Source: Candidatus Hydrogenedentota bacterium
Lineage (GTDB): Bacteria > Hydrogenedentota > Hydrogenedentia > Hydrogenedentales > JAEUWI01
Direction of reading: 5' to 3'
Length of the DNA stretch: 64,000 bases
Assembly: GCA_019637335.1 (NCBI GenBank)
Contig: JAHBVV010000007.1
Span: 1-64,000, forward strand
In this document: positions 1 through 64,000 of the stretch, piece by piece
Numbering within the stretch: the first letter of the stretch is position 1
Layout of the letters: every line of letters starts with the position of its first letter
Program-made: the position numbers and the translations under genes
Notes under the pieces: model-generated
What the model was told of the DNA's origin: nothing
What the model saw: only the letters and a program-made list of their open reading frames with translations
Databases searched by the model: none

Positions 1-418
1 GCCGCGTAAGCGCCCCAAACCACCCCCAAATCGCGGGTGCCGCCAGGGGGACTGGCTCCCGCGACAAAAACCACCCCAACCGCGAATGCGCCCCAAACCA
101 CCCCAAAATCGCGGGTGCCGCCAGGGGGACTGGCTCCCGCGACAAAAACCACCCCAGCCGCGTAGGCGCCCCAAACCACCCCAAAATCGCGGGTGCCTGT
201 ACCCGCAGAAAAACGCCCCCCGCGCCACGCGCACCCGCCCCCAGGGACTGCGGCGCCCCATCACCTCAGGTACAAGCAGCCCCCACGCGACCCAAAGCGA
301 GCCCAACCAACCCACAACACCGCCAACCGGCGCGGCTGTCCCGTCGCCGACCAGCCAACCAGCGCCCCAGCCGCGCAAGCGCCCCAAACCACCCCAAAAT
401 CACGAACGCCTGTACCCG
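1..418. repeat. 78-bp tandem repeat with palindromic core
   Basis: This stretch holds no convincing gene. A 78-bp unit repeats, with cores starting at 32, 110 and 188 and a diverged partial copy near 377-418. The core at 32-63 and 110-141 is an imperfect palindrome (arms CGCGGGTGCC and CTGGCTCCCGCG around a GGGGGA loop). The C-rich sequence gives open proline-rich frames on the plus strand that look non-coding. It lies downstream of the decaheme gene and may be a REP-like mobile or structural repeat. Confidence 0.75.
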
Positions 419-545
419 CCCCCTACTCCCCCTACTCCCCCTACTCCCCCTACTCCCCCTACTCCCCCTACTCCACCGCCTCTTCCTCCACCGTCTCTTC
501 CTCCACCGTCTCTTCCTCCACCGTCTCTTCCTCCACCGTCTCTTC
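419..545. repeat. 9-bp and 15-bp minisatellites at the end of the decaheme gene
   Basis: A 9-bp unit (CTACTCCCC) repeats about six times at 419-473. A 15-bp unit (CTCTTCCTCCACCGT on the plus strand) repeats about four times at 480-545. The stop of the decaheme cytochrome gene falls inside the 9-bp array, and the 15-bp array encodes its acidic VEEET repeats. Slippage here would alter the length of the protein tail. Confidence 0.8.
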
Positions 546-3398
546 CACCCCCGCATCCTCCACCTCAGGCGCCGGAGCCGCGATCAATGCCGAGAGCGAC
601 GCTATCCCAGCCGTTCGATTGCTGTGATCCACGTGGTAGTTGTGGCAGATCAGGCAGCTGTCGCCCGCCTTCCCCGGCACATGGCACCGCGCGCAATCTT
701 CCCGGGCTACCGGCTCGAAATTGCTGGTAAACGCAAACTCCCCGGACGTATGCCGCCAGTTGGAGAAGTTCACGCCAATTTCCAGGCCGCCTTTTTCGGC
801 CTTGAAGCTGTCCAGATACGCCATGGCGGGCGCCGTCGGCGTATCAGGCGCCGCGGCGGTATCGCCCGCAGGCTCCTCAGGCGCCGGTTCCGGTTCCGCC
901 CCGGACTCAACCGCGCCTTCCTCTTCCGCCGAGGCGGCCAGCGCCACGTGCAGCCGCGCGCGGCTGTCCTCGATCCACGGGGCGCGGTGGCACTGCGCGC
1001 AATCCATCAGTTTCAGGTGCGGCGTGTGGTTAAACTTGGTAAACTCGCGCTGTTCCGGGCGGCCCTTCCAGTTCACCAGCACCGCCTTCCCACCGCTCAA
1101 ATCCCGCTCGGCGTCGACGGTGTGGCACTTCATGCACGCGCCCACCCCCAGGCCCTGCCGGCGTCCGCTGAGTTCGTCGAAGATCATCGCCGCCGCCCGG
1201 TTCGTCCCGTAACGCGCCGCCGCATAGTCCAGCCACGCCGTCAGGAACGGATCCGCATGGCCCGTGGGCCGGTAATAAAGGGAGGACGGCGTGCGCAGCG
1301 TCCAACGGCCGCCGGACAAGTCAATCGACGCCTCCATCCAATCCTTCACCGAAGACAGATCCCGGAGCCACGCGGAAAACGTCGCCACGGCGTCCGGATC
1401 GGATGGCTCGGCGTCGCTGGCGTCCCCTTCGGTGGAATCCGCCTCCGGTGCCGTTTCCTCCGCATCCGCCCCTTCCTCCGCCTCCGCCGATTCGTCGCCT
1501 CCGCCTGATCGGCCCGCGCCGGCGGCGCCATCGATCAGCGCGCGCCACGAATCGCCGCCAATCTCCTCGCCGCTCCCGGTATCCCGCCAATCCTCGCCAT
1601 CCACCGCGATGTGTTTCTCGAACCAGTCCTTGAAGTCCCGGAAGGCGGCGAAGAACGCGGGCGCCGGGGCACCGGCGGCGTCCTCATCGAGCGCCGCAAA
1701 TTCGGGCAGCCCGGACAACAGCACGTTCCAGGCGCCCGGGTCGGCGCGGTAGCCACTTTCAAGCGCCAGCCAACCGCCCATCTCGACGATGTCCTTACGC
1801 GCCGCCTCGTCCGCGATATCCGCGACGGTCGCGCCCGGCTTGGGGAAACCAAACATGGCGTCGAAGCGGCTCGCCTCCGGCATGTCACCTTCGACCTTCG
1901 CGAGCAACGCCCGCGCGGTCTCGCGCAACCCGCCGCTGTCGCGGTCCATGGCCCCGCCGTAGACCGTTTGAACGCCCGTGAACAGGCGCCCCGCGACCGC
2001 CGGATCCTCGTCGAATACAATCCCGCTCAGGTCGCCGTTGAACTCGTCGAGCAGGGCCAAATCCCGGCCGAACTGATCCATCGCGCCGGGATCGTCCGCA
2101 TGGAGCGCGGAGAGGAGCAGCAGCATGAACGGGGAAACGGGCTTGTCCGCCGTGCGCGGGATCCCGGTCATGCCGGTCTCTTCCTCCACAATATCGTAGG
2201 CGTCGAACTCGATCGACGGAAACGCGAATACCGGAATCCAGGACGATCGCCCCGCGACGATGTTGCTGTTGTGGCACGCCGCGCACATCTCCTCGTAGGG
2301 CCGCAGGGACGTGACCGAGGCGCCGGGCGCTATGTCGTGGCAGGACCGGCAGTCCCCCGGCGCGTGCGCCCGGATTTCTTCGCGCTGGAAATAGTCGCGC
2401 TCGTGGGATGCGTGGTCGTAGATGATGCGCGTGCGGCGCCGGTACGGGTAGTCGTAGCCCTTCGCCGAGGCCACGGTGGAGAACTCCGGGTGGCCGCCGG
2501 CGAAATGGTCGAATTGCTTGACGTGGCACGTCTGGCATTGCTGGCTGTCGAGGAACTTCAGGTCAAATTCCGCGCCGTGATGCTCCCGGTGGCAGGCCGC
2601 GCAGGCCATCTCCCCGCCCGCGCCGGTCTTCACGCCGGGCGAAAGCGACGCCAGCGCGAGCGAAAGGGAACGGCGCGCTTTGAACGGCTCCGCCGACGCG
2701 TCCTCCGTGTGCGACGCCAGCCCATCCGGCGGAAGCGCGTGCGCGAACAGCGCCGTCTCCCCCAGGTCTTCCGTGTGGCATTCGAGACACTGCTGGCTCT
2801 GTGGCGCCCCGACGCCCCCACCGAACGCGGCCTGCACCAGGGTCGCCAGCCCGCCCTCGGCCTTGGCGTGGCAGATATGGCACCCCTCGGCGCCCGATTC
2901 CCGGGTTCTGGCGGACGCGTGCGATGCGGCGTGCTCCATTTCCTCCAGCGCGCCCATCGACGCGCCCTGGTGCGCCGCGGTAAGCGGGCCGGGCGAAAAG
3001 AGCTGGTCCCGCCAGGGGCTGCCGGCCACAAAAAGCACAACGCCGGCGAATGCGGCGCAAATAACGACGCTGACCCGCCCGCGCAACGCCCGAAGGCTGC
3101 GCCGCGGCGTGCAGTGAACCCTTCGGCAGCATACGCCCACGCCATTGACCACGTGCGGCCCGAAATCGGGCGACGCCTGCGTTGGGTCGTCGCACGGCCC
3201 GCCATACTGGTCCGGCCGCGTGCACACCCAGCGATCGCCGACGCGCGCGGGCGCGCACTCGAATCCGTGGTTGCACTTGCCGCCGCGCGTGGGCCCTTTC
3301 GGGCAGGGGCGCCCCTCGGCGGCGAGGCCACAGACCCAGTTTTCGTTGGGCCGGATGTAGGGCCGCTTGTAAATGTCCTTGTCGTGCGTGCCCGCCAT
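468..3398 (-). CDS. membrane-anchored decaheme c-type cytochrome with Cys-rich N-terminus
   Basis: A 976-residue protein with ten CxxCH heme-binding motifs (CHICH, CLECH, CAACH, CQTCH, CRSCH, CAACH, CMKCH, CAQCH, CARCH, CLICH) spread over the part after a transmembrane segment at about residues 109-126. The first 100 residues hold nine cysteines (residues 23, 32, 42, 48, 59, 69, 90, 91, 96) in no heme motif, presumably in the cytoplasm and perhaps metal-binding. A long acidic Ala/Glu linker lies mid-protein and the tail is a VEEET repeat. The ATG at 3398 overlaps the upstream stop (TAATG), so translation is probably coupled. It is the last gene of the cytochrome cluster and likely carries electrons in the periplasm. 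Closest named family is unclear. Confidence 0.85.
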   Translation of the reverse strand: MAGTHDKDIYKRPYIRPNENWVCGLAAEGRPCPKGPTRGGKCNHGFECAPARVGDRWVCTRPDQYGGPCDDPTQASPDFGPHVVNGVGVCCRRVHCTPRRSLRALRGRVSVVICAAFAGVVLFVAGSPWRDQLFSPGPLTAAHQGASMGALEEMEHAASHASARTRESGAEGCHICHAKAEGGLATLVQAAFGGGVGAPQSQQCLECHTEDLGETALFAHALPPDGLASHTEDASAEPFKARRSLSLALASLSPGVKTGAGGEMACAACHREHHGAEFDLKFLDSQQCQTCHVKQFDHFAGGHPEFSTVASAKGYDYPYRRRTRIIYDHASHERDYFQREEIRAHAPGDCRSCHDIAPGASVTSLRPYEEMCAACHNSNIVAGRSSWIPVFAFPSIEFDAYDIVEEETGMTGIPRTADKPVSPFMLLLLSALHADDPGAMDQFGRDLALLDEFNGDLSGIVFDEDPAVAGRLFTGVQTVYGGAMDRDSGGLRETARALLAKVEGDMPEASRFDAMFGFPKPGATVADIADEAARKDIVEMGGWLALESGYRADPGAWNVLLSGLPEFAALDEDAAGAPAPAFFAAFRDFKDWFEKHIAVDGEDWRDTGSGEEIGGDSWRALIDGAAGAGRSGGGDESAEAEEGADAEETAPEADSTEGDASDAEPSDPDAVATFSAWLRDLSSVKDWMEASIDLSGGRWTLRTPSSLYYRPTGHADPFLTAWLDYAAARYGTNRAAAMIFDELSGRRQGLGVGACMKCHTVDAERDLSGGKAVLVNWKGRPEQREFTKFNHTPHLKLMDCAQCHRAPWIEDSRARLHVALAASAEEEGAVESGAEPEPAPEEPAGDTAAAPDTPTAPAMAYLDSFKAEKGGLEIGVNFSNWRHTSGEFAFTSNFEPVAREDCARCHVPGKAGDSCLICHNYHVDHSNRTAGIASLSALIAAPAPEVEDAGVEETVEEETVEEETVEEETVEEEAVE

Positions 3399-4222
3399 TA
3401 CAGGGCCCTCCCCGCGTAGGCGTGCGCGAGCCAGACGTGAACGATGGCGAGCACGAACAACCCGTTGGTCAGGGGGATATGCACGAAGAGCCACGTCTTC
3501 AGGGCCAGCTGCAGGGCATACTGGTAATCCAGGCGGTCCTTCTCGCGCACGTACTCGGCGATGCGCTGCAAAATGGCCTTTTCCTCGTCGTTCAGGTAGC
3601 GGTACTGGTCTTCGATTTCCGCGAGCATCCGGTTGAGCGGCGGGGCAATCTCAAACAGGTGCCGCAGCGTGTAGCGGGGACCCGTGAAGAAGTCGCGAAG
3701 GCGCGCGGTGTAGAAGTTGACAATGGTGCTCGACCGGGTCTCGGCGACCGATCCCTCGGCGAGCATCTCCACCGCGGTCCGGATCTTGCGCCGGTGTTCC
3801 GGCAGGCGCTCAAACACCACCTCCCCGCCCCGCGCGGTCAGGCGGCGCGGGAGAATGCGGGAGATGGCGAGGCCGGCGAAACCGCTGATGAGCACGATGA
3901 AGTAGAGGGCGGCCAGCGAACGCTCCAGGGCGCCGGTGGGGATCTCAAAGCCCGCATGAAAAAGATAGGGCACAATGGTGAACGCGCCGATATAGATGTG
4001 GGCCTGGAGCCAGAACCGGCTCGGCCCCAGCGGCGGCACGGGAAACTTCTTGCGCACATTGTACAGCGCCAGAAACACCATCACGCCGAGAAAGAACCAC
4101 CCGGAAAGCATGCCCGGATTGCGGAGGGTCACGCGGTAACCGTCGAAGAAAATAAGAAAGACCGCAGCCGCCGCCAGCAATAGGGCGAGCGCCGTCAGTC
4201 GTCTGCGGGCGTAATACTTCAC
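3398..4222 (-). CDS. polytopic membrane protein, putative b-type cytochrome subunit
   Basis: A 274-residue protein starting at GTG 4222, which overlaps the upstream stop as GTGA. Hydrophobic segments fall near residues 8-24, 38-58, 75-95 and 100-122, with a further one near the C-terminus. Histidines sit in or beside the helices (HIYIGAFTIVPYLFHAGF, and HIPLTNG and HVWLAHAYAG near the end), as expected for ligands of b-type heme, but I cannot assign a family. A charged soluble stretch of about 110 residues separates the helical parts. Between a four-cluster ferredoxin and a decaheme cytochrome, it is best read as the membrane module passing electrons between them. The heme is inferred. Confidence 0.75.
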   Translation of the reverse strand: MKYYARRRLTALALLLAAAAVFLIFFDGYRVTLRNPGMLSGWFFLGVMVFLALYNVRKKFPVPPLGPSRFWLQAHIYIGAFTIVPYLFHAGFEIPTGALERSLAALYFIVLISGFAGLAISRILPRRLTARGGEVVFERLPEHRRKIRTAVEMLAEGSVAETRSSTIVNFYTARLRDFFTGPRYTLRHLFEIAPPLNRMLAEIEDQYRYLNDEEKAILQRIAEYVREKDRLDYQYALQLALKTWLFVHIPLTNGLFVLAIVHVWLAHAYAGRAL

Positions 4223-6024
4223 CGTTTCAAAAACCTGGCCAGTTCGTCCACGTTCTGCATGTTCACGCGTTGCAGGGCATCGTGGGGGCACGCCCGAACG
4301 CACGCCGGGCCGCCGGTATGGTCTACACAGAAATCACACTTCGTCGCCTTGTAGATCGGCGCGCCCGCCGCCTCGCCCGACGTCGCGATACGGAATTCGC
4401 CGCGCCGGTTCCGCACCGTGATCATGCGGATGGCGTCGTAGGGGCAATTGCTGAAGCACGTCGCGCAGCCGATGCAGGTGTCTTCGTTGATGACCACCTG
4501 CCCTTCGAGGCTCTCGCGGGAAATCGCGCCCGTGGGGCACCCGATCATACACACCGGGTCGGCGCAATGCATGCACGAATTGGCAACCATGATGTTGCCG
4601 TGGATCGGGCCATGGCGCACGAAACGCGGATTGTTGTCGTGCGCGGCGGCGCACCCGCGAACGCAGTCGTCGCACCGCGTGCAGCGATCCAAATTGATCA
4701 GCATGGTGCGCGTGCCGTTCAGCACCCGGTTCTCCGCCAGAAACTCGAAGAGTCCCGCGCCGATGTCGTCCCGGAGCGTGCTATCCACCTCGGTATTGCC
4801 CGTCCGGATATCCTTGCTGCGGTAGCGCGGGAAATTCGGCTGCTCCTTGAGGAGCACGGGCAGCACATACTTCTCCACGAGATGGGTCGGAATCGTCAGG
4901 ATGTGGGCGTAGCCGATAGCGCGCAGGCTGTGCTGAAACGGGATCGGGTGGTTCGGGTGCTGCCAGTTGTAGAGCACCTCCTTGATCCCGAAGACCTGCC
5001 CGCTCGCCAGGTAGTTCAACGTGCGGTGCCCGTGTCCGTAGCGTTTGCTCTCGCGCGCGAAGCCCGCCCGAACCACATGCACGCCGTTGGGATAATCGCC
5101 CTCCTGGACGATAATCTCCTCCTGCTCGATGACGTGCGTCTTCTCTTCGGCGCTCAGCCCGATATACTCCGACGACCACTCGTCGTATTTGCCGTAGGTG
5201 GTGAACTGCACCTGGTCGAGGACATCATCCGGCAGGTTGTTAAAATGCGGGATCGCCTCCAGCGCGCCCTTGAGAGAGCGCTTGCGATACATATCGTCAA
5301 TGTGCCGCGCGATGCCTTCATCCGCTTCCATAAGATCGCGCAGGCCCTGCCAGCGAATCTCCAGCAGGCGGGTCTCGGCGGACGCCACGATCGAGAGCTC
5401 CCGGGGCATGCGGTAGATGGCGCCGATCTCGCCAAAGAAGGCGCCGGGCCGCAACGGGGCCGTCTGGTACTGGGCCGGGTCAAGCACCGCGGCCAGCTCC
5501 TTCGCGTCCAGCACGACGCCCTGCTCGTCGAGGGATCTGGCCTTGGGGTTCGGCGCCCGGTACTCGGCGGGCGGCGGAAAAAGCATGTCGCGGACGCGCC
5601 GCCCGAAGGACCGCACCACCCCCACATGGACCCGTTCCCGGTGCCCGAGCAGGGCCGCGGGCAGGTCCGGCTGCAGCACCGCGCGAAGCTCGCCTTCGAG
5701 CACAAAAAAGGCGGAGTTCCCGTAGTCATCCTTGCGGACCGCGAACTCGCCGGGACGGTACCGCCGGATCCGCGCGTCATTCTTCAGGATGCCGTGAATG
5801 GAGACGGGCACGCCGAACGAGACGAACTGCGGTTTGCGGGCCTCTTCGAGGTCCGCGCAGATCGATCGGAACGGATCGTAGCGCAGCACGCCCACGATAT
5901 CCGCATCGGACATTTCCCCGAAGGGGCGCGCCCATCGGGTAAGCCGCCGCTCCCCCGGAACGCCGGAGGGAGCGGCGGCTACGGCATCATCGAATGCGGA
6001 TGTTGCGCTTTCGGACTTCAGCAT
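4219..6024 (-). CDS. cyclic-nucleotide-binding-domain / four-cluster ferredoxin fusion
   Basis: A 601-residue soluble protein. The N-terminal two thirds contain two cNMP-binding-like modules (about 65-240 and 255-385; for example a FFGEIG element in the first and YLASGQVFG in the second). From about residue 440 there is an HybA/DmsB-like iron-sulfur part with four Cys groups (CTRCDDCVRGC, CMHCADPVCMIGC, CIGCATCFSNC, CDFC then CVRAC), enough for four [4Fe-4S] clusters. There is no signal peptide, so it is presumably cytoplasmic. Its stop overlaps the start of the membrane gene. Fusing a ligand-sensing domain to an electron-wire subunit suggests that electron flow is gated by a nucleotide or another small ligand; that is inference. 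Confidence 0.85.
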   Translation of the reverse strand: MLKSESATSAFDDAVAAAPSGVPGERRLTRWARPFGEMSDADIVGVLRYDPFRSICADLEEARKPQFVSFGVPVSIHGILKNDARIRRYRPGEFAVRKDDYGNSAFFVLEGELRAVLQPDLPAALLGHRERVHVGVVRSFGRRVRDMLFPPPAEYRAPNPKARSLDEQGVVLDAKELAAVLDPAQYQTAPLRPGAFFGEIGAIYRMPRELSIVASAETRLLEIRWQGLRDLMEADEGIARHIDDMYRKRSLKGALEAIPHFNNLPDDVLDQVQFTTYGKYDEWSSEYIGLSAEEKTHVIEQEEIIVQEGDYPNGVHVVRAGFARESKRYGHGHRTLNYLASGQVFGIKEVLYNWQHPNHPIPFQHSLRAIGYAHILTIPTHLVEKYVLPVLLKEQPNFPRYRSKDIRTGNTEVDSTLRDDIGAGLFEFLAENRVLNGTRTMLINLDRCTRCDDCVRGCAAAHDNNPRFVRHGPIHGNIMVANSCMHCADPVCMIGCPTGAISRESLEGQVVINEDTCIGCATCFSNCPYDAIRMITVRNRRGEFRIATSGEAAGAPIYKATKCDFCVDHTGGPACVRACPHDALQRVNMQNVDELARFLKR

Positions 6025-6046
6025 GCGCGCATCACTATCCCGCGGA

Positions 6047-7087
6047 TCACTTGTATACTTTGCCGCGGTATTCCGACGGGAGTTTCCCCGCGGCGGCGGT
6101 GATGGCGGAGCCGAAGCTGCCCTTGTCGGACTCGATGGTCTTGGCGACTCCGCGGATGGCGTTGGCGGCCTTCATGTACTCCGCTTCATTTCCCGTCGCC
6201 ACCTTAACCTTGCCGCCGTCCATGGGAACCTGGCTCAGGACCTTGTCCATCCCGCCGAGGCCCTTGAGATCGTCGTAGGCCTTCTGGGCGCGCTCGCCCA
6301 TCGCGGTGAGGTAGGTCCCCTCCTCGGTGGCCTTGGCCAGGCCGCGCAGCGCGAACTCGAGGTCCAGCGTCTTGCCGACCACGTAGAAGATCGCCTTGGT
6401 GTCCTTGCTGGTATCCTTGTTCTCGCCCTGTTCCTTGCGGAGCGCGGGATCGTCGTTCAGGAAATTGTGGCGGACTTCGCCGTGGCTCCACGCCACCAGC
6501 TCAAATTCGCTGCCGGCCGGGTGCAGCCCCTTGTTGACCAGGTCTTCGCGCGGAACGGTGTGGCACTGAAAGCAGTTCATCGCCAGCGTGTAGATGTCGT
6601 TGGTGAGGCGCATGCCCTCCGCCTCCGACTTCTTCAGGCGCTCCGCGCGGGTGGGAACGGCCTCGGCGTTCTGGTGGAGGTCCATCCAGCCCTTCGCGGG
6701 GCCGTGGCAGCGCTGGCAGGAGACGCCCATCACCGTGGACGCGCGGCCGCCGGGCTCCTTGGCCGACTGGGTATAGTGGCACTGCACGCACTCGTTGTTG
6801 CGCCGGATACTGCCGCTCATTCCGAGACGCTCCAGCACGGCCTGGGCCTCATCGCGCAGGTGCAGTTCGTCGTAGGTCTTCTTGTGGACCGACTCCGACC
6901 ACGCGTTTACCGCGTTCTCGTGGCACTGCGCGCACTGCGCGGCTTCGTCCTCGACGATTTTCGACGGTTCGTAGGTCAACACATCGTCGTTGGCAAGCGC
7001 GGGCGCGGCGCAAAGGGCCGCGGCGGCGGCGGCGGCGATGGCGCCGCTCCGCAGCGTCAACTGGAACCTGTTCAGCATTGCTTTCAT
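6047..7087 (-). CDS. tetraheme c-type cytochrome (c554-like)
   Basis: A 346-residue exported protein with a signal peptide (cleavage near residue 33, after ALA) and four CxxCH motifs (CAQCH, CVQCH, CQRCH, CFQCH). Spacing and the VMGVSCQRCHGPAKGW element resemble cytochrome c554 and related multiheme carriers. The C-terminal 130 residues are heme-free, helical and Lys-rich. ATG 7087 is preferred over the adjoining GTG 7090; a GGGAG lies about nine bases upstream. It sits 22 bp before the CNB/ferredoxin gene in the cytochrome cluster and likely works in the periplasm. Confidence 0.85.
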   Translation of the reverse strand: MKAMLNRFQLTLRSGAIAAAAAAALCAAPALANDDVLTYEPSKIVEDEAAQCAQCHENAVNAWSESVHKKTYDELHLRDEAQAVLERLGMSGSIRRNNECVQCHYTQSAKEPGGRASTVMGVSCQRCHGPAKGWMDLHQNAEAVPTRAERLKKSEAEGMRLTNDIYTLAMNCFQCHTVPREDLVNKGLHPAGSEFELVAWSHGEVRHNFLNDDPALRKEQGENKDTSKDTKAIFYVVGKTLDLEFALRGLAKATEEGTYLTAMGERAQKAYDDLKGLGGMDKVLSQVPMDGGKVKVATGNEAEYMKAANAIRGVAKTIESDKGSFGSAITAAAGKLPSEYRGKVYK

Positions 7088-7126
7088 CACTCTGTACTCC
7101 CGTGTTTCACCCGAGCCCGACCCGGC

Positions 7127-8425
7127 TCAGGCATCCAGTTCGATTGCGGTTCTGGGCGTGGCGATACAGGGCAGGCAAAAGCCTTCCTGCAACCCGCTGA
7201 AGGCCGGCTGCACACCCGCGTACGCCACTTCCCCGCTCTTGAGCGCGGTCAGGCAGCATCCGCACTTGCCCTGGCCGCACGCGTACTTGATCTTCTTCTC
7301 TTTGTACTTCGCCGACTTCGCCGCCGCGCGTATGCTCTTCTCGCCCTTCCACGTGATGGACTTCCCGCTGGCGCCGTACGTAATGCTCAGCGCCTGGCCC
7401 GCTGCCGCGGCGGCGGGCGCCGGCCCGGTGGGTTCGCTGAAGGCCTCCCAGTGGATCTTGTCTTTGGGCGCCCCCCACGCCATCAGATCGCGCTCCAGGC
7501 CGACCATCATCGGCTCCGGCCCGCAAATGTAGTACGCGTAGTTGTTCCCGGGAAGAACTTGCTTCAACAGCCCCGCATCCGCGCGCCCCTTGCGGTAAAC
7601 GATACCGCTTTCCATAACCGCGCCGTCTTCCACCCCGGCGGGCATCCCGGCGCTGAAGCATATCGTGACGCGCGCGTTCTGAAGGTGGCTTGCCGCGTAT
7701 TCAAAGTTGGGCAGCATGACGAGGTCGTCCGGATTCCGGACGCCGAAAAAAATCCAGACCTCGCGGTTGCTCTTGCGATCGATCAAAGTGTTGCACATCG
7801 ACAGGATCGGGGTGACGCCCACGCCGCCCGCCACAAGCACCACCGGCGACTCGTGATCGGGATCAAGATAGAAATCGCCACTGGGCGCCTGCACGTCGAT
7901 CAGGTCGCCTTCCTTCACCTGATCGTGCAGGAAACTGGAAACCAGGCCCGGGGGAACATCGGGCTGATCGGGCGGGGCCGGCACCTTGCGAACGCTGATC
8001 CGGTAGTAGCGCGGATTCGGGCTGTCCGACAGGGAGTAGCAGCGGGTCTCTTCGACAGTCTCGCCGGGGCTCTCGGGATCCGGGATATTGAAGCGGAACA
8101 TAAGAAACTGGCCCGGCTTGAATTCCGGCAGTTTCTTCCGGTCGTGCGGGTAGAAGTAGAACGAGCAGATATCCCCCGCCTTGTTCTCAATGACCTTCTT
8201 CCGGACTTCGAACTTGCGCCATCCCGTCCAGGAGAGCTTGCTGGTCTCGGCGCGGCCGAGCTGGGTCTCGGCGCGCTTTACGCGAAGCTGCCATTCCCGG
8301 AGCTCCAGAGCGCGCTGAACCTGCTGGGCGCGGGCGCGCTGGACCGTGCCATACACGAGCACGGGCACCTGCAACAGCAACCCCGCAAAGACCAGGAGGC
8401 CCAATGCCAGTGCGACCAGTTCCAA
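7127..8425 (-). CDS. membrane-anchored flavin reductase with C-terminal 2Fe-2S domain
   Basis: A 432-residue protein with one N-terminal membrane helix (about 1-25), a short coiled stretch, an FAD-binding barrel (RCYSLSDSP motif), an NAD(P)-binding fold (GGVGVTPILSM, YYICGPEPMM) and a C-terminal plant-type [2Fe-2S] ferredoxin domain (CGQGKCGCC, then a later Cys in GFCLPC). The order matches NqrF/Hcr-like ferredoxin reductases. It probably oxidises NAD(P)H and feeds electrons to the cluster. The start is TTG 8425 with a GGGAG about eight bases upstream. It lies 92 bp after the barrel gene. Confidence 0.88.
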   Translation of the reverse strand: MELVALALGLLVFAGLLLQVPVLVYGTVQRARAQQVQRALELREWQLRVKRAETQLGRAETSKLSWTGWRKFEVRKKVIENKAGDICSFYFYPHDRKKLPEFKPGQFLMFRFNIPDPESPGETVEETRCYSLSDSPNPRYYRISVRKVPAPPDQPDVPPGLVSSFLHDQVKEGDLIDVQAPSGDFYLDPDHESPVVLVAGGVGVTPILSMCNTLIDRKSNREVWIFFGVRNPDDLVMLPNFEYAASHLQNARVTICFSAGMPAGVEDGAVMESGIVYRKGRADAGLLKQVLPGNNYAYYICGPEPMMVGLERDLMAWGAPKDKIHWEAFSEPTGPAPAAAAAGQALSITYGASGKSITWKGEKSIRAAAKSAKYKEKKIKYACGQGKCGCCLTALKSGEVAYAGVQPAFSGLQEGFCLPCIATPRTAIELDA

Positions 8426-8517
8426 CCGTATTCTCCCTTCCGTGGTTTATGTGCGCGGCTTCCATTCCAGCCGCCCACATTCGCAACGCCCCCTCCCGCC
8501 CGGCGCGGGATTGAACC

Positions 8518-10389
8518 TTAGAACTGTACGACAAATTCGGTTCGGATGCCGCGCTTGTCGTCCAGCGATTCGCGCGACACGTAGTAGGCGTCAACGCGCC
8601 AAACATAGCGGTTGCCGATCGCCTGCTGGTAGCGGGCGAGCGCGCCAAAGCGGCCGCGGTTGTCGGACCCGTCGAAGTCATCGCGCCCGCCAACTTCGAG
8701 CAGCAGCTGCTTTCTGGTCTCGTCAAAAAACTTCTGGTAGCCGATCGCGCCGCCGAAGCTGTCGTGGTCGGTGGTGTTTTCAATGGGGGCGCCCACGAAG
8801 CCGATGCCCGGCGAGGCGAAGAGCACGCCGACCGGCCCGAGGGGCCCGCCCAGGGCGGGATCGCGCGCGACGGACTGGTAGCGGTCGTTCGCAACGAACA
8901 AATTGGCGTAAACGAGGTCGTAGGAATAGGGGAGCGTGTAGGACGATTGGGCCAGGAAGAGGCTGCCCGAAGTCGAATGGATGGTGTCCTCGCCGCTGGT
9001 CCGTTCGGAATGGTTGAAGCGAAACGCGGTGCTGACGTGCCCGATGCGCTGCACGAAGCTGAGCCCCACGTTGAAGAGATCGCCGCCTTCAAGCTGGATC
9101 GAGCGATTGTTCAGCCGGACCCGCGTCACACTGTCGTTGACGTAGGCCAGATCGAAATCCATGGTCGTCTTGGAGAAGTCGGTGCTGGTGAACAGGCCGA
9201 ACAGGTGCGCGCTCTGGCGGCGGCGGTTGTTCGGGCCGACGCCGCGGTGCAGCTCGTCCCAGGCCCAGAGCGCCGTGATGCGCGTGTTGTTCGCGTTGCC
9301 GAGATGCAGGTTGTTCCGCGTCAGGCCGATCGCGTCCACCCGGTCGTTGATCATGATGCCGGTCTGGAAGGATATGGGCTGCCGCCCGATGGCGAATCCG
9401 ATGTCCATCGCGCCGGTGTCGTGCGGGTCGAGGTTGGGGAAAATCTCGCCGAAATCGCCCTCGATGAAGAAGCTGTCAATATCCAGGTCGCCGCGGAGAT
9501 ACCAATCTTCCTTGTTGGTCAGGTTGGGCGTTTGCCAGCGGTAGCCGTTGAAGTTGCCGCTGTGATCAAACGGGCGGAAGGAAAGGACGATACGCTCGGT
9601 GGGCGTGAGGGCCAGGTTGAAGAACATATCGAGCCGGGTTACCAGCTCCTCCACGGTGGCCTCCCCGCGATCGATCGGCGGGCCGGCCACATCCGTGATG
9701 GGCGGCAGCCGGTTGCCCGTCTGCTCGTACTGCCACGCGGTCCGCAGCGTGCCGTAGACGAACAGGGAGGGCTGCCAGACGGCGCCGGTGGGAATCTTGA
9801 TGCCGGGCTGGATATTGCCGTGGTTCAGGAATTCGTCGCCGAAGAGGTGGAGCGTCTTCGGGCGCGCCGGGAAGGGGCGCACCTGGCTTGTGAGGATCTC
9901 CTCCGGAAAGGTGACCCGGAGCAACTCGCGGTTGCGCGCGGTCGCCTCCACCGGGCCGAACCCTTCCAGCCCCGACTCGAGATCCGCCTTCAAATCGGCG
10001 GGAATATCGACGCCGGCCCAGACTTCGCTGTCGTAGAGACCGCGGAAGCGGATCACCGCATTGAGCCCGTTGATCATATCGTAGGTGACGTTTCGTTCGA
10101 GCGCGGTGGTGGCGTCGACGCCGCGCAGATCCTCGCGCAGCGCGGGGCTCAGGTACGTCCAGATCCGTCCGGCGGGCGTCTCGGGGCTGTCGGCCCCGGC
10201 CTGAAGCTTCTGGAGCAGCCGTTCGAAGCTGACGATATCTTCCACGGCAAACTGGGCGTAGGCCTCGGTTTGCAGCGGGATCGGCTTGCGCGTGAGTTTG
10301 CTTTCCTTGTCCGCGTGCGCCGTGCCGGCGGCCGCCAGAAGGACGGCCGCGGCCACCCAGGCGCTTGCAAGTGCGTTTCCTGCTTTCAT
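8518..10389 (-). CDS. outer-membrane beta-barrel protein
   Basis: A 623-residue exported protein. The signal peptide is clear (cleavage after AHA near residue 27). The rest alternates hydrophobic and polar residues in strand-like runs with many aromatic girdle residues, and ends in Phe (FVVQF), the usual outer-membrane assembly signal. I do not recognise a specific family; it broadly resembles alginate-export or long porins. ATG 10389 is chosen because GGAGGGAG sits just upstream, whereas the longer frame lacks a ribosome site. Placed between multiheme cytochromes, it may be the porin of an outer-membrane electron conduit, but it could also be a substrate porin. Confidence 0.8.
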   Translation of the reverse strand: MKAGNALASAWVAAAVLLAAAGTAHADKESKLTRKPIPLQTEAYAQFAVEDIVSFERLLQKLQAGADSPETPAGRIWTYLSPALREDLRGVDATTALERNVTYDMINGLNAVIRFRGLYDSEVWAGVDIPADLKADLESGLEGFGPVEATARNRELLRVTFPEEILTSQVRPFPARPKTLHLFGDEFLNHGNIQPGIKIPTGAVWQPSLFVYGTLRTAWQYEQTGNRLPPITDVAGPPIDRGEATVEELVTRLDMFFNLALTPTERIVLSFRPFDHSGNFNGYRWQTPNLTNKEDWYLRGDLDIDSFFIEGDFGEIFPNLDPHDTGAMDIGFAIGRQPISFQTGIMINDRVDAIGLTRNNLHLGNANNTRITALWAWDELHRGVGPNNRRRQSAHLFGLFTSTDFSKTTMDFDLAYVNDSVTRVRLNNRSIQLEGGDLFNVGLSFVQRIGHVSTAFRFNHSERTSGEDTIHSTSGSLFLAQSSYTLPYSYDLVYANLFVANDRYQSVARDPALGGPLGPVGVLFASPGIGFVGAPIENTTDHDSFGGAIGYQKFFDETRKQLLLEVGGRDDFDGSDNRGRFGALARYQQAIGNRYVWRVDAYYVSRESLDDKRGIRTEFVVQF

Positions 10390-10477
10390 GGACTCCCTCC
10401 GCTCGGGGTATGTTGGCGGCCCCATCCCAGGCCGGCGTTGATGTTGTCCGCGTTCGCGAGTTTCGCGGGCGCGGGCG

Positions 10478-12424
10478 TTATTCGACCGTGATCTGGAACT
10501 GCAACTCATCGAGCACGCTATGGCCTCCCGCCGTGCCGAACACGTAGCGGAGATCCTCCTCGCGGCCCTGATCCATCAAATCCTCGACGTACTTCCGGCT
10601 GTGCCGGTTGCCATCGCGGTCAACGACATCGCCGACGCCGAAGCGAACGCCGAGCGCGACTTCGTAGGCGCTCATGCCGTAGTCGAAGCCCACATCCTTG
10701 ATCTCGTTGACGAGATTGATCGGCACCATGCCCGTAATCAAGCGCACGTCGACATTGTAGGTTCCGGGCCCGGTCAGTTTCTTGCGGCCCACCTTGTAGG
10801 TCGGCCACTTGCTGTCGAGCGGATTGATGATCCTGCGGTGGATGCGGGCCGGCCCCGGGCGCCCGGTCAGCGTGGCCGCGTTCGGCGACGGGCGCAGGAA
10901 CGGCAGCGGGCTCGGCGAGAAGTTAATCGCGAGGACCTGCTCCCGCTCGCCGCCGCGCTCGTTCACCGTGAGGAACTGGGACTGCAGCGAGAACAGGTAC
11001 GGGTCGCGGGGCAGCTCCCGGTTGTGCACGTACAGCGAGTGCAGGTCGCGCACGTCAAAGTTCGGATCGAGATCGCCGGAGATAAACACCCGCTCTCCCG
11101 CCCCGTCGGTAACCTCGACCTCGAGATACACCACGCGCTCGGCGATGAAACCGGTCGGGACGCTGTGGCCGTCCATCAGGTTCTTCACCTCGATGTCGAA
11201 TTCGATGCCCGACTTGGCCGAAGCCTTCTTGAGCTTGTATTCCCCGATGCCATAGCCCGCCCGCAGCACCTTCAGGCGCTCTTCGTGGTATTCCTCGAGC
11301 AGCTCGAACTGATCGTCCAGGAAGTCCCGCGCCGCATACCGCTCGTCGATATTCTCCCAGCGCGGCGGGAACAGCGTGCCCTTGCCCTCCGCGGCGCGCG
11401 CGGGCTCGTCCTCCTCCTCGAACTGTTCGGTACCCCAACCCGCGCCGTAATCAAAGGTAAGCCACTCGCGCATCGTGGCGAACTGGGCCATTTCGTCGTT
11501 GTGCGGGTAAAGTCCCGGGTGGATCACCGAGTGATCCGGGCCCGCCATGCGGTGGTTGGTCTTCTTGCGCGGCTCGCCGACATAGTTGGCGCCGATCTTC
11601 GCGATCTGCATGATCTCGTAGTTCGTTTCCTTGTCGCCCAGGAAGACGCCCGGCTCCTTGCCCATGTGGCAATCCTGGCACGTCACGCCATTGCGCGCGG
11701 CCGGGCTCTGCTTGAAATCGCTGAACGCTTCTTCGAGCCGGAATCCGTTGAGCAGGTTTACGTCGTGGCAGGCGCCGCAAAACGCCGAATCCACGATCTG
11801 ATAGAAGGGCTCGGTTGTCGCGTGCACCTTGCCCTCGCCGAATTTATCGTCGATTTCCTGGCCGAACTTCTCGTGGAATTCCGGGTCGCCCGTCGGCCCG
11901 TAGATCGCCTGGATCAGCGGTCCGTCGTCAAGCGCGAAGCGGCCGCTGATCTTGCCGAAGGGCTTCGTCACGCGGTGGCACGCCACGCAGGTAATCCCCT
12001 CGCGCGAGGCGGGCGTGCGATCAATATTGCTCATGAAAATATCTTCTTCTATATTCATGCCGATCGGGGTATGGCAGCGAATACAGAAGTCGCCATTGGT
12101 GCCGTTGGTGAGCTTGAGGATCTTCGCGTGCATCGCGTTGAAGACCGGGCTCAACTGCGCGTAGGCGTGGGGCGAAACGGCCCACTCCCGGTAGTGGTCC
12201 GGGTGGCACTGCTTGCACTCGCTCGCCGACGGGTAGTACGGCTTTCCGTCGCCCTTGTCGTAGATGGCCTCGTGCACGTTTCGCCCGTCCGCGCCCGCCT
12301 CGTACGGGGCCGCGTCCTGGGCCGGGGCCGACAGCGCCCACACGGCGCACCATCCGAATGCCAACATCCGGGACATCCGCCCAGGGCGCCGTCCCCACAG
12401 ATCCGTCATCACGCCACTTCTCAT
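10478..12424 (-). CDS. pentaheme c-type cytochrome
   Basis: A 648-residue exported protein with five CxxCH motifs (CKQCH, CIRCH, CVACH, CGACH, CQDCH) in the first 280 residues and a heme-free C-terminal half rich in strands. The N-terminus has a twin-arginine-poor but hydrophobic signal ending near APA. The head resembles cytochrome c554 / multiheme oxidoreductases; the tail (DGHSVPTGF element) occurs in related uncharacterised multiheme proteins. GGAGG precedes the GTG/ATG pair at 12427/12424. It is the first gene of the seven-gene cluster, 88 bp upstream of the barrel gene, and is likely periplasmic. Confidence 0.85.
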   Translation of the reverse strand: MRSGVMTDLWGRRPGRMSRMLAFGWCAVWALSAPAQDAAPYEAGADGRNVHEAIYDKGDGKPYYPSASECKQCHPDHYREWAVSPHAYAQLSPVFNAMHAKILKLTNGTNGDFCIRCHTPIGMNIEEDIFMSNIDRTPASREGITCVACHRVTKPFGKISGRFALDDGPLIQAIYGPTGDPEFHEKFGQEIDDKFGEGKVHATTEPFYQIVDSAFCGACHDVNLLNGFRLEEAFSDFKQSPAARNGVTCQDCHMGKEPGVFLGDKETNYEIMQIAKIGANYVGEPRKKTNHRMAGPDHSVIHPGLYPHNDEMAQFATMREWLTFDYGAGWGTEQFEEEDEPARAAEGKGTLFPPRWENIDERYAARDFLDDQFELLEEYHEERLKVLRAGYGIGEYKLKKASAKSGIEFDIEVKNLMDGHSVPTGFIAERVVYLEVEVTDGAGERVFISGDLDPNFDVRDLHSLYVHNRELPRDPYLFSLQSQFLTVNERGGEREQVLAINFSPSPLPFLRPSPNAATLTGRPGPARIHRRIINPLDSKWPTYKVGRKKLTGPGTYNVDVRLITGMVPINLVNEIKDVGFDYGMSAYEVALGVRFGVGDVVDRDGNRHSRKYVEDLMDQGREEDLRYVFGTAGGHSVLDELQFQITVE

Positions 12425-12539
12425 CACGACATCCTCCTCAGACCACGTTGCCGGGCCGGCCGCCGCGGAAAGCCACGATCAACCGTGCGCCGAGTTCCGT
12501 TTCGGCGCCAGACAGCATGGTTACACTGCAACACCCTTC

Positions 12540-12557
12540 GGGCAGGACACCCTGCCC
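12540..12557. repeat. short perfect hairpin
   Basis: GGGCAGG and CCTGCCC face each other across a four-base loop. It lies between the small protein gene (12699-12854, minus) and the cytochrome cluster. No T run follows on either strand, so it looks more like one of the local hairpin repeats than a terminator. Confidence 0.5.
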
Positions 12558-12698
12558 GCACCTGCGCTTTTTCGGGCCGCTTCCGGAAGCACGACTTTCC
12601 TGGAGAGCGCCAATCCCTCGCCGCCGACCGCTGCCCGATACGGCGCTACTTCGCCCGGCGCGGCGTCCCCGCAGGGCAGCCGCGCCGGACGCCAAACC

Positions 12699-12854
12699 TC
12701 AAGATGGAAAGTTAATGAGGTTCCGAATAAACGTCAGAACCGCATTAAGCGAGTTCGCCACATCGCCAATGAAATCGATCACGATCCGGATGAAATCGAA
12801 ATCGCTGAAGGCAAGTTTCGGGTGACGTTTCGAAGTAGACACAATGCTGGACAT
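12699..12854 (-). CDS. small hydrophobic protein of unknown function
   Basis: A 51-residue reading frame with an excellent ribosome site (GGAGGAAGAG four bases before ATG 12854). After a charged start (SSIVSTSKRHPK) the rest is amphipathic and Ile/Phe-rich (IRIVIDFIGDV, VLTFIRNLINF), compatible with a membrane-bound helix or a small toxin-like peptide. No family is recognised. It is upstream of and on the same strand as the cytochrome cluster, but 274 bp separate them. Confidence 0.5.
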   Translation of the reverse strand: MSSIVSTSKRHPKLAFSDFDFIRIVIDFIGDVANSLNAVLTFIRNLINFPS

Positions 12855-13060
12855 ACTCTTCCTCCGCTGCAGTAAGAACTGGTTGATTTCCGATCCCTGA
12901 AAATGTGGCTCACTTGTACGGGCGCGCCGTTTCCCACCACGGCGACCCGGAATTTGCTGCATCTAGCGCCGGGTATCCTCTTACAACGGCGCTGCTCGCT
13001 AGTGCTTCGCTCACCACTGAGAAAAGGATAAACTATTTACAGAAAACTTGCAAGCATTTT

Positions 13061-13744
13061 TTAGCGCGAGATCGCCAGCCAGTAGAAGACCGCCCCGCAA
13101 AGCGCCGCCACCGCCAGAAAACTGAGAAAGAACACCAGCCCCGCGCGGGAGCGAACCCGGACCGGGGCCTCCTCCGGCGCCATCGCGGCGTCCGCGTTCC
13201 CGAAGGCGCCGTGGCAGCGCGTACAACGCTTGCTGAAGACATCGTTCCCCTCGCCGCAATGCGGGCAGATGATGATGGTGTCGTTACCGTGGTCGGACAT
13301 TTCCCCGGCCATGGTCGCGCCCGCCATCGTGGACGCCATGGTCCCCACAGCCATACCCAGCCGCTCGAGCGCCTCCTCCGCGCTCTTTGAAGAAGGCTTC
13401 TTTTCGAGCACGCGGCTCCAGGCGTCAATCGCCTTCTCGGTGCGGCCCGCGCCCTCGTGCACCTTGGCGAGCTGCTCGAGCAAGGTGACATCGTCCGGGG
13501 ACTCGCCGATAGCCTTCACGAGGATCGCCTCCGACTCGGCGTACTTGCCCAACCGGTAATACGTCGCGGCGAGGTACCGCTGCACGGGAACCTGATCCGG
13601 CCACGCCTCCTGAAGGACGAGCAGTTCGGCCAGGGCGGACCGGTAGTCCCAGGCGTTATAAAGCTTCTTGGCCAGACGCCACCGCTGCTTGTGGTCGTCC
13701 GGGTGCGTTTCCAGGTATGCGCGGATCTCGTCAATGTCGGCCAT
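13061..13744 (-). CDS. TPR protein with zinc ribbon and C-terminal membrane anchor
   Basis: A 227-residue protein. Residues 1-130 form TPR-like repeats (for example YRLGKYAESEAILVKAI). A zinc-ribbon-like CPHCGEGND...CTRCHG motif follows near residues 160-178, then one transmembrane helix at the C-terminus (LVFFLSFLAVAALCGAVFY). The CTRCH sequence matches CxxCH by chance but there is no signal peptide, so heme binding is unlikely. A good promoter lies upstream at 13812-13840. It is divergent from the Ser/Thr kinase gene. Probably a cytoplasmic adaptor anchored to the membrane; the partner is unknown. Confidence 0.8.
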   Translation of the reverse strand: MADIDEIRAYLETHPDDHKQRWRLAKKLYNAWDYRSALAELLVLQEAWPDQVPVQRYLAATYYRLGKYAESEAILVKAIGESPDDVTLLEQLAKVHEGAGRTEKAIDAWSRVLEKKPSSKSAEEALERLGMAVGTMASTMAGATMAGEMSDHGNDTIIICPHCGEGNDVFSKRCTRCHGAFGNADAAMAPEEAPVRVRSRAGLVFFLSFLAVAALCGAVFYWLAISR

Positions 13745-13811
13745 GGTCGTCCCAGGTTCCTCTCACATTGGACGCCACGGCCCTGCACCGCGTGGCTATC
13801 CCACCCTTAGC

Positions 13812-13840
13812 ATTATAGGAGCGGCGCGCGGGCGGTTCAA
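13812..13840 (-). promoter_or_regulatory. sigma70-type promoter for the TPR gene
   Basis: On the minus strand TTGAAC (13840-13835) and a perfect TATAAT (13817-13812) are separated by exactly 17 bases. The start would lie about 60 bp before the TPR gene. Confidence 0.65.
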
Positions 13841-13952
13841 ACGCGCCGCGTTGCGGGCCGGGAGCGGAAGGTGTACTATGCGCGCAGGGGCTTCGCGGGG
13901 CGCTACCCGGCGCAATGCGCCCCGGGGCCCGGGCTTGACATGTGGAGCAAGG

Positions 13953-14957
13953 ATGGTGCAGCGCAGCGACGAGGAAATGGACGCCCCCAACACGGAGGCG
14001 CCATCCGGCGCGCCGGATTCGGATGACTTCGACAGCGAATTCGGCGCGTTCAACGACGCGGAGATCCTGCGGCGGCTCCGGGCGGCAAGCCCCCCGTCCA
14101 GGGTGGTATTGACGCCGGATCAGCGTTCGGTCGATCTCCGGCCGGGAAGCCTGATCAATCGCCGGTTCAAGGTGCTCAAGCAGCTGGGTTTCGGCGGGAT
14201 GGGCGCGGTGTACCTGGTGCGGGACATGCACCTGCACGAGCTGCGCGCACTCAAGGTGCTGCTCCCGCGCCTGCTCTCCAATCCCGAGGCGCAGCGCCGC
14301 TTTCTGATCGAGACCAAGATCTGCCAGAAGCTCTCGCACGAGCACATCGTCCGGGTGCATGATCTGGGCGTCGACTTCGAGACGGGCATGCAGTTCTTCA
14401 CGATGGCGCTGGCGGACGGGGAGACCCTGTTTCAGTACCTCAAGCGCCAGGGGGGCCAGCTGCCGCTGGCGGAGGTGATCGGGCTGATGAAGCAGCTTTG
14501 CCAGGCCCTCGCCTACGCGCACCGGCACACCATACACCGCGATCTCAAGCCGCAGAACATCATGCGCGGCCCGGACGGGCGGATCACGATTCTGGACTTC
14601 GGCCTGGCGAAACTGATCGACCCGAACAATCCGGCGCTGTCCCGCATGGCGGTGGGCACCGCGCACTACCAGGCCCCGGAGCAGCGATCGGATCCGCAGG
14701 GCATCGACCGGCGCGCGGATCTGTACGCGGCCGGAATCATCCTGTACCAGTTGCTTACCGGCCAGATTCCGGCGGGCCAGTACATGCCGGCGTCGCGCGT
14801 GGCGCGGGGCGTCCCGAGGTCCGTGGACGCAATCGTCCGGCGCTGCCTGAAACCTCGGGAAGAGCGCTACGCCAGCGCGGAGGAGCTGCTGGCGGATCTG
14901 GAGTCGGTTCGCCCGCCCGGATTACGGGATTGGCTTCTCCGGATCGCCGGCCGGTAG
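13953..14957 (+). CDS. cytosolic Hanks-type serine/threonine protein kinase
   Basis: A 334-residue protein. An acidic N-terminal tail of about 65 residues precedes a complete kinase domain: Gly-rich loop GFGGMG near 79, VAIK-equivalent RALKVL, catalytic HRDLKPQN near 195 and DFG near 215, with an APE-like QAPEQ segment. There is no transmembrane helix and no PASTA or sensor domain, unlike most PknB-type kinases. ATG 13953 follows GGAG at a spacing of five. It is followed by small membrane proteins on the same strand and may phosphorylate local partners such as the TPR protein; that is inference. Confidence 0.92.
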   Translation: MVQRSDEEMDAPNTEAPSGAPDSDDFDSEFGAFNDAEILRRLRAASPPSRVVLTPDQRSVDLRPGSLINRRFKVLKQLGFGGMGAVYLVRDMHLHELRALKVLLPRLLSNPEAQRRFLIETKICQKLSHEHIVRVHDLGVDFETGMQFFTMALADGETLFQYLKRQGGQLPLAEVIGLMKQLCQALAYAHRHTIHRDLKPQNIMRGPDGRITILDFGLAKLIDPNNPALSRMAVGTAHYQAPEQRSDPQGIDRRADLYAAGIILYQLLTGQIPAGQYMPASRVARGVPRSVDAIVRRCLKPREERYASAEELLADLESVRPPGLRDWLLRIAGR

Positions 14958-15037
14958 CAAATCGAGAGTGCTATGCAATGGGCCGGGCGATCTGGTACAG
15001 TACGGGCGCGCCCGAGGGCCCGGGAGAGGAACGAACC

Positions 15038-15382
15038 ATGCTCGATGCGACGCGAGGCGACTGCGTCTTCCACCCGAATAAACCGGCGGTGAACCGGTGC
15101 AAACTGTGCGGGGCGCTGACCTGCCACAACTGCACGGTAACGGGCCCGACGGGCAGGTTCTGCTCGGAGACGTGCCGGGACAAGTCACAGGCGTTCTCGA
15201 ATGTGGCCGCGGCGACAACATCGCGCGCCCCCTCGCTGGCGTTTGTGCGGCTTCGAAAGCTGGTGGGCCGGCTTATCGTGCTGTCCGCGCTGCTGCTCGC
15301 CGCCGGTGTCGTGGGGACGGTGTTCTATATTCCAGTCATAAGCGAATTGGCGGCCTGGGCGCGGCATATCGCCGGCTTCTGA
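15038..15382 (+). CDS. small B-box-like zinc-finger membrane protein
   Basis: A 114-residue protein. The first 45 residues carry Cys/His pairs typical of a B-box-type or rhomboid-associated zinc finger (CVFHPNK, CKLCGALTCHNC, FCSETC). A hydrophobic helix follows at about 78-98. Such N-terminal zinc fingers are common on bacterial membrane proteins and probably mediate protein contacts. GGGAGAGGA lies upstream of ATG 15038. It sits between the kinase and another small membrane protein, all on one strand. Confidence 0.8.
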   Translation: MLDATRGDCVFHPNKPAVNRCKLCGALTCHNCTVTGPTGRFCSETCRDKSQAFSNVAAATTSRAPSLAFVRLRKLVGRLIVLSALLLAAGVVGTVFYIPVISELAAWARHIAGF

Positions 15383-15476
15383 GGCGCGGTTCGCGCATAC
15401 GTCGAAAGCGGCCGGTGGAGCCGCGGGAAGGCGCGCCTCCGCCCGGGCGCGTTCGGGAAAACAAAGGAGCGCAATC

Positions 15477-15917
15477 ATGGATTTGAGCGGACTGAAGTGG
15501 CCCCTGATCATCGTTGCGATCGTGGGGATTGGCTGGCTCGGAACGAGCGGCGGCATCCAGTGGATGTACGGCAATTTCACGAAGGCGGCCCCCGGCGTGG
15601 ACGTGAACCAGGACATCCGGGACGAGGCGGGGCTGACGAAGCTCGCGGGCTACACGTACTTCCTCTGGAAATGGAAAGAGACCATCGCGATTATCGAGAC
15701 ATCCATGGAGCGGTACGGCGATGGCGCGCCGAACTACTGGTACAACATGGAGCGGCTGAGCAACTGCTACGATCGCATCGGCAACTATAAAATGAGCCTG
15801 GAAATCCTGGAGCTGCTCATGCGCGCCCGGGCCTGGGAAGTCGACCCGCGCGTGCCCAACCGCGAGCAGTTAAACCTGCGCGCGAACACCCTCAAAGAAA
15901 TGCACGAACTGCGTTGA
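15477..15917 (+). CDS. membrane-anchored hypothetical protein with TPR-like tail
   Basis: A 146-residue protein with an N-terminal hydrophobic helix (about 7-22) and a helical remainder resembling a single pair of TPR helices (YNMERLSNCYDRIGNYKMSLEI). A GGAG sits eight bases before the ATG. Its stop overlaps the TTG start of the methyltransferase gene (TTGA), so the two are probably co-translated. Function unknown. Confidence 0.75.
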   Translation: MDLSGLKWPLIIVAIVGIGWLGTSGGIQWMYGNFTKAAPGVDVNQDIRDEAGLTKLAGYTYFLWKWKETIAIIETSMERYGDGAPNYWYNMERLSNCYDRIGNYKMSLEILELLMRARAWEVDPRVPNREQLNLRANTLKEMHELR

Positions 15918-16654
15918 AACACCACCCGCAATCCGACACCGTTTTCGGGCGCATCCCCGTTCTGGAATGCCTCCGAGCCCGGCGCCGCAAGGCGCACGCA
16001 CTGTACCTGCTCGACTCCGGTCGCGACCTCGGCGAAATCCGCCATGCCGCGCGCGGCGTTCCCGTGCACGAGGTTCCCCGCCCGGAACTGGACCGGCTCG
16101 CGGGCGGCGGAACGCATCAGGGGGCGGTGCTGCTGGCGGGCCCCCTCCCCGTCCACCCGCTGAACGAATGGCTCAACCGCCCGCTGGCGGAGGACGCGTT
16201 CATCGTCATACTCGACTGCATCGAGGATCCCCACAACTTCGGCGCAATCGTCCGGTCCGCGGCCGCCTGCGGGGCCGCCGCGGTGCTGTTTGGCAAGGAC
16301 CGAACCGCCCCGCTGAGCCCGGCCGCCCACAAGAGCGCGGCTGGCGCGATGGAGCATATCGATCTCATCCAGGCGCCCAATATCGCGCGGGCGGCGGACC
16401 AACTCAAGAAGCACGGCTTCTGGCTCGCCGCGCTGATGCCCGACAGCCCGCAGAACCTGTGGGACGCCGATCTGCGCGGGCGTATCGCGATCGTCGTGGG
16501 CAACGAGGGGAAGGGCGTGCGGCCCCTGGTGGAAAAACAGTGCGACCTGCGGCTGCGCATCCCCCTCTCCGGCCCCATCACCAGCCTGAACGCGTCGGTG
16601 AGCGCGGCGATCGCGCTGGCGGAATGCGTGCGCCAACGGCACGCGGGTCGGTAG
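15914..16654 (+). CDS. TrmH/SpoU family RNA 2'-O-methyltransferase (RlmB-like)
   Basis: A 246-residue protein with a short N-terminal L30e-like substrate-binding domain (FGRIPVLECL start) and a C-terminal SPOUT knot: motif 1 LDCIEDPHNFGAIVRSA, motif 2 VVGNEGKGVRPLV and motif 3 IPLSGPITSLNASVSAAIAL. These are the signatures of the RlmB/TrmH enzymes that methylate the ribose of 23S rRNA or tRNA using S-adenosylmethionine. The start is TTG, overlapping the previous stop. It converges on the TOPRIM gene with five bases between stops. Confidence 0.93.
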   Translation: MKHHPQSDTVFGRIPVLECLRARRRKAHALYLLDSGRDLGEIRHAARGVPVHEVPRPELDRLAGGGTHQGAVLLAGPLPVHPLNEWLNRPLAEDAFIVILDCIEDPHNFGAIVRSAAACGAAAVLFGKDRTAPLSPAAHKSAAGAMEHIDLIQAPNIARAADQLKKHGFWLAALMPDSPQNLWDADLRGRIAIVVGNEGKGVRPLVEKQCDLRLRIPLSGPITSLNASVSAAIALAECVRQRHAGR

Positions 16655-16659
16655 GCGGG

Positions 16660-17556
16660 CTACCGCGCGCCGCGGACGCGGTTCGCAATCAACTCGTTCA
16701 GTTCCTGAAAATCCGGCGGCTGAGTCGACTTGTCCTGGCGCAACAGGTCCTTGACTACCTCGTTGATTTTGTCCCATCCCTGCAACGCCTGACCCGATTT
16801 CGTCCTGACCTCGAAGAAATTCGAATTCACCAGTTGCGCCAGGAGCTTCTTCCCCCGCAGCATCGCTATCCAGCCGCCCTGGCGCAATTCAAGCCGCTTC
16901 GCTCCCCCGGTCATTTTACAGACCGCCTCCTCGAAACGGCGTTCCAATTCCGCCGCGGATACGGATGATTCGATATCCGAACCTCGCTTCGCGAACTCGG
17001 GGCGCGCCTTCAGTCTTTCGAGCGCACTGTCGTAGGAGTCAAAGCCGCCGGGAGATTTGAACGTGGTTATCCAATTGCGCTTCTGGCTTTCGCGAACCGC
17101 CGTAATGACCCAATTCGCGGCGTCGAAGTACAAGCGGGCCTGCGCGAATTCGAGAAGCGCAGACTCCATATCGGGCGCGGTGGCCTTGCAGTATTCCGAA
17201 CGAGCCAGATATTGGGGATCCAGAAAGTAATTCTCGATTTCCCGGCGCCTCCAAATCAACAGATTGTGGGTATTCGCGTCGGGAAAGTTGACCCAGCTCG
17301 TTTCCACCTCTTCATCGGTATGGTGTGGATCCCGATCGATCAGGAAGTAGTAGTCGGGATGGTGGGGATGAAGCGCCTCGGCGACACTCTTGACATAGTA
17401 GGACGGCCCAAGCGGCTTGATGGTGATGGGCGAGTCGAGGAGCGCACTGAGCGCCCTCACGTCGAAGGAGTCCCCCGGGGCGCCCTCCACAAACAACACA
17501 TGCCGTGCCGCCTGAAGCACATTCTCGGGCGCGCCCCCCTTAACGGCCCGAATCAC
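16660..17556 (-). CDS. DUF4435-like TOPRIM protein (PARIS AriB-like)
   Basis: A 298-residue protein starting at GTG 17556, overlapping the ATPase stop as GTGA. TOPRIM-type residues are visible: HVLFVEGAPGDS (Glu-Gly) near the start and YYFLIDRDPHH (Asp-x-Asp) about 60 residues later. The RRREIENYFLDPQYL segment matches the REIENYLLD element of DUF4435 proteins. In PARIS, an AAA15-type ATPase (AriA) holds and then releases a DUF4435 TOPRIM nuclease (AriB). Gene order and overlap here agree with that. An OLD-like or RloB-like role is the alternative. Confidence 0.75.
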   Translation of the reverse strand: MIRAVKGGAPENVLQAARHVLFVEGAPGDSFDVRALSALLDSPITIKPLGPSYYVKSVAEALHPHHPDYYFLIDRDPHHTDEEVETSWVNFPDANTHNLLIWRRREIENYFLDPQYLARSEYCKATAPDMESALLEFAQARLYFDAANWVITAVRESQKRNWITTFKSPGGFDSYDSALERLKARPEFAKRGSDIESSVSAAELERRFEEAVCKMTGGAKRLELRQGGWIAMLRGKKLLAQLVNSNFFEVRTKSGQALQGWDKINEVVKDLLRQDKSTQPPDFQELNELIANRVRGAR

Positions 17557-18644
17557 CCGACCGCCTCGGGGGTGGCGCTGAGGAGAATGCGACGATCCGC
17601 ATCCACGGAGTCCATGACGAACTCCGAATGCGTGGCCATGATGTACTGGTTCCTTGGCGCGATGGAGAACAGGGTCTTCACAAAGCTCCGGTGCCACTGC
17701 GCATTGAGATGCAGCTCCGGCTCGTCAATGAGCACCACAAGCGGAGAGTTGCGCGTGTGATACCAGATTAGAAACAGTGTGGATATGATCTCTTTTTGGC
17801 CTGAACTCAGCCCATCGAAGATATAGGGTGGACCGCCATCGATCGGATCCACCCGAAATTCTACTGTATTGTCCGGTGATGGACGGAGTCTGCTGATCGT
17901 ACCTCCTGCGTACGTCGCCATAAGCGAGTTCAGTTTGTCTATACTATCGTCTTGCGTGGCCTGATAGTCCGCCTCTCTCTCAAACAACTCAGCTCGTCGC
18001 ATCATTGATCTCAATATTTGGATTTTCAAAGCACTCGTAGAGAACTCATCCGGAGAAGCCAGTTGACGACTTCGGTGTCCCGCGCCATCTGCTATAAGGC
18101 CCAACGCTGGATTTCCCTCGTGGACTTTACGATAACTATTGAAGGATATGAATGCGCTTTCCAAGAGCGGGTCTGGATATAAGCCCCAGATCGCCCGCAA
18201 TGAATCCTCGAAATATCTTGAATGTGTCCATGCGAGCTTACCATCCAGGATTTCTCTGCGTTTTGAATGATTGACAATGCGCAGACTACCGTACGGGTGA
18301 ATCTGGATCGCAACATACGCCGCTTCCCCGGCAATCGTCAGTTTTCCCTTGATTTCCGCGAACTCTGTCCCCGCGCGTATGACGACGGCTGGCATAAACG
18401 CAGTGGAATACCAGGGGTCTGCGAGTTCCAATTCACTCTCGCCTGTTGTCGCCGCTATAAGCAGCAATCCGCAGCATTCCAGGACGGAAGTCTTCCCCAG
18501 GCCGTTTTCGCTGCCGAGAACGAACACATCGGGATCCCCCGGCATCCTGGGCTCGGGGAATTCCAGCTCCAGGTGCTCAATCCCCTTGTAATTCCGGATG
18601 GTGAGGCGTTGTATCCTCAGGGCCGGACCGTTTGTATGGGTCAT
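17553..18644 (-). CDS. AAA15/SMC-like ATPase (PARIS AriA-like)
   Basis: A 363-residue ATPase of the ABC/SMC-like class: IRNYKGIEHLELEF start, Walker A GSENGLGKTSV near 45, signature FDGLSSGQKEIISTL, Walker B LVVLIDEPELHL and a following H-loop ATHSEF. This is the fold of the AAA15/AAA21 ATPases that pair with TOPRIM nucleases in bacterial defence. ATG 18644 has GGAGG about six bases upstream. It is translationally coupled to the DUF4435 gene. A lone two-gene defence unit next to housekeeping genes is typical of PARIS and OLD-like systems. Confidence 0.88.
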   Translation of the reverse strand: MTHTNGPALRIQRLTIRNYKGIEHLELEFPEPRMPGDPDVFVLGSENGLGKTSVLECCGLLLIAATTGESELELADPWYSTAFMPAVVIRAGTEFAEIKGKLTIAGEAAYVAIQIHPYGSLRIVNHSKRREILDGKLAWTHSRYFEDSLRAIWGLYPDPLLESAFISFNSYRKVHEGNPALGLIADGAGHRSRQLASPDEFSTSALKIQILRSMMRRAELFEREADYQATQDDSIDKLNSLMATYAGGTISRLRPSPDNTVEFRVDPIDGGPPYIFDGLSSGQKEIISTLFLIWYHTRNSPLVVLIDEPELHLNAQWHRSFVKTLFSIAPRNQYIMATHSEFVMDSVDADRRILLSATPEAVG

Positions 18645-18702
18645 TTTGGCCTCCATCTCTCCAGGTGGGACAACAACCACCCACCGCCCAGCAATCCGGC
18701 CC

Positions 18703-18942
18703 TCAGTCCATCACGGGCGGGGTGTTCAGGTCTCGCTCGCGCAGGCGCTTGGCGTAGTAGGTGACGATCCGGCGGAGGAGTTCGTCGCGCTTGATGCCTT
18801 CGACTTCGGCTTTCCAGCGGAGGAATGCGGCGACGGACCGGGGCAGGGTGACGGTCATTTTGACCATGTCGGAGGGGTTGGTATCTCCGAGGTGCTGGTC
18901 TTTTTTCTTCCGCTGGCGGGCGCTCTCTTCACTGTCGGGCAT
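18703..18942 (-). CDS. small ribbon-helix-helix-like DNA-binding protein
   Basis: A 79-residue protein whose MVKMTVTLPRSVAAFLRWKAEVEG segment looks like the strand and first helix of a ribbon-helix-helix repressor, followed by a basic helix. GGAGG lies six bases before ATG 18942. It lies 58 bp upstream of the ATPase start on the same strand, so it could be an upstream member or regulator of the PARIS-like pair. It could equally be a stray antitoxin-like gene. Confidence 0.65.
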   Translation of the reverse strand: MPDSEESARQRKKKDQHLGDTNPSDMVKMTVTLPRSVAAFLRWKAEVEGIKRDELLRRIVTYYAKRLRERDLNTPPVMD

Positions 18943-18961
18943 GGTAACCTCCACAACTTTA

Positions 18962-19017
18962 CTTCCCTTACGGAAGGACGTTTCTTTTTCTTATATCATA
19001 CACAGTTGTAAGGACAA
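18962..19017 (-). promoter_or_regulatory. promoter and possible operator of the ribbon-helix-helix gene
   Basis: On the minus strand TTGTCC (19017-19012) and TATAAG (18995-18990) are 16 bases apart. A CTTCC/GGAAG inverted repeat (18962-18976) lies just downstream of the -10 box and 20 bp before the gene, where a repressor could act. Autoregulation is inferred. Confidence 0.4.
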
Positions 19018-19141
19018 ATCCAACGATTAAGGTAAAGACACGTAATTCTGTTAAAACCGGGAAAGTGATTTCCCATGAACCACGCCGCGCACGTATACTA
19101 CCGGCCTTCGGCGCGCAACCCCCACCGACAGGAGCGACAGC

Positions 19142-20833
19142 GTGAATATTCTCGGCATCGGCGGCTACTCCCATGATTCGGCCGCGGCGCTGGTATGCGA
19201 TGGCCAGCTGGCCGCGGCGGTGGCGGAGGAGCGCCTGAGCCGGGCAAAGCACCAGGGTGGCCTGCCGCGCCGGGCGGTAGAATGGTGCCTGGCGCAGGCG
19301 GGGCTGACGCTGGCGGAGGTGGATCATATTGGCGGCTACATGCGGCCGGGGCTGCGGCTGGTTCGGCGCATCCCGTACCGGCTGGGCACGGCGTGGCGCC
19401 ACCCGCTGTACGCGGCGGCCTACACCGGCTACGAGATTATCCACAACGCGCAGTATGTGATGGACTTGCGAAGCCTGTGCGGCCCGTCCACCCGGCTGCA
19501 TTACCTGGAACACCACCCCGCGCACGCCGCCAGCGCGTTCCTGTGCAGCCCGTTTGACGAGGCGGCGCTGCTCTCGATCGACTATGTGGGCGAGTGGGCG
19601 GCGACATGGCGCGGCGTGGGCCGGGGCGCGACGATTACCCGAATCCAGCAGACGAATTACCCGAATTCGCTGGGGGTCTTCTACTCGGCGCTGACGGACT
19701 ACCTCGGTTTTCAACGGGCCAGCGACGAGTACAAGGTGATGGGATTGGCGTCGTATGGGGAACCGGAATACTACGACGCATTAAGCAAAGTGCTCCGTCC
19801 CGGCGAGGACGGCGCCTACCGGATCGACCACCGGTACACCGCGTGGCAATACCTTCCGGGATCGCGGCGGGGCTATTTCAGCGAGCGGTTTCTCCGAGAA
19901 TTCGGCCCGCGCCGCGCGCCCGGGGCGCCGCTGGACGACCGCCACCGGAACCTGGCCGCCTCGGCGCAGCGCCTGCTGGAAGACATCGTGCTGGGCCTGG
20001 CGCGGCGGCTGCACCGGGAAACGGGGTCGGCCAACCTCTGCCTGGCGGGCGGGGTGGCGCTGAACTGCGCGATGAACGGGCGTCTCCAGCGGGAAGGGCC
20101 CTTCGAGCGGATCTGGGTGCAGCCGGCGGCCGGGGACGACGGAATCGCGATTGGGGCGGCGCTGCAACTGCACCACCGGCTGACGGGCGCGGGCCGCGCA
20201 TTCCGGATGGAGCATGCGGCCTGGGGTCCGGACGCGGACGCGGGCGAGATCGAGCACTGCCTGCACATCACGAAGACGCCGCACCGCCGGTCGGACGATA
20301 TCGCGGCGGACACGGCCCGCCTGCTGGCGGAGGGGCTTATGGTTGGGTGGTATCAGGGCCGCATGGAGTTTGGCCCGCGCGCGCTGGGGAACCGCAGCAT
20401 CCTGGCGGACCCGACCCGGGCCGACATGAAGGATCTGCTGAACACGCACGTGAAGTTCCGCGAGGAGTTCCGGCCCTTCGCGCCGAGCGTGCTGGCGGAG
20501 CGGGCCGGTGAGTTCTTCGAGGGGTGCGCCGAGGCGCCCTTTATGCAGTTTGTGTATCCGGTGCGCCCCGAGAAGCGCGCGCTGTTGCCCGCGATTACCC
20601 ATGTGGACGGGACGGCGCGGGTACAGACGGTGACTGAGGCCGCGAACCCCCGCTTTTACCGGCTGATTAAGGCCTTCGAAGCAATCCGGGGCGTTCCGGT
20701 CGTGCTGAACACGAGCTTCAACGTGATGGGCGAACCGATCGTGCACACACCCTTCGATGCCTTGAAATGCTTCCATGGCACGGGGCTGGACGCACTGGCG
20801 ATGGGCGATTATCTCGTGATCAAGAATCCGTAA
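19142..20833 (+). CDS. NodU/CmcH-type carbamoyltransferase
   Basis: A 563-residue enzyme. It opens with ILGIGGYSHDSAAALV and has the metal-binding HHPAHAASAF motif near 125-135, a Kae1-like domain (CLAGGVALNCAMNGRL) and a C-terminal carbamoyltransferase domain with FGPRALGNRSILADP and VLNTSFNVMGEPIV. These enzymes use carbamoyl phosphate and ATP to carbamoylate hydroxyl groups on sugars or secondary metabolites. The start is GTG 19142 with GGAG upstream. Two glycosyltransferases and a deacetylase follow, so a carbamoylated glycan or glycoconjugate is the likely product. Confidence 0.93.
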   Translation: MNILGIGGYSHDSAAALVCDGQLAAAVAEERLSRAKHQGGLPRRAVEWCLAQAGLTLAEVDHIGGYMRPGLRLVRRIPYRLGTAWRHPLYAAAYTGYEIIHNAQYVMDLRSLCGPSTRLHYLEHHPAHAASAFLCSPFDEAALLSIDYVGEWAATWRGVGRGATITRIQQTNYPNSLGVFYSALTDYLGFQRASDEYKVMGLASYGEPEYYDALSKVLRPGEDGAYRIDHRYTAWQYLPGSRRGYFSERFLREFGPRRAPGAPLDDRHRNLAASAQRLLEDIVLGLARRLHRETGSANLCLAGGVALNCAMNGRLQREGPFERIWVQPAAGDDGIAIGAALQLHHRLTGAGRAFRMEHAAWGPDADAGEIEHCLHITKTPHRRSDDIAADTARLLAEGLMVGWYQGRMEFGPRALGNRSILADPTRADMKDLLNTHVKFREEFRPFAPSVLAERAGEFFEGCAEAPFMQFVYPVRPEKRALLPAITHVDGTARVQTVTEAANPRFYRLIKAFEAIRGVPVVLNTSFNVMGEPIVHTPFDALKCFHGTGLDALAMGDYLVIKNP

Positions 20834-20904
20834 TGGCGGAACGCGTCCCGGATCCGATAGGCTGTCCAAAGTTTTGAGTGTAGTTTTCATATTACGGATG
20901 CGTT

Positions 20905-21115
20905 ACAAGCGCTTTGAAGCGGGCCTTCAGCCCTTCAACGCTTTCGATTCCTTTTTCCTGGGCCGATGGCCCAGGCTGGAATAAAACGGGCCTTTGGCCC
21001 TCAATACAATATCCTCAGCGCCGAAGGCGCGGATCATAGCAGCCTGGGCCACAGGCCCAGGTAAACGGACCAGTATTTCGGCCAGGGCTGAAAGCCCGTA
21101 TCATGGCAGGCTTTC
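20905..21115. repeat. array of triloop hairpins between 20834 and 21243
   Basis: This 410-bp gap holds no gene but at least five clean hairpins with three-base loops: CCTGGGCC/GGCCCAGG at 20957-20975, GGGCC/GGCCC at 20988-21000, GCGCC/GGCGC at 21018-21030, CCTGGGCC/GGCCCAGG at 21043-21061 and GGGCT/AGCCC at 21085-21097. A looser GGGC/GCCC hairpin lies near 20920. The stems differ in sequence but share design, so structure rather than sequence is kept. Similar GCGCC-TTC-GGCGC hairpins recur at 25.3 and 25.4 kb. Confidence 0.8.
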
Positions 21116-21243
21116 GGCGAACTGAAAGAATCGAGACTTTCGTTGCTTCGCCATAGTCTGGACGCGGTAATATCAGAACTTCACCAAAAACTTTTCACCG
21201 TTCTGACCAGCATCCCCCGAACCGTGTGAAACAGCGCTTTCCA

Positions 21244-22425
21244 ATGCGAATCCTGATACCCACAGCCGACTATCCGCCCATTGAAGGGGGCATCAGCACC
21301 GTCACCCTGGAGCTGTCCCGGGCGCTGGCGCGCCGGGGGCACACGGTGACGGTGGTGGCGCCGTGGTTTCCGGATATGGAGTCCTTCGACGCAACGGAAC
21401 CGGTGACGGTGGTGCGCTACCGGGGCTACGACTGGGGCTGGCTGCGCGCCTGGCCGCTTTTTCGGGTGGCGGGCCCGCTCGTGCGGCGGCATGACGTGAT
21501 CCTGGCGATTAACGTGGCGTATGGCGGGTTGCTGGGCCTTCTGGGGCGCACTATCGGCGGGGCGCCCTACGTCAATTTCGCCTATGGCTATGAATATCTG
21601 AAGTTTTCGCGGAATCCGGCGGCGCGGTTGTTGCTGCGGCTTATCTACCGGGGCGGGCGCACGACCATCGCGATCAGCCGGTACACGCGGGATCAGCTCA
21701 TTCAATTCGGGGTGGCGCCATCCCGCATCGCGGTGGCGCTTCCGGGCGCGCAATTGCCGGAGCCGGTATCGGACTCCGCGATCCGCGCGGCCCGGCACGA
21801 GCTCGATCTGGAGGACGCGCCGTACATCCTTTCGGTGGGGCGGCTGATCCCGCGAAAGGGACACGTCACCCTGATCGAGGCGCTGGCGCGCCTTCAGGAG
21901 CGGGGCATTCACGCCCACCTGGTCATCGCCGGACGCGGCCCGGAGATGGAGGCGTGCCAGCGGCAGGCGGCAGCGCTCGGGCTGGACGGCTGTGTTCATC
22001 TGGCGGGCTATGTGGCGCCGGCGATGCTGGGCGCGCTCTACGCCGATTGCGCGTGTTTCGCGCTGCCCGCGGGGGAGGATGAGAACGGGCAGGTGGAAGG
22101 TTTCGGGCTGGTCTACACCGAGGCCCACGCGCATGGAAAGCCGGTGATCGCGGGCCGGTCCGGGGGCGCGCCGGAGGCGGTGCTGCACGAGGAGACAGGC
22201 CTGCTGGTTTCGCCGCGGGACCCGGACGCCATCGCGGAGGCGCTGGCGCGCGTGCTGGGCGATCCGGCATACGGGCGAGCGCTCGGCGAGGCGGGGCGTG
22301 CGCGGGTAGCGCGCGAGCTGAACTGGGATCGCTTCGCCGAACGGGTGATCCAGGAGTCCGGGCTGGCGGAGACGCCAGTGGACGCGACCCAACCCGCGGG
22401 GCGCGACGCCCGCGCGGACGAGTGA
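21244..22425 (+). CDS. GT4-family glycosyltransferase
   Basis: A 393-residue GT-B fold enzyme. The N-terminal domain has ILIPTADYPPIEGGIS, the usual donor-loop of family 4. The C-terminal domain has SVGRLIPRKGHVTLIEAL and the nucleotide-sugar E-x7-E motif in EGFGLVYTEAHAHGKPVI. It probably transfers a sugar from a nucleotide donor in the cytoplasm. ATG 21244 is preferred; GTG 21226 is in frame upstream. It overlaps the next gene (GTGA) and belongs with the carbamoyltransferase run. Confidence 0.9.
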   Translation: MRILIPTADYPPIEGGISTVTLELSRALARRGHTVTVVAPWFPDMESFDATEPVTVVRYRGYDWGWLRAWPLFRVAGPLVRRHDVILAINVAYGGLLGLLGRTIGGAPYVNFAYGYEYLKFSRNPAARLLLRLIYRGGRTTIAISRYTRDQLIQFGVAPSRIAVALPGAQLPEPVSDSAIRAARHELDLEDAPYILSVGRLIPRKGHVTLIEALARLQERGIHAHLVIAGRGPEMEACQRQAAALGLDGCVHLAGYVAPAMLGALYADCACFALPAGEDENGQVEGFGLVYTEAHAHGKPVIAGRSGGAPEAVLHEETGLLVSPRDPDAIAEALARVLGDPAYGRALGEAGRARVARELNWDRFAERVIQESGLAETPVDATQPAGRDARADE

Positions 22426-23594
22426 GCCCGATGCCGAAGTACCGCATCGCCCACATTATCACGCGCCTGTGCGTTGGCGGGGCGCAGGAAAACACATTTC
22501 ACACGGTGCGCCTGGCCGATCGCGATCGCTTCACCGCCGATCTTATCAGCGGACCGACGGAGGGCGGCGAGGGCAGCATCGAGCCGGCGGTCCTGGCGGC
22601 GGGCATCGACCTTATCCGCGAGCCGCACCTGGTCCGCGCGCCGGCGCCGCACCGGGATTGGCTCGCGCTGCGCGGGCTGACACGCACGCTGCGCGCGGGA
22701 CGTTACGACCTGGTGCACACGCACACCTCCAAGGCGGGCTTTCTCGGGCGGATCGCGGCGGCGCGGGCCGGCATCCCGCATGTGGTGCACACGTCGCACG
22801 GAAACGTCTTCGACGGCTACTTCAACCGCCCGCTCGCGGCGATCTTCACCGGCCTGGAACGCTACGCGGCGCGCCACACGAGCCGCTTCATCGAGCTGAC
22901 GCCCGGGGGCGTGGAGGCCCACCTGGAACGGGGCATCGGACGGCGGGAACAGTTCCGGGTGGTGTTCAGCGGCATCGACCCGGCGCCCTTCGAGGACGCC
23001 CTGGCGCGCCGGGCGGAGACGCGCGCATCGTTGGGTGTATCCGGTGACCAGGTTCTTGTGGGCGGCGTGGGGCGCCTGGCGCCGGTCAAGGGATTTGCTT
23101 ATTTCGTGGAGATGGCCCGCGCGCTTGCGACCGAGCTGCCCGGTGTCCGGTTCGTACTGGCGGGCGACGGCGAAGAATCCGCGCGGCTGCAAGCGCAGGC
23201 GGGCGGGGTGGTCCGCTTGCTGGGGATGCGCGGAGACATCCCGGCGATCATGGCGGCACTCGATATTCTGGTGGTTCCGTCGCTGAACGAGGGCATGGGC
23301 CGGGTGATTCTGGAGGCGGGCGCGGCGGGCGTGCCGGTGGTTGCGAGCCGGACGGGGGGAATTCCCGACATCGTGGATGATGGCGTGACGGGCGTGCTGG
23401 TCGCGCCGCGATCCGCGGGGGAACTGGCAACGGCGGTGCGCGGGCTAGTACACTCCCCCGAACGCCGCCAGGGGATGGGCGCGGCCGCGCGGGCCCGGAT
23501 CCTCCCCCACTACAGCCTGGCCGCGATGGTTCAACGGATTGAAGCCATTTACGAGGAACTCCTTCATGCGCACCCCCCAGACCCCCGCCGATGA
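22422..23594 (+). CDS. GT4-family glycosyltransferase
   Basis: A 390-residue GT-B enzyme that starts IAHIITRLCVGGAQENT, carries HTHTSKAGFLGRIAAA typical of EPS-type family 4 enzymes, then GVGRLAPVKGFAYF and SLNEGMGRVILEAGAAGVPVV with the catalytic Glu pair. GTG 22422 overlaps the previous stop; ATG 22431 is an alternative start. The 3' end overlaps the deacetylase start by 29 bases. It likely adds the second sugar in the same pathway. Confidence 0.9.
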   Translation: MSPMPKYRIAHIITRLCVGGAQENTFHTVRLADRDRFTADLISGPTEGGEGSIEPAVLAAGIDLIREPHLVRAPAPHRDWLALRGLTRTLRAGRYDLVHTHTSKAGFLGRIAAARAGIPHVVHTSHGNVFDGYFNRPLAAIFTGLERYAARHTSRFIELTPGGVEAHLERGIGRREQFRVVFSGIDPAPFEDALARRAETRASLGVSGDQVLVGGVGRLAPVKGFAYFVEMARALATELPGVRFVLAGDGEESARLQAQAGGVVRLLGMRGDIPAIMAALDILVVPSLNEGMGRVILEAGAAGVPVVASRTGGIPDIVDDGVTGVLVAPRSAGELATAVRGLVHSPERRQGMGAAARARILPHYSLAAMVQRIEAIYEELLHAHPPDPRR

Positions 23595-24300
23595 ATTTCT
23601 GTCCAAGCAGCGGCTGCTTGTCGTATCACCGCACGCCGACGACGAGAGTTTCGGCTGCGCGGGGACGATGGCGCGGATCAAGGACCTGGGCGGCGAGGTC
23701 TACGTGATCTGCTGCTCGGTGGGGACGCTGAAGCATTACGACGGTAAGGAGGAGCTGGTCCAGGGCAGCACGCGCGAGCAGGAGTTCGAGGCGGTGATGG
23801 AATACCTGAAGGTGGACGATTTCGAGTACCTGTACCGCGACGCGGAAACGCACCTGCGGCTGGACATGATCCCCCGGCGGGACCTGATCGCGCTGATCGA
23901 GCGGGACGCGCGGCTGGCGCTGGACAAGGTGCAGCCGACGATGCTGGCGATTCCGGTGTCTTCGTACAACCAGGATCACGAGGCGGTCTTCCGCGCGGCG
24001 TTCACGGCGGCGCGTCCGGGGGTTCCGAAGGACAAACCGATCCAGCCGCTGGTGCTGGGCTACAACAACACGTCGCTTTTCTGGAGCCTGGAGCACGAGA
24101 AGATCCACATGAACTTTTACGTGGACATATCGGACTACCTGGAGCAGAAACTGCACGCCCTGAGCCTGCACCGGTCGCAGCTGCGCGATCCGATCCACCA
24201 CTCGAGCGTCCAGAACGTGGAATACATGGCGCGTTTGCGCGGGAGCGAGATCTCGGTTGCCGCGGCGGAGGGCTACATGCTCTTCCGCCAGATCCTGTAG
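23566..24300 (+). CDS. PIG-L/LmbE family N-acetyl-sugar deacetylase
   Basis: A 244-residue protein. The zinc and catalytic motif SPHADDESFGCAGTM is near residue 20, and NQDHEAVFRAA supplies the later His, both typical of PIG-L enzymes that remove acetyl groups from GlcNAc-type substrates. ATG 23566 has GAGGA upstream and lies inside the end of the glycosyltransferase gene, showing tight coupling. It likely deacetylates an amino-sugar made by the neighbouring transferases before carbamoylation; the order of steps is not known. Confidence 0.9.
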   Translation: MRTPQTPADEFLSKQRLLVVSPHADDESFGCAGTMARIKDLGGEVYVICCSVGTLKHYDGKEELVQGSTREQEFEAVMEYLKVDDFEYLYRDAETHLRLDMIPRRDLIALIERDARLALDKVQPTMLAIPVSSYNQDHEAVFRAAFTAARPGVPKDKPIQPLVLGYNNTSLFWSLEHEKIHMNFYVDISDYLEQKLHALSLHRSQLRDPIHHSSVQNVEYMARLRGSEISVAAAEGYMLFRQIL

Positions 24301-24357
24301 GGCCGGGCGCCCGCCATGGCCCGGCCGACACCAAGGGCGCGGGGAGCGCTTGCGCCC

Positions 24358-25179
24358 ATGACCGCCGCGCGCCGGCGCCGCCTGGAAGCGCTTCGCCCCG
24401 CGCTGGACGGCCTCTACGCGCGCTATAACCGGCGCGCGTTTGTCGATCCCGATCCGCTGGCGCCGGTGTACGCCTTTACGGATCCCGCCGAGCAGGAGGT
24501 GGCCGCGCTGCTTGCCGCGGCGCTGGCTTTCGGGAATGTAAAGACGATACTGGAGAGCATCCGGCGCGTTTTCGAGGCCGTTCCCGCGCCCGCCCGGGCC
24601 GCGCGCGACCTGCCGCCGGCGGCGCTGCGGCGCCGGCTCGAAGGATTCCGCCACCGCTATGTGACGGGAACCGAAGTGGCCGCGCTGATGGCGGGAGCGG
24701 GGAGCCTGCTTCGCGAATACGGATCGCTGGGCGGCGCGCTGATGGCGCTGGACGATCCGGAATCGGCCACCGTGCTGCCCGTGATTGCGCGCCTCGCCGA
24801 TGCGCTTCGCGCGCGGGGGGGCCTGCCGAAGAACTACCTCGTCCCGGATCCCGCGCTGGGCAGCGCCTGCAAGCGCTGGTTCATGCTTCTGCGGTGGATG
24901 GTTCGGGAGGACGATGTCGATCTGGGGCTCTGGCGCCGGCTGGGCGCCGGGCGGCTTATTGTTCCGGTGGACACGCACATGCACCGGGTGGCGATCGGGC
25001 TGGGGCTGACGCGGCGCAAGGCGGCGGATCTGAAGGCGGCGCTGGAGATCACGGCCGCGTTTCGCGCGATCTGTCCGGAAGATCCGGTGCGTTACGATTT
25101 CTGTCTGACGCGCCTGGGCATTCGCGCGGACGGCGATATGGCGGCGTTCGTGCGCGAGGCGCGGACGCCGGGGGCCTGA
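24358..25179 (+). CDS. TIGR02757 (DUF2400) family protein
   Basis: About 273 residues. The LYARYNRRAFVDPDPL start, EQEVAALLAAALAFGNVKTI, and PVDTHMHRVAIGLGLTRRK are hallmarks of TIGR02757, an uncharacterised helical family with a helix-hairpin-helix DNA-glycosylase-like look (the PVDTH element). ATG 24358 is preceded by GGGGAG; ATG 24316 is possible and adds 14 basic residues. It follows the deacetylase by 57 bp but is probably unrelated in function. Confidence 0.8.
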   Translation: MTAARRRRLEALRPALDGLYARYNRRAFVDPDPLAPVYAFTDPAEQEVAALLAAALAFGNVKTILESIRRVFEAVPAPARAARDLPPAALRRRLEGFRHRYVTGTEVAALMAGAGSLLREYGSLGGALMALDDPESATVLPVIARLADALRARGGLPKNYLVPDPALGSACKRWFMLLRWMVREDDVDLGLWRRLGAGRLIVPVDTHMHRVAIGLGLTRRKAADLKAALEITAAFRAICPEDPVRYDFCLTRLGIRADGDMAAFVREARTPGA

Positions 25180-25235
25180 AGAGCAGGTGGAGCGGGGTTG
25201 GGATTTACGGTATCGGTGGGTTGGGGAAGTCTGGT

Positions 25236-25458
25236 TCACGCTGCCGCGGACGGGCCGAAGGTACGCCGTGGCGGAAATGTTCGCGATCCTGTTGCGCCTT
25301 CGGCGCTGAACACAGCCGGGACGGCTGTGCCACTTTCTTTTCGGGGTGGTATTGTTGGGGGGGGCAGGGAAGCTTTTGGAGGTGGGCTCACGCTGCCGCG
25401 GACAGGCCGAAGGTACGCCGCAGCGGAAATGTTCGCGATCCTGTTGCGCCTTCGGCGC
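25236..25458. repeat. 71-bp direct repeat pair in a gene-free gap
   Basis: The 354-bp space 25180-25533 holds no convincing gene. A 71-bp segment at 25236-25306 recurs nearly unchanged at 25388-25458, each ending in a GCGCC-TTC-GGCGC hairpin. A CACAGCC/GGCTGTG hairpin follows the first copy at 25311-25329. Short open frames here follow the repeat and are not believable. Confidence 0.75.
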
Positions 25459-25533
25459 ATTGCGGGCGGGCCGTCCACCACGGCGCATCTTCGACCTGCG
25501 CTCCTATTTGGTCCGCGCTTTTTTAGTCTGGTT

Positions 25534-26559
25534 CTACTTCCGCTGCCAGCGGTCTTGTGCTTCCAGTATGGTGGCGGGTCCGGGGCCGTCGAGCCAGGCG
25601 CGGGCGTCTGGGTCGTCGCGGAGCCAGGTGTCCCAGAAGGCGGTGCTGAGTGCGAGGATCGCGCGATGGTGGTTTGGATTTCGCGTGTTCCGGTCGCCGG
25701 GCAGGGCGCGATCGGTGAAGGCGGAGTGCTCGGCGCCGTGCAGCACGAGCTCGTATTTGCCGCCCGGCGGGAGGGCCGGGTAGACCGCGAGCCGAGAGGC
25801 GACGTCCGCGCCGCCGATGCGCGCGATGTCTTCCGTGCCCGTCATCAGCAGCCACGGGATCGTGACGCTGGCAAACGCGCGGCCGGGGTCGCCCCGGCGC
25901 GGTGCGCTCGGGCTGAACATGATCGCCGCGCGCACACGCGGATCCGCCATGGAGCGCCCGCCGGGAAAGGCCTGCCCGCTGGCGGCCTGGGTTGTGAGCG
26001 CGCCGAAGGAGTGGCCGGACATGCCGATATGATCGCGGTCCAGGCGCCCTTCGATGGGGTGGCCCACCTCATCGTTCCAGCGGGAGAGGGCATCCAGCGT
26101 AGCGGAGACATCCCCGGCGCGCAGCACAAGGTTCTCGCCGGTGGCGGCGCCTTCCATCGCGGCGAAACGGCGTCCCAGCCGGGCCTCGCGCCAGATGGCG
26201 TCGTCGCTGCCGGGGTGCTGCAGAAACACCGCCAGATAGCCGCGCGCGGCCCAGTGCCGGCCCAGGTAGGGGCTTGCTTCCCGCGAGCCGCCGAGGCCGT
26301 GGCTGAATAGGACGACAGGGGCTTCACCGGCGCCGGGCGGCAGGTACACGCGCAGGGGAATCGTGCGCTTCCGCGCGGTGTCTTCCACGGTAAGGTCGAG
26401 GGTTTGGATGGACTCGGCCGCGACGGAAAGCGCCAGCGGATCATAACTGGTCTCTTCGGCAGCGGCGGGCGGCGGCGGGAATGCAAGGGCGAGAGCAAGC
26501 ACGACCGGCAGTGCGGCGCGAAGGCGGCTGTGCAAAAGAGGGAATCGAACCGGGTTCAT
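25534..26559 (-). CDS. exported alpha/beta hydrolase
   Basis: A 341-residue protein with a signal peptide (cleavage near AAA-EE at about 34) and an alpha/beta-hydrolase fold: LFSHGLGG oxyanion region, nucleophile elbow GMSGHSFGALTT, a later Asp in MTGTEDIAR and His in LHGAEHSAFTD. It resembles dienelactone-hydrolase or platelet-activating-factor-acetylhydrolase-like esterases. A GGAGACG lies upstream of the ATG. Substrate unknown; likely periplasmic. Confidence 0.88.
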   Translation of the reverse strand: MNPVRFPLLHSRLRAALPVVLALALAFPPPPAAAEETSYDPLALSVAAESIQTLDLTVEDTARKRTIPLRVYLPPGAGEAPVVLFSHGLGGSREASPYLGRHWAARGYLAVFLQHPGSDDAIWREARLGRRFAAMEGAATGENLVLRAGDVSATLDALSRWNDEVGHPIEGRLDRDHIGMSGHSFGALTTQAASGQAFPGGRSMADPRVRAAIMFSPSAPRRGDPGRAFASVTIPWLLMTGTEDIARIGGADVASRLAVYPALPPGGKYELVLHGAEHSAFTDRALPGDRNTRNPNHHRAILALSTAFWDTWLRDDPDARAWLDGPGPATILEAQDRWQRK

Positions 26560-26627
26560 TTCACGTCTCCAGGTTGGTTTTGCCCTGGTAGAGTCCCGAG
26601 GCCGCGGATTGGTTACACCCCGGCCCC

Positions 26628-26659
26628 GGACACGCGGGGCCTGCCACGCCCCGGTGTCC
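26628..26659. terminator. GC-rich hairpin, possible terminator
   Basis: GGACACGCGGGGC and GCCCCGGTGTCC pair with one bulged base across a seven-base loop. It lies between the XRE gene (stop 26717) and the hydrolase (start 26559), both minus. No clear T run follows, so terminator function is uncertain. Confidence 0.4.
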
Positions 26660-26716
26660 GCTCCCCCGTTCTGGGTTACTGCCGACAGCCCGCACGGGCC
26701 GTTTTGGCCCGTCGCG

Positions 26717-26917
26717 TCAAGAAAAGAGGTCGGCGATGGAGCACCCCAGTTTCGCGCAGATCACCTCGATTGTCTTGAGGGAGACATTCTGGTCGCCCAT
26801 TTCGATGCGGTTCAGCGAGGATTTCGAGATTCCCAGCTTCGAGGCGAACTGTACTTGCGGCGTATCGCCGCGGAGTTCCCGCAGGCGGCGCCCCAGTAAC
26901 GCATTTAAATTGCTCAT
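26717..26917 (-). CDS. short XRE-family transcriptional regulator
   Basis: A 66-residue protein that is one Cro/CI helix-turn-helix domain: ALLGRRLRELRGDTPQVQFASKLGISKSSLNRIEMG, followed by two closing helices. ATG 26917 is chosen; GTG 26926 is in frame upstream. A near-perfect -10 box and an inverted repeat lie just upstream, suggesting self-control. The next gene downstream on the same strand is the exported hydrolase. Confidence 0.85.
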   Translation of the reverse strand: MSNLNALLGRRLRELRGDTPQVQFASKLGISKSSLNRIEMGDQNVSLKTIEVICAKLGCSIADLFS

Positions 26918-26936
26918 CGCGCACACTTTCCAAAAC

Positions 26937-26964
26937 GGAACGCATTATACCGGCAAACCGTTCC
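26937..26964 (-). promoter_or_regulatory. -10 box within an inverted repeat before the XRE gene
   Basis: A TATAAT on the minus strand (26949-26944) lies inside a GGAACG (26937-26942) / CGTTCC (26959-26964) inverted repeat. This is where an XRE dimer would block transcription. The rest of the 333-bp gap 26918-27250 shows nothing I can assign. Confidence 0.45.
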
Positions 26965-27250
26965 CACATGGGGGAAATTTTCGGGCGCGGCGGGCCGCGC
27001 TCCAGAATCGGTGAAAGCGATGATAGCGCGGCATCGTTTCAGATTCCGGAACGTACGCGGAATCGGCCAGCACGCTATTGAAATGGTTTAAGTAGAACGG
27101 GCTATTCAATAGGGCAACTATGGAAGAGAAGTCCAGCGGTCGGGCGTGGCCGTGGTGGGGCATCGTGGGAATTCCCAGGCGCGGGCGCGGGCTGGATCGG
27201 GCGGCGTGCGGGCGTGAATGGCGGGTGGCGATCCGGCTCGGAAGCTGGGG

Positions 27251-28645
27251 TCAGTCGCCGGATTCGCCGGCGGATTCGCCGGCGGGTTCGCCAGCGGCAA
27301 CGCCGGAGCCCGGGTAATTCTCGCGCAGCAGCCAGAAATTGTTGGACTGGCGGATGAGCGGGCGGCCATTGTCCACCCCGGGCTCCAGGCCATCGCGCAG
27401 GAGCAGGATAATGTCCGAACTGGCGGCGGGGTTGGTCCAGAAGTACGTGTGGCCTGTGATGTCGCTTTCCACCTCCGCGTCGATGAAGATCACGTTCGGC
27501 AGGCTGGTGAGCTTCGCCTGTTCAAAGGGGTTCAAATCGGCCAAAATGATCCGGCCGAGCCGCTTGACACTGTCGGTCAGCCAGGAGGAGAGCAGGAGCG
27601 CGCGGTCGCCGTTGGACAGGTACACCGTGAATCGCTCCGGGACGAAAATGACGCCTTCGGCGACGAGGGAGTGGTTCACGATGTCGAGGTCGAGGTCGGG
27701 CGCGGCGAGCACGAGGTGGCCGAGTTTCAATTCGGCGCGGGCGTCGCGCCCGGCTCCGCGGTATTCGAGCATGAGCTCCTTGATGGCGGTCGTGGCGACG
27801 TCGGTGCCGCGGCTGTGCGCGAGGATATGTATCTTTTCGAGGCCCGGCGCGGCGGCGATGGCGCGAAGGAACTGCTTGAAATGAAAGTTGGTGAAGCTTC
27901 CCGATTCCGAGTCGGCGGTGTAGCCGCGAAGTCCGCCTCGCCCGGCGGGCCAGGAATAGACCATGGGAACGCCGGGGCGCGCCATGAAATGCCAGACCTG
28001 GGCCATGGTCTGGGCGGCGTGGTAGAACTGGTTGTTGTAGCCGTGCACGAATAGAAAAACCTCGGGCCGTTCCGCTCGGGCCAGGGCATCGGCCACGATC
28101 CCGGAGAGGGCGGCCTCCGCCTCGGCTTCCTCCCGGAGGTGGTCCTCGTCGCGAACGGGCGCCCCGCCGCGGACACGCCATCCGGCGTGGGGCGGCGGAA
28201 ACCGACCCATTTCCTCGGTGTGTGCGAGGAAGGGCACGAAACGGCGCTGGCGGCGCCGGTTGACGCTTGCGTGGCGGAGTTCCTCCCAGGTCACATTATC
28301 GCCGAGCGCGACCGTGGCCACGCCGAAGGCGAGCTCGTCGGAGCGCTTGTGGCCGTATTGGGCGCCCGTGCCCCTTGGCTTGTCCCCGATCCCGTTTTCG
28401 GCGCGGTCGGTGGCGTATATCAGGTCCACCTCGACGCGCCGATCGTGTTCGGGCAGGTGGGCGAATGGATCGGATTCCGCGGCGAGATAGAGGTTGGGTG
28501 TTTTCATGAGCCCGGTGTGCTCGCAGCCGGTGGCGAGGCCTCCCGCGGCGAGGGCCAGGAGTAGCAGCGCGGCGATGCGCCTGGCCGCCGGGAGGGGCGG
28601 CGGCGCGATATTGGAAGGTTTTCGGTCGGGAACATTGGACGGCAT
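27251..28645 (-). CDS. DUF900-type alpha/beta hydrolase lipoprotein
   Basis: A 464-residue protein. A long N-terminal signal ends in the lipobox LATGC at about residue 40. The hydrolase part has VFLFVHGYNN, the Ser elbow in LAHSRGTDVAT, a later Asp (LAAPDLDLDI) and resembles DUF900 esterases. The C-terminus ends in AGE(P/S) repeats made by a 12-bp DNA repeat near 27257-27300. A TATAAT on the minus strand (28657-28652) ends only six bases before ATG 28645, suggesting a leaderless message or a misplaced start. An upstream extension is less convincing. Confidence 0.82.
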   Translation of the reverse strand: MPSNVPDRKPSNIAPPPLPAARRIAALLLLALAAGGLATGCEHTGLMKTPNLYLAAESDPFAHLPEHDRRVEVDLIYATDRAENGIGDKPRGTGAQYGHKRSDELAFGVATVALGDNVTWEELRHASVNRRRQRRFVPFLAHTEEMGRFPPPHAGWRVRGGAPVRDEDHLREEAEAEAALSGIVADALARAERPEVFLFVHGYNNQFYHAAQTMAQVWHFMARPGVPMVYSWPAGRGGLRGYTADSESGSFTNFHFKQFLRAIAAAPGLEKIHILAHSRGTDVATTAIKELMLEYRGAGRDARAELKLGHLVLAAPDLDLDIVNHSLVAEGVIFVPERFTVYLSNGDRALLLSSWLTDSVKRLGRIILADLNPFEQAKLTSLPNVIFIDAEVESDITGHTYFWTNPAASSDIILLLRDGLEPGVDNGRPLIRQSNNFWLLRENYPGSGVAAGEPAGESAGESGD

Positions 28646-28771
28646 GCGGGGATTATAGCAGGGCCGCCCGGGCGAACGCCGCAAGACGCCGAGGGCCGGA
28701 AATGTGGTACGCTCGGGTGTTGGGCTCGCCGCACCGTAGCGCCTGTTCAACCGAGGAAGGGTTATCCTGTA

Positions 28772-29311
28772 ATGACCGGCCATGGCTTGCTTTACCGTGC
28801 GCTTCCGCTGGCGCTTGTGTTACTTGCGCCCGGCTGTTTCCGCGCGCGGGCGGGGCTGACGCCGGAAGACGATGCGGCGCGCCGGGAGCGTATCGAGACG
28901 CTTTACCAGGACTACCGGCGGGATTTTCCGGACGTAAACGAGGTGACGCCGCAGGGGCTGCTTGACTTGCGGGCGGCGGGAGACGTCGTGATCGTGGACG
29001 TGCGGACGCGGGAGGAGCAGCGGGTGTCGGCCCTTCCGGGCGCGATTGCGCGCGCGGAGTTCGAGGCGAATCGCGAGCGTTATCGGGACTTTACCGTCGT
29101 TACATATTGCACGATAGGCGCGCGGAGCGGGGCCTATGCGGAGCGGCTGCGTGGCGAGGGGTGCGAAGTCTTCAATCTCAAGGGGAGTGTTCTTGCGTGG
29201 ACGCATGCCGGGATGATGTTGGTCGATGGCGAGGGCCGGGAGACGCGGACGGTGCATACGTACGGCCCGCAGTGGGATCTCGTGGCGGAGGGGTATGAGT
29301 CGGTGTGGTGA
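28772..29311 (+). CDS. rhodanese-domain lipoprotein
   Basis: A 179-residue protein with a lipoprotein signal (LLAPGC, Cys at about 22) and one rhodanese domain: VVIVDVRTREEQRVSALPGAI, then the active-site loop YCTIGARSGAYAERL with the catalytic Cys. It could handle sulfur transfer or act as a sulfide/phosphatase-like binder outside the cytoplasm. It diverges from the hydrolase gene across about 125 bp. Confidence 0.88.
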   Translation: MTGHGLLYRALPLALVLLAPGCFRARAGLTPEDDAARRERIETLYQDYRRDFPDVNEVTPQGLLDLRAAGDVVIVDVRTREEQRVSALPGAIARAEFEANRERYRDFTVVTYCTIGARSGAYAERLRGEGCEVFNLKGSVLAWTHAGMMLVDGEGRETRTVHTYGPQWDLVAEGYESVW

Positions 29312-29758
29312 GGTGGTGTGCGGGTGATGCGGATGTTGGCCGCTCTTTACGGGCCAGGGATGCCGGCGTCCCTGGATTGCCGCTCGTGCGGGGTGATTTT
29401 GGCGGAGTTGGCGTCCCGTTGCTCCAGGCACACGAACGCGCTGGAGCGCGATCGCGTGGCACGGGGTTCGGGTTTGTGTTGGGTCAGGCAAGGATGCCTA
29501 ATCCGCCTGCGGCGGACTTTCAGCCAACGCCGGCTTCCGCTGCTTTACTGCTGTGGTCCAGGTTTCGCTGGCGGGAATGCCCAAATCTGGTTTGGGCCGC
29601 TCGATTGGGGTGGTGTTGGCGGGGGACGGTTGGTGGCGCTCCAGGCACACGAAGGCGCTGGGGCGCCATCGCGTGACACGTGCCGGAATTGCGCCTTTTT
29701 TTCGGCCAATGTCGCGGGTGTGGTGGCGTAGGGCTTCTGTTGGGTCAGGCAGGGATGC
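29312..29758. repeat. gene-free gap with palindromic interspersed repeats
   Basis: No gene is supported here. A 22-bp near-perfect palindrome lies at 29354-29375 (CCAGGGA...TCCCTGG). Short AGGCA-AGGA-TGCCT type hairpins follow GTTGGGTC near 29485-29500 and 29747-29760. A CTCCAGGCACACGAA-like block near 29423 recurs near 29639. A related element (GGCAGGGATGCCGGCGCTCC) also occurs at 30435-30454, so these look like members of one interspersed family. Confidence 0.7.
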
Positions 29759-30325
29759 CTAACCTCCTTTGGAGCTGCTCGTGTGGAGGCGGTCGTAGAG
29801 CAGGATGCCCATGATGCTGAAGGCGTCGGTGATTTCGCCGCGTTCGACCATGGAGACGGCTTCGTCCCAGGGGACGGTGCGCAGCTGGAGGGCTTCGGTC
29901 CCCTCGGGATCCGCGCCCACGTGGCGGAGCCCTCGCGCGACGTAGAGGAAGCCCCGTTCGGATGAGTGGCAGTTGCTGAGGTGGATTTCGCCGCCGAGCG
30001 GGGTCCATGTGTCCGCTTCGAGGCCGGCTTCTTCGCGCAGTTCGCGCTGGCACGCGACGAGGGGTTCTTCGCCGGGGTCGGCGCCGCCTTCGACGATCTC
30101 CCATGAATAGCAGTGAAGCGGGTAGCGGTATTGTCCGACGAGGTAGAGTTCGTCCTGTTCGGTGAGGGCGAGGACGCCGGTGGCGACGCGGCAGTCGACG
30201 ACGCCGTAGATGCCGGGGGCGCCGTCGGGGCGGATCACCTGGTCTTCGCGGACGGTGATCCAGGGGTTCTGGTATTTCACTTCGCTGGACAGGGTGGTCC
30301 AGGGGTTCTTTTCGGGGTCGTTCAT
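29759..30325 (-). CDS. NUDIX hydrolase, ADP-ribose pyrophosphatase-like
   Basis: A 188-residue protein with the Nudix box GADPGEEPLVACQRELREEAGL (Gly, REL, REEAG residues intact) and a preceding SSEVKYQNPWITVREDQV segment typical of ADP-ribose pyrophosphatases of the NudF/NudK group. ATG 30325 is chosen; ATG 30340 is five codons upstream. The TAG stop lies at the edge of a repeat. Confidence 0.9.
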   Translation of the reverse strand: MNDPEKNPWTTLSSEVKYQNPWITVREDQVIRPDGAPGIYGVVDCRVATGVLALTEQDELYLVGQYRYPLHCYSWEIVEGGADPGEEPLVACQRELREEAGLEADTWTPLGGEIHLSNCHSSERGFLYVARGLRHVGADPEGTEALQLRTVPWDEAVSMVERGEITDAFSIMGILLYDRLHTSSSKGG

Positions 30326-30554
30326 GCGGAATGGCTCCATCGTTGGAGGGTAGCGGGCGGTGGGGGTAGCGTAGCAGAGTGCTGCGGGGCGATTCATATT
30401 TGGGCGGTGCACATGGGAACTGGCTTGGTTGCCGGCAGGGATGCCGGCGCTCCATTCGGGCCACTTGCGGCGACGCGGGACGTTGAAATGTCGCTGGCTG
30501 GCGACCGTTGGGCTATAGAAGAGTCCCAAGTTTTTGTCGGAGGCGAAAAGGGGG

Positions 30555-30583
30555 TTGACAGATCCGTGTGTTCCGGTTAATAC
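30555..30583 (+). promoter_or_regulatory. sigma70-type promoter
   Basis: TTGACA (30555-30560) and TAATAC (30578-30583) lie 17 bases apart, about 100 bp before the membrane-protein gene at 30687. The remaining 30326-30550 carries one REP-like element and otherwise nothing assignable. Confidence 0.65.
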
Positions 30584-30686
30584 TGTCCCGAGGTAGGGAA
30601 TTCCAAGAGCGCAGTACCAGCAGCATCCTTTTGTCTTGCGCCGTTGCGAGGGAGGACGTTGGGGAACATCAACCGGGAGAGGAAGC

Positions 30687-31331
30687 ATGGAGATCAATGC
30701 GATTCTGGGCGCGCTTTTGGGCGCGGTGCTGGGGGCGATAGCGTGGGCGGCGGTTGCGGCGGTCACAGGGATGGAATTGGGACTGGTGGCGTGGGGCGTG
30801 GGCGGCCTGGTGGGGTTGGGCGCGTTTGTGCTGGACGGCCGGGGCCTGGCTTCGGGCATCGTGTGCGCCTGCCTGGCGCTGGTGGCGATCGTGGCGGGCA
30901 AGTTCATGGTGATCAACCACTTTGCGAACCAGGAGCTGTCCGCTATCGCGGATATCGGTCTGAGCCAGGAACTCTACAATGAATTGCATACCGACGCGAT
31001 GGATTTCGCGCAGGTGACGTCGGAGGCCGAGTATCCGGCGTTTATGGTGTCCCACGGGTACAGCGAAGCCGAAACGCCGGAGAACGTGTTTGCCTCCGAG
31101 ATCGATTTCTTCAAAGAGGTGAACGTTCCGGATCTTCAGGCGTGGGCCGCGAATCCGCCAACCTACGAGCAGTGGCGTGCGGATTCCACCCAGCGCGCGC
31201 AGGCCTTTGTGATGGAGAACATTCCGCTGACGGAAATCTTCATCGAATCGATTGGCATCATCGATATTGTCTTTTTCGCGCTCGGCATCGGCACGGCGTT
31301 CCGGGTTGGGTCGGGGGGTGAGTTTGAGTAG
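30687..31331 (+). CDS. multi-pass membrane protein of unknown function
   Basis: A 214-residue protein with three or four hydrophobic segments in the first 90 residues (Gly/Ala-rich, for example ALLGAVLGAIAWAAVAAV), a soluble acidic middle of about 100 residues and a last hydrophobic stretch near the end (IIDIVFFALGIGTAF). The pattern resembles small Gly-zipper membrane proteins. GGGAGAGGA precedes the ATG. It may be co-transcribed with the lipoprotein that follows 55 bp later. Confidence 0.75.
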   Translation: MEINAILGALLGAVLGAIAWAAVAAVTGMELGLVAWGVGGLVGLGAFVLDGRGLASGIVCACLALVAIVAGKFMVINHFANQELSAIADIGLSQELYNELHTDAMDFAQVTSEAEYPAFMVSHGYSEAETPENVFASEIDFFKEVNVPDLQAWAANPPTYEQWRADSTQRAQAFVMENIPLTEIFIESIGIIDIVFFALGIGTAFRVGSGGEFE

Positions 31332-31386
31332 AGTGTCTCCAATTGTGCGCATTGCGGTCCCAGAAGGCCGAAGAAGGTGTCAATAT

Positions 31387-32208
31387 ATGAAATCTGCTTT
31401 CATCTGTCTTGGCTTCCTGCTGTTCCTTGTGTCGCTGGCGGGCTGCCCACCTTCGAACGGCGGCCCGCTCCCCGATGACGGTCCGTTTACGCTCACGCTG
31501 GTACTGGAGAGCGATGTGCTCGGCAGTCGCAATATGAATGTTTGGGTCTTTATCGGGAGCGAGCCATACACGCGCGATTCAGCACCTTATCTGGATCCAA
31601 GCAAGCTCGCGATCCGATTTACGGCAAGCCAGGAACTCGATATGACCCAGCTTGTTGTGGAGCATGGCGAGGTTGTAACCCTGATAGCGTTCGACGGGGA
31701 CCGAAGCAACTTTGGGGCCGGAAATGCAGCCATTGATGACGAAAACGCCAACGAGTTCCTTGCGTGGGAAGGAGACATAAGCTTGGGGGAGCAGGGCGAC
31801 CTCGGCGTCGCATCGTTTGAAATGGATCGTGACCGCACGATAACGGCGTTGTACCAGCGGATGCCCCTGGTGGTGATTTCACAGGAAACCCTCAACGCGG
31901 GCGGAGTGTCTCCCGGCTGTCTAGATTTGTCCGTATCCGCGCCGGTCTGGCTTTCATTTCCCGGCGACGAAGTTGTATTTAACGATGGCCGAGTCTGTGG
32001 ACTCGGCGCACCGGGGGTAATTCTTCGCGGACAAATGCGCACGGGCTCCACGGTAACGATGACCGCGGCGCCCTTGGATCCTCAGCCCCCCAATCTTGTA
32101 TTCTCTGAGTGGACCGGTGCGACCAGTTGCGGCGCGAATCCCACGTGCACGATTACGGCGGGAGATTCGGAAGGTGTGACGTTAATCTGGGTCCCCGCGG
32201 GCAGTTGA
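31387..32208 (+). CDS. lipoprotein of unknown function
   Basis: A 273-residue protein with a lipobox LAGC (Cys at about 20). The mature part is rich in strands and ends with WTGATSCGANPTCTITAGD, a Cys-pair segment like the InlB B-repeat/BACON-like modules seen in large surface proteins. Probably anchored in the outer or cytoplasmic membrane. No enzyme motif is seen. It is the last intact gene before the composition change. Confidence 0.75.
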   Translation: MKSAFICLGFLLFLVSLAGCPPSNGGPLPDDGPFTLTLVLESDVLGSRNMNVWVFIGSEPYTRDSAPYLDPSKLAIRFTASQELDMTQLVVEHGEVVTLIAFDGDRSNFGAGNAAIDDENANEFLAWEGDISLGEQGDLGVASFEMDRDRTITALYQRMPLVVISQETLNAGGVSPGCLDLSVSAPVWLSFPGDEVVFNDGRVCGLGAPGVILRGQMRTGSTVTMTAAPLDPQPPNLVFSEWTGATSCGANPTCTITAGDSEGVTLIWVPAGS

Positions 32209-32316
32209 CAGCTTCACCAGCTACGTTGCACCCGTCCCGAGTACCCCCCACGCCAACCACGGCCGCACATGGGTTCGGCAGTTCGGTCGGGGCTTGTTTA
32301 GAGATCATTGGTCGCT

Positions 32317-32799
32317 CTACAGCACGGACTTATCCAGGCTGCGGTATTGCACCGCCTCGGCGACTTGGTGTTCGGTGATGTCTTCTTTGGCTTCGAGGTC
32401 CGCGAGGGTGCGGGCGATGCGGAGTATTTTGTCGTAGGCGCGGGCGCTGAGGCCGAGGGTGTTGAGGGCGCGTTCGAGGAGGGACTTGCTGGCGTCGTTG
32501 AGCTTGCAGTACTGGCGCAGGGTTTTGCTGTCGAGGTGGGCGTTGAAGCGGAAGGCGGCGCCGTTGCTCCGCGCGCGCTGCCGTTCGCGCGCGCCGAGGA
32601 CCTGTTCGCGGACTTCGGCGGTCGTTGGGCCGCTGACCTGGGTGTCGGTCAGTTCGTCGAAACTCAACGCGGGCACGTCCACGTGGATGTCGATGCGGTC
32701 GAGGAGGGGCCCGGAGAGGCGCCCGATGTAGCGCTGTACGTCGGCCGCGCTGCAGCGGCATTCCCGGCGCGGGTCGGTGCGGCAGCCGCAAGGGCATGA
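32317..32799 (-). pseudogene. comM: 3' fragment of comM (Mg-chelatase-like ATPase)
   Basis: About 160 codons encode only the C-terminal third of a ComM/YifB protein: CPCGCRTDPRRECRC, QRYIGRLSGPLLDRIDIHVD, the MCM-like sensor region and the closing AVQYRSLDKSVL. The 5' two thirds, including Walker A and B, are absent. Similarity to ComM stops abruptly at the SCPCG motif near 32797-32800; beyond it the frame reads unrelated residues. The complete comM at 37298-38839 differs clearly in sequence, so this is a different allele and not a local duplication. It marks either an insertion site or an assembly join. Confidence 0.88.
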
Positions 32800-32803
32800 T
32801 TGC
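32797..32803. other. junction: comM break and composition change
   Basis: Left of here the sequence is GC-rich and matches comM; right of here it is not comM and becomes less GC-rich with different codon use. No tRNA or integrase lies at the join. The matching second boundary (5' part of this comM) is not in the window. Confidence 0.7.
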
Positions 32804-32843
32804 GTTGCCTTCGTGCCATCGCAAGCTAAGTGCCTCAAAACCC

Positions 32844-33857
32844 ATGCCTTACGGTTATCCGACCGAGCCAAGAACCGTCGGCGAACACCTCCGTAAGCGC
32901 CGACTGGATCTGCAACTCCTGCAACGCGAAGTTGCGGTTATCATCAGCGTCAACGGGGCTACGATACAGAATTGGGAGACCGGCAGCCACTCCGTATCCC
33001 TTTCGGCATGGCCTGCCGTCCTGGAATTCTTGGGGTACGACCCCCGGCCGTCCGGCCAGACGCTCGGCGAAATGTTACGCCTTCGCCGTGAGAGTCTCGG
33101 CCTGTCCACTGCCGATCTCGCCCGACAGTTGGGCATTGACCCGTCCACCGTCACACGGTATGAACTCAAGCCTGACCACCTGCAAGACCATCTCTCCATA
33201 TCCAAGATAGCGCAATTCCTGGGTCACAATCCGCTCCCCGAGCCGGACTCGCCAAAGGAATATGTCCGGCAGGCGCGATACTTGCTCGGCCTCAGTCAGC
33301 GAGAATTGGCGAACAGGCTGCGCGTATGTACCGACCTCGTCTCCCGATGGGAACGTAACGAGACTTGCCCGACTACCAGACACCTTGACCGCATCGAGGC
33401 GTTGCTTGCTGACTTGACCGAATCGCTCCGGCTGCCATGCGCGGAGCACGTCAGGGCCGTATGCGCCTCGGCGAAACGGCCAGACCGCCGCACCCGGCCG
33501 CGCTCGACTGCCCCGGTCAAATTGGAGAACCTCGGCGACCACATCCGCAAACGGCGGCTGGACCTCGGCCTGAGCCAAGCAGCCTTGGCCAAGCAGTTCG
33601 GCATTAACAGGAACGCTGTCACGAGATGGGAAGCCGGGTTGGATGAGCCGGGGCTTAAACAAATGCCCAAGGCAATCGAATTCTTGGGCTACGACCCAAC
33701 ATCAAGCGACGGTGAACTGGCGTATCAAATCCGGTCCAATCGCCGAGCCTTGGGCCTGTCGCAAGCAGAATTCGGTAAACTTCTCGGCGTAAGCAGGGAG
33801 ACCGTCAATCTCTGGGAGAACGGCAAGCGGGTGCCGGGCGAATCCACCCAAATCTAG
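32844..33857 (+). CDS. protein of five tandem XRE-type HTH domains
   Basis: A 337-residue protein built almost only of Cro/CI-type helix-turn-helix units at about residues 12-67, 73-130, 139-189, 229-286 and 291-331. Units 1 and 4 share GEHLRKRRLDL / GDHIRKRRLDL and end in EFLGYDP, so they are recent copies. Unit 3 is followed by a basic linker. Single-domain relatives with the MPYG...LRKRRLDL start are common in environmental bacteria, but five units in one chain is unusual. It starts 44 bp inside the junction and reads away from it. Likely DNA-binding; target unknown. Confidence 0.8.
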   Translation: MPYGYPTEPRTVGEHLRKRRLDLQLLQREVAVIISVNGATIQNWETGSHSVSLSAWPAVLEFLGYDPRPSGQTLGEMLRLRRESLGLSTADLARQLGIDPSTVTRYELKPDHLQDHLSISKIAQFLGHNPLPEPDSPKEYVRQARYLLGLSQRELANRLRVCTDLVSRWERNETCPTTRHLDRIEALLADLTESLRLPCAEHVRAVCASAKRPDRRTRPRSTAPVKLENLGDHIRKRRLDLGLSQAALAKQFGINRNAVTRWEAGLDEPGLKQMPKAIEFLGYDPTSSDGELAYQIRSNRRALGLSQAEFGKLLGVSRETVNLWENGKRVPGESTQI

Positions 33858-34089
33858 GCCAGCCTAAAACTCGATGAATGCAGTCGAGAGTAAACCAGCC
33901 TCCTGCTTACCGTCGTAGAGCAACCAGGTCCCCAACATCGCGCTTCAAGCGACGGCAATGGTATGATAACTTGCTGGACGACGTGTGGTCGTCCGACTAC
34001 AATTGGGTGTGGAAGGATCCGAACCAAACGCGTTGTAACCTCATCCGCAAGCGCGGATTCGACGCTACTTCACCTTCGAGTGTGATAAA

Positions 34090-34620
34090 ATGAGAGTCCT
34101 CCTTTTGCTATACGGTCTGCCATGTTCAGGGAAAACCACGGTGGCATCGCGACTGGTTCATCACTACGATTTCGTCTATCTAGACATTGAATCAATTTGG
34201 CACAGTACATTTGGCCAACCCGATTTCACCGAAACCCAAAGTGCCGCAGTGTTTGAGACTCTCATACAAGCCATTCGTGACGCAGCAGCACTAAATAAGA
34301 ATATCCTGCTAGAAGGTGTATTCGCGTCGCCAGATCGCCTTTCGACTCTGTCTCAAGTTTGTCGCAATGAAGGGCTGGCTTTCGTAGCAGTTCTTCTGCA
34401 GGTCGATTGGGCGGTTCTGCGCAAACGGATGAGGTCTAGGGCCGCTGCAGGGGGACGACTCACAATCGAACGTGTCAAATGGTTATCGGCGAAATTCTCC
34501 ACTGATCAATTAAGCAGCCTGACAATTGATACTACTAATACGGAACCGCGACTCGTGTTCAATCGAATTGTCCACTTCTTGTCTCATAATCTCTCTCTAT
34601 CTCTGCCGCCAAAGACTTGA
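34090..34620 (+). CDS. P-loop kinase of the zeta-toxin/CPT-like class
   Basis: A 176-residue protein with Walker A LYGLPCSGKTTVASRL near residue 10, a following YLDIESIW, and a lid-type RKRMRSRAAAGGR segment. This is the layout of small AAA_33-type kinases that phosphorylate small molecules, nucleic-acid ends or toxin substrates. Its 3' end overlaps the convergent nucleotidyltransferase gene by 62 bases. No clear Shine-Dalgarno precedes the ATG. Substrate unknown. Confidence 0.8.
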   Translation: MRVLLLLYGLPCSGKTTVASRLVHHYDFVYLDIESIWHSTFGQPDFTETQSAAVFETLIQAIRDAAALNKNILLEGVFASPDRLSTLSQVCRNEGLAFVAVLLQVDWAVLRKRMRSRAAAGGRLTIERVKWLSAKFSTDQLSSLTIDTTNTEPRLVFNRIVHFLSHNLSLSLPPKT

Positions 34621-35365
34621 GATGCATGTCTAGAAGCCCTCGCGCGGGCACTTCATCTGCAAGACGTTGGGACGCTTTCGCCGCCAACCTATGTGCATCC
34701 TTCGTTCCCTCGTATAGCAGACGGCACAGAATGATTCTGCTGAAACATTTGATTTTTGCTTCTACGGAGTCCGAAGCCAAACCCTTTGAAACCAGCGGAC
34801 GCACCCAAGACAGAAATTCCTCCGCATCGATTCTTGGTCGCGGTAGAATCGCGTCCAGCGCTGGTCCTGCAAGACATGAATTCGACTGGAGAAAACCAAG
34901 CGTGTGGAGTGGTAACTCGCGCGAAAAGCAGTGCCAATCCGGAACCGACAACGGCCCACATAGATGCAAGAGTAAAACGTTTTCTGGATTGCTCTGGGAA
35001 TCCAATGGCCCAACTACAAAATTCAGCTTAGGTTGAATTTCGATCAGATCCAGTTGCGCTGATGACACAGCATGCCTGATCATGTGTTCTGTATTAGATG
35101 ATATGGTTGTAAAAACACCGTCCTCAGCTCGTCCCCGCTGGGCACAATCTCTCAATCGAACTATTGAACCGCAATTTGAAGCCTCTTCAGAAGTCAGATC
35201 GGCAAGCAAAATGTCGAGATCATTACTAGTACGCGGACTAGAATTCGAACTCCCTACTTGGTACGCTCCATACATTTCCGAACTCGTACGAAAAACGCGG
35301 CCGATTTCGTGAAGAAGTCGCGAAATGGCTTGAACTCTGCGTTGAGAGATGCTGGCACTGGTCAT
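34559..35365 (-). CDS. polymerase-beta-type nucleotidyltransferase
   Basis: A 268-residue protein with the NTase signature YQVGSSNSSPRTSNDLDILLADL (Gly-Ser and two Asp) near residues 35-55 and a third acidic strand in AQLDLIEI about 65 residues later. The C-terminal half is helical. ATG 35365 overlaps the upstream stop (ATGA). Linked to an O-methyltransferase and near a P-loop kinase, it could modify RNA, a protein or an antibiotic-like compound; the substrate is not evident. Confidence 0.75.
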   Translation of the reverse strand: MTSASISQRRVQAISRLLHEIGRVFRTSSEMYGAYQVGSSNSSPRTSNDLDILLADLTSEEASNCGSIVRLRDCAQRGRAEDGVFTTISSNTEHMIRHAVSSAQLDLIEIQPKLNFVVGPLDSQSNPENVLLLHLCGPLSVPDWHCFSRELPLHTLGFLQSNSCLAGPALDAILPRPRIDAEEFLSWVRPLVSKGLASDSVEAKIKCFSRIILCRLLYEGTKDAHRLAAKASQRLADEVPARGLLDMHLKSLAAEIERDYETRSGQFD

Positions 35366-36006
35366 TTCGAGTTCAACGCTAGAAATAATCCATCTCTGAC
35401 TGGGAGGAGAACTGTCAGAAAATCTCCACCCGAACGAAGGTAGGAATTGAATTCGTGCGTAAGACATTCCCACTCTTTCCTCGGGCGCGTGACATTTCCG
35501 CCAGCTAACGAATTGTCGATGACTAAGATTCCGCCTTGAGCAACAGAACTGCAGATATGCTCGTACCTTCCTTCGTAGTCTTGCTTCCGGCCATCTAAGA
35601 AGATAAGGTCGAACTGCTTGAATTCTTGATTTTTCAACCACTCCACGCCCTCGGCGTGAACAACCTCGATAAGCCCGTGTGAGATAAAGGAGGAAAGGTT
35701 TTTCTGAGCGTTTACGTAGAGATGCTCATCAACCTCAACCGTCGTAATCTTTCCACCGGGTGGCATGGCAGATGCCATCATGGCGGCCGAGAAGCCCGTG
35801 TATGTGCCAATCTCTAGTACCTTTTTGGGTCGCAATATCGTGACCAATAGGCGCAATAGACCTCCGACTATAGGCCCGATCAACATGTGATGATCTTCTT
35901 GTTCAGCTTTCGTGCATGCGAAAATGGAATCCGCTGTGCGTGGCAAAGGCGTCGTCATCGCTATGCAATAGGCGATGATATCGGGAGGAATGTATTCTGG
36001 TTCCAT
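35362..36006 (-). CDS. class I O-methyltransferase (CCoAOMT-like)
   Basis: A 214-residue SAM-dependent methyltransferase with motif I VLEIGTYTGFSAAMMASAM, the acidic TTVEVDEHL, and FDLIFLDGRKQDYEGRYEH, in which the usual DADK is replaced by DGRK. The metal-binding DN pair appears in ILVIDNSLAGG. The family methylates catechols or small metabolites. It is nine bases downstream of the unknown protein and overlaps the nucleotidyltransferase start. Confidence 0.88.
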   Translation of the reverse strand: MEPEYIPPDIIAYCIAMTTPLPRTADSIFACTKAEQEDHHMLIGPIVGGLLRLLVTILRPKKVLEIGTYTGFSAAMMASAMPPGGKITTVEVDEHLYVNAQKNLSSFISHGLIEVVHAEGVEWLKNQEFKQFDLIFLDGRKQDYEGRYEHICSSVAQGGILVIDNSLAGGNVTRPRKEWECLTHEFNSYLRSGGDFLTVLLPVRDGLFLALNSK

Positions 36007-36015
36007 GCGAAAGCC

Positions 36016-37245
36016 TTAGTGTTTGTCAGTGGCATCGAATTCACTCGAAAACGACGAAGGTCTTATGTGTCCATCAGGAACACCTGACCGCTTTAGGAGC
36101 GCAGCCCAAATATGCTCATCGCTACAATCGGAAGTGCTGGAAACTATTATGTTCGATGCGATTCTTAAAAGGTGTCGCCGACCCCGCTTGAACTTAAGCC
36201 ATTGGACGAGTTTCTCGGGCTTGATGTGAGGCACCGGGATTCCCATCACCACCCATTTTTCAATAAAACCCCAACCACGTGGCTGCTCTCTTTCGCCCAA
36301 CAACTGCTCTAAAGTCCTCGACAGCTGCAAACCCTTGGTATGTAAATCTACGCAAAGCGCATCTGCATTCTTAAAAAGACGAGGCCAGCTTGACTTTGCT
36401 CGGGTCGCTCGCATGAGATCTGGACGTAGCTCGAACGCTTTCACAAGAATCTTCTCAGGGTCGCCTCCAGCCGTAACTGCGAGGGAATTGACCAGACGTT
36501 TCAATATTCCTCGATATCCGACTGTATCCACAAGAGATGATTTCTCCCCATTCTGAAGGCCAAGTTCGTTGAGCATGTGCGTCGTAAGCGTATATGCACG
36601 TGCTCGGGATACGGATGGCAAATATGCAATGTCATTATTGGACGCTAGCGACATGTAGACCAACATTCGAACTACTGTACTTAAGAGTTCAGTCGACTCG
36701 GGGGTCCAAGGTTGATTACTCCGCGTCAAGTGTAAGATCTGTTCTCTTAGTTCTGGACGTGACAGAACAAACGCAACAGCTTTAGCCGACATGTCGTCGT
36801 CTGTTCCCAATTCGGTTTCTGGTATGCTTGTACCTTGGACCAGGAGTTCGTGAAACGTCTGATCTGGATTATACTCATTGACAAATTGAGGCACTAGCGT
36901 CGACGCGGGTGACATTGACACCGTTTTCAAATACCCAAGTTCCTTGCTAAGTGTCGAAGCTGCTTGACGACACGCAGTTTCATAAGCTGCGGGATCAATA
37001 TGTAGCCGTCTGATAATCTCGTTCCGCGATGTGCCAAGGCCAAGTTCATTGAACTTACTCGCTATATCTCGTGATATTGGATAGACGGGGCCTTCCTGGG
37101 CCGCAACGTACCATAGGGTATCGACTGACAAAAGCTCACCAATGAGCCGAAGAAAATTGACAACATCATCACCGCTTTTTGCCTCTCGGCAAATACAGCG
37201 GCTTGCTGAATGTAAGTATGTATTGTCAATAATCCGGTTCAGCAT
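36016..37245 (-). CDS. hypothetical protein, mostly helical
   Basis: A 409-residue protein with no motif I recognise. It is rich in predicted helices, has no signal peptide or membrane segment and only scattered Cys (CICREAKSGDD near the start). GGAAGAAGA lies upstream of ATG 37245. It is 52 bp downstream of the complete comM on the same strand and nine bases before the methyltransferase gene, so the three accessory genes probably share a transcript, perhaps with comM. It may supply the scaffold or substrate recognition. Confidence 0.7.
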   Translation of the reverse strand: MLNRIIDNTYLHSASRCICREAKSGDDVVNFLRLIGELLSVDTLWYVAAQEGPVYPISRDIASKFNELGLGTSRNEIIRRLHIDPAAYETACRQAASTLSKELGYLKTVSMSPASTLVPQFVNEYNPDQTFHELLVQGTSIPETELGTDDDMSAKAVAFVLSRPELREQILHLTRSNQPWTPESTELLSTVVRMLVYMSLASNNDIAYLPSVSRARAYTLTTHMLNELGLQNGEKSSLVDTVGYRGILKRLVNSLAVTAGGDPEKILVKAFELRPDLMRATRAKSSWPRLFKNADALCVDLHTKGLQLSRTLEQLLGEREQPRGWGFIEKWVVMGIPVPHIKPEKLVQWLKFKRGRRHLLRIASNIIVSSTSDCSDEHIWAALLKRSGVPDGHIRPSSFSSEFDATDKH

Positions 37246-37297
37246 TCTTCTTCCAGTCGATAGAAAGATCGGTATGAGCTAAATAACAGTTGGAATT

Positions 37298-38839
37298 TTA
37301 AACGGTCACTAGTGCTCTGTCTAAAGAACGGTACTGCACCGCCTCCCCGATATGTGACTCCGAAATCGTGTCTGATATAGATAGGTCGGCAATGGTCCGC
37401 GCCACGCGAAGCACCTTGTCGTAGGCGCGGGCGCTGAAGCCAAACTGATCCATCGCGCTTTGGAGGAGTTTCTCGGCTCCCGATTCCATGTTGCACGTTT
37501 CGCGCACGGCTTTAGAGTCCAGGTGAGCGTTGCAGGTAAATCTGCCGTCATATCGTGCTCGTTGCCGGTCTCGCGCCTCCTGCACCTCGGCCCGAACCTC
37601 GGCGCTGGTCGGACCGCTCGGCCGCTTGTCGGAGATTTCATCGTAGCTGAGCGCGGGCACATCGACGTGAATATCGATGCGGTCAAGCAACGGCCCCGAG
37701 AGACGGCTCATGTAGCGCTGAATTTCCCCGATGGAACAGCGACATGGTTTCACCGGATGCGACCGGTATCCACACGGACACGAGTTTAAGGCGACGACAA
37801 GTAAGAATCGTGACGGGAACGTAATCGAGTACATCGCGCGCCTGATGTGGACCATGCCTTCCTCAAGCGGTTGGCGCAGCACTTCCAACGCGCCGCGATT
37901 GAATTCAGGCAGTTCGTCAAGAAACAGCACGCCGTTATGGGCCATGCTCACTTCGCCCGGCATCGGACGCTGGCCATGTCCGCCGCCGCTGATGGCCACC
38001 GTGGTGGCGGTGTGATGCGGCGCACGAAAGGGACGGTGGGTGACCAGTTGTTTTCCTTCGCTGAGCACCCCGGCCACGCTGTAGACCCGCGTGGTCTCCA
38101 GCGCCTCTTCAAAGGTCATATCAGGCAGGATACCGGGCAGCCGGGACGCGAGCATCGTCTTGCCGGTACCGGGCGGGCCGACCATGAGCAGGTTATGGCC
38201 GCCCGCCGCAGCAATGGTCAGGGCACGTTTGACGTGGGCCTGACCTTTCACGTCGCTCAAATCACGGACATGGCTTCGCCTGTTGTGAAAAAGGCCCTCA
38301 ATATCTGTCACGAACGGCTCAACATCAGCCGCACCCGACATGAAAGCTGCCGCATCAGCCAGCGTCTCAACCGGAATGACTTGGATGCCGGGTACCACTC
38401 CGGCTTCCTGGGCGTTGTCCTTGGGAACAAGGATGCCCGAAAGTCCCTGGTCCCGCGCGGCAATCGTCATCGGCAGCGCCCCGGCAACCGGCCTGACCAT
38501 GCCGTTGAGCGCCAACTCGCCGACCACGGAGTATTCCGAAATGCGTCCTTCGCCGATCTGCTCGCTGGCGGCCAGCAGCCCAAGGGCGATGGGCAGGTCC
38601 AGCGCGCTACCTTCCTTGCGGATGTCGGCCGGGGCGAGATTGACCACGGTAACGCCGCGTGGCACGCGATATCCCGAATTGCGGATGGCAGAGTGGACGC
38701 GATCCTGGCTCTCCTTTACGGCCGCATCCGGCAGGCCCACGATGGTGAGCTTGTTCATGCCGGGATAGTTGTCCACCTCGACGGACAGCGGTATGCCGTC
38801 GATCCCGAAGATGGCGCTCGATTGGACCCGCGCTAACAC
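37298..38839 (-). CDS. comM: complete ComM/YifB Mg-chelatase-like AAA+ helicase
   Basis: A 513-residue protein from GTG 38839, matching the usual length of about 510. It starts VLARVQSSAIFGIDG, as the family does, and has a Lon-like S5 domain, then Walker A GPPGTGKTMLASRL, Walker B GVLFLDELPEF, the CPCG motif and the C-terminal MCM-like part. ComM promotes branch migration during natural transformation. An ATG at 38922 would add 28 residues, which the family lacks. It is divergent from the small XRE gene. Its sequence is clearly not that of the broken comM at 32.3 kb. Confidence 0.93.
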   Translation of the reverse strand: MLARVQSSAIFGIDGIPLSVEVDNYPGMNKLTIVGLPDAAVKESQDRVHSAIRNSGYRVPRGVTVVNLAPADIRKEGSALDLPIALGLLAASEQIGEGRISEYSVVGELALNGMVRPVAGALPMTIAARDQGLSGILVPKDNAQEAGVVPGIQVIPVETLADAAAFMSGAADVEPFVTDIEGLFHNRRSHVRDLSDVKGQAHVKRALTIAAAGGHNLLMVGPPGTGKTMLASRLPGILPDMTFEEALETTRVYSVAGVLSEGKQLVTHRPFRAPHHTATTVAISGGGHGQRPMPGEVSMAHNGVLFLDELPEFNRGALEVLRQPLEEGMVHIRRAMYSITFPSRFLLVVALNSCPCGYRSHPVKPCRCSIGEIQRYMSRLSGPLLDRIDIHVDVPALSYDEISDKRPSGPTSAEVRAEVQEARDRQRARYDGRFTCNAHLDSKAVRETCNMESGAEKLLQSAMDQFGFSARAYDKVLRVARTIADLSISDTISESHIGEAVQYRSLDRALVTV

Positions 38840-38951
38840 CGATGAATTGCCCTCGTTGGCCTCGACTTCCGGCCCGACCTTCGCGTTGGCTTTGCGTCGC
38901 ACATTTCGGATAATATAGCACATCGAATAACCGAGAATGGAATCGCAGCCA

Positions 38952-39182
38952 ATGGCAGACCGTGACATTCCGGCGCTGGTCAAGCGCCTGCGCAGTGCCA
39001 TGGGCTTGACGCAGGAGAAGTTCGCCCAGGAACTGGGTGTGTCGTTCAGCACGGTCAACCAGTGGGAGAACGGCCACCGCCGCCCGCATCCGTTCCTGCT
39101 CAAGAAGCTGGAGGAATTGGAGGCGGGACTTGCTTCAAGCAGCAAGAAGGGACGAGAGTCTGATCGGGCCGGTAATAGTTGA
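38952..39182 (+). CDS. XRE-family regulator next to comM
   Basis: A 76-residue protein that is one helix-turn-helix domain: VKRLRSAMGLTQEKFAQELGVSFSTVNQWENGHRRP, with a short charged tail. The shared upstream region with comM is about 110 bp. It may repress comM or the Druantia-like operon that follows; neither is shown. Confidence 0.85.
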   Translation: MADRDIPALVKRLRSAMGLTQEKFAQELGVSFSTVNQWENGHRRPHPFLLKKLEELEAGLASSSKKGRESDRAGNS

Positions 39183-39362
39183 CGATCGAGGAATGCAACA
39201 CGTGTACGTACAATACCAAATATACTTTAGTCTCCTCGCCACGATACGCACTTCGCCGGATGGGAGACCAGGCCTCAAAATGCACCTCTCACCTTTGTGG
39301 CGTGTACAGTCGGATTATCAGAATTATACGTCCGCTCACACGTTTCGGCGGGAGTCCAAACG

Positions 39363-40520
39363 GTGAGTTCCACTGCTTCAAAACTTCGCAAGACATTGCA
39401 TGCCCACCTCACCGGAATTGGCTTCAAAAAAAACTGCAAAGGCTATTACGTCGAAGGGGCGCTGACCAAGGACCGCATTCGTGATCTGCACGCGGCACAG
39501 CGGCAGCAGATTCTAACATCAAACACTCAATTTGTCGAGCAATACTGGGATGAACTGGCAATCCACTTTGCAACTGGGAGGTCCGTGTGTCCGGAAGCAA
39601 TTGAGCCCGAGTTAGTTGAAGTTGCGGCCGACACGTGCGAATCTCGTCTATTTCGACTGGCAAGTCTATTGTGGTCGGTACCCGTGTCTCAAGGGTTTGG
39701 TCGTCGATTGCGATTCTTGGTGCGTGATCGCCAGAACGGCTGTCTCATCGGTATCTTCGCTCTAGGTGATCCGGTCTTCAATTTGTCGGCACGCGATCAG
39801 TGGATCGGCTGGACCCACCAGGATCGGATGGAACGACTGGTACATGTCATGGACGCCTATGTGGTCGGCGCTGTACCACCGTACTCCGGTCTCATCTGCG
39901 GCAAACTCGTCGCGGCCCTCATCGGGAGTAACGAAGTCAAGAAGATGTATGAATCCAAGTATCTCGGCCGTGCCGGAGTCATTAGCGAAAAAGAGAATCG
40001 CGCACGTCTAGTCCTGGTGACGACTACTTCTGCGCTGGGTCGTTCGTCCATGTACAATCGTTTGGCCATTCCGGGGGGACCCCAATTTCTGAGGATTGGA
40101 AAGACAAAGGGTTATGGTCATTTCCATCTTACAGGTGATGTCTTTGGCATGATGAGGGAACTGCTCGAAGAGCTTGACCATCCTTACGCATCGGGACACC
40201 GATTTGGTATGGGTCCCAACTGGAAGATCCGCGTCGCACGGGCAGCTCTGGACGAGATTGGCCTTAATAGCGACGCCATCCTCAAACACGGCATTGAACG
40301 CGAAGTGTACACGGTGCCGCTGGCAGAGAACTGGAAGCAGATTCTGCTGGGCGAACATCAGAACGTGCGTGCTCGCGTCCTACCGGTGTCGGAGATAGCC
40401 GGATATTGCCTTCATCGCTGGATAGTCCCACGAGCATTGCGAGACAAAAGTTACAAGCGGTTTGCGCGGTGCAGAATTCTTGAACGATTGAACCAAAGCG
40501 GTTCCAACAACGGTGGGTGA
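39363..40520 (+). CDS. druA: DruA-like DUF4338 protein
   Basis: A 385-residue protein with the DUF4338 core: RLRFLVRDRQNGCLIGIFALGDPVFNLSARDQWIGW, later VTTTSALGRSSMYNRLAI and a GYGHFHL segment. DUF4338 defines DruA, the marker of type I Druantia anti-phage systems; its activity is not established. GTG 39363 is chosen because GGGAG lies eight bases upstream and the frame before it is unconserved-looking. It heads a plus-strand operon with the large helicase. Confidence 0.88.
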   Translation: MSSTASKLRKTLHAHLTGIGFKKNCKGYYVEGALTKDRIRDLHAAQRQQILTSNTQFVEQYWDELAIHFATGRSVCPEAIEPELVEVAADTCESRLFRLASLLWSVPVSQGFGRRLRFLVRDRQNGCLIGIFALGDPVFNLSARDQWIGWTHQDRMERLVHVMDAYVVGAVPPYSGLICGKLVAALIGSNEVKKMYESKYLGRAGVISEKENRARLVLVTTTSALGRSSMYNRLAIPGGPQFLRIGKTKGYGHFHLTGDVFGMMRELLEELDHPYASGHRFGMGPNWKIRVARAALDEIGLNSDAILKHGIEREVYTVPLAENWKQILLGEHQNVRARVLPVSEIAGYCLHRWIVPRALRDKSYKRFARCRILERLNQSGSNNGG

Positions 40521-40634
40521 ACAAGTGATTCAACAGGCCGTACAACAATGTCATTAGTGGGAGCCATTCTAATACGTTAAACACTTGGACTGGGACACCG
40601 GATTGTGGGCGGGTGTCAGCCTTGGGTGCAGCCA

Positions 40635-43529
40635 ATGACAAGCGACTTGACAACATGGCAGGAACATCTTGAGCATCATTTCGCGGTGCTGCGCGATGTG
40701 CGTGGAAAAGTCGCTCCCGATCAGCCTGTGTTTGCACTCGAACATGGACTAGCGGACCAGCAACTTGACGCACTCTTTGCTGGATTGCGCGGTCACGTCG
40801 CGAACAATTGCCCCTTAGACAGGCATCACTTGGCTTGGGTTGTGTACGCCGCTGAATTTGGTTACATCTACGCTGGCGATGAGTACTGGCAAACATTTGA
40901 GGACAACACCCCCGGCTGGACGCGCTTCGGTGACAGGAATTTTATCCGGCGGTGTTTTGCTGGTTTCCATAGTAAGTATCATGGTGCCAGGCCGACAGGA
41001 GCCTGGGCAAATCATTTTTCCATCATCTGTTGGCCGATCACGCACGCGATTTTGCCGCGTGACATGCAAACATACCTGGCGGAAGTACTCTATAATGTTC
41101 GCCATATCCTGTCGCAAGAAACCCTTGAATCACCCCGCCTATTGGGGGAATTGGTCGCCGCTCACGGCTGGCGGACCTCGTCACGCTTTCAGCAACTTCT
41201 ACAGGAACCATTGTTAGTCGGCCAAATTGCCGCAGCTCTTCTGATGGAGGAAGATAATGATTCGCGAGCACTGATATTGCCTGATACGCTCGCCCGCATC
41301 AGTGGCGACCTTGCCAAGGAACAACGCTCCCGCAATTGGCTGCGCAGCGCCAGGGAGATAGCGCGAGACAAAATCGCCTTTCATCGCCTTGGTAAGCGTG
41401 CAGGCAGGGGTATTGGACAATCTCCAGAAGCTACGCCGAATCGCCAGGGGGGCGGATCCCATGTGATGAGTCTGGAACCGCGTATCAGCTTGCGACAGGC
41501 GAGCAACAATACGTGGGACGTTTTTCTCGAACTGCCCGACTTATCCAGCTTGGGATACCGGTACCCCAAGTTCCTGGAGATTCTGACGAACACCCGCTTT
41601 TCCGTTGTGGGATCATCGGGCCGCCACTGGCCGGCTGTCCGTCTCCTTCACTCAAGACAACAAGTTCAATTGAGAAAATGGCCCGAAGCAGCCGAGAGCT
41701 TGATTTGTCTGGAGCGATCGGCACCTGAACTTGAGTACTTACTGGCAACCGAGTGCGCTCAACGCCCCGACGCGATGTGGGCATTCAAGATTGCATCTGA
41801 TGGATCAGCCGGAGAGGTCAGCCGCACCTTCATACGGCCTGATTGCCAGTATATCGTTGTGTGTACCGACGGCCGCGAGATTCCGTGCAATGATCTTTTC
41901 ACGCGGGTGAAGATTTCTTGTGAGGGCATTTGGGCTGTCAGAATTGATGTACCTCCGGTTATTGACGCACAACTGGCAGCAGACCTGCGTTATCTGGAAA
42001 TTAGCTATTCACGGACAACACACGTCTGGCCGGTTGGATTGATACCCTCACGTTGGGACGGCGAGGGGCGCGCCGAGTGGCTGACTACCGATCATGCCTG
42101 TATCGCCCTCCGCGCCGATCATTCAGTGGAAGGTTTTCGTCTGGCTTTGGAGGACGTGACGCTGGATGTGGTACCAGATGATCCCGGTGCGCCGGTGTTT
42201 GTCCAGATTCCCGAACTCGACGTAGGGACTCACCATCTGTATATTTCGGAGATCACTAACGGTGAAAGCAACACGCGCAAGTCCGAAGTTCTTGAAATCC
42301 GGATTCGGAATCCTCGCCCGCCTTCGTCTGGCATCGGTGTCGATGGAGCATTTCTTGTACTGATGGACCCGGCGCAACCGTCACTGGAACAGTTGTGGCA
42401 AGGCAACCTGAATTTGGAAGTACTCGGTCCGCCTACCCGTCAGGTAACCTTTTCCATTCGGTTGTATCGCAAGAGCGATCATCGCCCCATCCTTCAAAAG
42501 GATCTACCGCCAGTGGACCTTCCGTTGCGAGTGAACCTCTGGCGTGACCACTTCTTCCGCCATTTTTGCGAAAAGTCCGATGTTCAAAACGCCTATGACG
42601 TTGCCCACATGTGCGAGGTTAGAATCAGTGCCCGCGAATTGGGTGTCTATCGGTTTCAGGCGGAGCGCGAGTTCACGGCGTTGCGTTGGATTGTTCATCG
42701 TTCGCGAGATCAATACCGCCTCGAACTGCTTGATGACCGAGATACAGCGACGCAACCAGAAGTCTTGTTTTATCCGGTTGAAACTCCAGATTGCAACGAA
42801 ATGATTGGAATCGACGTACTGTCGCGAACAGCCAGTCAGACGGCCCGACCTGGGCTGTACGTTGCACGAGCGGATGAACTGGAACGTTGCGTGATAATAC
42901 CTCCACTGATCCGGACGCTTGGAGATTTGGCGGTGCATCACACCTTGAGACGCTATAGTCGCAATGTATCAGATATCAAAGTGACTGTATGCTTGGCGAT
43001 GCGATGGAAATCTGCTCGGGTCACTGGAGACATTTTCTCGATCAGAATTCAGAGAATTGTGGTTGAGAGTCTCTTTCGCCAAACTCTCTGTCTGGTATGT
43101 GGCGAGCGATGGGCACAATTGGAACGCGAGTTAGTGACTGATCGTGTCGCAGATCCCTTGAATCTAGCGTGTCGAACCGTCAATAGCCGTGCCGAGCGGG
43201 AGTTGCTCAATAGCATCGCCACTCGGATTGACGACCAGTGTCTTGAAGAAACCGCAGACCCTATTGGTGTGTTAGCGGTTCTCAGCCAGCGTCACCTCCA
43301 CCTTCCGGCACCACAGTTTGATGGCGGAACCGTAGTTGACAACTCTCTGCGAGTGGCAGCGGCTTTCGCGCTTTACCTGGCTTCATATGGCGCGATCTCA
43401 TCGGAATTGCCGGAGGGTTCAATTGACAAATATATCGCCTACCTTATGGATGCGCCCGGTGTGCTCCGAGCAGCAAGATTCATGGAATTATATCGCTCCA
43501 GGGTCGCTCCAACCACGGCATTAGCTTAA
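40635..43529 (+). CDS. large protein of the Druantia-like operon, domain unknown
   Basis: A 964-residue protein. The first 160 residues are helical and aromatic-rich (WVVYAAEFGYIYAGDEYWQTF). From about residue 280 it becomes strand-rich with Ig-like features, and the last 120 residues are helical again. I see no nuclease, ATPase or methylase motif. Its place between DruA and DruE-like genes is that of DruB/DruC in type I Druantia, and it might be one or a fusion of both. ATG 40635 is preferred to GTG 40605. Confidence 0.75.
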   Translation: MTSDLTTWQEHLEHHFAVLRDVRGKVAPDQPVFALEHGLADQQLDALFAGLRGHVANNCPLDRHHLAWVVYAAEFGYIYAGDEYWQTFEDNTPGWTRFGDRNFIRRCFAGFHSKYHGARPTGAWANHFSIICWPITHAILPRDMQTYLAEVLYNVRHILSQETLESPRLLGELVAAHGWRTSSRFQQLLQEPLLVGQIAAALLMEEDNDSRALILPDTLARISGDLAKEQRSRNWLRSAREIARDKIAFHRLGKRAGRGIGQSPEATPNRQGGGSHVMSLEPRISLRQASNNTWDVFLELPDLSSLGYRYPKFLEILTNTRFSVVGSSGRHWPAVRLLHSRQQVQLRKWPEAAESLICLERSAPELEYLLATECAQRPDAMWAFKIASDGSAGEVSRTFIRPDCQYIVVCTDGREIPCNDLFTRVKISCEGIWAVRIDVPPVIDAQLAADLRYLEISYSRTTHVWPVGLIPSRWDGEGRAEWLTTDHACIALRADHSVEGFRLALEDVTLDVVPDDPGAPVFVQIPELDVGTHHLYISEITNGESNTRKSEVLEIRIRNPRPPSSGIGVDGAFLVLMDPAQPSLEQLWQGNLNLEVLGPPTRQVTFSIRLYRKSDHRPILQKDLPPVDLPLRVNLWRDHFFRHFCEKSDVQNAYDVAHMCEVRISARELGVYRFQAEREFTALRWIVHRSRDQYRLELLDDRDTATQPEVLFYPVETPDCNEMIGIDVLSRTASQTARPGLYVARADELERCVIIPPLIRTLGDLAVHHTLRRYSRNVSDIKVTVCLAMRWKSARVTGDIFSIRIQRIVVESLFRQTLCLVCGERWAQLERELVTDRVADPLNLACRTVNSRAERELLNSIATRIDDQCLEETADPIGVLAVLSQRHLHLPAPQFDGGTVVDNSLRVAAAFALYLASYGAISSELPEGSIDKYIAYLMDAPGVLRAARFMELYRSRVAPTTALA

Positions 43530-43557
43530 AGACTATACGAGGCAAAGTGACATAGTG

Positions 43558-44631
43558 ATGAAAGTCGTATCGATTGCCGAGATCCATCGCCGCTCTGTAG
43601 AAAGCCTCCGACTTGATGCGGACGCACTTGACCTTACATCGGTGGAGGTTGTCGCCGCGACTATCCGTCGGGCTGCAAGCTTCTATTGTCCTTGCCCGAT
43701 GCGAACCTTGGGAAGTGTGGTGGTGGGAGCACATCGCGGCATCATCGATGATAGCGAAGCGTTCGCTCGCACTGTGGACGATACGATTGAGAGTCTTGTT
43801 GCGTACGGAGATCTTCTCGAACTGGAAGAACCAGATTTAGATGATGCGGCTGTCCGGGGCAGGACGCTTCTGTACTGCGCTCCGCCCTGTTGTGTCCCAC
43901 GGCTGACCGGGAGCCTACTTCTACTGGGAATATCGGCGGATGGAGTGTCGTCCCTGCCGAATGATCTTGAGGCGAGCATCGAATACTCGGGGCATTCTCG
44001 CATTCTGCAAACCACAAACGGCGATGATCTTGAGCGGCTGAAGGAACTCGGTTTTCTGGAACTCTCTATGGACGCCTGGCTTCGATCACCCGCCAAAGGG
44101 TCTCCGGAACAATTCTTGGTTTCGATCAATGAGCAATTGAGAACCGTCAGTGCCGCCGGAGAGATCGCAGCTTTGCGTATCATAAATCCAGATTCCAATG
44201 TTGACTTCTACCGGGGCCGATGGGTTGAGCCGACTAACGAGTGCGGCAAGTTTGTCGGACGAAGGCCCCAGTTGTACGGAGCGGACATCTGGTGCTACGT
44301 GGAGTTGAAGGATGGGCAGCCCCTGCAGTTGATTGACTTGCCATTGGCCCGAAGTAAATGGCGAGGCTGTGACGATGCCTGGTTGATTCAGTTGGCACTT
44401 GACGCTGTTCGCGGCAACCCCCAAAAATACCTTGTACGCCGCGGCCCTCCCGGGACAACGATAGTTGACTTCTTCTCGCCGCTTCCCATGTGGGCCAAAC
44501 GGCGACTGGATGCGATGGGTGAAACGGTTCCGCCTATGCGAAGCCTGTTTTCGTATAAATTCAGGGATGACGAACTGGCTGAGGAGGCCGACTTTTTGCA
44601 GAAACGGCTTTGGCTGGCACCGGCTTGCTGA
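43558..44631 (+). CDS. hypothetical protein of the Druantia-like operon
   Basis: A 357-residue protein with no recognised domain. It contains a Cys pair in FYCPCPMRTLG and CAPPCCVPR, is acidic in the middle and holds VDFFSPLPMWAKRRLDAMG near the end. Position before the large helicase suggests the DruD slot of type I Druantia. The intergenic distance to the next start is 31 bp. It may bridge the helicase and the 964-residue protein. Confidence 0.7.
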   Translation: MKVVSIAEIHRRSVESLRLDADALDLTSVEVVAATIRRAASFYCPCPMRTLGSVVVGAHRGIIDDSEAFARTVDDTIESLVAYGDLLELEEPDLDDAAVRGRTLLYCAPPCCVPRLTGSLLLLGISADGVSSLPNDLEASIEYSGHSRILQTTNGDDLERLKELGFLELSMDAWLRSPAKGSPEQFLVSINEQLRTVSAAGEIAALRIINPDSNVDFYRGRWVEPTNECGKFVGRRPQLYGADIWCYVELKDGQPLQLIDLPLARSKWRGCDDAWLIQLALDAVRGNPQKYLVRRGPPGTTIVDFFSPLPMWAKRRLDAMGETVPPMRSLFSYKFRDDELAEEADFLQKRLWLAPAC

Positions 44632-44662
44632 GGGCCTAACATTCCAAGACAGGAGTTGAACC

Positions 44663-47600
44663 GTGGCACTGACGATTGGGGAAACAGTTGAGCAACTTCA
44701 CGCGGCCCTGCGCGATTATATCGAAGCCACGTATCACATTGGCCACCCATCGCTGGTCGAACAGAGACGGCAGTTACTTCAGCAACCAGGCGTAATCTCT
44801 CAACGTCCGTATATTGAGAGTACACCACGGTACAGGATTGGCGAGCCGTTTGAGAATCTTGGCCTGCCAACTCCTGTTCTCGATGTATTCAGCTCGTTGG
44901 CAACCGCTTCAGACGGACCGATCTTGATCCACAATCCGCCCTATCACCACCAGGCCAAAGCCATTCAGAAATCCTTGCTGGAAAACCGGAGTCTGGTTAT
45001 AACAACAGGTACGGGTTCCGGTAAGACGGAGTGTTTTCTTCTTCCGATTCTTGGGAAATTGGCGCAAGAAGCTCATGAACAGGGTCGGGCTTTTGGCAGC
45101 ATGGCGGCAACCCGCGCGCTTGTCCTTTATCCCATGAACGCTTTGGTAAACGATCAACTTGGGCGACTACGCGTTCTGTTCGGAGATGATCGCATCGTGG
45201 ACCAGTTTGTTGACTGGTCGGGCCGACCGGCGCGCTTCGCTCGCTACACAAGTCGAACGCTTTATCCGGGTGTCAGGACTGTTGATAAGGATCAGTTGCG
45301 GCTGAAAGCCATCGGTGACTTTTATGTACGATATTTAGAACTTGCACAGGGGCCAGATTCCGAGGAGCAACGAGCCGCCAAACGTATCGTGGACCAACTC
45401 AAGACTCGTGGTAAATGGCCAGCAAAGCCGGACCTACTGGCTTGGTATGGACGCAAGGGTATGCGTTGGCAGGATACCAAAACTGGAGAGTTTAAGCGTT
45501 GTGTGACGCTTGCCAACGATCCAGAACTTCTGACGCGTCACGAGGTTCAAGAAACTCCGCCAGACATACTTGTCACGAACTATTCAATGCTTGAGTACAT
45601 GCTCATGCGGCCAATAGAACGACCCATCTTTGACCATACCCGAGACTGGCTAGAACAGAATCCCCACGAGCGTCTTCTGTTGGTTCTGGATGAAGCCCAT
45701 CTCTACCGCGGCGCAGCTGGCGCTGAGGTCGCGCTCTTGATCCGTCGGTTGCGGGCGCGACTCAATATCCCGCAGGATCGACTGCAGGTCATTTGTACTA
45801 GCGCCAGCTTCTGTGACCCTGCTTATGCGTCGCAATTCGGTGCTCAATTGACTGGTAAAGACCGCCGCGAATTCGAAACAATCGAGGGTGAACTCGCTCT
45901 CAGTGAAGCGGCTGGAAAGGGAAGTTCTCGCGATGCCGCCGTGCTCGCTGATTTGGATCTCGATAGCTTCTATTCCGGTGAAACTGATGAATCGCGCGTG
46001 GCGGCGGTTCAGTCCCTGCTTGACTACCGAGCCGTCAATCCCAAAAGTGACCTTCCCTCCACGCTCCATAGTGCCTTGAATGAGTTCCCGCCAATGGGGG
46101 AACTCATTAACCTAACCATGAAGGCAGCTGAACCCGTTTCCGAGTTGCACGGCAAGATTTTTCCCGACGCTGAGCCGGAAGCGGCAAACAGGGCAGTTAC
46201 GGCTCTGGTGGCTATGGGAAGTCTTGCACGAAAGACATCCAACACACCGGGTTTGTTGCCTTGCCGTGTTCACGGTTTCTTTCGAGGTCTAGCGGGACTC
46301 TGGGTCTGCATGGACCCCGGATGTAGCGCGTTGCCGGAACACCGCCGCGATGGCCCTTGTGGCAGGCTCTACAGCCAGCCGCGTGATATCTGCACTTGTG
46401 GATCTCGGGTGCTCGAACTCTACACCTGCCGCAATTGCGGAGCGGCATATGCCCGCGCATACACTAACAATATTCTTGAACCTGATTTCCTATGGGCGGA
46501 GCCCGGTGGCGAGTTTCGCACCCACACCGGTATGTTTGGTGAACTAGAACCTCTGGACATGCTTCTCGATGCGCCAGTGCGCAATGACATCGAGCCAGCC
46601 GATTACGACCTGATCACTGGACGGCTAAACCCAGGAGCTTTGGGAACCCGATCTCGTCGAGTGTTCTTACGGGGGGAACGTATTTCAGCAGGAGATGGTG
46701 ATGTGGACACCGGCCACACCGCGCAACGGGGTGAGTTTGTACCTTGTGCGGTATGCGGTGAATCTGCGGCGTATGGTCGGTCCTCTGTACAAGACCATCA
46801 GACCAAAGGCGATGAGCCATTTCAGGCACTCATTAGTAAACAGATTCAGGTACAGCCGCCAAACGCTACGCCTCCAACGCGCCTCGCCCCCCATCGCGGA
46901 CGAAAAGTCTTAATCTTTTCCGATTCTCGTCAGACGGCTGCACGCCTCGCCCCAAATCTTCAAACCTATTCGACAAGGGATGTCTTACGGCCGCTGATCG
47001 TGGTTGGCTTTGATCGCTTGCAGCGGTCGGCCAGTCTCGCTACATTCCTTTCGCTTGAAGATCTTTACCTAGCGGCACTCATTGCTGCCGAACTTCTGGG
47101 CGTGAGACTCAGACCCGAACTTAAGGGCGGTGAGAGTTTTCATGCGCGAGATAAAATCGAGGAAAGACTAGGTGCCGGCGCGTTGTTCGATGATAATCGC
47201 ATGCTTGAACTGTTAATGGAAATGCGCGGTGAAACTCCACCGCAGTTTTTGCTTCGGGGTATGGCATCATGCCTTACCCACCGATACTACAGCTTGGAAT
47301 CATTCGCGCTTGCATCGATTGTTGAACGCGCCTCGCACCGTGAAGCAATCTCCGATCTGCCCGACATCCCAGAAGTGGCGACGACCCCAGAGCAGAAACT
47401 AGCGCTGGCGCGTTTGTGGTTACGAAGCTGGCATCGATCCGGGTTCTGGCTCAGCCGGATGCCATCATCCTGGTGGATGAATGAAGTGAAACCGCACTCC
47501 GGCAAATTCGCAACAATAGAGAATTGGCTTGACACCAAAGATGCCCGGAAACTGTTTAACCGCGATTGGCTGGAAGCTCTCCTGCACCGTTTTACGGAAC

Positions 47601-50215
47601 CTATTGCACAGAATAAGTATCGTCTGAAGGGCATTGAGTTGAGTTTGCTTACCGGTGGGGAGTGGTCATACTGCCAACTGTGCCGGACGACACAACGCCC
47701 GTTTCCGGGAACTGATCGATGCGTAAATTGCCAGACACAAAACGCGCGCCAAATCGATCCCGCTACCGATCCGGTATTTGGCGCGCGTAAAGGGTATTAC
47801 CGGTCAAGCACCATGGAATCGTTGCGCGAACCTCCTGATCCGCCGCTAGCACTCATTGCTGCCGAACATACCGCCCAACTAGGCGCGGCTCAGTCAGATG
47901 AAGTGTTTTCAAAGGCCGAGGAACATGAACTCCTTTTTCAGGATGTGGAACTGGGTCGTGACGATAAGGGGCAGGAACGCCCGGCAATTGATGTCTTGTC
48001 GTGCACCACAACGATGGAGGTCGGTATCGACATCGGGACGTTGTCGGGAGTATCTCTCAGGAACATGCCCCCAGCGCGCGCAAACTATCAGCAACGTGCC
48101 GGTCGTGCCGGTCGGCGAGGTAATGCGGTTGCTACTGTCACGGCGTTTGGTAGCGCTGACAGCCATGACGAGCACTACTTCAGTCATCCCGATGAGATGA
48201 TTCGCGGAGAAGTCCAAGATCCGACGCTGACGCTGAACAACGCGGAGATTACTCACCGCCACGTCACCGCCTACCTCTTGCAGCGCTACCATCAACATAA
48301 GCTGCCCAACATCAGACCCGCCGATCAGCCACACCTGTTCGCAGTGCTCGGTTCGGTATCTGACTTCAAGCGAAAGGATACACTACTTAATCGAGATGAT
48401 TTCGCTTCTTGGATGCGCATTCAGGAGTCCGCCCTCCAGTCAGAGATTGCGGGGTGGCTGCCGCGCGAGCTTGAAGCATCCGATCGCGAGTCTCTTCTGT
48501 CCAATTTAATCTCCCGCACACTCTCAGATATTGATGGCGCTATTGGCATCGATTCCACCGATGGCACCGATAGCGAACGCGACGGTGCTGAGGGTACGGA
48601 GCGCGAGCCAGCTGAGTCGAATGGCGAAGAACAGCTAGAAGTGCCGGAGGAAACTGGCGAAGAACAGACCGGCAGAGATCCCGGTTCTGAAAACCTCCTT
48701 GATCGCTTGCTGTACAAAGGCGTACTGCCGCGTTATGCGTTTCCGACTGATGTTGCAACTTTTTATGTCTTCAATAATGAGCAATCGACGCGCTTCAGGC
48801 ACGTGTATACGTTTACCCCCTCACAGGGCCTTCCCGTGGCGCTCTCCCAGTATTCTCCCGGCAAGGAAGTATGGATAGCGAGTAAGCTCTGGACAAGTGG
48901 GGCGATATACTCGCCCGTCCGATCCGAAATGTACGATGCCTGGGCGCGCCGTCGTCTCTACTATGAGTGCACATTCTGCCGCTACGCATGTACACGAGAA
49001 CTCAATGACGGCTCGCGCGGGGAATCACTCGATTGTCCTGCCTGTGGTCGGTCAGCAACGCTGGGACCAGCGCGACCTTGGTTGCGTCCGCCCGGATTCG
49101 CCCACCCGGTGGAACGTGAAGAGGGTACGACACCTGATGACCAGCCCGCGCGAAGCTATGCAACGCGCGCGAAACTTACAGCCCCCACGCCCGCAGAGCC
49201 GGATCGTTGGACCACGCTCAATGACCGGTTGCGTGTCCACCACATGCGCCAGCACCTGCTGGTGACGAACCGAGGGCCGCGACAGGATGGGTACACCTAT
49301 TGCACGCGATGTGGGCGAATCGAACCTACTGCCTCGGCGTCAGGCACTGTCGGCGCTGCGCACCGTAAGCCGTATCCAGATGACCGCGTACCAACTTGCC
49401 CTGGCGGTCGCGCAAGCAGCGGTATAGTCCTGGGAACTGACTTCATCACGGATGTACTGCTGATTTCGCTACGGGTCGCTGACCCGATATCGCTTTCGGC
49501 TGGAGTGCTCGCAACTGACGTGGCACTGCGAACTATCAGCGAAGCTCTTTCAAAAGCTGCTTGTCAACGGCTAGGACTAGAGGCACAGGAATTACAGGCC
49601 GAGTACCGTCCGGCGTTGACGGAAGCTGGTAGGCTTGGATTTGAAGCCGAGATCTACATGTACGATACGCTTCCAGGCGGAGCCGGGTTCGTGCGGCGAG
49701 TGGGCGAGGTGGGACTTCAAGTCTTCAACGACGCACTTCAGATACTTGAGTTCTGTCCGGAGGTCTGTGACCGGTCATGTTACCGCTGTCTGCGCAGTTA
49801 CAAGAACAAACTTGAGCATGAGTTGCTTGACCGCCAGCTTGGTGCCAGCTTGCTGCGCTATCTCCTGACGGGCACCTACTCGATGTCAGATGTGGGACGC
49901 TTAAATGCCTCTACCGACCTGTTGTATGAGGACCTCTCGCGTCAAGCCATAGGCGGTATTAGCGTGAGTCGTTGGCATCAAGTCACTCTTGAGGATGGTT
50001 CCCACGTTGCCGTCCCAATATATGTGACTCGTAGCGATGGCACGGCGTTTGCCGTCGGGCTTCACAGCCCACTTACGCCAGATGACCCTCACGACGATGT
50101 GCTGCGAGATCTCAAGGAGTATTCATCAGTCTTGCCGGTACTGACAGTTGATGAAATCCTAGTGCGCCGAAATTTGCCGCAAGCCACGCACTTCGTACTC
50201 TCACGGATCGTCTGA
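44663..50215 (+). CDS. druE: DruE-like superfamily 2 helicase with DUF1998
   Basis: A 1850-residue protein. Walker A TTGTGSGKTE is near residue 113, DEAH (VLDEAHLYRG) near 343, and motif VI QQRAGRAGRRG near 1142, where a SF2 helicase would have them. Cys clusters (CRNCGAAY near 588, CVNC, CPACGR) suggest zinc sites. The C-terminal DUF1998 part has YDTLPGGAGFVRR near 1666 and CDRSCYRCLRSY near 1700. A 60-residue acidic linker at about 1290-1350 is unusual. GTG 44663 has AGGAG seven bases upstream. DruE is the shared core of Druantia systems. Confidence 0.9.
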   Translation: MALTIGETVEQLHAALRDYIEATYHIGHPSLVEQRRQLLQQPGVISQRPYIESTPRYRIGEPFENLGLPTPVLDVFSSLATASDGPILIHNPPYHHQAKAIQKSLLENRSLVITTGTGSGKTECFLLPILGKLAQEAHEQGRAFGSMAATRALVLYPMNALVNDQLGRLRVLFGDDRIVDQFVDWSGRPARFARYTSRTLYPGVRTVDKDQLRLKAIGDFYVRYLELAQGPDSEEQRAAKRIVDQLKTRGKWPAKPDLLAWYGRKGMRWQDTKTGEFKRCVTLANDPELLTRHEVQETPPDILVTNYSMLEYMLMRPIERPIFDHTRDWLEQNPHERLLLVLDEAHLYRGAAGAEVALLIRRLRARLNIPQDRLQVICTSASFCDPAYASQFGAQLTGKDRREFETIEGELALSEAAGKGSSRDAAVLADLDLDSFYSGETDESRVAAVQSLLDYRAVNPKSDLPSTLHSALNEFPPMGELINLTMKAAEPVSELHGKIFPDAEPEAANRAVTALVAMGSLARKTSNTPGLLPCRVHGFFRGLAGLWVCMDPGCSALPEHRRDGPCGRLYSQPRDICTCGSRVLELYTCRNCGAAYARAYTNNILEPDFLWAEPGGEFRTHTGMFGELEPLDMLLDAPVRNDIEPADYDLITGRLNPGALGTRSRRVFLRGERISAGDGDVDTGHTAQRGEFVPCAVCGESAAYGRSSVQDHQTKGDEPFQALISKQIQVQPPNATPPTRLAPHRGRKVLIFSDSRQTAARLAPNLQTYSTRDVLRPLIVVGFDRLQRSASLATFLSLEDLYLAALIAAELLGVRLRPELKGGESFHARDKIEERLGAGALFDDNRMLELLMEMRGETPPQFLLRGMASCLTHRYYSLESFALASIVERASHREAISDLPDIPEVATTPEQKLALARLWLRSWHRSGFWLSRMPSSWWMNEVKPHSGKFATIENWLDTKDARKLFNRDWLEALLHRFTEPIAQNKYRLKGIELSLLTGGEWSYCQLCRTTQRPFPGTDRCVNCQTQNARQIDPATDPVFGARKGYYRSSTMESLREPPDPPLALIAAEHTAQLGAAQSDEVFSKAEEHELLFQDVELGRDDKGQERPAIDVLSCTTTMEVGIDIGTLSGVSLRNMPPARANYQQRAGRAGRRGNAVATVTAFGSADSHDEHYFSHPDEMIRGEVQDPTLTLNNAEITHRHVTAYLLQRYHQHKLPNIRPADQPHLFAVLGSVSDFKRKDTLLNRDDFASWMRIQESALQSEIAGWLPRELEASDRESLLSNLISRTLSDIDGAIGIDSTDGTDSERDGAEGTEREPAESNGEEQLEVPEETGEEQTGRDPGSENLLDRLLYKGVLPRYAFPTDVATFYVFNNEQSTRFRHVYTFTPSQGLPVALSQYSPGKEVWIASKLWTSGAIYSPVRSEMYDAWARRRLYYECTFCRYACTRELNDGSRGESLDCPACGRSATLGPARPWLRPPGFAHPVEREEGTTPDDQPARSYATRAKLTAPTPAEPDRWTTLNDRLRVHHMRQHLLVTNRGPRQDGYTYCTRCGRIEPTASASGTVGAAHRKPYPDDRVPTCPGGRASSGIVLGTDFITDVLLISLRVADPISLSAGVLATDVALRTISEALSKAACQRLGLEAQELQAEYRPALTEAGRLGFEAEIYMYDTLPGGAGFVRRVGEVGLQVFNDALQILEFCPEVCDRSCYRCLRSYKNKLEHELLDRQLGASLLRYLLTGTYSMSDVGRLNASTDLLYEDLSRQAIGGISVSRWHQVTLEDGSHVAVPIYVTRSDGTAFAVGLHSPLTPDDPHDDVLRDLKEYSSVLPVLTVDEILVRRNLPQATHFVLSRIV

Positions 50216-51468
50216 TGCCAGGGCGCAATGTGCCAGACAACATGTGGAGAATTGTTGAACCGTCACACTGGCCCGACCCAGCAGCATGGAATTCCTTTTC
50301 GGCCTTGCTAAGGTTGGAGCAGTGTCCGCGACGGTGGGCGCTATCAAACGCAAGCTACCCTGGCTTGTGGGATGGCAAAGGATATCCCCAAAAGCTGCAC
50401 CTAGCGGCAATCGAGGGAACAATCGTTCATTCTACCGTGGAGGTTTTGATAAAGCACCTAGTCCAGAAAAACTCCGTGACGAGAACGGAGACCGGAATCA
50501 CGCAAGTATTAAGAGAAATTGGTGGATACACCCGTTTAGTTCAAAGCCAAATCGATGTCGCCCTCAAGCCATTTAACCAAAATCCCCGGACGGTCACACA
50601 CATAGACCGTATTCGACAACAGTTGATTGCGAAGCTTCCAGAGCTGCGATTTCAAGTGCAGACATTTGTTTCGCAACTGAGTCCAGTGTCAGGCAGACCG
50701 AAGCCATACCAGAGTCTTCCTGGTGGCAATCGAGAACACGGCGCACTCCCCATTGGCGCGCACATGGAAGTGACACTTGAGACACCAGAGTTGCGTTGGC
50801 GGGGAGTCGTGGATTTACTTGTCCTGTCAGAGTCATCCGCGGAAATCACTGATTTCAAGACGGGGGAAATAAAGAGTGAACATGAATTCCAGATACGAAC
50901 GTACGCACTGCTGTGGATGAGGGACAAGAAACGTAACCCGCATCAGCGAGTGGTAAGCAGACTTCTTATCTCATACCCGACGCGAAGCGTCGAGGTTCCG
51001 GTCCCGACGGATTCGGAACTTGCGTTGCTGGAGGCTGAATTGCGTTCGCGTACGGAAAGTGCGCAAAGTGAATGTGTCCGGCGACCTCCGAGGGCGAGAC
51101 CTGATGAAGACGCCTGCAAGTGGTGCGAGGTGCGGCACCTGTGTGGCGAGTACTGGGAGGCATTGCGAGACTGGTTCCCTACCACTCATGCTCCGGACCA
51201 GGTACGACACGACATTCAACTGCGCCTGACAAGTAGATCAGCACTTACTTCTTGGACGGCGATTGTGGAGGAGTCATCGAGTCTTGAGCGAGAAGCACTA
51301 GTCACAGTTCGATTTCCCCTGGACGATTATCACGAGTTTCAAGAAGGTCAATCCTTGCGATTGCTGGATGTACACATTTCTTATGTCCAGGGAGTAGATA
51401 CGACTGACATCCCGGCGATCAGCGTCGGCGTTTCGAGTGAAACTTTCGTTTATGGAGATGGGCCATAG
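50215..51468 (+). CDS. Fe-S PD-(D/E)XK nuclease coupled to the helicase
   Basis: A 417-residue protein of the RecB/Cas4/AddB class. It has LRLEQCPRRWALSNASYP near residue 35, a catalytic VVDLLVL...EITDFKTGE core near 200-220, and CKWCEVRHLC near 300. Together the four Cys (one early, CxxC-x5-C late) form the [4Fe-4S] pattern of Cas4/AddB. Its ATG overlaps the helicase stop (TGATG), so the two are made together. No nuclease of this kind belongs to the Druantia types I know. Confidence 0.88.
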   Translation: MPGRNVPDNMWRIVEPSHWPDPAAWNSFSALLRLEQCPRRWALSNASYPGLWDGKGYPQKLHLAAIEGTIVHSTVEVLIKHLVQKNSVTRTETGITQVLREIGGYTRLVQSQIDVALKPFNQNPRTVTHIDRIRQQLIAKLPELRFQVQTFVSQLSPVSGRPKPYQSLPGGNREHGALPIGAHMEVTLETPELRWRGVVDLLVLSESSAEITDFKTGEIKSEHEFQIRTYALLWMRDKKRNPHQRVVSRLLISYPTRSVEVPVPTDSELALLEAELRSRTESAQSECVRRPPRARPDEDACKWCEVRHLCGEYWEALRDWFPTTHAPDQVRHDIQLRLTSRSALTSWTAIVEESSSLEREALVTVRFPLDDYHEFQEGQSLRLLDVHISYVQGVDTTDIPAISVGVSSETFVYGDGP

Positions 51469-51506
51469 AGGCTGAACTCAGGCTCGATAATGAGGCAAAA
51501 ATTAAA

Positions 51507-51545
51507 AGACCCCATTGTAATCAGGTTTTGATACGGATGGGGTCT
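51507..51545 (-). terminator. rho-independent terminator
   Basis: A nine-base stem (AGACCCCAT/ATGGGGTCT) with a long loop is followed on the minus strand by TTTTAATTTTT. It ends the five-gene minus-strand operon just after the stop at 51566 and also sits downstream of the nuclease gene on the other strand. Confidence 0.7.
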
Positions 51546-51565
51546 GTTCGCCGATTGCGATCCTA

Positions 51566-51841
51566 TTATCGGCGCTCGGGGAAGTCCACGTAGTATTCCC
51601 GTTCCAGGACTTCCGGGAACTCCTCGCGGAGCGCGTCCACGTCCAGTTCCGGACGGTGACAGTCGAACGTCGTGCCGTCATCAAGGTTCAACACGATTCC
51701 AATGGTGTGGATGTCGTTTGAATAATCGACGCCGACAATCCTACGTCCGACTAGCGAAGTACGGATTCCCTCCAAATGTGCAGTGCCTTCCGGCGAACGC
51801 ATGAACCGTTCAAGGTCACTCATGTCACTGGCGTCACCCAT
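51566..51841 (-). CDS. small hypothetical protein
   Basis: A 91-residue acidic protein (DLERFMRSPEG start, RPELDVDALREEFPEVLE near the end) with no recognised domain. It follows the DUF932 gene by 14 bases and is the last gene before the terminator. Small partners of this size often follow DUF932 genes on plasmids and phages. Confidence 0.7.
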   Translation of the reverse strand: MGDASDMSDLERFMRSPEGTAHLEGIRTSLVGRRIVGVDYSNDIHTIGIVLNLDDGTTFDCHRPELDVDALREEFPEVLEREYYVDFPERR

Positions 51842-51855
51842 TACGCGGCCCCCGG

Positions 51856-52878
51856 TCAGACGGCCAGCGCCAGAATTTGCGACGCCCGCATGTCAGCCTG
51901 CGTCCGGTCACCGGCGAATTCGATGCGCTGCGACAGGCGCGTGAGCGCATCGACCACCGCAAAGATGGTGAACGCGCCCTGGGACTTGGCGACCCGAATG
52001 GCCTCTTCCGCCAGGCTGCGGTTGATGCCATACTGCCCCAAGAGTTTCAGGGCGTCCTCATCTTCGGTCCCGAAGCGTTCGCGCATGGCGTTGCGGATGA
52101 CTTTGACGAAACTGTCACGTCGTTCGTCACGTTTCTTGGTCAGGTCGTGCAGGATGCGCCGGATGTTGTCGAGGGCCTCGTGGACGTTGGTGGTGTGTTT
52201 GCGCGTGAAGTCCACGACTTCCACGGCATCCCAGACAATATGGTTCTGGCAGACTGCCTGAAACCAAAACGTCTGCACGCCCACGGTGCGCCGTCCGACT
52301 TCGGAATTCCAGAGAAAGAATCCCGGTGCGAACGACTGGCCGTCAATTTCCGCCCAGCCGGTCGGGTCGATGAGGAAGGCGAACATGTCCTGCTCGCCGC
52401 AGTACAGGCCCGTACCGCCACCCATCGCTTCCTGCGCGCCCTCAAAATCCGTCGTGAATTCCAGAGCGAGCGCCAGCACGTCGGCGTTGAAGAGCCGGGT
52501 GTAGCTGACGCCATGGACGGACCGGACCTGATGGTCCAGGGTGAAGACCTGCAAGGGCTTGGTGCCGCGCGGCAGGGTTTCCTCGAACACGAGGCTGGCG
52601 GTACGTCCGGTCAACTGGTTGACCGTGTCCTTGCTGACGTTGGCGAGCTTGCACAGTTGCGAGAAGCTCCAGTCCGTCATCTCGAAGGGTTCGTCGTTGG
52701 CCACCAATGTCAGGTGACCGTTCTCGGGTTCGGTGCGCACGTCCACGGGCGCGTACCACCGGGTCAGCGATTCCTGCTTCTCCTGGTGACAGTGCTCCCA
52801 GAGTTGCGACAGCGTGTTGAAACGCTCGTCAGGATTGCGTCGAAAGAGCTGTTCGTGTGCTTGGGTAAGGTGCGTCAT
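51856..52878 (-). CDS. DUF932 (phage/plasmid-like) protein
   Basis: A 340-residue protein with DUF932 features: ALALEFTTDFEGAQEAMGGGTGLYCGEQDMFAFLID, and FWFQAVCQNHIVWDAVEVVDFTRKHT. The family is widespread on plasmids and phages, and its role is unknown. ATG 52878 has AAAGGA upstream. It lies within an operon with two RuvC-fold proteins, which suggests a replication or recombination job. Confidence 0.85.
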   Translation of the reverse strand: MTHLTQAHEQLFRRNPDERFNTLSQLWEHCHQEKQESLTRWYAPVDVRTEPENGHLTLVANDEPFEMTDWSFSQLCKLANVSKDTVNQLTGRTASLVFEETLPRGTKPLQVFTLDHQVRSVHGVSYTRLFNADVLALALEFTTDFEGAQEAMGGGTGLYCGEQDMFAFLIDPTGWAEIDGQSFAPGFFLWNSEVGRRTVGVQTFWFQAVCQNHIVWDAVEVVDFTRKHTTNVHEALDNIRRILHDLTKKRDERRDSFVKVIRNAMRERFGTEDEDALKLLGQYGINRSLAEEAIRVAKSQGAFTIFAVVDALTRLSQRIEFAGDRTQADMRASQILALAV

Positions 52879-53006
52879 GGTTTGATCCTTTCCGTGTCCT
52901 ACGTTGCGGTTTTTTGGGGGACACACCATCGGTCCCTCCGTATCAATGACGCGGGCCAGGCGTCACCGCTACGCAGGAACCGAACGGATCGAACGAGGTG
53001 ATATGG

Positions 53007-53507
53007 TTATTGGTCTTTGAGCGCCAACAGTCCGACCGCGACCGCGTCGAACATGTTGGAGTGATGAAGACTCTTCCAGCCCCGGTCGCGTAATAGGTAC
53101 GCCTTGAGTTCGGGGTAGCGGTACACGACCATCTGGGCGACCTGCTGCTTGGTGGCCCAGCCGTATCCGGTAACGGACTTTTTCACAGTGCTTGGCGCGT
53201 AGGCCAGGATCTTCAGATTCGCCCGGCGGCCGAGATAGAGGATCTGCCGGTAGTACAGGTTGAGCAACACCGTGCGCGGGGTACGTTTGGAAAACACCGC
53301 CCGCTCGACGGCCAGCACGTTGGGCTTGAGCGTCGTGATCAGTCCGAGCACGGCCTCACGGGCTTCGCGGAGGTTTTCCCTAGGTGGACGATCTTTGGCG
53401 AAGACCTTAACGCCGTGGTAAAGGAGCTTGCCGTCTTGAAGCAGCGCGTAGCCGGTCTTTCTGGTACCGGGGTCGAGGGCCAGAATCCGGTGGGTTGTCT
53501 TGGGCAT
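53007..53507 (-). CDS. RuvC-fold nuclease-like protein
   Basis: A 166-residue protein with RuvC motifs: ILALDPGTRKTGYAL (Asp) at the start, NVLAVERAVF (Glu) near 65 and HHSNMFDAVAVGLL (His/Asp) near the end, plus a basic APSTVKKSVTGYG segment as in RuvC. It probably resolves Holliday junctions or other branched DNA. It is the second of two RuvC-fold genes, eleven bases after the first. Confidence 0.85.
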   Translation of the reverse strand: MPKTTHRILALDPGTRKTGYALLQDGKLLYHGVKVFAKDRPPRENLREAREAVLGLITTLKPNVLAVERAVFSKRTPRTVLLNLYYRQILYLGRRANLKILAYAPSTVKKSVTGYGWATKQQVAQMVVYRYPELKAYLLRDRGWKSLHHSNMFDAVAVGLLALKDQ

Positions 53508-53518
53508 AGTGATGTGGG

Positions 53519-54052
53519 TTATGAATCAAAGGGAAAATCAATGGAGTTGCCGCCATGCACGTGCGTTATCATGAACGCGGCGGCGTCAAAGATGCTGAAC
53601 CGATAGTCCTCGCTCATCCAGGGCTTGCGCAACGGTGGCAGGTGCCGCATGAGCGCCGGAAAGCGGAGTGTCACCGCGGCTGCGATCTGGACCTTCGTAT
53701 TCGCGCCGTCCTGGGCAAACGCTGTTTTGACAGCAGTGGCCGACACCGTATGTACGTTGATGTCGAGTGTCTTCGCCAGTTTGCAGACGGCGCGGGTCAG
53801 CCGGACGGCTCGACCGCGCCGGCGACAGCCCGGAGCGTCCATGTCTTCGGCGACGAGGGCATGCGGGGCGTGGAGGCGAATCAGCGTCCTCACGTGTGCC
53901 AGTTCCGGGTCGTCGGGCTTGTCTCCTGGGCGCACTCGTTTGACGCCCCAGTCGATGAGACGATGAGGTCTTTCGAGTACGACAAAGCCAACCCCCCGGT
54001 TGCATAGATCAATTGCAAGGATGCGAGTGAAGTGGTTACCGGTGTGGATCAT
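53519..54052 (-). CDS. second, diverged RuvC-fold protein
   Basis: A 177-residue protein with ILAIDLCNRGVGFVVLE (Asp), HALVAEDMDAP (Glu) and FSIFDAAAFMITH (Asp), the same layout as its neighbour but otherwise unlike it. The LCNRG in place of the usual PG(T/S) could alter activity. It overlaps the XRE stop by 17 bases. The two RuvC-fold proteins may form a heterodimer; that is inferred. Confidence 0.75.
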   Translation of the reverse strand: MIHTGNHFTRILAIDLCNRGVGFVVLERPHRLIDWGVKRVRPGDKPDDPELAHVRTLIRLHAPHALVAEDMDAPGCRRRGRAVRLTRAVCKLAKTLDINVHTVSATAVKTAFAQDGANTKVQIAAAVTLRFPALMRHLPPLRKPWMSEDYRFSIFDAAAFMITHVHGGNSIDFPFDS

Positions 54053-54407
54053 AGATTGAGTTAGAATTCATCGGGGCCTTCCCTGCGAGACTATCCAGGA
54101 AGGCCCGTTTCACCGGTGAATGGCGATTACTTTGTAGACCCTCCATGAATATGAGCAGCTTCTTGGCTTGAGCTGCGGATGCGCCCTCAGCCTCCGCGAA
54201 CAGGCCCGCAAACAATTCACGGACCGGCATATCGAGAATGGCTTCAAGCGCCAGGGCGGTAGGAAGTGTCGGCGTGCGGCGAAAATGCTCGTACCGCGTG
54301 ACGTTGCTCGCCGTCTCGGCTCCAAGCAGAAACGCCAGTTCCTTTTGCGACAACCCAAGCGCCTTGCGCGCGCCCCGCAGGTAGTTCGGCAAACGGTCTG
54401 GTATCAC
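54036..54407 (-). CDS. XRE-family regulator of the recombinase/RuvC region
   Basis: About 123 residues with an XRE domain (RLPNYLRGARKALGLSQKELAFLLGAE) and a helical tail. It closely parallels the XRE protein at 57892-58266, which starts NRLPNYI. The start is uncertain; GTG 54407 fits the paralog and no strong ribosome site is seen. It heads the minus-strand operon with the RuvC and DUF932 genes and is divergent from the recombinase side. Confidence 0.7.
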   Translation of the reverse strand: MIPDRLPNYLRGARKALGLSQKELAFLLGAETASNVTRYEHFRRTPTLPTALALEAILDMPVRELFAGLFAEAEGASAAQAKKLLIFMEGLQSNRHSPVKRAFLDSLAGKAPMNSNSIYDPHR

Positions 54408-54599
54408 AAGGCGTACGCGTTTAATAGTTACTGCTTCAATTTTACGATGAAGCCAATCCCCGCAGAAGGCATACAAAGTTGCCGGAGGCGGCAAGTCGGT
54501 GTTTACGAGCGCAGGCCTCGACACTATTCGTTTCGAGTTGCCTTGCCCGGCATGTGTGACTACCTCCCTCACAACACCCATTTTTTGCATGATGGAAGT

Positions 54600-54836
54600 A
54601 TGAAGACGCCGCCAACACAAAATGCCGAAATCGCTCTGCGAATCCGTGAGGCATACCCCGATTTCTCCGATGAGCGATTGTTGGAAGTACAACAGACGCT
54701 CATTGAATACGCGTCCATCATCCTCCGGCTGATGGATCACCTGGAGCACAATCCTGACGCTTATACACAGTATGAGGCTTTACAGAAAGCCCATCCCGAT
54801 CTACGATCTGATCCGTGGGAATTTGATCTCAATTAA
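54600..54836 (+). CDS. small protein upstream of the first recombinase
   Basis: A 78-residue acidic helical protein (MKTPPTQNAEIALRIREAYPDF start). It ends 12 bases before the recombinase ATG, which suggests co-translation. It could be an accessory or directionality factor, but has no recognised domain. Confidence 0.6.
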   Translation: MKTPPTQNAEIALRIREAYPDFSDERLLEVQQTLIEYASIILRLMDHLEHNPDAYTQYEALQKAHPDLRSDPWEFDLN

Positions 54837-54848
54837 GCCAAAAAACAT

Positions 54849-56474
54849 ATGAAAAGATTCTATGGGTATGTTCGCGTATCCACCGTGCGCCAGGGCGAGC
54901 GCGGTGTTTCCCTTCAAGAACAGCGCGAAGCCATCCTGCGGTACGGCAAGATTCACGGTATCGAAATTACCGAGTGGTTTGAGGAACGGGAAACCGCCGC
55001 CAAGAGTGGACGGCCCCAATTCAGCCGTATGCTGAAACTCCTGAAACAACGCAAAGCTGATGGCTTGGTCATTCACAAGATTGATCGCTCCGCGCGGAAT
55101 TTACGCGACTGGGCCAACCTCGGCGAACTTCTGGACGACGGCGTTGACGTGCGGTTTGTCAGCGAGAGCCTGGACATGCAGTCCAGGGGAGGCCGCCTAT
55201 CCGCAGACATTCAGGCGGTCGTGGCTGCGGACTACATCCGAAACTTGAAAGAAGAGGTCCGCAAGGGCTTCCAGGGGCGGCTACGGCAGGGACTCTATCC
55301 GATGAAGGCCCCTATCGGCTACGTGGACAACGGCGGCGGCCAGCCAAAAACACCCCATCCGGTGATGGGGCCTTTAGTGCGTGCCGCCTTTGAACGGTAC
55401 GCCACGGGTCAGTACAACTTGGATACGCTGGTTGAAGAAATGTATCAACGGGGTTTGCGAACAAGGAAGGGAAAGAAGGTTTCACGAAACGGCATGTCCA
55501 CACTACTCAACAACCCATTCTATTTGGGGCTGATTCGTATCAAGAAAACCGGTGAGACCTTTACCGGTGTCCACGAGCCGCTGATTTCCAAGGCGCTCTT
55601 TGACCGCGTGCAAGACATTCTTCACGGCAAAGCGGTGAAGAAAGCCAAACGCCACGAGTTCTTGTTCCGCCGTCTCCTGGTCTGCGCAAGTTGCGGCCAT
55701 CGTTTGATCGGCGAACGCCAGAAAGGACACGCCTACTATCGCTGTCACACCAAAAACTGCCCCACGCATTGCGCCCGCGAAGAACAGGTGGAATCAAGGC
55801 TCGAAGCAGCCCTGTTGCCTTTACGGTTTTCCCGTCAAGAGTTGCGTGCACTCCTTGCCATCGCCCGCGAGATGAAACAAGACTGGCTCAGCCATCGCGA
55901 GGCGCACGTCCAAACTCTGCACATGCAGCGTGTGGCGCTCACGGAGAAACTCGCTCGACTGATGGACGTCTTTTCCGAGGGTGGATTCGACAAGACGCTT
56001 TTCGATGAACGCAAAGAAGCGCTCCTTGCGGAACGCCTCGATATTGATACACGAATACACGAATTGGAAGACGGATCACAGGACGGCGGGCCAGCTAAGC
56101 TCCAACTTTTCCTCGAACTGGCGGGAAGCGCTTATTTAAGCTACAAATCCGCGCCGACGCCGCTGAAACGGGAAATTGTCGAGAACGTAACCTCGAACCG
56201 GCTCGTCAACGGAAAAAACGTGTTGATTGAGCTAAAATCTCCCTACTCCGAACTGGCCACACGGCCAAAATATTCGCTTGGTCGCCATGGTCTAGCATCA
56301 TATCGAACAGCAGTCAAAGAGTTTCTCACCAAGCTCACCGACCAGATCATCTACTTGGATCTGCCTCAATTAGATAGTACTGAGTGTACAACCAATCGGG
56401 CTTTGGGTCAAGAAACGAAGGGTTGCCGGAAGGGGCAACTTTTGGTGTCTTTGCCATCTCGGCCAGATGCTTAA
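54849..56474 (+). CDS. large serine recombinase
   Basis: A 541-residue site-specific recombinase. The resolvase domain starts YGYVRVSTVRQGERGVSLQEQ (nucleophile Ser11), with IHKIDRSARNLRDW. A Recombinase domain (RRAFERYATGQYN-like region near 190) and zinc ribbon CASCGHRL...YYRCHTKNC near 280 follow, then a coiled coil. Such enzymes integrate or excise elements at att sites without homology. It lies 37 bp before a second one. Confidence 0.93.
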   Translation: MKRFYGYVRVSTVRQGERGVSLQEQREAILRYGKIHGIEITEWFEERETAAKSGRPQFSRMLKLLKQRKADGLVIHKIDRSARNLRDWANLGELLDDGVDVRFVSESLDMQSRGGRLSADIQAVVAADYIRNLKEEVRKGFQGRLRQGLYPMKAPIGYVDNGGGQPKTPHPVMGPLVRAAFERYATGQYNLDTLVEEMYQRGLRTRKGKKVSRNGMSTLLNNPFYLGLIRIKKTGETFTGVHEPLISKALFDRVQDILHGKAVKKAKRHEFLFRRLLVCASCGHRLIGERQKGHAYYRCHTKNCPTHCAREEQVESRLEAALLPLRFSRQELRALLAIAREMKQDWLSHREAHVQTLHMQRVALTEKLARLMDVFSEGGFDKTLFDERKEALLAERLDIDTRIHELEDGSQDGGPAKLQLFLELAGSAYLSYKSAPTPLKREIVENVTSNRLVNGKNVLIELKSPYSELATRPKYSLGRHGLASYRTAVKEFLTKLTDQIIYLDLPQLDSTECTTNRALGQETKGCRKGQLLVSLPSRPDA

Positions 56475-56510
56475 TGATGGAATTAAGGACTAATCAATTA
56501 CTCTACACCC

Positions 56511-57911
56511 ATGTCATCATATTTCGCTTACGTTCGAGTTTCCACCGCGCGCCAGGGCGAACACGGCGTCTCTCTGGAGGAACAACGCGCCGCTATCTCC
56601 GACTACGCCCAAAAGCATGATCTCCAGATCGTCCGGTGGTTTGAGGAACGCTTGACTGCGGCCAAACGCGGCCGCCCGATCTTCAATCAAATGGTCAAAC
56701 TGATTCGTCAAGGTGACGCCAACGGTCTAGTGATCCACGCCATCGACCGAGGCGTTCGTAATCTTTGGGATTGGGCCAGCCTGGGGGAACTGCTTGACGA
56801 AGGCAAGGACGTTCGGTTTGTTCGCGACAGCGTTGATCTTCAGGGTCGGGGTGGACGCCTAGCCGCCGACATCCAAGCCGTGGTTGCCGCCGACTACGTG
56901 CGCAATCTCAAAGAAGAAACCCTCAAAGGTTTCTACGGTCGCCTGAAACAGGGCTACTATCCGCTCAAAGCTCCTTTGGGGTATCTCGACCACGGTTCTG
57001 GCCAACTCAAAACCATCTGTCCCGTCAAAGGGCCGTTAGTCAGGCAAGCCTTTGAACGCTACGCCAGCGGCAAGTTCACCCTGGGGACGCTGGCCGAGGA
57101 ACTCTATTATCTGGGTTTGCGTAACGGCTGGGGATCGAAGTTCTCCGATAACGGCCTATCGGCCATCCTGAACAATCCGTTTTATGTCGGGCTGATTCGG
57201 ATTCGCAAGACCAACGAGATGTTTACGGGCGCCCACGAAGCGCTGGTGTCAAAATCGTTGTACGACCGCGTCCAAAGTGTGCTGCATGGCCGAACCCAAA
57301 AGCGGGTGCGCAAACACGACTTCCTCTACCGGGGCCTGCTCAAGTGTTCCGAGTGTGAGCGGTATCTGGTTGGAGAACGGCAACGGGGACACGTCTACTA
57401 CCGCTGCCACCAGAAGCACGAATCGCCGTGCTGCTTTACCGAAACCCAGGTCACCGAATCCATTCAACGCCTGTTGGGCTCGTTGAAACCAACCGACATC
57501 GCGACGCTGTCGGCTACTGAGGATTTTGAGAATCACCAAACCGTCCAGCCTGACCGCGCCGCACTGGAAGCCCAACTGGACAAGGTCACTCGTCGGCTCG
57601 GACGGTTGGCAGAAATTTTTCACGAAGGCTCGATTGACGCGGACCTGTACCGGTCACGCCAGCATGCCTATCTGCTCGAAAAAGTCGGCCTGGAAGAGCG
57701 CCTTAAACGTCTGGTATCGCAGGATGCGCGTCAGACCACGGCTCGAAATAATCTCTTGACCCGTGCCAAGGACTTTGCCGCCTTGTCGCGCTCAGAGCAG
57801 CGGGAAGTTGCCCGCATCTTGCTTTCCGCCTACGGAACTGCCAGCTTAGCTCATGGCTTCTCAAAAACCACCGGCATGACAGCCGTGCGCGTCAATCTAG
57901 AAGCCGCTTGA
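56511..57911 (+). CDS. second large serine recombinase
   Basis: A 466-residue paralog, Ser11 in YVRVSTARQ, Recombinase domain and zinc ribbon CSECERYL...YYRCHQKH. The usual DRSARN is DRGVRN here, close to the active-site arginine, so activity should be tested. It is 75 residues shorter than its neighbour. The 3' end overlaps the convergent XRE gene by 20 bases. Confidence 0.92.
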   Translation: MSSYFAYVRVSTARQGEHGVSLEEQRAAISDYAQKHDLQIVRWFEERLTAAKRGRPIFNQMVKLIRQGDANGLVIHAIDRGVRNLWDWASLGELLDEGKDVRFVRDSVDLQGRGGRLAADIQAVVAADYVRNLKEETLKGFYGRLKQGYYPLKAPLGYLDHGSGQLKTICPVKGPLVRQAFERYASGKFTLGTLAEELYYLGLRNGWGSKFSDNGLSAILNNPFYVGLIRIRKTNEMFTGAHEALVSKSLYDRVQSVLHGRTQKRVRKHDFLYRGLLKCSECERYLVGERQRGHVYYRCHQKHESPCCFTETQVTESIQRLLGSLKPTDIATLSATEDFENHQTVQPDRAALEAQLDKVTRRLGRLAEIFHEGSIDADLYRSRQHAYLLEKVGLEERLKRLVSQDARQTTARNNLLTRAKDFAALSRSEQREVARILLSAYGTASLAHGFSKTTGMTAVRVNLEAA

Positions 57912-58266
57912 AAGATACCGAGCAAGACTCCCGATTCCGCAGCCGAGCCACTGTTCGTAGCAATCCGGCGAGGCGGTAGGGATTGAGGCGGCTGGTTTTG
58001 TGCCGCCCCTGTTCTTCGAGCAATTGTTTCGCGCGTTGGCGAACCAAGGTAGCACGCTCTTCGTAGAGTCCGGCAAACAACTCCTCAACCGGCACACCAA
58101 GTGCGGCGGCCAGAGTCAAAGCGTTTGGCAATGAAGGTACTCGATGAAACCTTTCGTAACGGGAAATCGCGCTTCCCGACTTGTAGCCAAGCAAGGTTGC
58201 CAGGTCCTGGCAAGTCAACGCCAACGCTTTGCGAGTACCGATAATGTAGTTGGGGAGTCGGTTCAT
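57892..58266 (-). CDS. XRE-family regulator, paralog of the one at 54036
   Basis: A 124-residue protein with a helix-turn-helix (TRKALALTCQDLATLLGYKSGSAISRYERF) and an Arg-rich tail. Both XRE proteins share the NxLPNY start and the (P)VxELFAGL motif. It converges on the second recombinase and is therefore in mirror order relative to the first unit. Confidence 0.8.
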   Translation of the reverse strand: MNRLPNYIIGTRKALALTCQDLATLLGYKSGSAISRYERFHRVPSLPNALTLAAALGVPVEELFAGLYEERATLVRQRAKQLLEEQGRHKTSRLNPYRLAGLLRTVARLRNRESCSVSFKRLLD

Positions 58267-58553
58267 ACGATTCAAGAAAGATGAGTTAGAAAACGGACCG
58301 CCCCGGCAGCTAGATAAAGGCGGCATCGAATGTGGTCAGCGTATCAAAGCTAATTACGTTGTCAAGGTTTGGACCAATGGATGATCGGGGCACTGTTTCA
58401 CGCGCCAACCCGATCTTAGCCAGGCGGCCCCAAGCCACCCTCGCCGTTCGGCTTCAACTGCCGACAACCAACACGCTTGCCACAAAATCTCCACAGCCAC
58501 ACCTTCACAGCCCTGACGATTTGTGCTATTTTGAAGACACTAATTTTAACCAT

Positions 58554-58868
58554 ATGACCCTGACGCAAAAACAACTTGATTCCGCCCTTAAACGGGCCAC
58601 GGCCCATTTGGCCACGCGCCGGGATGTTGAGTCTCTTGAATCCGGTATGACCCGGACGGTCAACAAAGCCTTTCAGAATCATGAGGATCGGATCAACGAC
58701 CGCCTGGCCAGGATGGACCAGAAGCTCGATACAATCAGCGCTACAGTGACCAATACCTACAACGTGGTCACCAAGTGGCCGGCACCATCCGCCATCGACG
58801 ACCTCTTCAAACGCGTCCAGCGAATCGAACAGGAGCTCAAGCTCAAACCGCTTTCGAAGTCGGCCTAG
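58554..58868 (+). CDS. small coiled-coil protein
   Basis: A 104-residue protein that is almost entirely heptad-like helix (for example NRDRLARMDQKLDTISATV-type region). No catalytic motif. ATG 58554 is chosen; frames upstream are less convincing. Function unknown; such proteins often follow recombinases on mobile elements. Confidence 0.65.
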   Translation: MTLTQKQLDSALKRATAHLATRRDVESLESGMTRTVNKAFQNHEDRINDRLARMDQKLDTISATVTNTYNVVTKWPAPSAIDDLFKRVQRIEQELKLKPLSKSA

Positions 58869-58926
58869 CGGCAGAGTAAGGTTTTTGATCCCGATGATGG
58901 CAATTGCCAACTGGGTTGACTGCTGT

Positions 58927-59121
58927 ATGAATAAATTTACGAAGGACAACCTAATCGAATCCTTGTATGCCATCATCGCCTGGCTGGTGATCATGGGAAT
59001 TGGATTCGCCATTACTTTCCTTTTCAGCAACAACGAGGATTGCCGGACTATCGAAACTGGCCAATTCGCCGGTATGAATGAATGCGACGTTGAGCAGTGC
59101 ATCGGTCCCGCCTGTTGGTGA
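58927..59121 (+). CDS. small membrane protein
   Basis: A 64-residue protein with one transmembrane helix (IIAWLVIMGIGFAITFLF) and a Cys-containing tail (NECDVEQCIGPACW). A strong terminator follows at 59190. Function unknown. Confidence 0.55.
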   Translation: MNKFTKDNLIESLYAIIAWLVIMGIGFAITFLFSNNEDCRTIETGQFAGMNECDVEQCIGPACW

Positions 59122-59189
59122 GTTTAGGTCACTGGGTCGGCGACTTAATATACTTGATGCGTATCCATATCTATCAAACAACAAGAAAA

Positions 59190-59214
59190 CCGCTCGACTG
59201 AGCGGATTTTTTTC
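59190..59214 (+). terminator. rho-independent terminator
   Basis: CCGCTC/GAGCGG (59190-59195, 59200-59205) with a GACT loop is followed by ATTTTTTTC. It ends transcription after the small membrane protein gene. The rest of 59122-59436 shows nothing else. Confidence 0.85.
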
Positions 59215-59436
59215 TGACTTGTTGTTCGAACTATCTTATGTTTGGTCGGGCATATCGGGACAAGATTCGAACTTTTCTAGAAGAACTGAACCGACTTTTA
59301 TATGAAGTTCCAACATTCAGTCCTGGTCGAAAGACCGATACACAAAGCATGCAGTAACCATTATGCATCAATAATATGATCTCGTAAAGACGCTGAATTC
59401 TGCCGGTTGATGCCACTCAGGCGGGAAGAAGAATCG

Positions 59437-59913
59437 CTATTCGCGCTTCAGGTTCTTCGGCCAAAGAACGCGAATGGGCTTACCTTCGGATTGTGCGAAT
59501 GCAACAATGTCCGCCGTACCACCCTTGCCACCACTCTTACCGTCCCAAACAGCAATCAGTAAGTCAGACATTCTGACCAATTCGTGGCCAGCCTCTAAAA
59601 AAGCGACCTCAGATGGCTCGCTGTAGTCAAGCTCAATCACGCTGGAAGCCTTGTGCAAAAGCCCGTGATATCGATTTAGGTCGGCTTCAGCTTCAAACGT
59701 TGCCTCATAGCCTTGGCATGGAATCAATGCGGTCAGTTGTCCCTGATGCTGTAAGACGGACTCCGCGAAAAGCTGATCGGCACCGACCGCCAAGGACGAT
59801 ATTCCCGTCACCGGTTTGTCAAACTCATTGAGCACTCGGTCAATCATGCTTCGGACGGTGTCGAGTGAGTACGGGGGCAAATTCTGGTGCCCAGTGATGC
59901 CAATCTTTGTCAT
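59437..59913 (-). CDS. stand-alone SLOG-domain protein
   Basis: A 158-residue Rossmann-like protein with the SLOG/DprA-LOG layout: IGITGHQ at residue 4-10, ISSLAVGADQLFAE at 38-51, and AVWDGKSGGKGGTADIV at 121-137. SLOG domains bind nucleotide-derived ligands; type I Thoeris ThsA uses one to sense the TIR product. Its ATG overlaps the caspase stop (ATGA). No effector domain is fused, so it could bind, sequester or process the signal. Confidence 0.85.
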   Translation of the reverse strand: MTKIGITGHQNLPPYSLDTVRSMIDRVLNEFDKPVTGISSLAVGADQLFAESVLQHQGQLTALIPCQGYEATFEAEADLNRYHGLLHKASSVIELDYSEPSEVAFLEAGHELVRMSDLLIAVWDGKSGGKGGTADIVAFAQSEGKPIRVLWPKNLKRE

Positions 59914-60863
59914 AGCCTTTTCTGATTAGCTAACCGCCAGTAGTGGCGGCCCAGGAGTGTTAAACGGCACGCCTTACTCTCGACGGCGGCATAGTACATG
60001 TGGTCCGCACCAATAGGTTCTACCAGTTTTGCGGCCCGGCATTTCTGCAAAATGCCAAAGACCTTTTCGTGTTCCGGATGGGGCGGCTGAGCGTCGGGTT
60101 CGTAAGACGGGTCGAGTGGTAACTCCGTGGTTTCGCTACTGAACACACTGGGAAGCTTCCGCAGATCCTCAAGCGGCACGGCGCTATCACAGGATCTCAA
60201 CACGTTTAGCCTATCAAGATTTGCTTTGAATGTGGGACGCTGATCCCAAGGGCCAAATGATTCAGATAAGTAAGCGTAGACGCCAGCCACCGTTACTTTA
60301 CCGAGAACATCCGCTGCACCACCCTCAAGAGCGCCGCAGAAATACTTCGAGAATAATCCACGCCCATCGGCCGTTTCAGCAGCGGTCTGGTCGCCGCGAC
60401 TGGCCGTAAGTATTGATACTCCGCCTCGCAAGGCGGCAATGTCTGTACCAAGCTGCGGCAAAGAACCCGCAGACCCGGAAAAGCAACAATCGAGGATGAC
60501 GATCACTTCTGGCACTTGGGAATTCTGGGCCTTTCCCATTAGGTGGGAGAAGGTGACGCCAAGGTCTTGGTTGCAGCCGTCTTGGGTCACTAAGACCACG
60601 TCGTGGTTGGCGCTGTCACCATGTCCGGCGAAGTAGAAGAGCGCCACGTCCGCACCTGGTTTTAGTAGCTCGTCAATCGCTCCGAGAACTGTCCGGCGGT
60701 CAACTCTGTCGTTGTTGCTCGTCAGCAAGCGGCAATCGAAGTTCGGAGAACCATTTTCGTTGCGACCGAGGAGGGGCTCAATTGCCGTAGCGTCATTGAC
60801 ACAGCCCGACAAGGCCGCGACGGCGTCGTAATTGTCGATACCAATCAGTAATGCACGCTTCAT
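59910..60863 (-). CDS. caspase-like (peptidase C14) protease
   Basis: A 317-residue protein with a caspase fold: RALLIGIDNYD start, catalytic His81 in FYFAGHGDS and Cys127 in VILDCCFSG. The core ends near 215; a C-terminal region of about 100 residues of unknown fold follows. Caspase-like proteases act in TIR-linked defence (type IV Thoeris), where a TIR-made molecule activates them. It starts two bases after the TIR gene ends. Confidence 0.92.
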   Translation of the reverse strand: MKRALLIGIDNYDAVAALSGCVNDATAIEPLLGRNENGSPNFDCRLLTSNNDRVDRRTVLGAIDELLKPGADVALFYFAGHGDSANHDVVLVTQDGCNQDLGVTFSHLMGKAQNSQVPEVIVILDCCFSGSAGSLPQLGTDIAALRGGVSILTASRGDQTAAETADGRGLFSKYFCGALEGGAADVLGKVTVAGVYAYLSESFGPWDQRPTFKANLDRLNVLRSCDSAVPLEDLRKLPSVFSSETTELPLDPSYEPDAQPPHPEHEKVFGILQKCRAAKLVEPIGADHMYYAAVESKACRLTLLGRHYWRLANQKRL

Positions 60864-60865
60864 AG

Positions 60866-61237
60866 TTACAGGCTGTCGATGAAATTCTCAATCGCGTTCC
60901 AGGTCCACTTCACGACCCGGATTCCGCTTACCGTCGTATTATCATCGCTATAAGCCCAAATGCCCAAGATCCGCTTCTTTTCCTCCTTCGCGCAGTCTAT
61001 TTCCCAAAGCTCACCAGAAGATTTGAGTGTGTTCTTGCTTACGAGAGCGATCACCCCGTCAGACCTTCGGATGCGAGTTCGCACGCGCTCTTTCCAGTCA
61101 CGGTCATAAGGTTCCTTTACGGACATGTCCACATACTCAAACGGGGAGGCTGTGTTTAGCGACTGACCTTTAAGCAGATCTCGTTGTCGCTGGTCTTCAA
61201 TCGCAAACGCGACGAAAATGGTCTTTTTGTCGGCCAT
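60866..61237 (-). CDS. TIR-domain protein (ThsB-like)
   Basis: A 123-residue protein that is one TIR-like (DUF1863/MTH538-type) domain: IFVAFAIEDQ at 7-16 and a SSGELWEIDCA segment with the candidate catalytic Glu76/Glu79. ThsB proteins make cyclic ADP-ribose variants from NAD on infection. AAAGGGAAA precedes the ATG. It is followed by the caspase and SLOG genes. Confidence 0.85.
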   Translation of the reverse strand: MADKKTIFVAFAIEDQRQRDLLKGQSLNTASPFEYVDMSVKEPYDRDWKERVRTRIRRSDGVIALVSKNTLKSSGELWEIDCAKEEKKRILGIWAYSDDNTTVSGIRVVKWTWNAIENFIDSL

Positions 61238-61294
61238 AGTTTTCCCTTTCCGCAGGAAGAACTCAATATCTTCCCATGTTATTCTGTTTGTTAG

Positions 61295-61504
61295 TTAGCC
61301 ACGCTTTCGACGATTATATGGTGCCTGATTCGTGGGCTGGAGACTTATTTTTTCTTGACTTGCTCTTGTCGAAACCGCAGCGGGTGTTCGTCCCAGCTTC
61401 AGCGAAATGATCCGCGTAGGGGTGTTTTGCTGTGCCAGTTGGGCAAGCCGTTCAACATCATTCGCTGTCCACGCTTTGCCAGAGTTACGGTTGTATCTTG
61501 GCAT
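61295..61504 (-). CDS. small SANT/Myb-like DNA-binding protein
   Basis: A 69-residue protein. The core (WTANDVERLAQLAQQNTPTR, then LKLGRTPAAVSTRA) resembles a small GcrA- or Myb-like helix-turn-helix family found near plasmid and phage genes. GAGGAGA precedes the ATG. It lies between lexA and the TIR gene on one strand, so it may help regulate the defence genes. Confidence 0.7.
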   Translation of the reverse strand: MPRYNRNSGKAWTANDVERLAQLAQQNTPTRIISLKLGRTPAAVSTRASQEKISLQPTNQAPYNRRKRG

Positions 61505-61521
61505 TTTACGTCTCCTCGTCT

Positions 61522-62172
61522 TCAGTCAACAAGATACTGTCTGCCCTGTTTGATCACTTTGGTGACCACGCCCTGAACCGCGAAGTCTCGCGCCAGCATG
61601 ATGGGCTGGTGCGACGGGTTGTCTGACTCCGGTTTCAAAACAGTATAATCCGGTCCCTTCGACAGTCGTTTCACCGTGGTCTCACCATCGACCTCGGCAA
61701 CCACAATCTCGCCGTCTCCGGCTACATTTTGCTGTCGAACGAGAATAAGGTCACCTTCCTCGATTAGTTGGTTTTCGACGCGCGCCCGGTTCATAGAGTC
61801 GCCATGGACGCGCAGCAGGAAATGTTGCTGATTCTTGGGGCGCAGCAGTTCCTCGGGTAGGCGAACCCACGCTTCGATGTGTTCCTCCGCCAGATTCAAG
61901 CCGCTGGCGCTGACCAAACCAACGAGGGGAATGGCCTGCGTACCCTGACGGACTGCGGAGACCTTGCGTAAGCGTATGCCCCTTGCCCCTGACCAGCGTT
62001 CAATTCGACCTTCCTGTTCCAGGGCCTGCAAATAGCGGTGTACGGTCCTCGTGGAGCCGACACCGAGAGCCAAACGAAACTCTTCCATCGTCGGCGGACG
62101 ACCGTTCTTGACGATCCACTCGTGAAGGCGCTCGAAAACTGCATTGGTTGTAAACTGGCTTTTTCGTCCCAT
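61522..62172 (-). CDS. lexA: LexA-like autoproteolytic repressor
   Basis: A 216-residue protein with an N-terminal winged helix (RPPTMEEFRLALGVGSTRTVHRYL) and an S24 peptidase domain: HGDSMNRA with Ser126 and TTVKRL with Lys168. The cleavage region reads LVGLVSASGLNLAEEH where typical LexA has VAAG, so the cut would be Ala89-Ser90 rather than Ala-Gly. Promoter elements at 62179-62208 suggest a leaderless message. It heads the run that leads into the TIR-caspase genes. Confidence 0.88.
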   Translation of the reverse strand: MGRKSQFTTNAVFERLHEWIVKNGRPPTMEEFRLALGVGSTRTVHRYLQALEQEGRIERWSGARGIRLRKVSAVRQGTQAIPLVGLVSASGLNLAEEHIEAWVRLPEELLRPKNQQHFLLRVHGDSMNRARVENQLIEEGDLILVRQQNVAGDGEIVVAEVDGETTVKRLSKGPDYTVLKPESDNPSHQPIMLARDFAVQGVVTKVIKQGRQYLVD

Positions 62173-62178
62173 AGTGTC

Positions 62179-62208
62179 ATGGTACAATTCCGTCCAACAT
62201 TATGTCAA
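62179..62208 (-). promoter_or_regulatory. promoter of the lexA-like gene, probably leaderless
   Basis: TTGACA (62208-62203) and TACCAT (62184-62179) lie 18 bases apart on the minus strand. The -10 box ends six bases before ATG 62172, so the message would begin at or next to the start codon. An imperfect GGAC...GTACC dyad overlaps it and may be the LexA operator. Confidence 0.55.
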
Positions 62209-62373
62209 GTGCGTTTACTTTCATGTGATGAGACGTGTGGTTATTGAATCTGACAGCTGACTTTCGCTTATACCAATTCTTTGCTACACTGTACTATGGT
62301 AGGTTCTGTCAAGAGGCTTTGTGCCGGATGGCCCGGCAAATGGACGTTTTCGCCCGGCAAGGAACTACCCTAA

Positions 62374-62496
62374 CAGTCTGTCGGACTTTGTTTGTAAGTC
62401 CAATCGTAGCAACGGTGCTCGATTTTAGATCGCCCGGCTATGACCGTTGATATATAACGACTTATACATGTGTGCGATGGCAAGTCCGACAGACTG
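62374..62496. repeat. 15-bp perfect inverted repeat
   Basis: CAGTCTGTCGGACTT at 62374-62388 has its exact reverse complement at 62482-62496, with 93 bases between. Each arm itself contains an AGTC-N5-GACT dyad. It lies in the 386-bp gap 62173-62558, otherwise empty of genes, between divergent lexA and the MerR-like gene. It could be a regulator site pair, a transcribed stem or a recombination site. Confidence 0.75.
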
Positions 62497-62558
62497 CTAA
62501 TCTAGTGGCCAACGGCCACAAGACCTATTGACACCTTATCCATAACGCAGACCAAGCC

Positions 62559-62813
62559 ATGATCGCTGGTTACTACCGCCTTCACGATATCGTGGAGAGA
62601 ATTGACCGAAATAAGACAACGATTATCCGCTGGGAGGATGAAGGACTGATTCCGAAAGCGCCCCGCGACAGCCGCGGCTGGCGTTGTTATACCAAGGAAT
62701 TGGTGGACGAGATCGTTCGGTTAGTGCGGGAATCAGATTACTTTACCGCGTATCAAGACCGCCTCGCTGATCGTCCCGGACCCGGCGGACGAACCGACAA
62801 GCCAGCTTTGTAG
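62559..62813 (+). CDS. MerR-like small DNA-binding protein
   Basis: An 84-residue protein with a MerR-type helix-turn-helix: [42 protein letters not shown]. No effector domain, so it resembles an excisionase or BldC-type protein. It precedes the surface-protein gene by 45 bp. Confidence 0.8.
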
Positions 62814-62858
62814 GCACACTGGCCTATTCTTCACTTTCTCCTCCCTTACGACTAATCA

Positions 62859-64000
62859 ATGCCTTTCAAGCACCGTCAACCAACCTCATTACATCCATGG
62901 CATCCCGCCAAGCTCTTTTTGCTTACCAATGCTTCCCGGACCGTCGCTGCCTGGGTCGGATTGACAGTCGTACTTATTCTTACGCTGGCCGCGACCCTCG
63001 TTATCGGAGGTCTGGTGCTGGTGCCGCCGCACCTCTACGCCGCCCAACCGGGCATCAACCGGCAACTGAATTACCAGGGCAAGCTCACTGACAGCAATGG
63101 CAACCAGGCGGGAAATGGAAGCTACGCCTTTCGTTTCAGGCTATATGACGCTCCTACGGGCGGGAACCTTCTGTGGACGGAACGCTGGACCTCAACGTCA
63201 ACTCAGGTCACCACGGTCAACGGCGTCTTCTCGGTCACTCTGGGGGCAATCGAATCGCTTTCCGGGGTTAACTTCGATTCTGACAGTATCTACCTCCAGA
63301 TCCACCTCGACGCCGATGGCAACGGCACGTGGGAAGAGGAGTTTGCGACCCGGAAGCGCCTCACATCTGCACCCTACGCATTCAACGCCGATACCATCGA
63401 CGGATTCCATGCCACATCTACGGCGGCCGTCGCCAATCATTTGTTAGCGCTGGACAGCTTAGGGAATCTGAACGTCTATGACCGGGGTGTGAGTTCCACC
63501 CGCGCCACGAGCACTTGGCTGTATGTGCCCGGTCAAGCGACTATCAACGAGGGCAGAGTCGCGAACCTGAACGCGACCACCACGAACGTCGGTATGCTGA
63601 CCGTCTATCAGGGATCAGCCTTAGATGGGCTGACTATCGCTTCTGATCTGCGGGTGGGCACTCTAAATGCCACAACCACCAACATTGGTGCCTTGACGGT
63701 GTTCAACGGTTCGACCTTGGACGGTTTAACGACTATCTCAGATCTGCGCGTGGCGACCCTGAACGCCAGCACCACCGCGAACTTCGCCTCGGCGTCTTTA
63801 TACGGCGATTTGTCTGTAAACGGCACCTCACTTTTCAACGGTTTGGTTTCGGGAACCGGGTTCACCACGGCATTCGACAACCGTATCGCCTCGGTCTGGC
63901 GCGGCCAGGCCAACGGCTTGGCGTCACTTGGCGCTGACGGCAAAGTGCTCGATTCGCAACTCAGTCCTCTCGCCATCACCGATACGTTCGTGGTTGCTTC
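62859..64000 (+). CDS. surface/fibre-like repeat protein, cut by the window end
   Basis: The frame is open from ATG 62859 to the window end (380 codons and more). A membrane helix near residues 35-60 is followed by GINRQLNYQGKLTDSNGN and a strand-rich domain (YAFRFRLYDAPTGGNLLW). Then come repeats around LNATTTNVGMLTVY and LNATTTNIGALTVF. Domain order and Thr/Asn-rich repeats resemble large fibre-like surface proteins that I associate with Patescibacteria genomes, also with phage tail fibres. Likely an adhesin or fibre. Confidence 0.8.
   Translation, partial: MPFKHRQPTSLHPWHPAKLFLLTNASRTVAAWVGLTVVLILTLAATLVIGGLVLVPPHLYAAQPGINRQLNYQGKLTDSNGNQAGNGSYAFRFRLYDAPTGGNLLWTERWTSTSTQVTTVNGVFSVTLGAIESLSGVNFDSDSIYLQIHLDADGNGTWEEEFATRKRLTSAPYAFNADTIDGFHATSTAAVANHLLALDSLGNLNVYDRGVSSTRATSTWLYVPGQATINEGRVANLNATTTNVGMLTVYQGSALDGLTIASDLRVGTLNATTTNIGALTVFNGSTLDGLTTISDLRVATLNASTTANFASASLYGDLSVNGTSLFNGLVSGTGFTTAFDNRIASVWRGQANGLASLGADGKVLDSQLSPLAITDTFVVA

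What the first reader, a model, noticed from the sequence alone, without database searches (positions are those of the whole stretch)
468..12424. Seven-gene multiheme electron-transfer cluster including an outer-membrane barrel
Nineteen CxxCH hemes in three cytochromes (5+4+10), a barrel, a flavin/2Fe-2S reductase, a four-cluster ferredoxin with nucleotide-binding domains and a membrane subunit are co-directional, with the last three genes translationally overlapped. This would allow electrons from NAD(P)H to pass the inner membrane, periplasm and perhaps the outer membrane. It matches no operon I know (not Mtr, not DMSO reductase).
Basis: partly seen in the sequence, partly recalled or inferred. 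Interest (0 to 1): 0.7.

Follow-up and report, generated by a model that had tools for sequence, protein, structure and literature searches.

The report
Cyclic-nucleotide-linked envelope electron pathway
Seven neighbouring genes encode what looks like a wire that carries electrons from NAD(P)H through the inner membrane and periplasm towards the outer membrane; the same seven-gene block recurs in distant bacterial phyla, and its iron-sulfur protein carries a binding site for a cyclic-nucleotide signal, which hints at a respiratory wire with a built-in switch.

Summary
Seven co-directional genes carry 5+4+10 = 19 CxxCH motifs, a putative outer-membrane barrel, a FAD/NAD/2Fe-2S reductase, a four-cluster [4Fe-4S] protein and a membrane protein. 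No other ORF in the window has two or more CxxCH. The last three genes overlap by 4 and 1 nt. The organism is a Candidatus Hydrogenedentota.

The complete order A-B-C-D-E-F-G recurs in 11 loci from Hydrogenedentota, Planctomycetota and a gammaproteobacterial class. Shorter versions occur in Verrucomicrobiota and, more distantly, on Sphingobium plasmids. E has 16 conserved cluster cysteines; F has four invariant histidines in two H-x13-H pairs (diheme b); G is a membrane-anchored decaheme. E-F-G stay together in 37 of 38 testable loci, while two unrelated barrel/multiheme modules are joined to them. No Mtr, Ext, DMSO-reductase or NapC model is met.

A class III cyclase lies within 10 kb in 4 of 11 lineages (0.12 expected). 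I propose an NAD(P)H-driven, cyclic-nucleotide-controlled envelope electron pathway. Outer-membrane crossing, acceptor, direction and gating are inferred, not shown.

The parts
10478..12427 (-). Gene A: exported pentaheme c-type cytochrome with a heme-free C-terminal domain; candidate periplasmic or outer-membrane-side cytochrome partner of B
   Evidence: 5 CxxCH; Cytochrome_C554 Pfam hit 6e-10; all five CxxCH and six further His conserved in 22-23 of 23 relatives; nearest solved structure is cytochrome c552 5ze8, E 2e-17; adjacent to B wherever both are seen
8518..10389 (-). Gene B: putative outer-membrane beta-barrel, signal peptide MKAGNALASAWVAAAVLLAAAGTAHA (start ATG 10389)
   Evidence: No Pfam/NCBIfam/PDB relative; C-terminal Phe in 18/18 relatives; strand-rich but low-confidence model, about 17 strands from residue 208 on; 19-member family
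7127..8425 (-). Gene C: N-terminally membrane-anchored FAD / NAD(P)H / plant-type 2Fe-2S reductase; proposed electron entry
   Evidence: NAD_binding_1 2e-16, Fer2 1.5e-6, FAD_binding_6 1e-4; flavohemoprotein-reductase-like, below the equivalog cut-off
6047..7090 (-). Gene D: exported tetraheme cytochrome of the c554 type; proposed periplasmic carrier
   Evidence: 4 CxxCH; Cytochrome_C554 58.8 bits against cut-off 20.8; profile hits cytochrome c554 1bvb at 1.5e-14; four heme sites plus H139, H190, H208 in 37/37
4219..6024 (-). Gene E: cytoplasmic protein, cyclic-nucleotide-binding domains (about 80-420) fused to a four-[4Fe-4S] ferredoxin (about 440-601)
   Evidence: cNMP_binding 1.6e-21, Fer4_7 1.6e-11; 16 cluster Cys in 39-40 of 40, cassette residues E199 and R208 in 40/40; FGE..PR cassette aligns with PKA regulatory subunit
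3398..4222 (-). Gene F: membrane diheme b-type cytochrome (predicted), overlaps E by 4 nt and G by 1 nt
   Evidence: Exactly four invariant His (H75, H89, H248, H262) in two H-x13-H pairs, 37-38 of 38; helical model pLDDT 80; overlaps
468..3398 (-). Gene G: Cys-rich cytoplasmic N-terminus, one transmembrane helix, periplasmic decaheme cytochrome
   Evidence: 10 CxxCH; all ten CxxCH and nine further His conserved in 34-36 of 36 relatives; Cytochrome_C7 6e-7; conserved N-terminal Cys-rich stretch

Best explanation
The seven genes encode one NAD(P)H-driven electron pathway across the cell envelope, under allosteric control by a cyclic nucleotide. Steps: (1) membrane-anchored C takes electrons from NAD(P)H through FAD and a 2Fe-2S cluster; (2) they pass to the four [4Fe-4S] clusters of cytoplasmic E; (3) the diheme b protein F carries them across the inner membrane; (4) the anchored decaheme G receives them in the periplasm; (5) tetraheme D and pentaheme A carry them to the outer membrane, where A works with barrel B so that electrons reach an acceptor in or beyond the outer membrane; (6) cAMP or cGMP binding to E switches or tunes the flow. 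Supported by sequence and comparison: the cofactor sites, the conserved order, the stable E-F-G core, and the intact binding cassette with a linked cyclase in several lineages. Inferred: the direction, the D to A to B route, the crossing of the outer membrane, the acceptor, and the gating itself.
For: Order A-B-C-D-E-F-G complete in 11 loci: window, Hydrogenedentota L024, eight Planctomycetota loci (L078, L082, L083, L088, L089, L101, L102, L103) and L104 from the class of a gammaproteobacterial MAG; E-F-G adjacent in 37 of the 38 loci not cut off by a contig end. Cofactor ligands near-invariant: 16 Fe-S Cys in E, four His in two H-x13-H pairs in F, all heme sites in A, D and G. In Sphingobium an NAD(P)H-type flavoprotein (Pyr_redox) is fused in frame to the cNMP + [4Fe-4S] protein, next to F-like (E 1e-24) and G-like decaheme (E 1e-36) genes: independent support for NAD(P)H entry. 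A second, unrelated barrel plus a 1300-aa decaheme LVIVD protein adjoins the same core in Verrucomicrobiota, L104, Sphingobium and, in part, L081. cNMP cassette E199/R208 in 40/40; class III cyclase within 10 kb in 4 of 11 lineages, expected 0.12, P about 4e-6; CpdA/SpdA-like phosphodiesterase gene next to G in Sphingobium.
Against: No Hydrogenedentota locus seen has the cyclase next door: the window genome has one class III cyclase, elsewhere on contig C1. In the window lineage the cassette Arg is followed by Glu, not the usual Ala/Thr, so ligand binding is not certain. B is not proven a barrel, and at about 430 conserved residues it is smaller than MtrB-type conduits. C is missing from at least eight loci that have E-F-G (L079, L084, L092-L096, L100), so NAD(P)H may not be the only donor. 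One planctomycete locus (L091) has E without F or G on an 8-kb contig. No ion-pumping subunit is present. No experiment on any homologue was found.
Confidence: 0.5

Rival explanations
1. A periplasmic reductase system: electrons from NAD(P)H reach the periplasm by C-E-F-G-D, cytochrome A is the terminal reductase of a small soluble compound (an oxyanion, NO or another), and B is a solute porin that lets this compound in. No electron crosses the outer membrane.
For: A is weakly similar to ExtKL of the Geobacter selenite/tellurite operon (4e-11) and to solved cytochrome c552 5ze8 (2e-17). ExtI, the Ext porin, is preferred by its authors as a selenite channel, not an electron conduit (PMC5877670). 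D is c554-like with three invariant spare His for four hemes, so one heme may be open.
Against: A keeps six conserved spare His for five hemes, which fits bis-His electron-transfer hemes. A second unrelated barrel/decaheme pair is joined to the same E-F-G core in other lineages, which is easier to explain by outer-membrane electron transfer than by one solute.
Confidence: 0.28
2. Electron uptake: the same parts run inward, taking electrons from an extracellular donor such as Fe(II) or a partner cell and delivering them to ferredoxin or NAD(P)+.
For: Porin-cytochrome systems of Fe(II) oxidisers run inward (PioAB/MtoAB, discussed in PMC6344600). Sequence gives no direction.
Against: Reduction of NAD(P)+ from such donors is uphill and the cluster has no coupling subunit. 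The lineages that carry it are generally regarded as heterotrophs (own knowledge).
Confidence: 0.1
3. The cNMP domains of E are structural relics and the neighbouring cyclases are there by chance; the pathway is an ordinary, unregulated electron chain.
For: The second cNMP domain of E looks degenerate; no cyclase adjoins the cluster in the four Hydrogenedentota genomes.
Against: E199 and R208 are kept in 40/40 sequences; cyclase linkage in 4 of 11 lineages against 0.12 expected, with different sensor domains (FHA, Tll0287-like); phosphodiesterase next to the Sphingobium version.
Confidence: 0.3

Closest known systems
MtrCAB / PioAB / MtoAB porin-cytochrome conduits
   Same: Barrel plus multiheme cytochromes in one cluster; proposed electron route through the outer membrane
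   Different: B has no PF11854 (MtrB_PioB) match and profile-profile probability 0.5%; A has 5 hemes, not 10; inner-membrane part is NAD(P)H/Fe-S/diheme b, not a quinol-oxidising CymA
Geobacter extHIJKLMNOPQS (selenite/tellurite) cluster
   Same: Porin-like protein beside a pentaheme cytochrome; further multihemes and a b-type cytochrome
   Different: ExtKL model scores 42 bits against a cut-off of 250; Ext has a Rieske protein and bc1-like cytochrome b (PMC5877670), here a four-cluster ferredoxin with cNMP domains and a different diheme protein; no flavin reductase is listed for Ext
DmsB/HybA/HydN-type four-cluster ferredoxins of the Mo-enzyme (CISM) complexes
   Same: E's C-terminal part is of this type (DmsB 65.6 bits)
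   Different: No Mo-subunit, no NrfD/DmsC anchor in the cluster; fused to cNMP-binding domains
Cytochrome c554 (Nitrosomonas)
   Same: D: four hemes, PF13435 over cut-off, profile hit to 1bvb
   Different: Equivalog cut-off far from met (36.7 against 400); no HAO in the cluster
Putative porin-multiheme clusters of bog Verrucomicrobia (He et al. 2017, PMC5615132)
   Same: Novel porin next to multiheme genes in Verrucomicrobiota, proposed for extracellular electron transfer
   Different: Those are described with an eight-heme periplasmic cytochrome; no cNMP/Fe-S protein is mentioned in the passages read; sequence identity with ours not tested
NADPH oxidase / ferric reductase membrane cytochromes
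   Same: Works like: FAD/NAD(P)H reductase feeding two bis-His hemes in H-x13-H pairs across a membrane
   Different: No Ferric_reduct Pfam hit for F; electrons would pass a ferredoxin first and go on to a decaheme, not to O2 or Fe directly; no significant fold match

Membership tests
MtrB/PioB barrel family (PF11854) | Pfam match of the barrel | tested here: not met
   No match in any of 19 members at E 1; hhalign against 9 MtrB proteins probability 0.5%
MtrA/DmsE decaheme (TIGR03508) | Model over cut-off, ten hemes | tested here: not met
   A 30.0 and D 20.5 bits against 192.2; 5 and 4 hemes
Ext pentaheme ExtKL (NF040886) | Equivalog score over 250 | tested here: not met
   42.3 bits
Ext cluster | Rieske ExtO and bc1-like ExtP beside the cytochromes | tested here: not met
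   No Rieske or cytochrome b family hit among the seven proteins
CISM Mo-enzyme complexes (DMSO reductase type) | Molybdopterin catalytic subunit and NrfD/DmsC anchor | tested here: not met
   None of the seven proteins matches such a family
NapC/NirT/CymA quinol dehydrogenases | Membrane-anchored NapC-type protein | tested here: not met
   A matches PF03264 only over 212-256 at 25.2 against 24.1 bits, napC_nirT 20.4 against 310.6 bits; A looks exported, not anchored
Cytochrome c554 domain (PF13435) | Pfam gathering score | tested here: met
   D 58.8 and A 40.4 against 20.8 bits
Cyclic-nucleotide-binding domain (PF00027) | Pfam gathering score and phosphate-binding cassette with Glu and Arg | tested here: met
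   76.5 against 27.5 bits; E199, R208 in 40/40
Cyclic-nucleotide-binding domain (PF00027) | Binds cAMP or cGMP | not testable with these tools
   needs a binding assay
Diheme b cytochrome (b561/cytochrome b/NOX type) | Two bis-His hemes: H-x13-H on two helices | tested here: met
   Four invariant His only, spacing 14 and 14, in helical segments; heme binding itself not testable here
Prokaryotic cytochrome b561 (PF01292) | Pfam gathering score | tested here: inconclusive
   No hit for the window's F; distant Sphingobium F 22.1 against 30.1 bits; 4o6y cytochrome b561 Z 7.6 among unrelated helical rows
Phosphate-selective porins O and P (PF07396) | Pfam match | tested here: not met
   No match in 19 members; hhalign probability 0.3%
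Outer-membrane beta-barrel | Closed antiparallel barrel, C-terminal aromatic, signal peptide | tested here: inconclusive
   C-terminal Phe 18/18 and signal peptide; strands predicted but pLDDT 30

The most novel reading that the evidence does not exclude
A previously undescribed, widespread class of envelope-spanning electron pathway whose inner-membrane unit (flavoprotein, cNMP-binding four-cluster ferredoxin, diheme b, decaheme c) is switched allosterically by cAMP or cGMP: a cyclic-nucleotide-gated electron conduit, with interchangeable outer-membrane barrel/cytochrome modules.
Probability: 0.35. Interest if true: 0.85.

Novelty: new variant of a known kind. Interest (0 to 1): 0.64.

Why it matters
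Known respiratory wires are regulated mainly at the level of expression (own knowledge). Here the electron-carrying protein itself carries a conserved cyclic-nucleotide site, with cyclase or phosphodiesterase genes beside it in several lineages, so allosteric control of electron export becomes directly testable. The block's marker protein occurs in about 9% of 392 Planctomycetota genomes sampled, a phylum for which the searches found almost no described extracellular electron-transfer system, and a relative sits on plasmids of culturable Sphingobium, so the idea can be tested in a laboratory host.

Tried and rejected
Fold of F: pLDDT 80, but no Foldseek match under E 0.5 and only middling Z values for helical bundles; family assignment left open. 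B and F profiles against PDB sequences: nothing. B against MtrB, Porin_O_P and the verrucomicrobial barrel by hhalign: no relation; this cannot exclude remote kinship, since MtrB and Porin_O_P do not find each other either. A simple hydrophobic-alternation score did not separate B well from non-barrels. LVIVD decaheme in the window genome: none. A cyclase next to the window cluster: none. Literature: ten searches found no paper on this cluster; only open-licence PMC is held. A-like proteins on Shinella, Nitratiruptor and other plasmids cover at most 63% at 23-27% identity and were not taken as members.

Full report
What is there. The window is the start of contig C7 of a 7.16-Mb genome; its close relatives in the genome collection are titled Candidatus Hydrogenedentota. 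Seven genes run on the - strand from 12427 to 468. I call them A to G in order of transcription. CxxCH counts are A 5, D 4, G 10; no other ORF in the 64 kb, in any frame, has two or more. Gaps shrink along the cluster from 82-92 nt to 22 nt, and E/F and F/G overlap by 4 and 1 nt, so E, F and G are probably made together.

What each part is. A: exported pentaheme cytochrome of c554 type with a heme-free C-terminal half; best solved relative is cytochrome c552 5ze8. B: exported, heme-free, no known family; 18 of 18 full-length relatives end in Phe and the low-confidence model is strand-rich, so an outer-membrane barrel is likely but not proven. C: one N-terminal membrane segment (sequence), then FAD, NAD and plant-type 2Fe-2S domains. 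D: exported tetraheme of c554 type. E: cyclic-nucleotide-binding domains followed by four [4Fe-4S] clusters, no export signal (sequence). F: membrane protein in which just four His are invariant, H75/H89 and H248/H262, two H-x13-H pairs, the classic layout of two stacked bis-His b hemes (the rule itself is established knowledge). G: Cys-rich N-terminus, one transmembrane segment, then ten hemes.

It is one conserved unit. Full-length E is present in 4 of the 68 genomes of the order that were searched, 35 of 392 Planctomycetota, 2 of 369 of the class of a gammaproteobacterial MAG, and in Verrucomicrobiota. Of 40 loci with E, 11 show the complete order A-B-C-D-E-F-G. E-F-G are adjacent in 37; two loci (L034, L099) are cut by a contig end, and one (L091) truly has E without F or G on its 8-kb contig. 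F is hidden in some rows of the first layout by a display rule. A and B are neighbours wherever both are seen. In a tree of E the four Hydrogenedentota sequences form one clade (100/100), beside the Verrucomicrobiota and inside a mostly planctomycete tree. All Fe-S cysteines of E, the four His of F, and the heme sites and most spare His of A, D and G are conserved, so these are working electron carriers, not decaying genes.

Two outer-membrane modules on one core. In Verrucomicrobiota A and B are missing; instead a divergent operon has D, an 807-819-aa protein ending in Phe, and a 1300-aa decaheme protein with LVIVD repeats. Relatives of that pair stand beside the complete seven-gene cluster in L104 (decaheme 45% identical) and, in part, beside the core in planctomycete L081. 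A distant version on Sphingobium plasmids has E-like, F-like and G-like genes (E-values 4e-59, 2e-25, 2e-35) and, divergently, a D-like tetraheme, the same second barrel family (1e-103) and the same decaheme. B and this second barrel family show no relation. That one inner-membrane core is found with two unrelated barrel/multiheme pairs is my main reason for preferring outer-membrane electron transfer to a solute porin plus periplasmic reductase; it is still inference.

Where electrons enter. C fits an NAD(P)H donor. In Sphingobium C is absent but an NAD(P)H-type flavoprotein (Pyr_redox_2/3) is fused to the front of the cNMP + [4Fe-4S] protein. Two different flavoproteins feeding the same protein argue for flow from NAD(P)H into E. 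At least eight planctomycete loci lack C; six of these, closely related, have an FHA-cyclase gene beside D, so another donor is possible there.

The cyclic-nucleotide link. E's first domain has the cassette FGEIGAIYRMPRELSIVA, aligned by phmmer to the PKA regulatory subunit cassette FGELALMYNSPRAATVVA; E199 and R208, which in known domains hold ribose and phosphate (own knowledge), are kept in 40/40. Class III cyclases are rare in these genomes (1-4 each), yet one lies within 10 kb of E in 11 of 22 genomes. Counting one genome per lineage: 4 of 11 lineages, 0.12 expected, P about 4e-6. The pattern was noticed first and tested afterwards on the same loci, with a distance chosen after seeing them, so the P value is indicative only. 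The cyclases differ in their sensor part: FHA in Planctomycetota, Tll0287-like in Verrucomicrobiota L030. In Sphingobium a CpdA/SpdA-like phosphodiesterase gene adjoins G (below equivalog cut-offs). In the window's own genome one class III cyclase exists, unlinked, among several cNMP-binding proteins.

How it most likely works. NAD(P)H to C to E to F to G to D to A/B to an acceptor at or beyond the outer membrane, with E as the point where a cyclic nucleotide switches the flow. Shown by sequence: cofactor sites, membership of one conserved unit, intact cassette. Inferred: direction, order D-A-B, outer-membrane crossing, acceptor, gating. No ion pump is encoded, so it may serve redox balancing or acceptor reduction rather than direct energy conservation.

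What is known. No tested family fits: MtrB/PioB, MtrA, ExtKL, Mo-enzyme complexes and NapC fail their models. The Ext cluster is the nearest in plan (porin beside pentaheme) but has a Rieske/bc1-like core (PMC5877670). He et al. described novel porin-multiheme clusters in bog Verrucomicrobia (PMC5615132), with eight-heme cytochromes; whether any are the second module here was not testable. No paper on this cluster was found, within open-licence PMC only.

Caveats. Most loci are from MAGs; L035 is a 7.4-kb contig and could be misbinned, but L104 lies on a 736-kb contig and several planctomycete loci on contigs of 6-9 Mb. Genomes of the search collection are unnamed, so isolates could not be named.

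Noticed in passing
window 13061-13744 (-): TPR protein with a zinc-ribbon-like motif and C-terminal membrane segment, upstream of A; a 40% identical gene stands in the same place in Hydrogenedentota L027 (1966-2697), but it was not seen in the other loci.
   Followed up: partly
window 1-560: Contig end made of near-identical short repeats and CTCC/CTTCC runs; the last codons of G are a VEEET repeat that runs into this region, so the true end of G and anything downstream may be lost to assembly.
   Followed up: no
L083, L101, L102 (A) and L097 (D): Tandem duplicates of A (three planctomycete loci) and of D (one locus) inside the cluster.
   Followed up: no
L034 1059-3209; L131 11650-13449; L093 5454-7217: FHA-like domains turn up repeatedly: inserted in E of one planctomycete (by eye), at the N-terminus of G in Sphingobium (by eye and a weak Yop-YscD_cpl hit; the spot of the Cys-rich domain elsewhere), and in the neighbouring cyclase, hinting at Ser/Thr-phosphorylation input as well.
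   Followed up: partly
L030 844-4746, L104 14122-17964, L131 5714-9703: A conserved roughly 1300-aa decaheme protein with C-terminal LVIVD repeats, next to an unclassified barrel, shared by Verrucomicrobiota, a gammaproteobacterial class and Sphingobium plasmids; no paper found that holds LVIVD, multiheme and cytochrome together.
   Followed up: partly
L131 1-450 and beyond (NZ_CP020539.1 794671-800949), L130 2686-4365: A 6.3-kb hypothetical gene beside the Sphingobium cluster, together with a ShlB/FhaC-type secretion gene, suggests a two-partner-secreted surface protein linked to the multiheme genes.
   Followed up: no
window 44663-50215 (+): 1850-aa ORF, not examined.
   Followed up: no

Follow-up and report, generated by a model that had tools for sequence, protein, structure and literature searches.

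The window analysed here is a stretch of 64,000 nucleotides at the start of contig C7 (245,209 bp) in the genome of a Candidatus Hydrogenedentota bacterium (G000; 7.16 Mb in 55 contigs, completeness 96, contamination 0.7). The initial annotation had described a comM gene broken at about 32.8 kb, and the C-terminal part of the native gene does lie at 32,320-32,794 on the reverse strand, with its 5' part missing directly to its right. This 3' stub shows 87% amino acid identity to the comM of a congener (G001) and 59% to a second, intact comM, the match covering residues 379-540, and the gene adjoining it (30,636-31,331) is also found downstream of comM in the congener. A search of the genome with the second comM as query, to look for the missing part beyond 64 kb as had been suggested, gave a match at C7:90,375-91,484; the native 5' stub occupies C7:90,411-91,484, on the same contig and strand as the 3' stub and 57.6 kb rightward. 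The location of both parts on one contig therefore points to an insertion, and the element whose left end had been supposed here, with a length above 31 kb, measures 57,614 bp (C7:32,795-90,410) between identical CA cores. Elsewhere in the window, positions 21,017-21,061 (reverse strand) match the Acido-Lenti-1 RNA family (Rfam RF01687, 41.7 bits).

As the other possibility, it had been proposed that the contig is a chimera of two organisms with its joint at 32.8 kb, and the composition of the DNA is what speaks for it. The sampled genome has about 65% G+C and the region from ~34 to ~70 kb of C7 has 48-57%, parts of 80-90 kb being lower too; a comparison of k-mer composition, also suggested earlier, showed that tetranucleotide frequencies inside the shifted stretch correlate with those of the remaining genome at ~0.2-0.3, down from ~0.75, while the flanks are host-like. 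The composition boundary that had been reported is real in this sense but less abrupt at 32.8 kb than described, as the element's first ORF (32,796-33,857) still has 60% G+C. Against a chimera, the 5' half of comM lies on the same contig, host composition resumes from 90 kb of C7 onward, both native stubs group with congeners, in the 5' half as in the 3' half, and the junctions are conserved att half-sites that recur in other phyla. These paired junctions refute a chimera unless both were misassembled, which leaves it very improbable, and the broken comM is confirmed as a real insertion.

Each end of the element carries a characteristic gene. A large serine recombinase (LSR; C7:88,694-90,436) with a Resolvase domain (PF00239, E=2.5e-33) and a Recombinase domain (PF07508, E=1.3e-20) abuts the 5' stub, and its catalytic and recombinase domains are intact in the integrated element. 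At the opposite end, an ORF with five stretches of XRE-type helix-turn-helix (32,796-33,857, forward strand; Pfam HTH_3, E=8.9e-47) abuts the 3' stub. The interior, as assigned by domain or profile matches, begins with an AAA_33 kinase-like protein, an O-methyltransferase and unknown ORFs (34,090-37,245), followed by the intact comM and by Druantia-type genes on the forward strand (39,297-51,468) comprising DruA, an unmatched 974-aa protein, DruD and DruE together with a PD-(D/E)XK nuclease. DruA, DruD1 and DruE1 of Druantia type I match strongly; no match was obtained for the 974-aa protein that separates DruA from DruD. Further right, the stretch 53,007-57,911 encodes two neighbouring serine recombinases that do not resemble the comM integrase, together with a RuvC-like protein and an ORF of unknown function; the two recombinases, beside the RuvC-like gene, possibly mark a second, nested element. 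On the reverse strand at 59,437-61,237 an unknown small protein, a caspase-like protease and a ThsB-type TIR protein are encoded, the protease and the TIR gene adjoining each other and possibly representing a Thoeris-like defence variant. A LexA-like (S24) repressor (61,522-62,187, reverse strand) has a relative beside an LSR at another locus, L058 (40% identity over 210 aa), and a 2355-aa ORF starts at 62,859 on the forward strand and extends past the end of the window at 64,000. Beyond the window, VirD4/HerA-like ATPases form a module at C7:70,008-74,933; no relaxase, which an ICE or IME would need (an ICE with mating-pair genes as well), was seen among the scanned element proteins, and several large ORFs had no match.

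Common to the two junctions is a dinucleotide, TG when read along comM and CA on the forward strand, which lies within the conserved NPCPCG codons of the gene. The left core, at 32,795-32,796 on the forward strand, has its partner at C7:90,409-90,410 and is conserved in other genomes; the comM strand has AATCCC-TG at the junction with the 5' stub and TG-CCCTTGCGG at that with the 3' stub. The left comM fragment had been said to end exactly at SCPCG, and it does end there, but homology to the native gene stops at the core TG and the Ser codon is element DNA, proline being found at that position in 28 of 30 distinct intact sites surveyed. Next to the core, the left attP arm TGATTGCGTTGCC... (32,797-32,815, forward strand) contains a GGCAACGC motif whose spacing from the core is constant at every XRE-side junction. 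With small variations, alignment of the junctions gives GGCAACGC[A/G]nnnn-TG for the XRE ends and TG-nnGTTG.. for the LSR ends, so that attP forms an inverted repeat centred on the core; its arms, GGCAACGCAA ... TGCGTTGCC, recur across genomes and, with the 2-bp core, make up the layout expected of an LSR element. A search for this attP pattern found none in viral contigs and, among the loci fetched, found it at L058 only, where GGGCAACGCAACGTCATCCCTGCGTTGCA directly links an LSR with an XRE frame; this natural attP has the predicted layout and is the only LSR-XRE one of normal type, its XRE part being degenerate. Within the LSR gene lies a comM-like inverted repeat of 22 nt that encodes IRRANYT there and was ascribed to chance.

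Taken together, the arrangement of recombinase, core and arms indicates that the element is inserted by its LSR at a 2-bp core in comM, presumably through attP x attB recombination at TG that would have put the whole 57,614 bp into the host gene as a site-specific integrative element. That comM is an LSR target was already known, and this part is not new. The AbaR islands to which the break had been likened interrupt the same gene, but the likeness does not extend to the machinery, which is Tn7-like in Tn6022/AbaR. A Tn7-like insertion of that kind has the identical target gene in its favour; it is opposed by the LSR at the element end, by a scan of the element proteins that found no Tns or Tni proteins, by junctions that share merely 2 bp instead of the target-site duplication of Tn7-like elements, and by a different position within comM, so that its probability is practically negligible.

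Relatives of the LSR with 46-64% identity occur in bins named Acidobacteriaceae, Eisenbacteria, Ignavibacteria, Bacteroidetes and others, and several of them, from other phyla, have the LSR directly next to a piece of comM that is broken at the identical residue. Matches at E<=1e-100 were obtained in 8/395, 4/396 and 6/47 genomes of the phyla of G072, G068 and G069, respectively; within the host's own phylum (68 genomes) G000 alone passed 1e-60. In a second set of genomes, a comM 5' fragment ending at this site was present in 13 of the 15 that have the LSR, giving 21 split genomes when G000 and seven other genomes are included. Most of the related genomes are metagenome bins. A 1038-aa VirD4/HerA-like protein and its neighbours are common to elements in several phyla, the 1038-aa protein itself being 40-54% identical over its length. 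The element belongs to a family that spans phyla and whose members have the LSR and an XRE gene at opposite ends, in many cases with a VirD4/HerA-like ATPase module between them. Searches of viral contigs with the spare comM and the LSR as queries found no relatives, and a plasmid collection contained only recombinases below 60% identity.

Several other loci bear on the choice of target. In the congener, comM is itself split at the Walker A region by a different LSR element of ~10.5 kb (L048, G001:C1:130001-150000, at 5188-17298), and comM has therefore been hit at two sites within one genus. At L129 (G073:C14:8001-28000) comM is hit twice, by this LSR family at NPCPCG and by a distant LSR element ~60-80 codons upstream, and at L061 (10,004-12,392) an LSR relative (53%) ends at the DNA-uptake gene dprA (Pfam DNA_processg_A, E=4.6e-77). 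A possible recombination signal in the congener comM (99% amino acid identity over 136 residues) proved to be just the conserved AAA region, 84% identical at the DNA level, and G018, considered as a further split comM, yielded weak fragments only.

When the ends of the G000 element are joined at the core, the reconstructed circle contains a single ORF of 925 codons in which the LSR is followed by the five XRE helix-turn-helix domains. The element of G072 (45,496 bp), joined likewise, has an open stretch of 641 residues with two XRE domains, and the fusion is thus in frame in both of the complete elements that were joined, which come from different phyla. The phase at the core is identical in 13/13 LSR ends of normal polarity, and in that phase the XRE frame is open for 122-353 codons at 14/14 XRE ends, counts that exclude members of reversed polarity and, for the latter, a decayed G041 end (C606a) that closes after 16 codons. 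Past the core the residues xALPFCxxxLxxxKP are conserved, most XRE ends have no start codon at the core, and beyond the att arm differences fall on codon positions 1, 2 and 3 in the numbers 695, 581 and 908, a coding-like pattern. Reversed polarity, with the LSR beside the 3' part of comM or the XRE gene beside its 5' part, is seen in G204 (L233/L234), G887 (L235/L236), G332 (L237) and on C7 of G076 (L127); in G204 the LSR frame seems to enter comM codons.

The ends, the core and the attP arms are read directly from the sequence, as is the continuous LSR-XRE frame once the circle is reconstructed; the fusion protein would be made only from that circular form. To judge from the reconstructed circles and the phases of the ends, the integrase frame crosses attP and is interrupted by integration, so that the enzyme disrupts its own gene; it differs from the archaeal suicidal type, a tyrosine recombinase that loses catalytic integrity, in being a serine enzyme whose domains stay intact. 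On integration the enzyme would lose the XRE tail, gain a handful of comM-derived codons in its place and be of ordinary LSR size, and its form would thereby report the integration state of the element. For the tail itself, the most likely role is that of a directionality or control domain, in which the circle would yield the fusion and the fusion would favour integration, and the integrated element would yield the LSR and a separate XRE protein. Serine integrases are widely used, and their reversal usually requires a separate directionality factor; an integrase gene edited by its own integration would, if true, be a simple switch.

The frame could also be of no consequence. In an ordinary LSR island, the LSR and XRE genes would be separate, attP would overlap the 3' end of the former and the 5' end of the latter, and the arms would impose the shared frame. 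The attP arms do encode part of both ends, and a constraint on the DNA could therefore fix the phase; comM is a known LSR target, some XRE ends (G000, G070 and two in G041) have an ATG at the core, and G076 has one LSR-XRE junction that is not in frame. Such an island does not readily account for an XRE frame that is open from the core and conserved past the arms at every one of the 14 ends, most of them lacking a start codon there, nor for the coding-like variation among codon positions, and we regard it as rather unlikely.

The second comM, which had been reported as a full copy of another lineage close to the break, is indeed complete and lies 4.5 kb to the right of it (37,298-38,839, reverse strand; 513 aa; TIGR00368, E=1.5e-178). 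It shares 68% amino acid identity with the native 5' part and 59% with the native 3' part, and in the tree it branches not with the host genus but with the comM of G005, G059, G057 and G046, another lineage of the same phylum. Compared with G059, pN is 0.14 and pS 0.62. Its own att site (37,660-37,790) reads NSCPCG, with Ser for Pro, and has AACTCGTG instead of AAYCCNTG; among the 30 sites, the sole other one without proline is that of G059, and the Ser might shield this copy from integration. In G059 (L145, ~6830-7105) a decayed LSR of this family has its att arm joined to a different gene, with an intact comM ~0.6 kb off. As this remnant ends in a different gene, G059 was not counted as a second case of an element-borne comM.

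Stubs of comM accumulate in some of the related genomes. Three 3' stubs, each abutting an XRE end, are found on two contigs in G069, where the two that share a contig have a surface-protein gene between them; G041 has three stubs at XRE ends, and a single contig of G887 bears two, the first at an XRE end and the second at the LSR. These arrays lie partly on separate contigs, and within each of the three genomes the stubs differ mutually by ~13-28% and are therefore not fresh copies. The simplest reading of the arrays is that element-borne comM genes were later hit by other elements, which would leave stubs at element ends. A spare comM would restore ComM after the native gene has been cut, and in related elements such a copy would offer a landing site for the next element and so lead to nested arrays; we infer that the copy replaces the cut gene and that others like it have served as later landing sites. 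The spare copy bears on why elements attack comM at all, as the element returns an intact copy of the gene that it splits.

Nearly even odds, a little below one in two, must be granted to the view that the second comM is plain cargo or a chance passenger that replaces nothing, the loss of comM being neutral in these hosts. A full comM is absent from 19 of the 21 split genomes (G000 and G070 being the two that have one), and four complete elements (G072, G250, G471 and G204) have no comM inside, so that its carriage is occasional and not a trait of the family. On the other side, the spare gene is intact, with pN well below pS, it sits near the XRE end in the same orientation, and the comM stubs that border elements in G069, G041 and G887 suggest that the gene has been carried repeatedly. 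Overall, an element inserted by its LSR, with an LSR-XRE fusion expressed from the circle and a spare comM acting as replacement and landing site, appears to be the best explanation, with a probability of about 0.7. More tentatively, and with the balance tipped slightly against it, the fuller proposal would be a cross-phylum family with a self-editing serine integrase, in which the fusion runs through attP, integration cuts the tail and direction is set by the enzyme's form; some members would in addition bring a replacement comM that preserves the recombination helicase of the host and becomes the next site, and so gives rise to nesting.

Elements that disrupt comM are known from several groups. 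Mg-chelatase/comM is the target of 12.4% of predicted site-specific LSRs, and competence genes are enriched among the targets (Durrant et al. 2022, PMC10083194). Those elements resemble the present one in the LSR, the comM target and the disruption of the target gene, and the passages of that paper on them contain no attP inside an LSR-XRE frame, element-borne comM or nested comM arrays. Tn6022 and Tsy also insert in comM (PMC10293859), and comM-interrupting elements of Acinetobacter often carry resistance or defence genes (PMC11472951); an Acinetobacter study suggests that loss of ComM helps elements to persist, yet the present element supplies an intact gene. All of these split comM, but Tn6022/AbaR is Tn7-like, Tsy uses a tyrosine recombinase and their target is at the Walker B region, whereas here an LSR acts at NPCPCG (PMC10293859, PMC11472951). 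No LSR-HTH version was found in the literature searched, with most subscription papers outside its reach, and the design may be new. Integrases split by their own integration are described in a review (PMC8371274) as found only in archaea, among tyrosine recombinases of the SSV, pTN3 and pT26-2 types. These suicidal integrases likewise have attP within the integrase frame and are split by integration, but the split breaks the archaeal enzyme, whereas the serine LSR stays whole and loses a DNA-binding tail (PMC8371274). In the integration-dependent immunity of mycobacteriophage BPs, attP lies in the repressor gene, whose product loses 33 residues (PMC4557955). BPs and the present element thus share an attP inside a gene and a product shortened at its C-terminus by integration, and they differ in that the phage places attP in its repressor gene, whereas here it is the integrase itself that is fused to the HTH domains (PMC4557955).

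What the first reader, a model, noticed from the sequence alone, without database searches (positions are those of the whole stretch)
39363..51468. Druantia-like operon with a coupled Fe-S nuclease
DruA (DUF4338) and a DruE-like DUF1998 helicase frame two unrecognised proteins, as in type I Druantia. The fifth gene is a Cas4/AddB-like PD-(D/E)XK nuclease with a four-Cys Fe-S pattern, overlapping the helicase stop. The Druantia types known to me do not include such a nuclease. It would supply the missing DNA-cutting step.
Basis: partly seen in the sequence, partly recalled or inferred. Interest (0 to 1): 0.88.

Follow-up and report, generated by a model that had tools for sequence, protein, structure and literature searches.

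The report
Druantia operon with Cas4-like partner nuclease
This is a five-gene bacterial anti-virus operon of the Druantia kind in which a DNA-unwinding enzyme is followed by a partner DNA-cutting enzyme that recurs next to it in unrelated bacteria, which suggests how a Druantia system whose own cutting domain looks dead could still destroy viral DNA.

Summary
Window 39363-51468 encodes, on one strand, DruA, a 964-aa protein, DruD, DruE1 and a Cas4/AddB-like PD-(D/E)XK nuclease with four invariant cysteines; the DruE stop overlaps the nuclease start (TGATG).

The nuclease is not a chance neighbour. It follows DruE directly in 25 of 77 related loci fetched with DruE alone (several phyla), always co-directional and within -13 to +17 nt; its tree mirrors DruE's (r=0.86, 0/5000 permutations). 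No solo copies turned up in about 1250 genomes. In a sister clade of DruE the slot holds an unrelated NERD-type nuclease-helicase (16 loci); haloarchaea and Meiothermus carry divergent Cas4-like nucleases there.

The 357-aa protein is DruD; the 964-aa protein is an Ig-like-domain family that occupies the DruB+DruC place and is detectably neither. And a Druantia-linked PD-(D/E)XK nuclease already exists in PADLOC-DB as 'DruK'; I found it directly behind DruE2/DruE4. The window's nuclease shares its core and cysteines but not its family score.

Best reading: a Druantia type I variant whose nuclease step, dead in DruE's C-terminus, is supplied in trans. Not tested experimentally. Novelty: new variant of a known kind.

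The parts
39363..40520 (+). DruA (DUF4338; short form, about 385 aa; ORF open from GTG 39297)
   Evidence: PADLOC PDLC00002 8.6e-146; Pfam DruA 9.6e-85
40635..43529 (+). 964-aa protein (ORF open from GTG 40605) in the DruB+DruC place: N-terminal helical domain, a chain of Ig-like beta-sandwiches (about 290-765), C-terminal helical domain
   Evidence: No Pfam/PADLOC/NCBIfam hit; family in 78 of 84 DruE1 loci; AF2 pLDDT 82.6, pTM 0.59; Foldseek only generic Ig/MG-like matches
43558..44631 (+). DruD, 357 aa, function unknown
   Evidence: PADLOC PDLC00010 DruD1 1.6e-112
44663..50215 (+). DruE1, 1850-aa YprA-family SF2 helicase (Walker A GTGSGKT 116-122, DEAH 343-346, MZB/DUF1998 1626-1710)
   Evidence: PADLOC DruE1 1946 bits; Pfam DEAD, Helicase_C, MZB
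49937..50212 (+). DruE C-terminal domain without conserved catalytic residues (inactivated Vsr-like in the literature)
   Evidence: Conservation over about 79 DruE1 sequences; PMC12458937
50215..51468 (+). Cas4/AddB-like PD-(D/E)XK nuclease, 417 aa, start overlapping the DruE stop (TGATG)
   Evidence: PF12705 5.2e-16; 24-member family; AF2 pLDDT 86.9, pTM 0.84; Foldseek ACE1/AdnA/Cas4/MGME1
50323..50325 (+). Cys37 codon, first predicted Fe-S ligand
   Evidence: invariant in 24 relatives and in DruK/archaeal members
50812..50859 (+). Nuclease core: Asp200, Asp213, Lys215 (GxxDLL...DFKTG)
   Evidence: invariant
51115..51144 (+). Cys301, Cys304, Cys310 codons, remaining predicted Fe-S ligands
   Evidence: invariant
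51208..51453 (+). C-terminal OB-fold-like barrel (residues 332-413)
   Evidence: AF2 model; lower-ranked Foldseek matches to human and archaeal SSB proteins

Best explanation
The operon is a Druantia type I variant (DruA, an Ig-like scaffold protein in place of DruB+DruC, DruD, DruE) with a dedicated effector nuclease. DruE, a YprA-family helicase, loads on phage DNA that carries 3' single-stranded stretches and unwinds it. Its own C-terminal nuclease domain is inactive. The translationally coupled Cas4/AddB-like nuclease (Fe-S-clamped RecB core plus a C-terminal OB barrel that probably holds ssDNA) works with DruE and cuts the exposed strand, so the pair acts as a two-subunit helicase-nuclease. 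DruA, the 964-aa protein and DruD would sense infection or license DruE. Shown: gene content, conserved adjacency and co-inheritance, intact nuclease motifs, no conserved active site in the DruE C-terminus. Inferred: physical complex, substrate, activation order, anti-phage effect.
For: Adjacent to DruE in 25 of 77 DruE-selected loci across phyla; 28 of 28 cases (plasmids and window included) co-directional, -13 to +17 nt. Mirror tree DruE/nuclease r=0.864, 0 of 5000 permutations. Nuclease-first searches of about 1250 genomes: every full-family hit is beside DruE, one of them independent of the DruE search. Nuclease remnants right behind DruE in L033 and L037 indicate loss from an ancestral slot. 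Catalytic residues and four Cys invariant, also in divergent DruE-linked nucleases of haloarchaea, Meiothermus and the DruK type. Sister clade carries a different intact nuclease (D55...E97-x-K99, NERD-type) in the same slot. DruE C-terminus lacks conserved catalytic residues, as published for type I (PMC12458937). Type III DruE is an experimentally shown helicase-nuclease using 3'-ssDNA-containing substrates (PMC13192584).
Against: 27 of 77 loci (some with short flanks) show no nuclease in the slot, and canonical P. putida DruABCDE has none, so the nuclease is not strictly required across type I, or another gene substitutes. Streptomyces loci carry an unrelated PDC-M02B gene instead. No complex model, biochemistry or phage assay exists. 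Type I DruE helicase polarity and substrate are extrapolated from type III and MrfA.
Confidence: 0.65

Rival explanations
1. The nuclease is an optional accessory cassette that trades places at a hot slot behind DruE (with NERD-helicases, PDC-M02B and others) and acts as an independent or back-up defence rather than as DruE's effector.
For: Slot content varies: Cas4-like, NERD-helicase, PDC-M02B, or nothing.
Against: Start codons overlap or nearly touch the DruE stop in 28 of 28 cases; congruent distances; no full-family copies away from DruE in the genomes searched; Cas4-like nucleases recur behind divergent DruE1, DruE2 and DruE4.
Confidence: 0.2
2. The nuclease processes DNA ends for sensing or loading (as Cas4 trims prespacers) so that DruE can engage, and destruction is done by host nucleases or another enzyme.
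For: Closest solved relatives include Cas4 of Cas1-Cas2 complexes and the Argonaute-associated Cas4 protein ACE1; SSB-like C-terminal barrel.
Against: No cas1, cas2 or CRISPR features among the flanking genes scanned; AddB/AdnA-type relatives are degradative.
Confidence: 0.12
3. Chance neighbour without functional link.
For: Absent from many DruE1 loci.
Against: Recurrence in unrelated phyla with conserved spacing and congruent trees.
Confidence: 0.02

Closest known systems
Druantia type I (DruABCDE; PADLOC DruA1-DruE1)
   Same: DruA, DruD and DruE1 by strong profile matches; gene order A - x - D - E
   Different: DruB and DruC not detectable; one 964-aa protein in their place; extra nuclease behind DruE
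PADLOC DruK (PD-(D/E)XK nuclease behind DruE2/DruE4 in type II/IV-like loci)
   Same: Position behind DruE; catalytic residues and four Cys identical in alignment
   Different: Only 51 bits over a 160-residue stretch against 419 bits for a true DruK; sits with DruE1, not DruE2/4
Cas4, Argonaute-associated Cas4 (ACE1), AddB/AdnAB and MGME1 nucleases
   Same: RecB-like core; four-Cys cluster pattern as in Cas4/AddB
   Different: Extra C-terminal OB barrel; no cas genes found beside it; not fused to a UvrD-type helicase
Druantia type III DruH-DruE
   Same: YprA-family DruE helicase coupled to a nuclease (PMC13192584)
   Different: There the nuclease is a fused PLD domain; here it is a separate PD-(D/E)XK protein
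MrfAB and DISARM (DrmAB-DrmC)
   Same: YprA-like helicase with a nuclease encoded downstream (PMC12458937)
   Different: Different nuclease folds (3'-5' exonuclease, PLD)

Membership tests
Druantia type I | DruE1 helicase | tested here: met
   PDLC00013, 1946 bits over 3-1847
Druantia type I | DruA (DUF4338) | tested here: met
   PDLC00002 8.6e-146; PF14236
Druantia type I | DruD | tested here: met
   PDLC00010 1.6e-112
Druantia type I | DruB and DruC | tested here: not met
   No PADLOC hit for the 964-aa protein; hhalign of its 34-member family against P. putida DruB and DruC gives probability 0.1% (single-sequence targets, so a very remote link is not excluded)
Druantia type I | Anti-phage activity | not testable with these tools
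   Needs plaque assays
DruK (PADLOC) | Full-length family match | tested here: not met
   51 bits, 113-262 of 326 positions, against 419.5 bits for the L114 protein
DruK (PADLOC) | PD-(D/E)XK core and position directly behind DruE | tested here: met
Cas4 (CRISPR) | Cas4 family score above curated cut-off | tested here: not met
   TIGR00372 26.6 bits against cut-off 65
Cas4 (CRISPR) | cas1/cas2 neighbourhood | tested here: inconclusive
   None among the flanking ORFs scanned; not all window genes were scanned
RecB/AddB-type Fe-S nuclease superfamily | H, GxxD, DxK, QxxxY motifs and Cx(n)CxxCx5C | tested here: met
   invariant H72, D200, D213, K215, Q226, Y230, C37, C301, C304, C310
RecB/AddB-type Fe-S nuclease superfamily | Bound Fe-S cluster | not testable with these tools
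   Cysteine geometry in the model was not measured; needs spectroscopy

The most novel reading that the evidence does not exclude
DruE-type helicases follow a general rule, one active nuclease per system, in cis or in trans: a fused PLD nuclease in type III, DruK in II/IV-like loci, and in the type I lineage an interchangeable partner slot behind DruE filled by a Cas4-like Fe-S/OB nuclease or a NERD nuclease-helicase. The window is a so far undescribed type I subtype that also replaces DruB+DruC by one Ig-domain protein.
Probability: 0.5. Interest if true: 0.65.

Novelty: new variant of a known kind. Interest (0 to 1): 0.56.

Why it matters
How type I Druantia stops phages is unknown, and its DruE is reported to carry a dead nuclease domain. 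A partner nuclease that travels with DruE gives a direct, testable effector. The interchangeable slot suggests that Druantia loci can be searched for hidden nuclease subunits that current annotation tools miss.

Tried and rejected
Chance neighbour: rejected by the survey, spacing and mirror tree. Nuclease = PADLOC DruK: core and position shared, family score not met. 964-aa protein = fused DruB+DruC, DruF or DruH: no profile support. Foldseek of the 964-aa model gave only generic Ig/MG-like beta-sandwich matches with TM about 0.1, so no function was assigned. Plasmid and viral collections held no close nuclease relatives. DruK searches in the window's phylum and in 329 genomes of Halotalea's phylum found nothing; 296 genomes of Microbacterium's phylum gave three hits, two of them beside DruE. 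Literature searches for a type I nuclease or for DruK found no description in the open library; the original Druantia paper (Doron 2018) was not read. Consensus promoter and terminator scans were at the chance level.

Full report
What is there. Five co-directional genes run from 39363 to 51468. Profile searches name DruA (PDLC00002 8.6e-146; PF14236), DruD (PDLC00010 1.6e-112) and DruE1 (PDLC00013, 1946 bits; DEAD, Helicase_C and MZB domains). The 964-aa protein has no match in PADLOC, Pfam or NCBIfam, nor does any of its 34 family members in Pfam. The fifth gene is a PD-(D/E)XK protein (PF12705 5.2e-16) with weak Cas4 and DruK resemblance. DruE stop and nuclease start overlap as TGATG.

Is the nuclease a real component? 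A scan of genome contigs with a DruE alignment, blind to the nuclease, gave 80 loci. Of 77 with a DruE of at least 1500 aa, 25 have the nuclease directly behind DruE, 16 a NERD-type nuclease-SF1 helicase (one of them only a fragment), 7 PDC-M02B, 27 nothing recognised, and 2 were cut by the contig end. Hosts of the Cas4-like form include Actinomycetota, Acidobacteriota, Gemmatimonadota, Planctomycetota, an Omnitrophota MAG, Desulfobulbus and gammaproteobacteria. In all 28 cases including window and plasmids the genes are co-directional and the start lies -13 to +17 nt from the DruE stop. Two loci scored otherwise keep nuclease remnants right behind DruE (L033, L037). In 24 complete loci the distance matrices of DruE and nuclease correlate with r=0.864 (0 of 5000 permutations; DruE with the 964-aa family 0.934, with DruD 0.920). 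The permutation test does not by itself separate co-inheritance of the operon from functional coupling.

Nuclease-first control. Searching the window's phylum (68 genomes), 395 Actinomycetes, 396 Acidobacteriota and 392 Planctomycetota genomes with the nuclease found it only in G000, G068, G201, G073 and G069; all five are beside DruE, and G201 (L096) was not known from the DruE search. These searches score only a few candidates per genome, so rare solo copies are not fully excluded. Forty genomes with DruE but without the nuclease in the slot have no full copy elsewhere, only 35-40 bit partial RecB-like hits.

Tree. On the DruE tree (FastTree, local supports) the window lies in one half of the lineage with nearly all the Cas4-like nucleases (25 of 43 rows, with 7 PDC-M02B and 10 without); the other, mostly proteobacterial half has the NERD-helicases (16 of 35) or none. 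The branch joining the first half has support 90, so its monophyly is only moderately supported. More distant DruE1 loci of haloarchaea (L005, L098, L099, L104) and Meiothermus (L006) also have a divergent Cas4-like nuclease directly behind DruE.

Nuclease anatomy. Twenty-four relatives keep H72, E185, D200, D213, K215, Q226, Y230 and C37, C301, C304, C310. The AlphaFold2 model (pLDDT 86.9, pTM 0.84) has a RecB-like core and a C-terminal beta barrel; Foldseek's best solved matches are the Argonaute-associated Cas4 protein ACE1, AdnA, Cas4 and MGME1, with SSB proteins further down for the barrel. An Fe-S cluster is predicted from the cysteine pattern only.

Relation to DruK. PADLOC-DB contains DruK, a PD-(D/E)XK nuclease. 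I located DruK directly behind DruE2 (L114: DruF-DruE2-DruK, 419.5 bits) and behind DruE4 (L115, 118 bits). The window nuclease reaches only 51 bits over 160 residues, but all the catalytic and cysteine positions named above except E185 are identical across window, archaeal, Meiothermus and DruK-type proteins, and hhalign aligns the families with 96% probability over 128 columns. So the kind of partner is already named for other Druantia types; its presence in the type I lineage was not found described in the papers I could search.

Why a partner nuclease makes sense. Bell et al. (PMC12458937) report that type I and II DruE carry inactivated Vsr domains. In about 79 DruE1 sequences here no acidic or basic residue beyond position 1758 reaches 80% conservation, which agrees. 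Type III DruE by contrast has a fused PLD nuclease and was shown to bind 3'-ssDNA-containing structures and cleave long DNA (PMC13192584). The NERD-helicase of the sister clade keeps D55, E97 and K99. The simplest reading is that the nuclease step is supplied in trans in this lineage. The 27 loci without a recognised nuclease, and P. putida DruABCDE, are the main evidence that this is not universal.

The 964-aa protein. Its family is in 78 of 84 DruE1 loci, including Nitrosococcus watsonii (31% identity over the full length). hhalign finds no relation to P. putida DruB or DruC, to DruF of L114 or to the protein preceding DruE in L103. The model (pLDDT 82.6, pTM 0.59) shows helical ends around a chain of beta-sandwiches; Foldseek returns only generic Ig/MG-like matches. 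I treat it as a likely scaffold or sensor, without evidence of what it binds.

Conclusion. The claim that no Druantia type has such a nuclease is not right, given DruK. Novelty: a new variant of a known kind.

Noticed in passing
L038, L039, L042, L043, L045, L046, L047, L049, L053, L056, L065, L068, L072, L079, L084 behind DruE: About 660-aa NERD-type nuclease-SF1 helicase (invariant D55, E97-x-K99, GGVGKT) in the slot that the Cas4-like nuclease holds elsewhere.
   Followed up: partly
L022, L023, L026, L027, L058, L060, L061 (Streptomyces) behind DruE: A 398-aa PDC-M02B protein (PADLOC 9.8e-181 in L022) preceded by a 189-245 aa ORF replaces the nuclease.
   Followed up: partly
L021, L028, L034, L036, L039, L054 and others, downstream of the nuclease slot, minus strand: In many loci DruA is a long form (about 670 aa) on the opposite strand, with a further ORF of about 500 aa beyond it; looks like a separable module.
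   Followed up: no
window 33000-64000: G+C falls from about 0.65 to about 0.54 near 33-34 kb and stays low; two large serine recombinases at 54849-56474 and 56511-57911 suggest a mobile element.
   Followed up: partly
window 37298-39145 (-): Mg-chelatase-like ComM/YifB family gene (615 aa, all three domains) directly upstream of DruA, divergently transcribed.
   Followed up: no
window 53007-53507 (-), 59910-60863 (-): RuvC-like resolvase and a caspase-domain (Peptidase_C14) protein near the operon.
   Followed up: no
window 32796-33857 (+): 353-aa protein with several helix-turn-helix (HTH_3) repeats, five matched stretches.
   Followed up: no
L005 14426-15289, L098 13288-14286, L099 13288-14286: Haloarchaeal plasmid loci have an open reading frame for a Cas4-like nuclease right behind DruE that the PLSDB gene table does not list.
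   Followed up: partly
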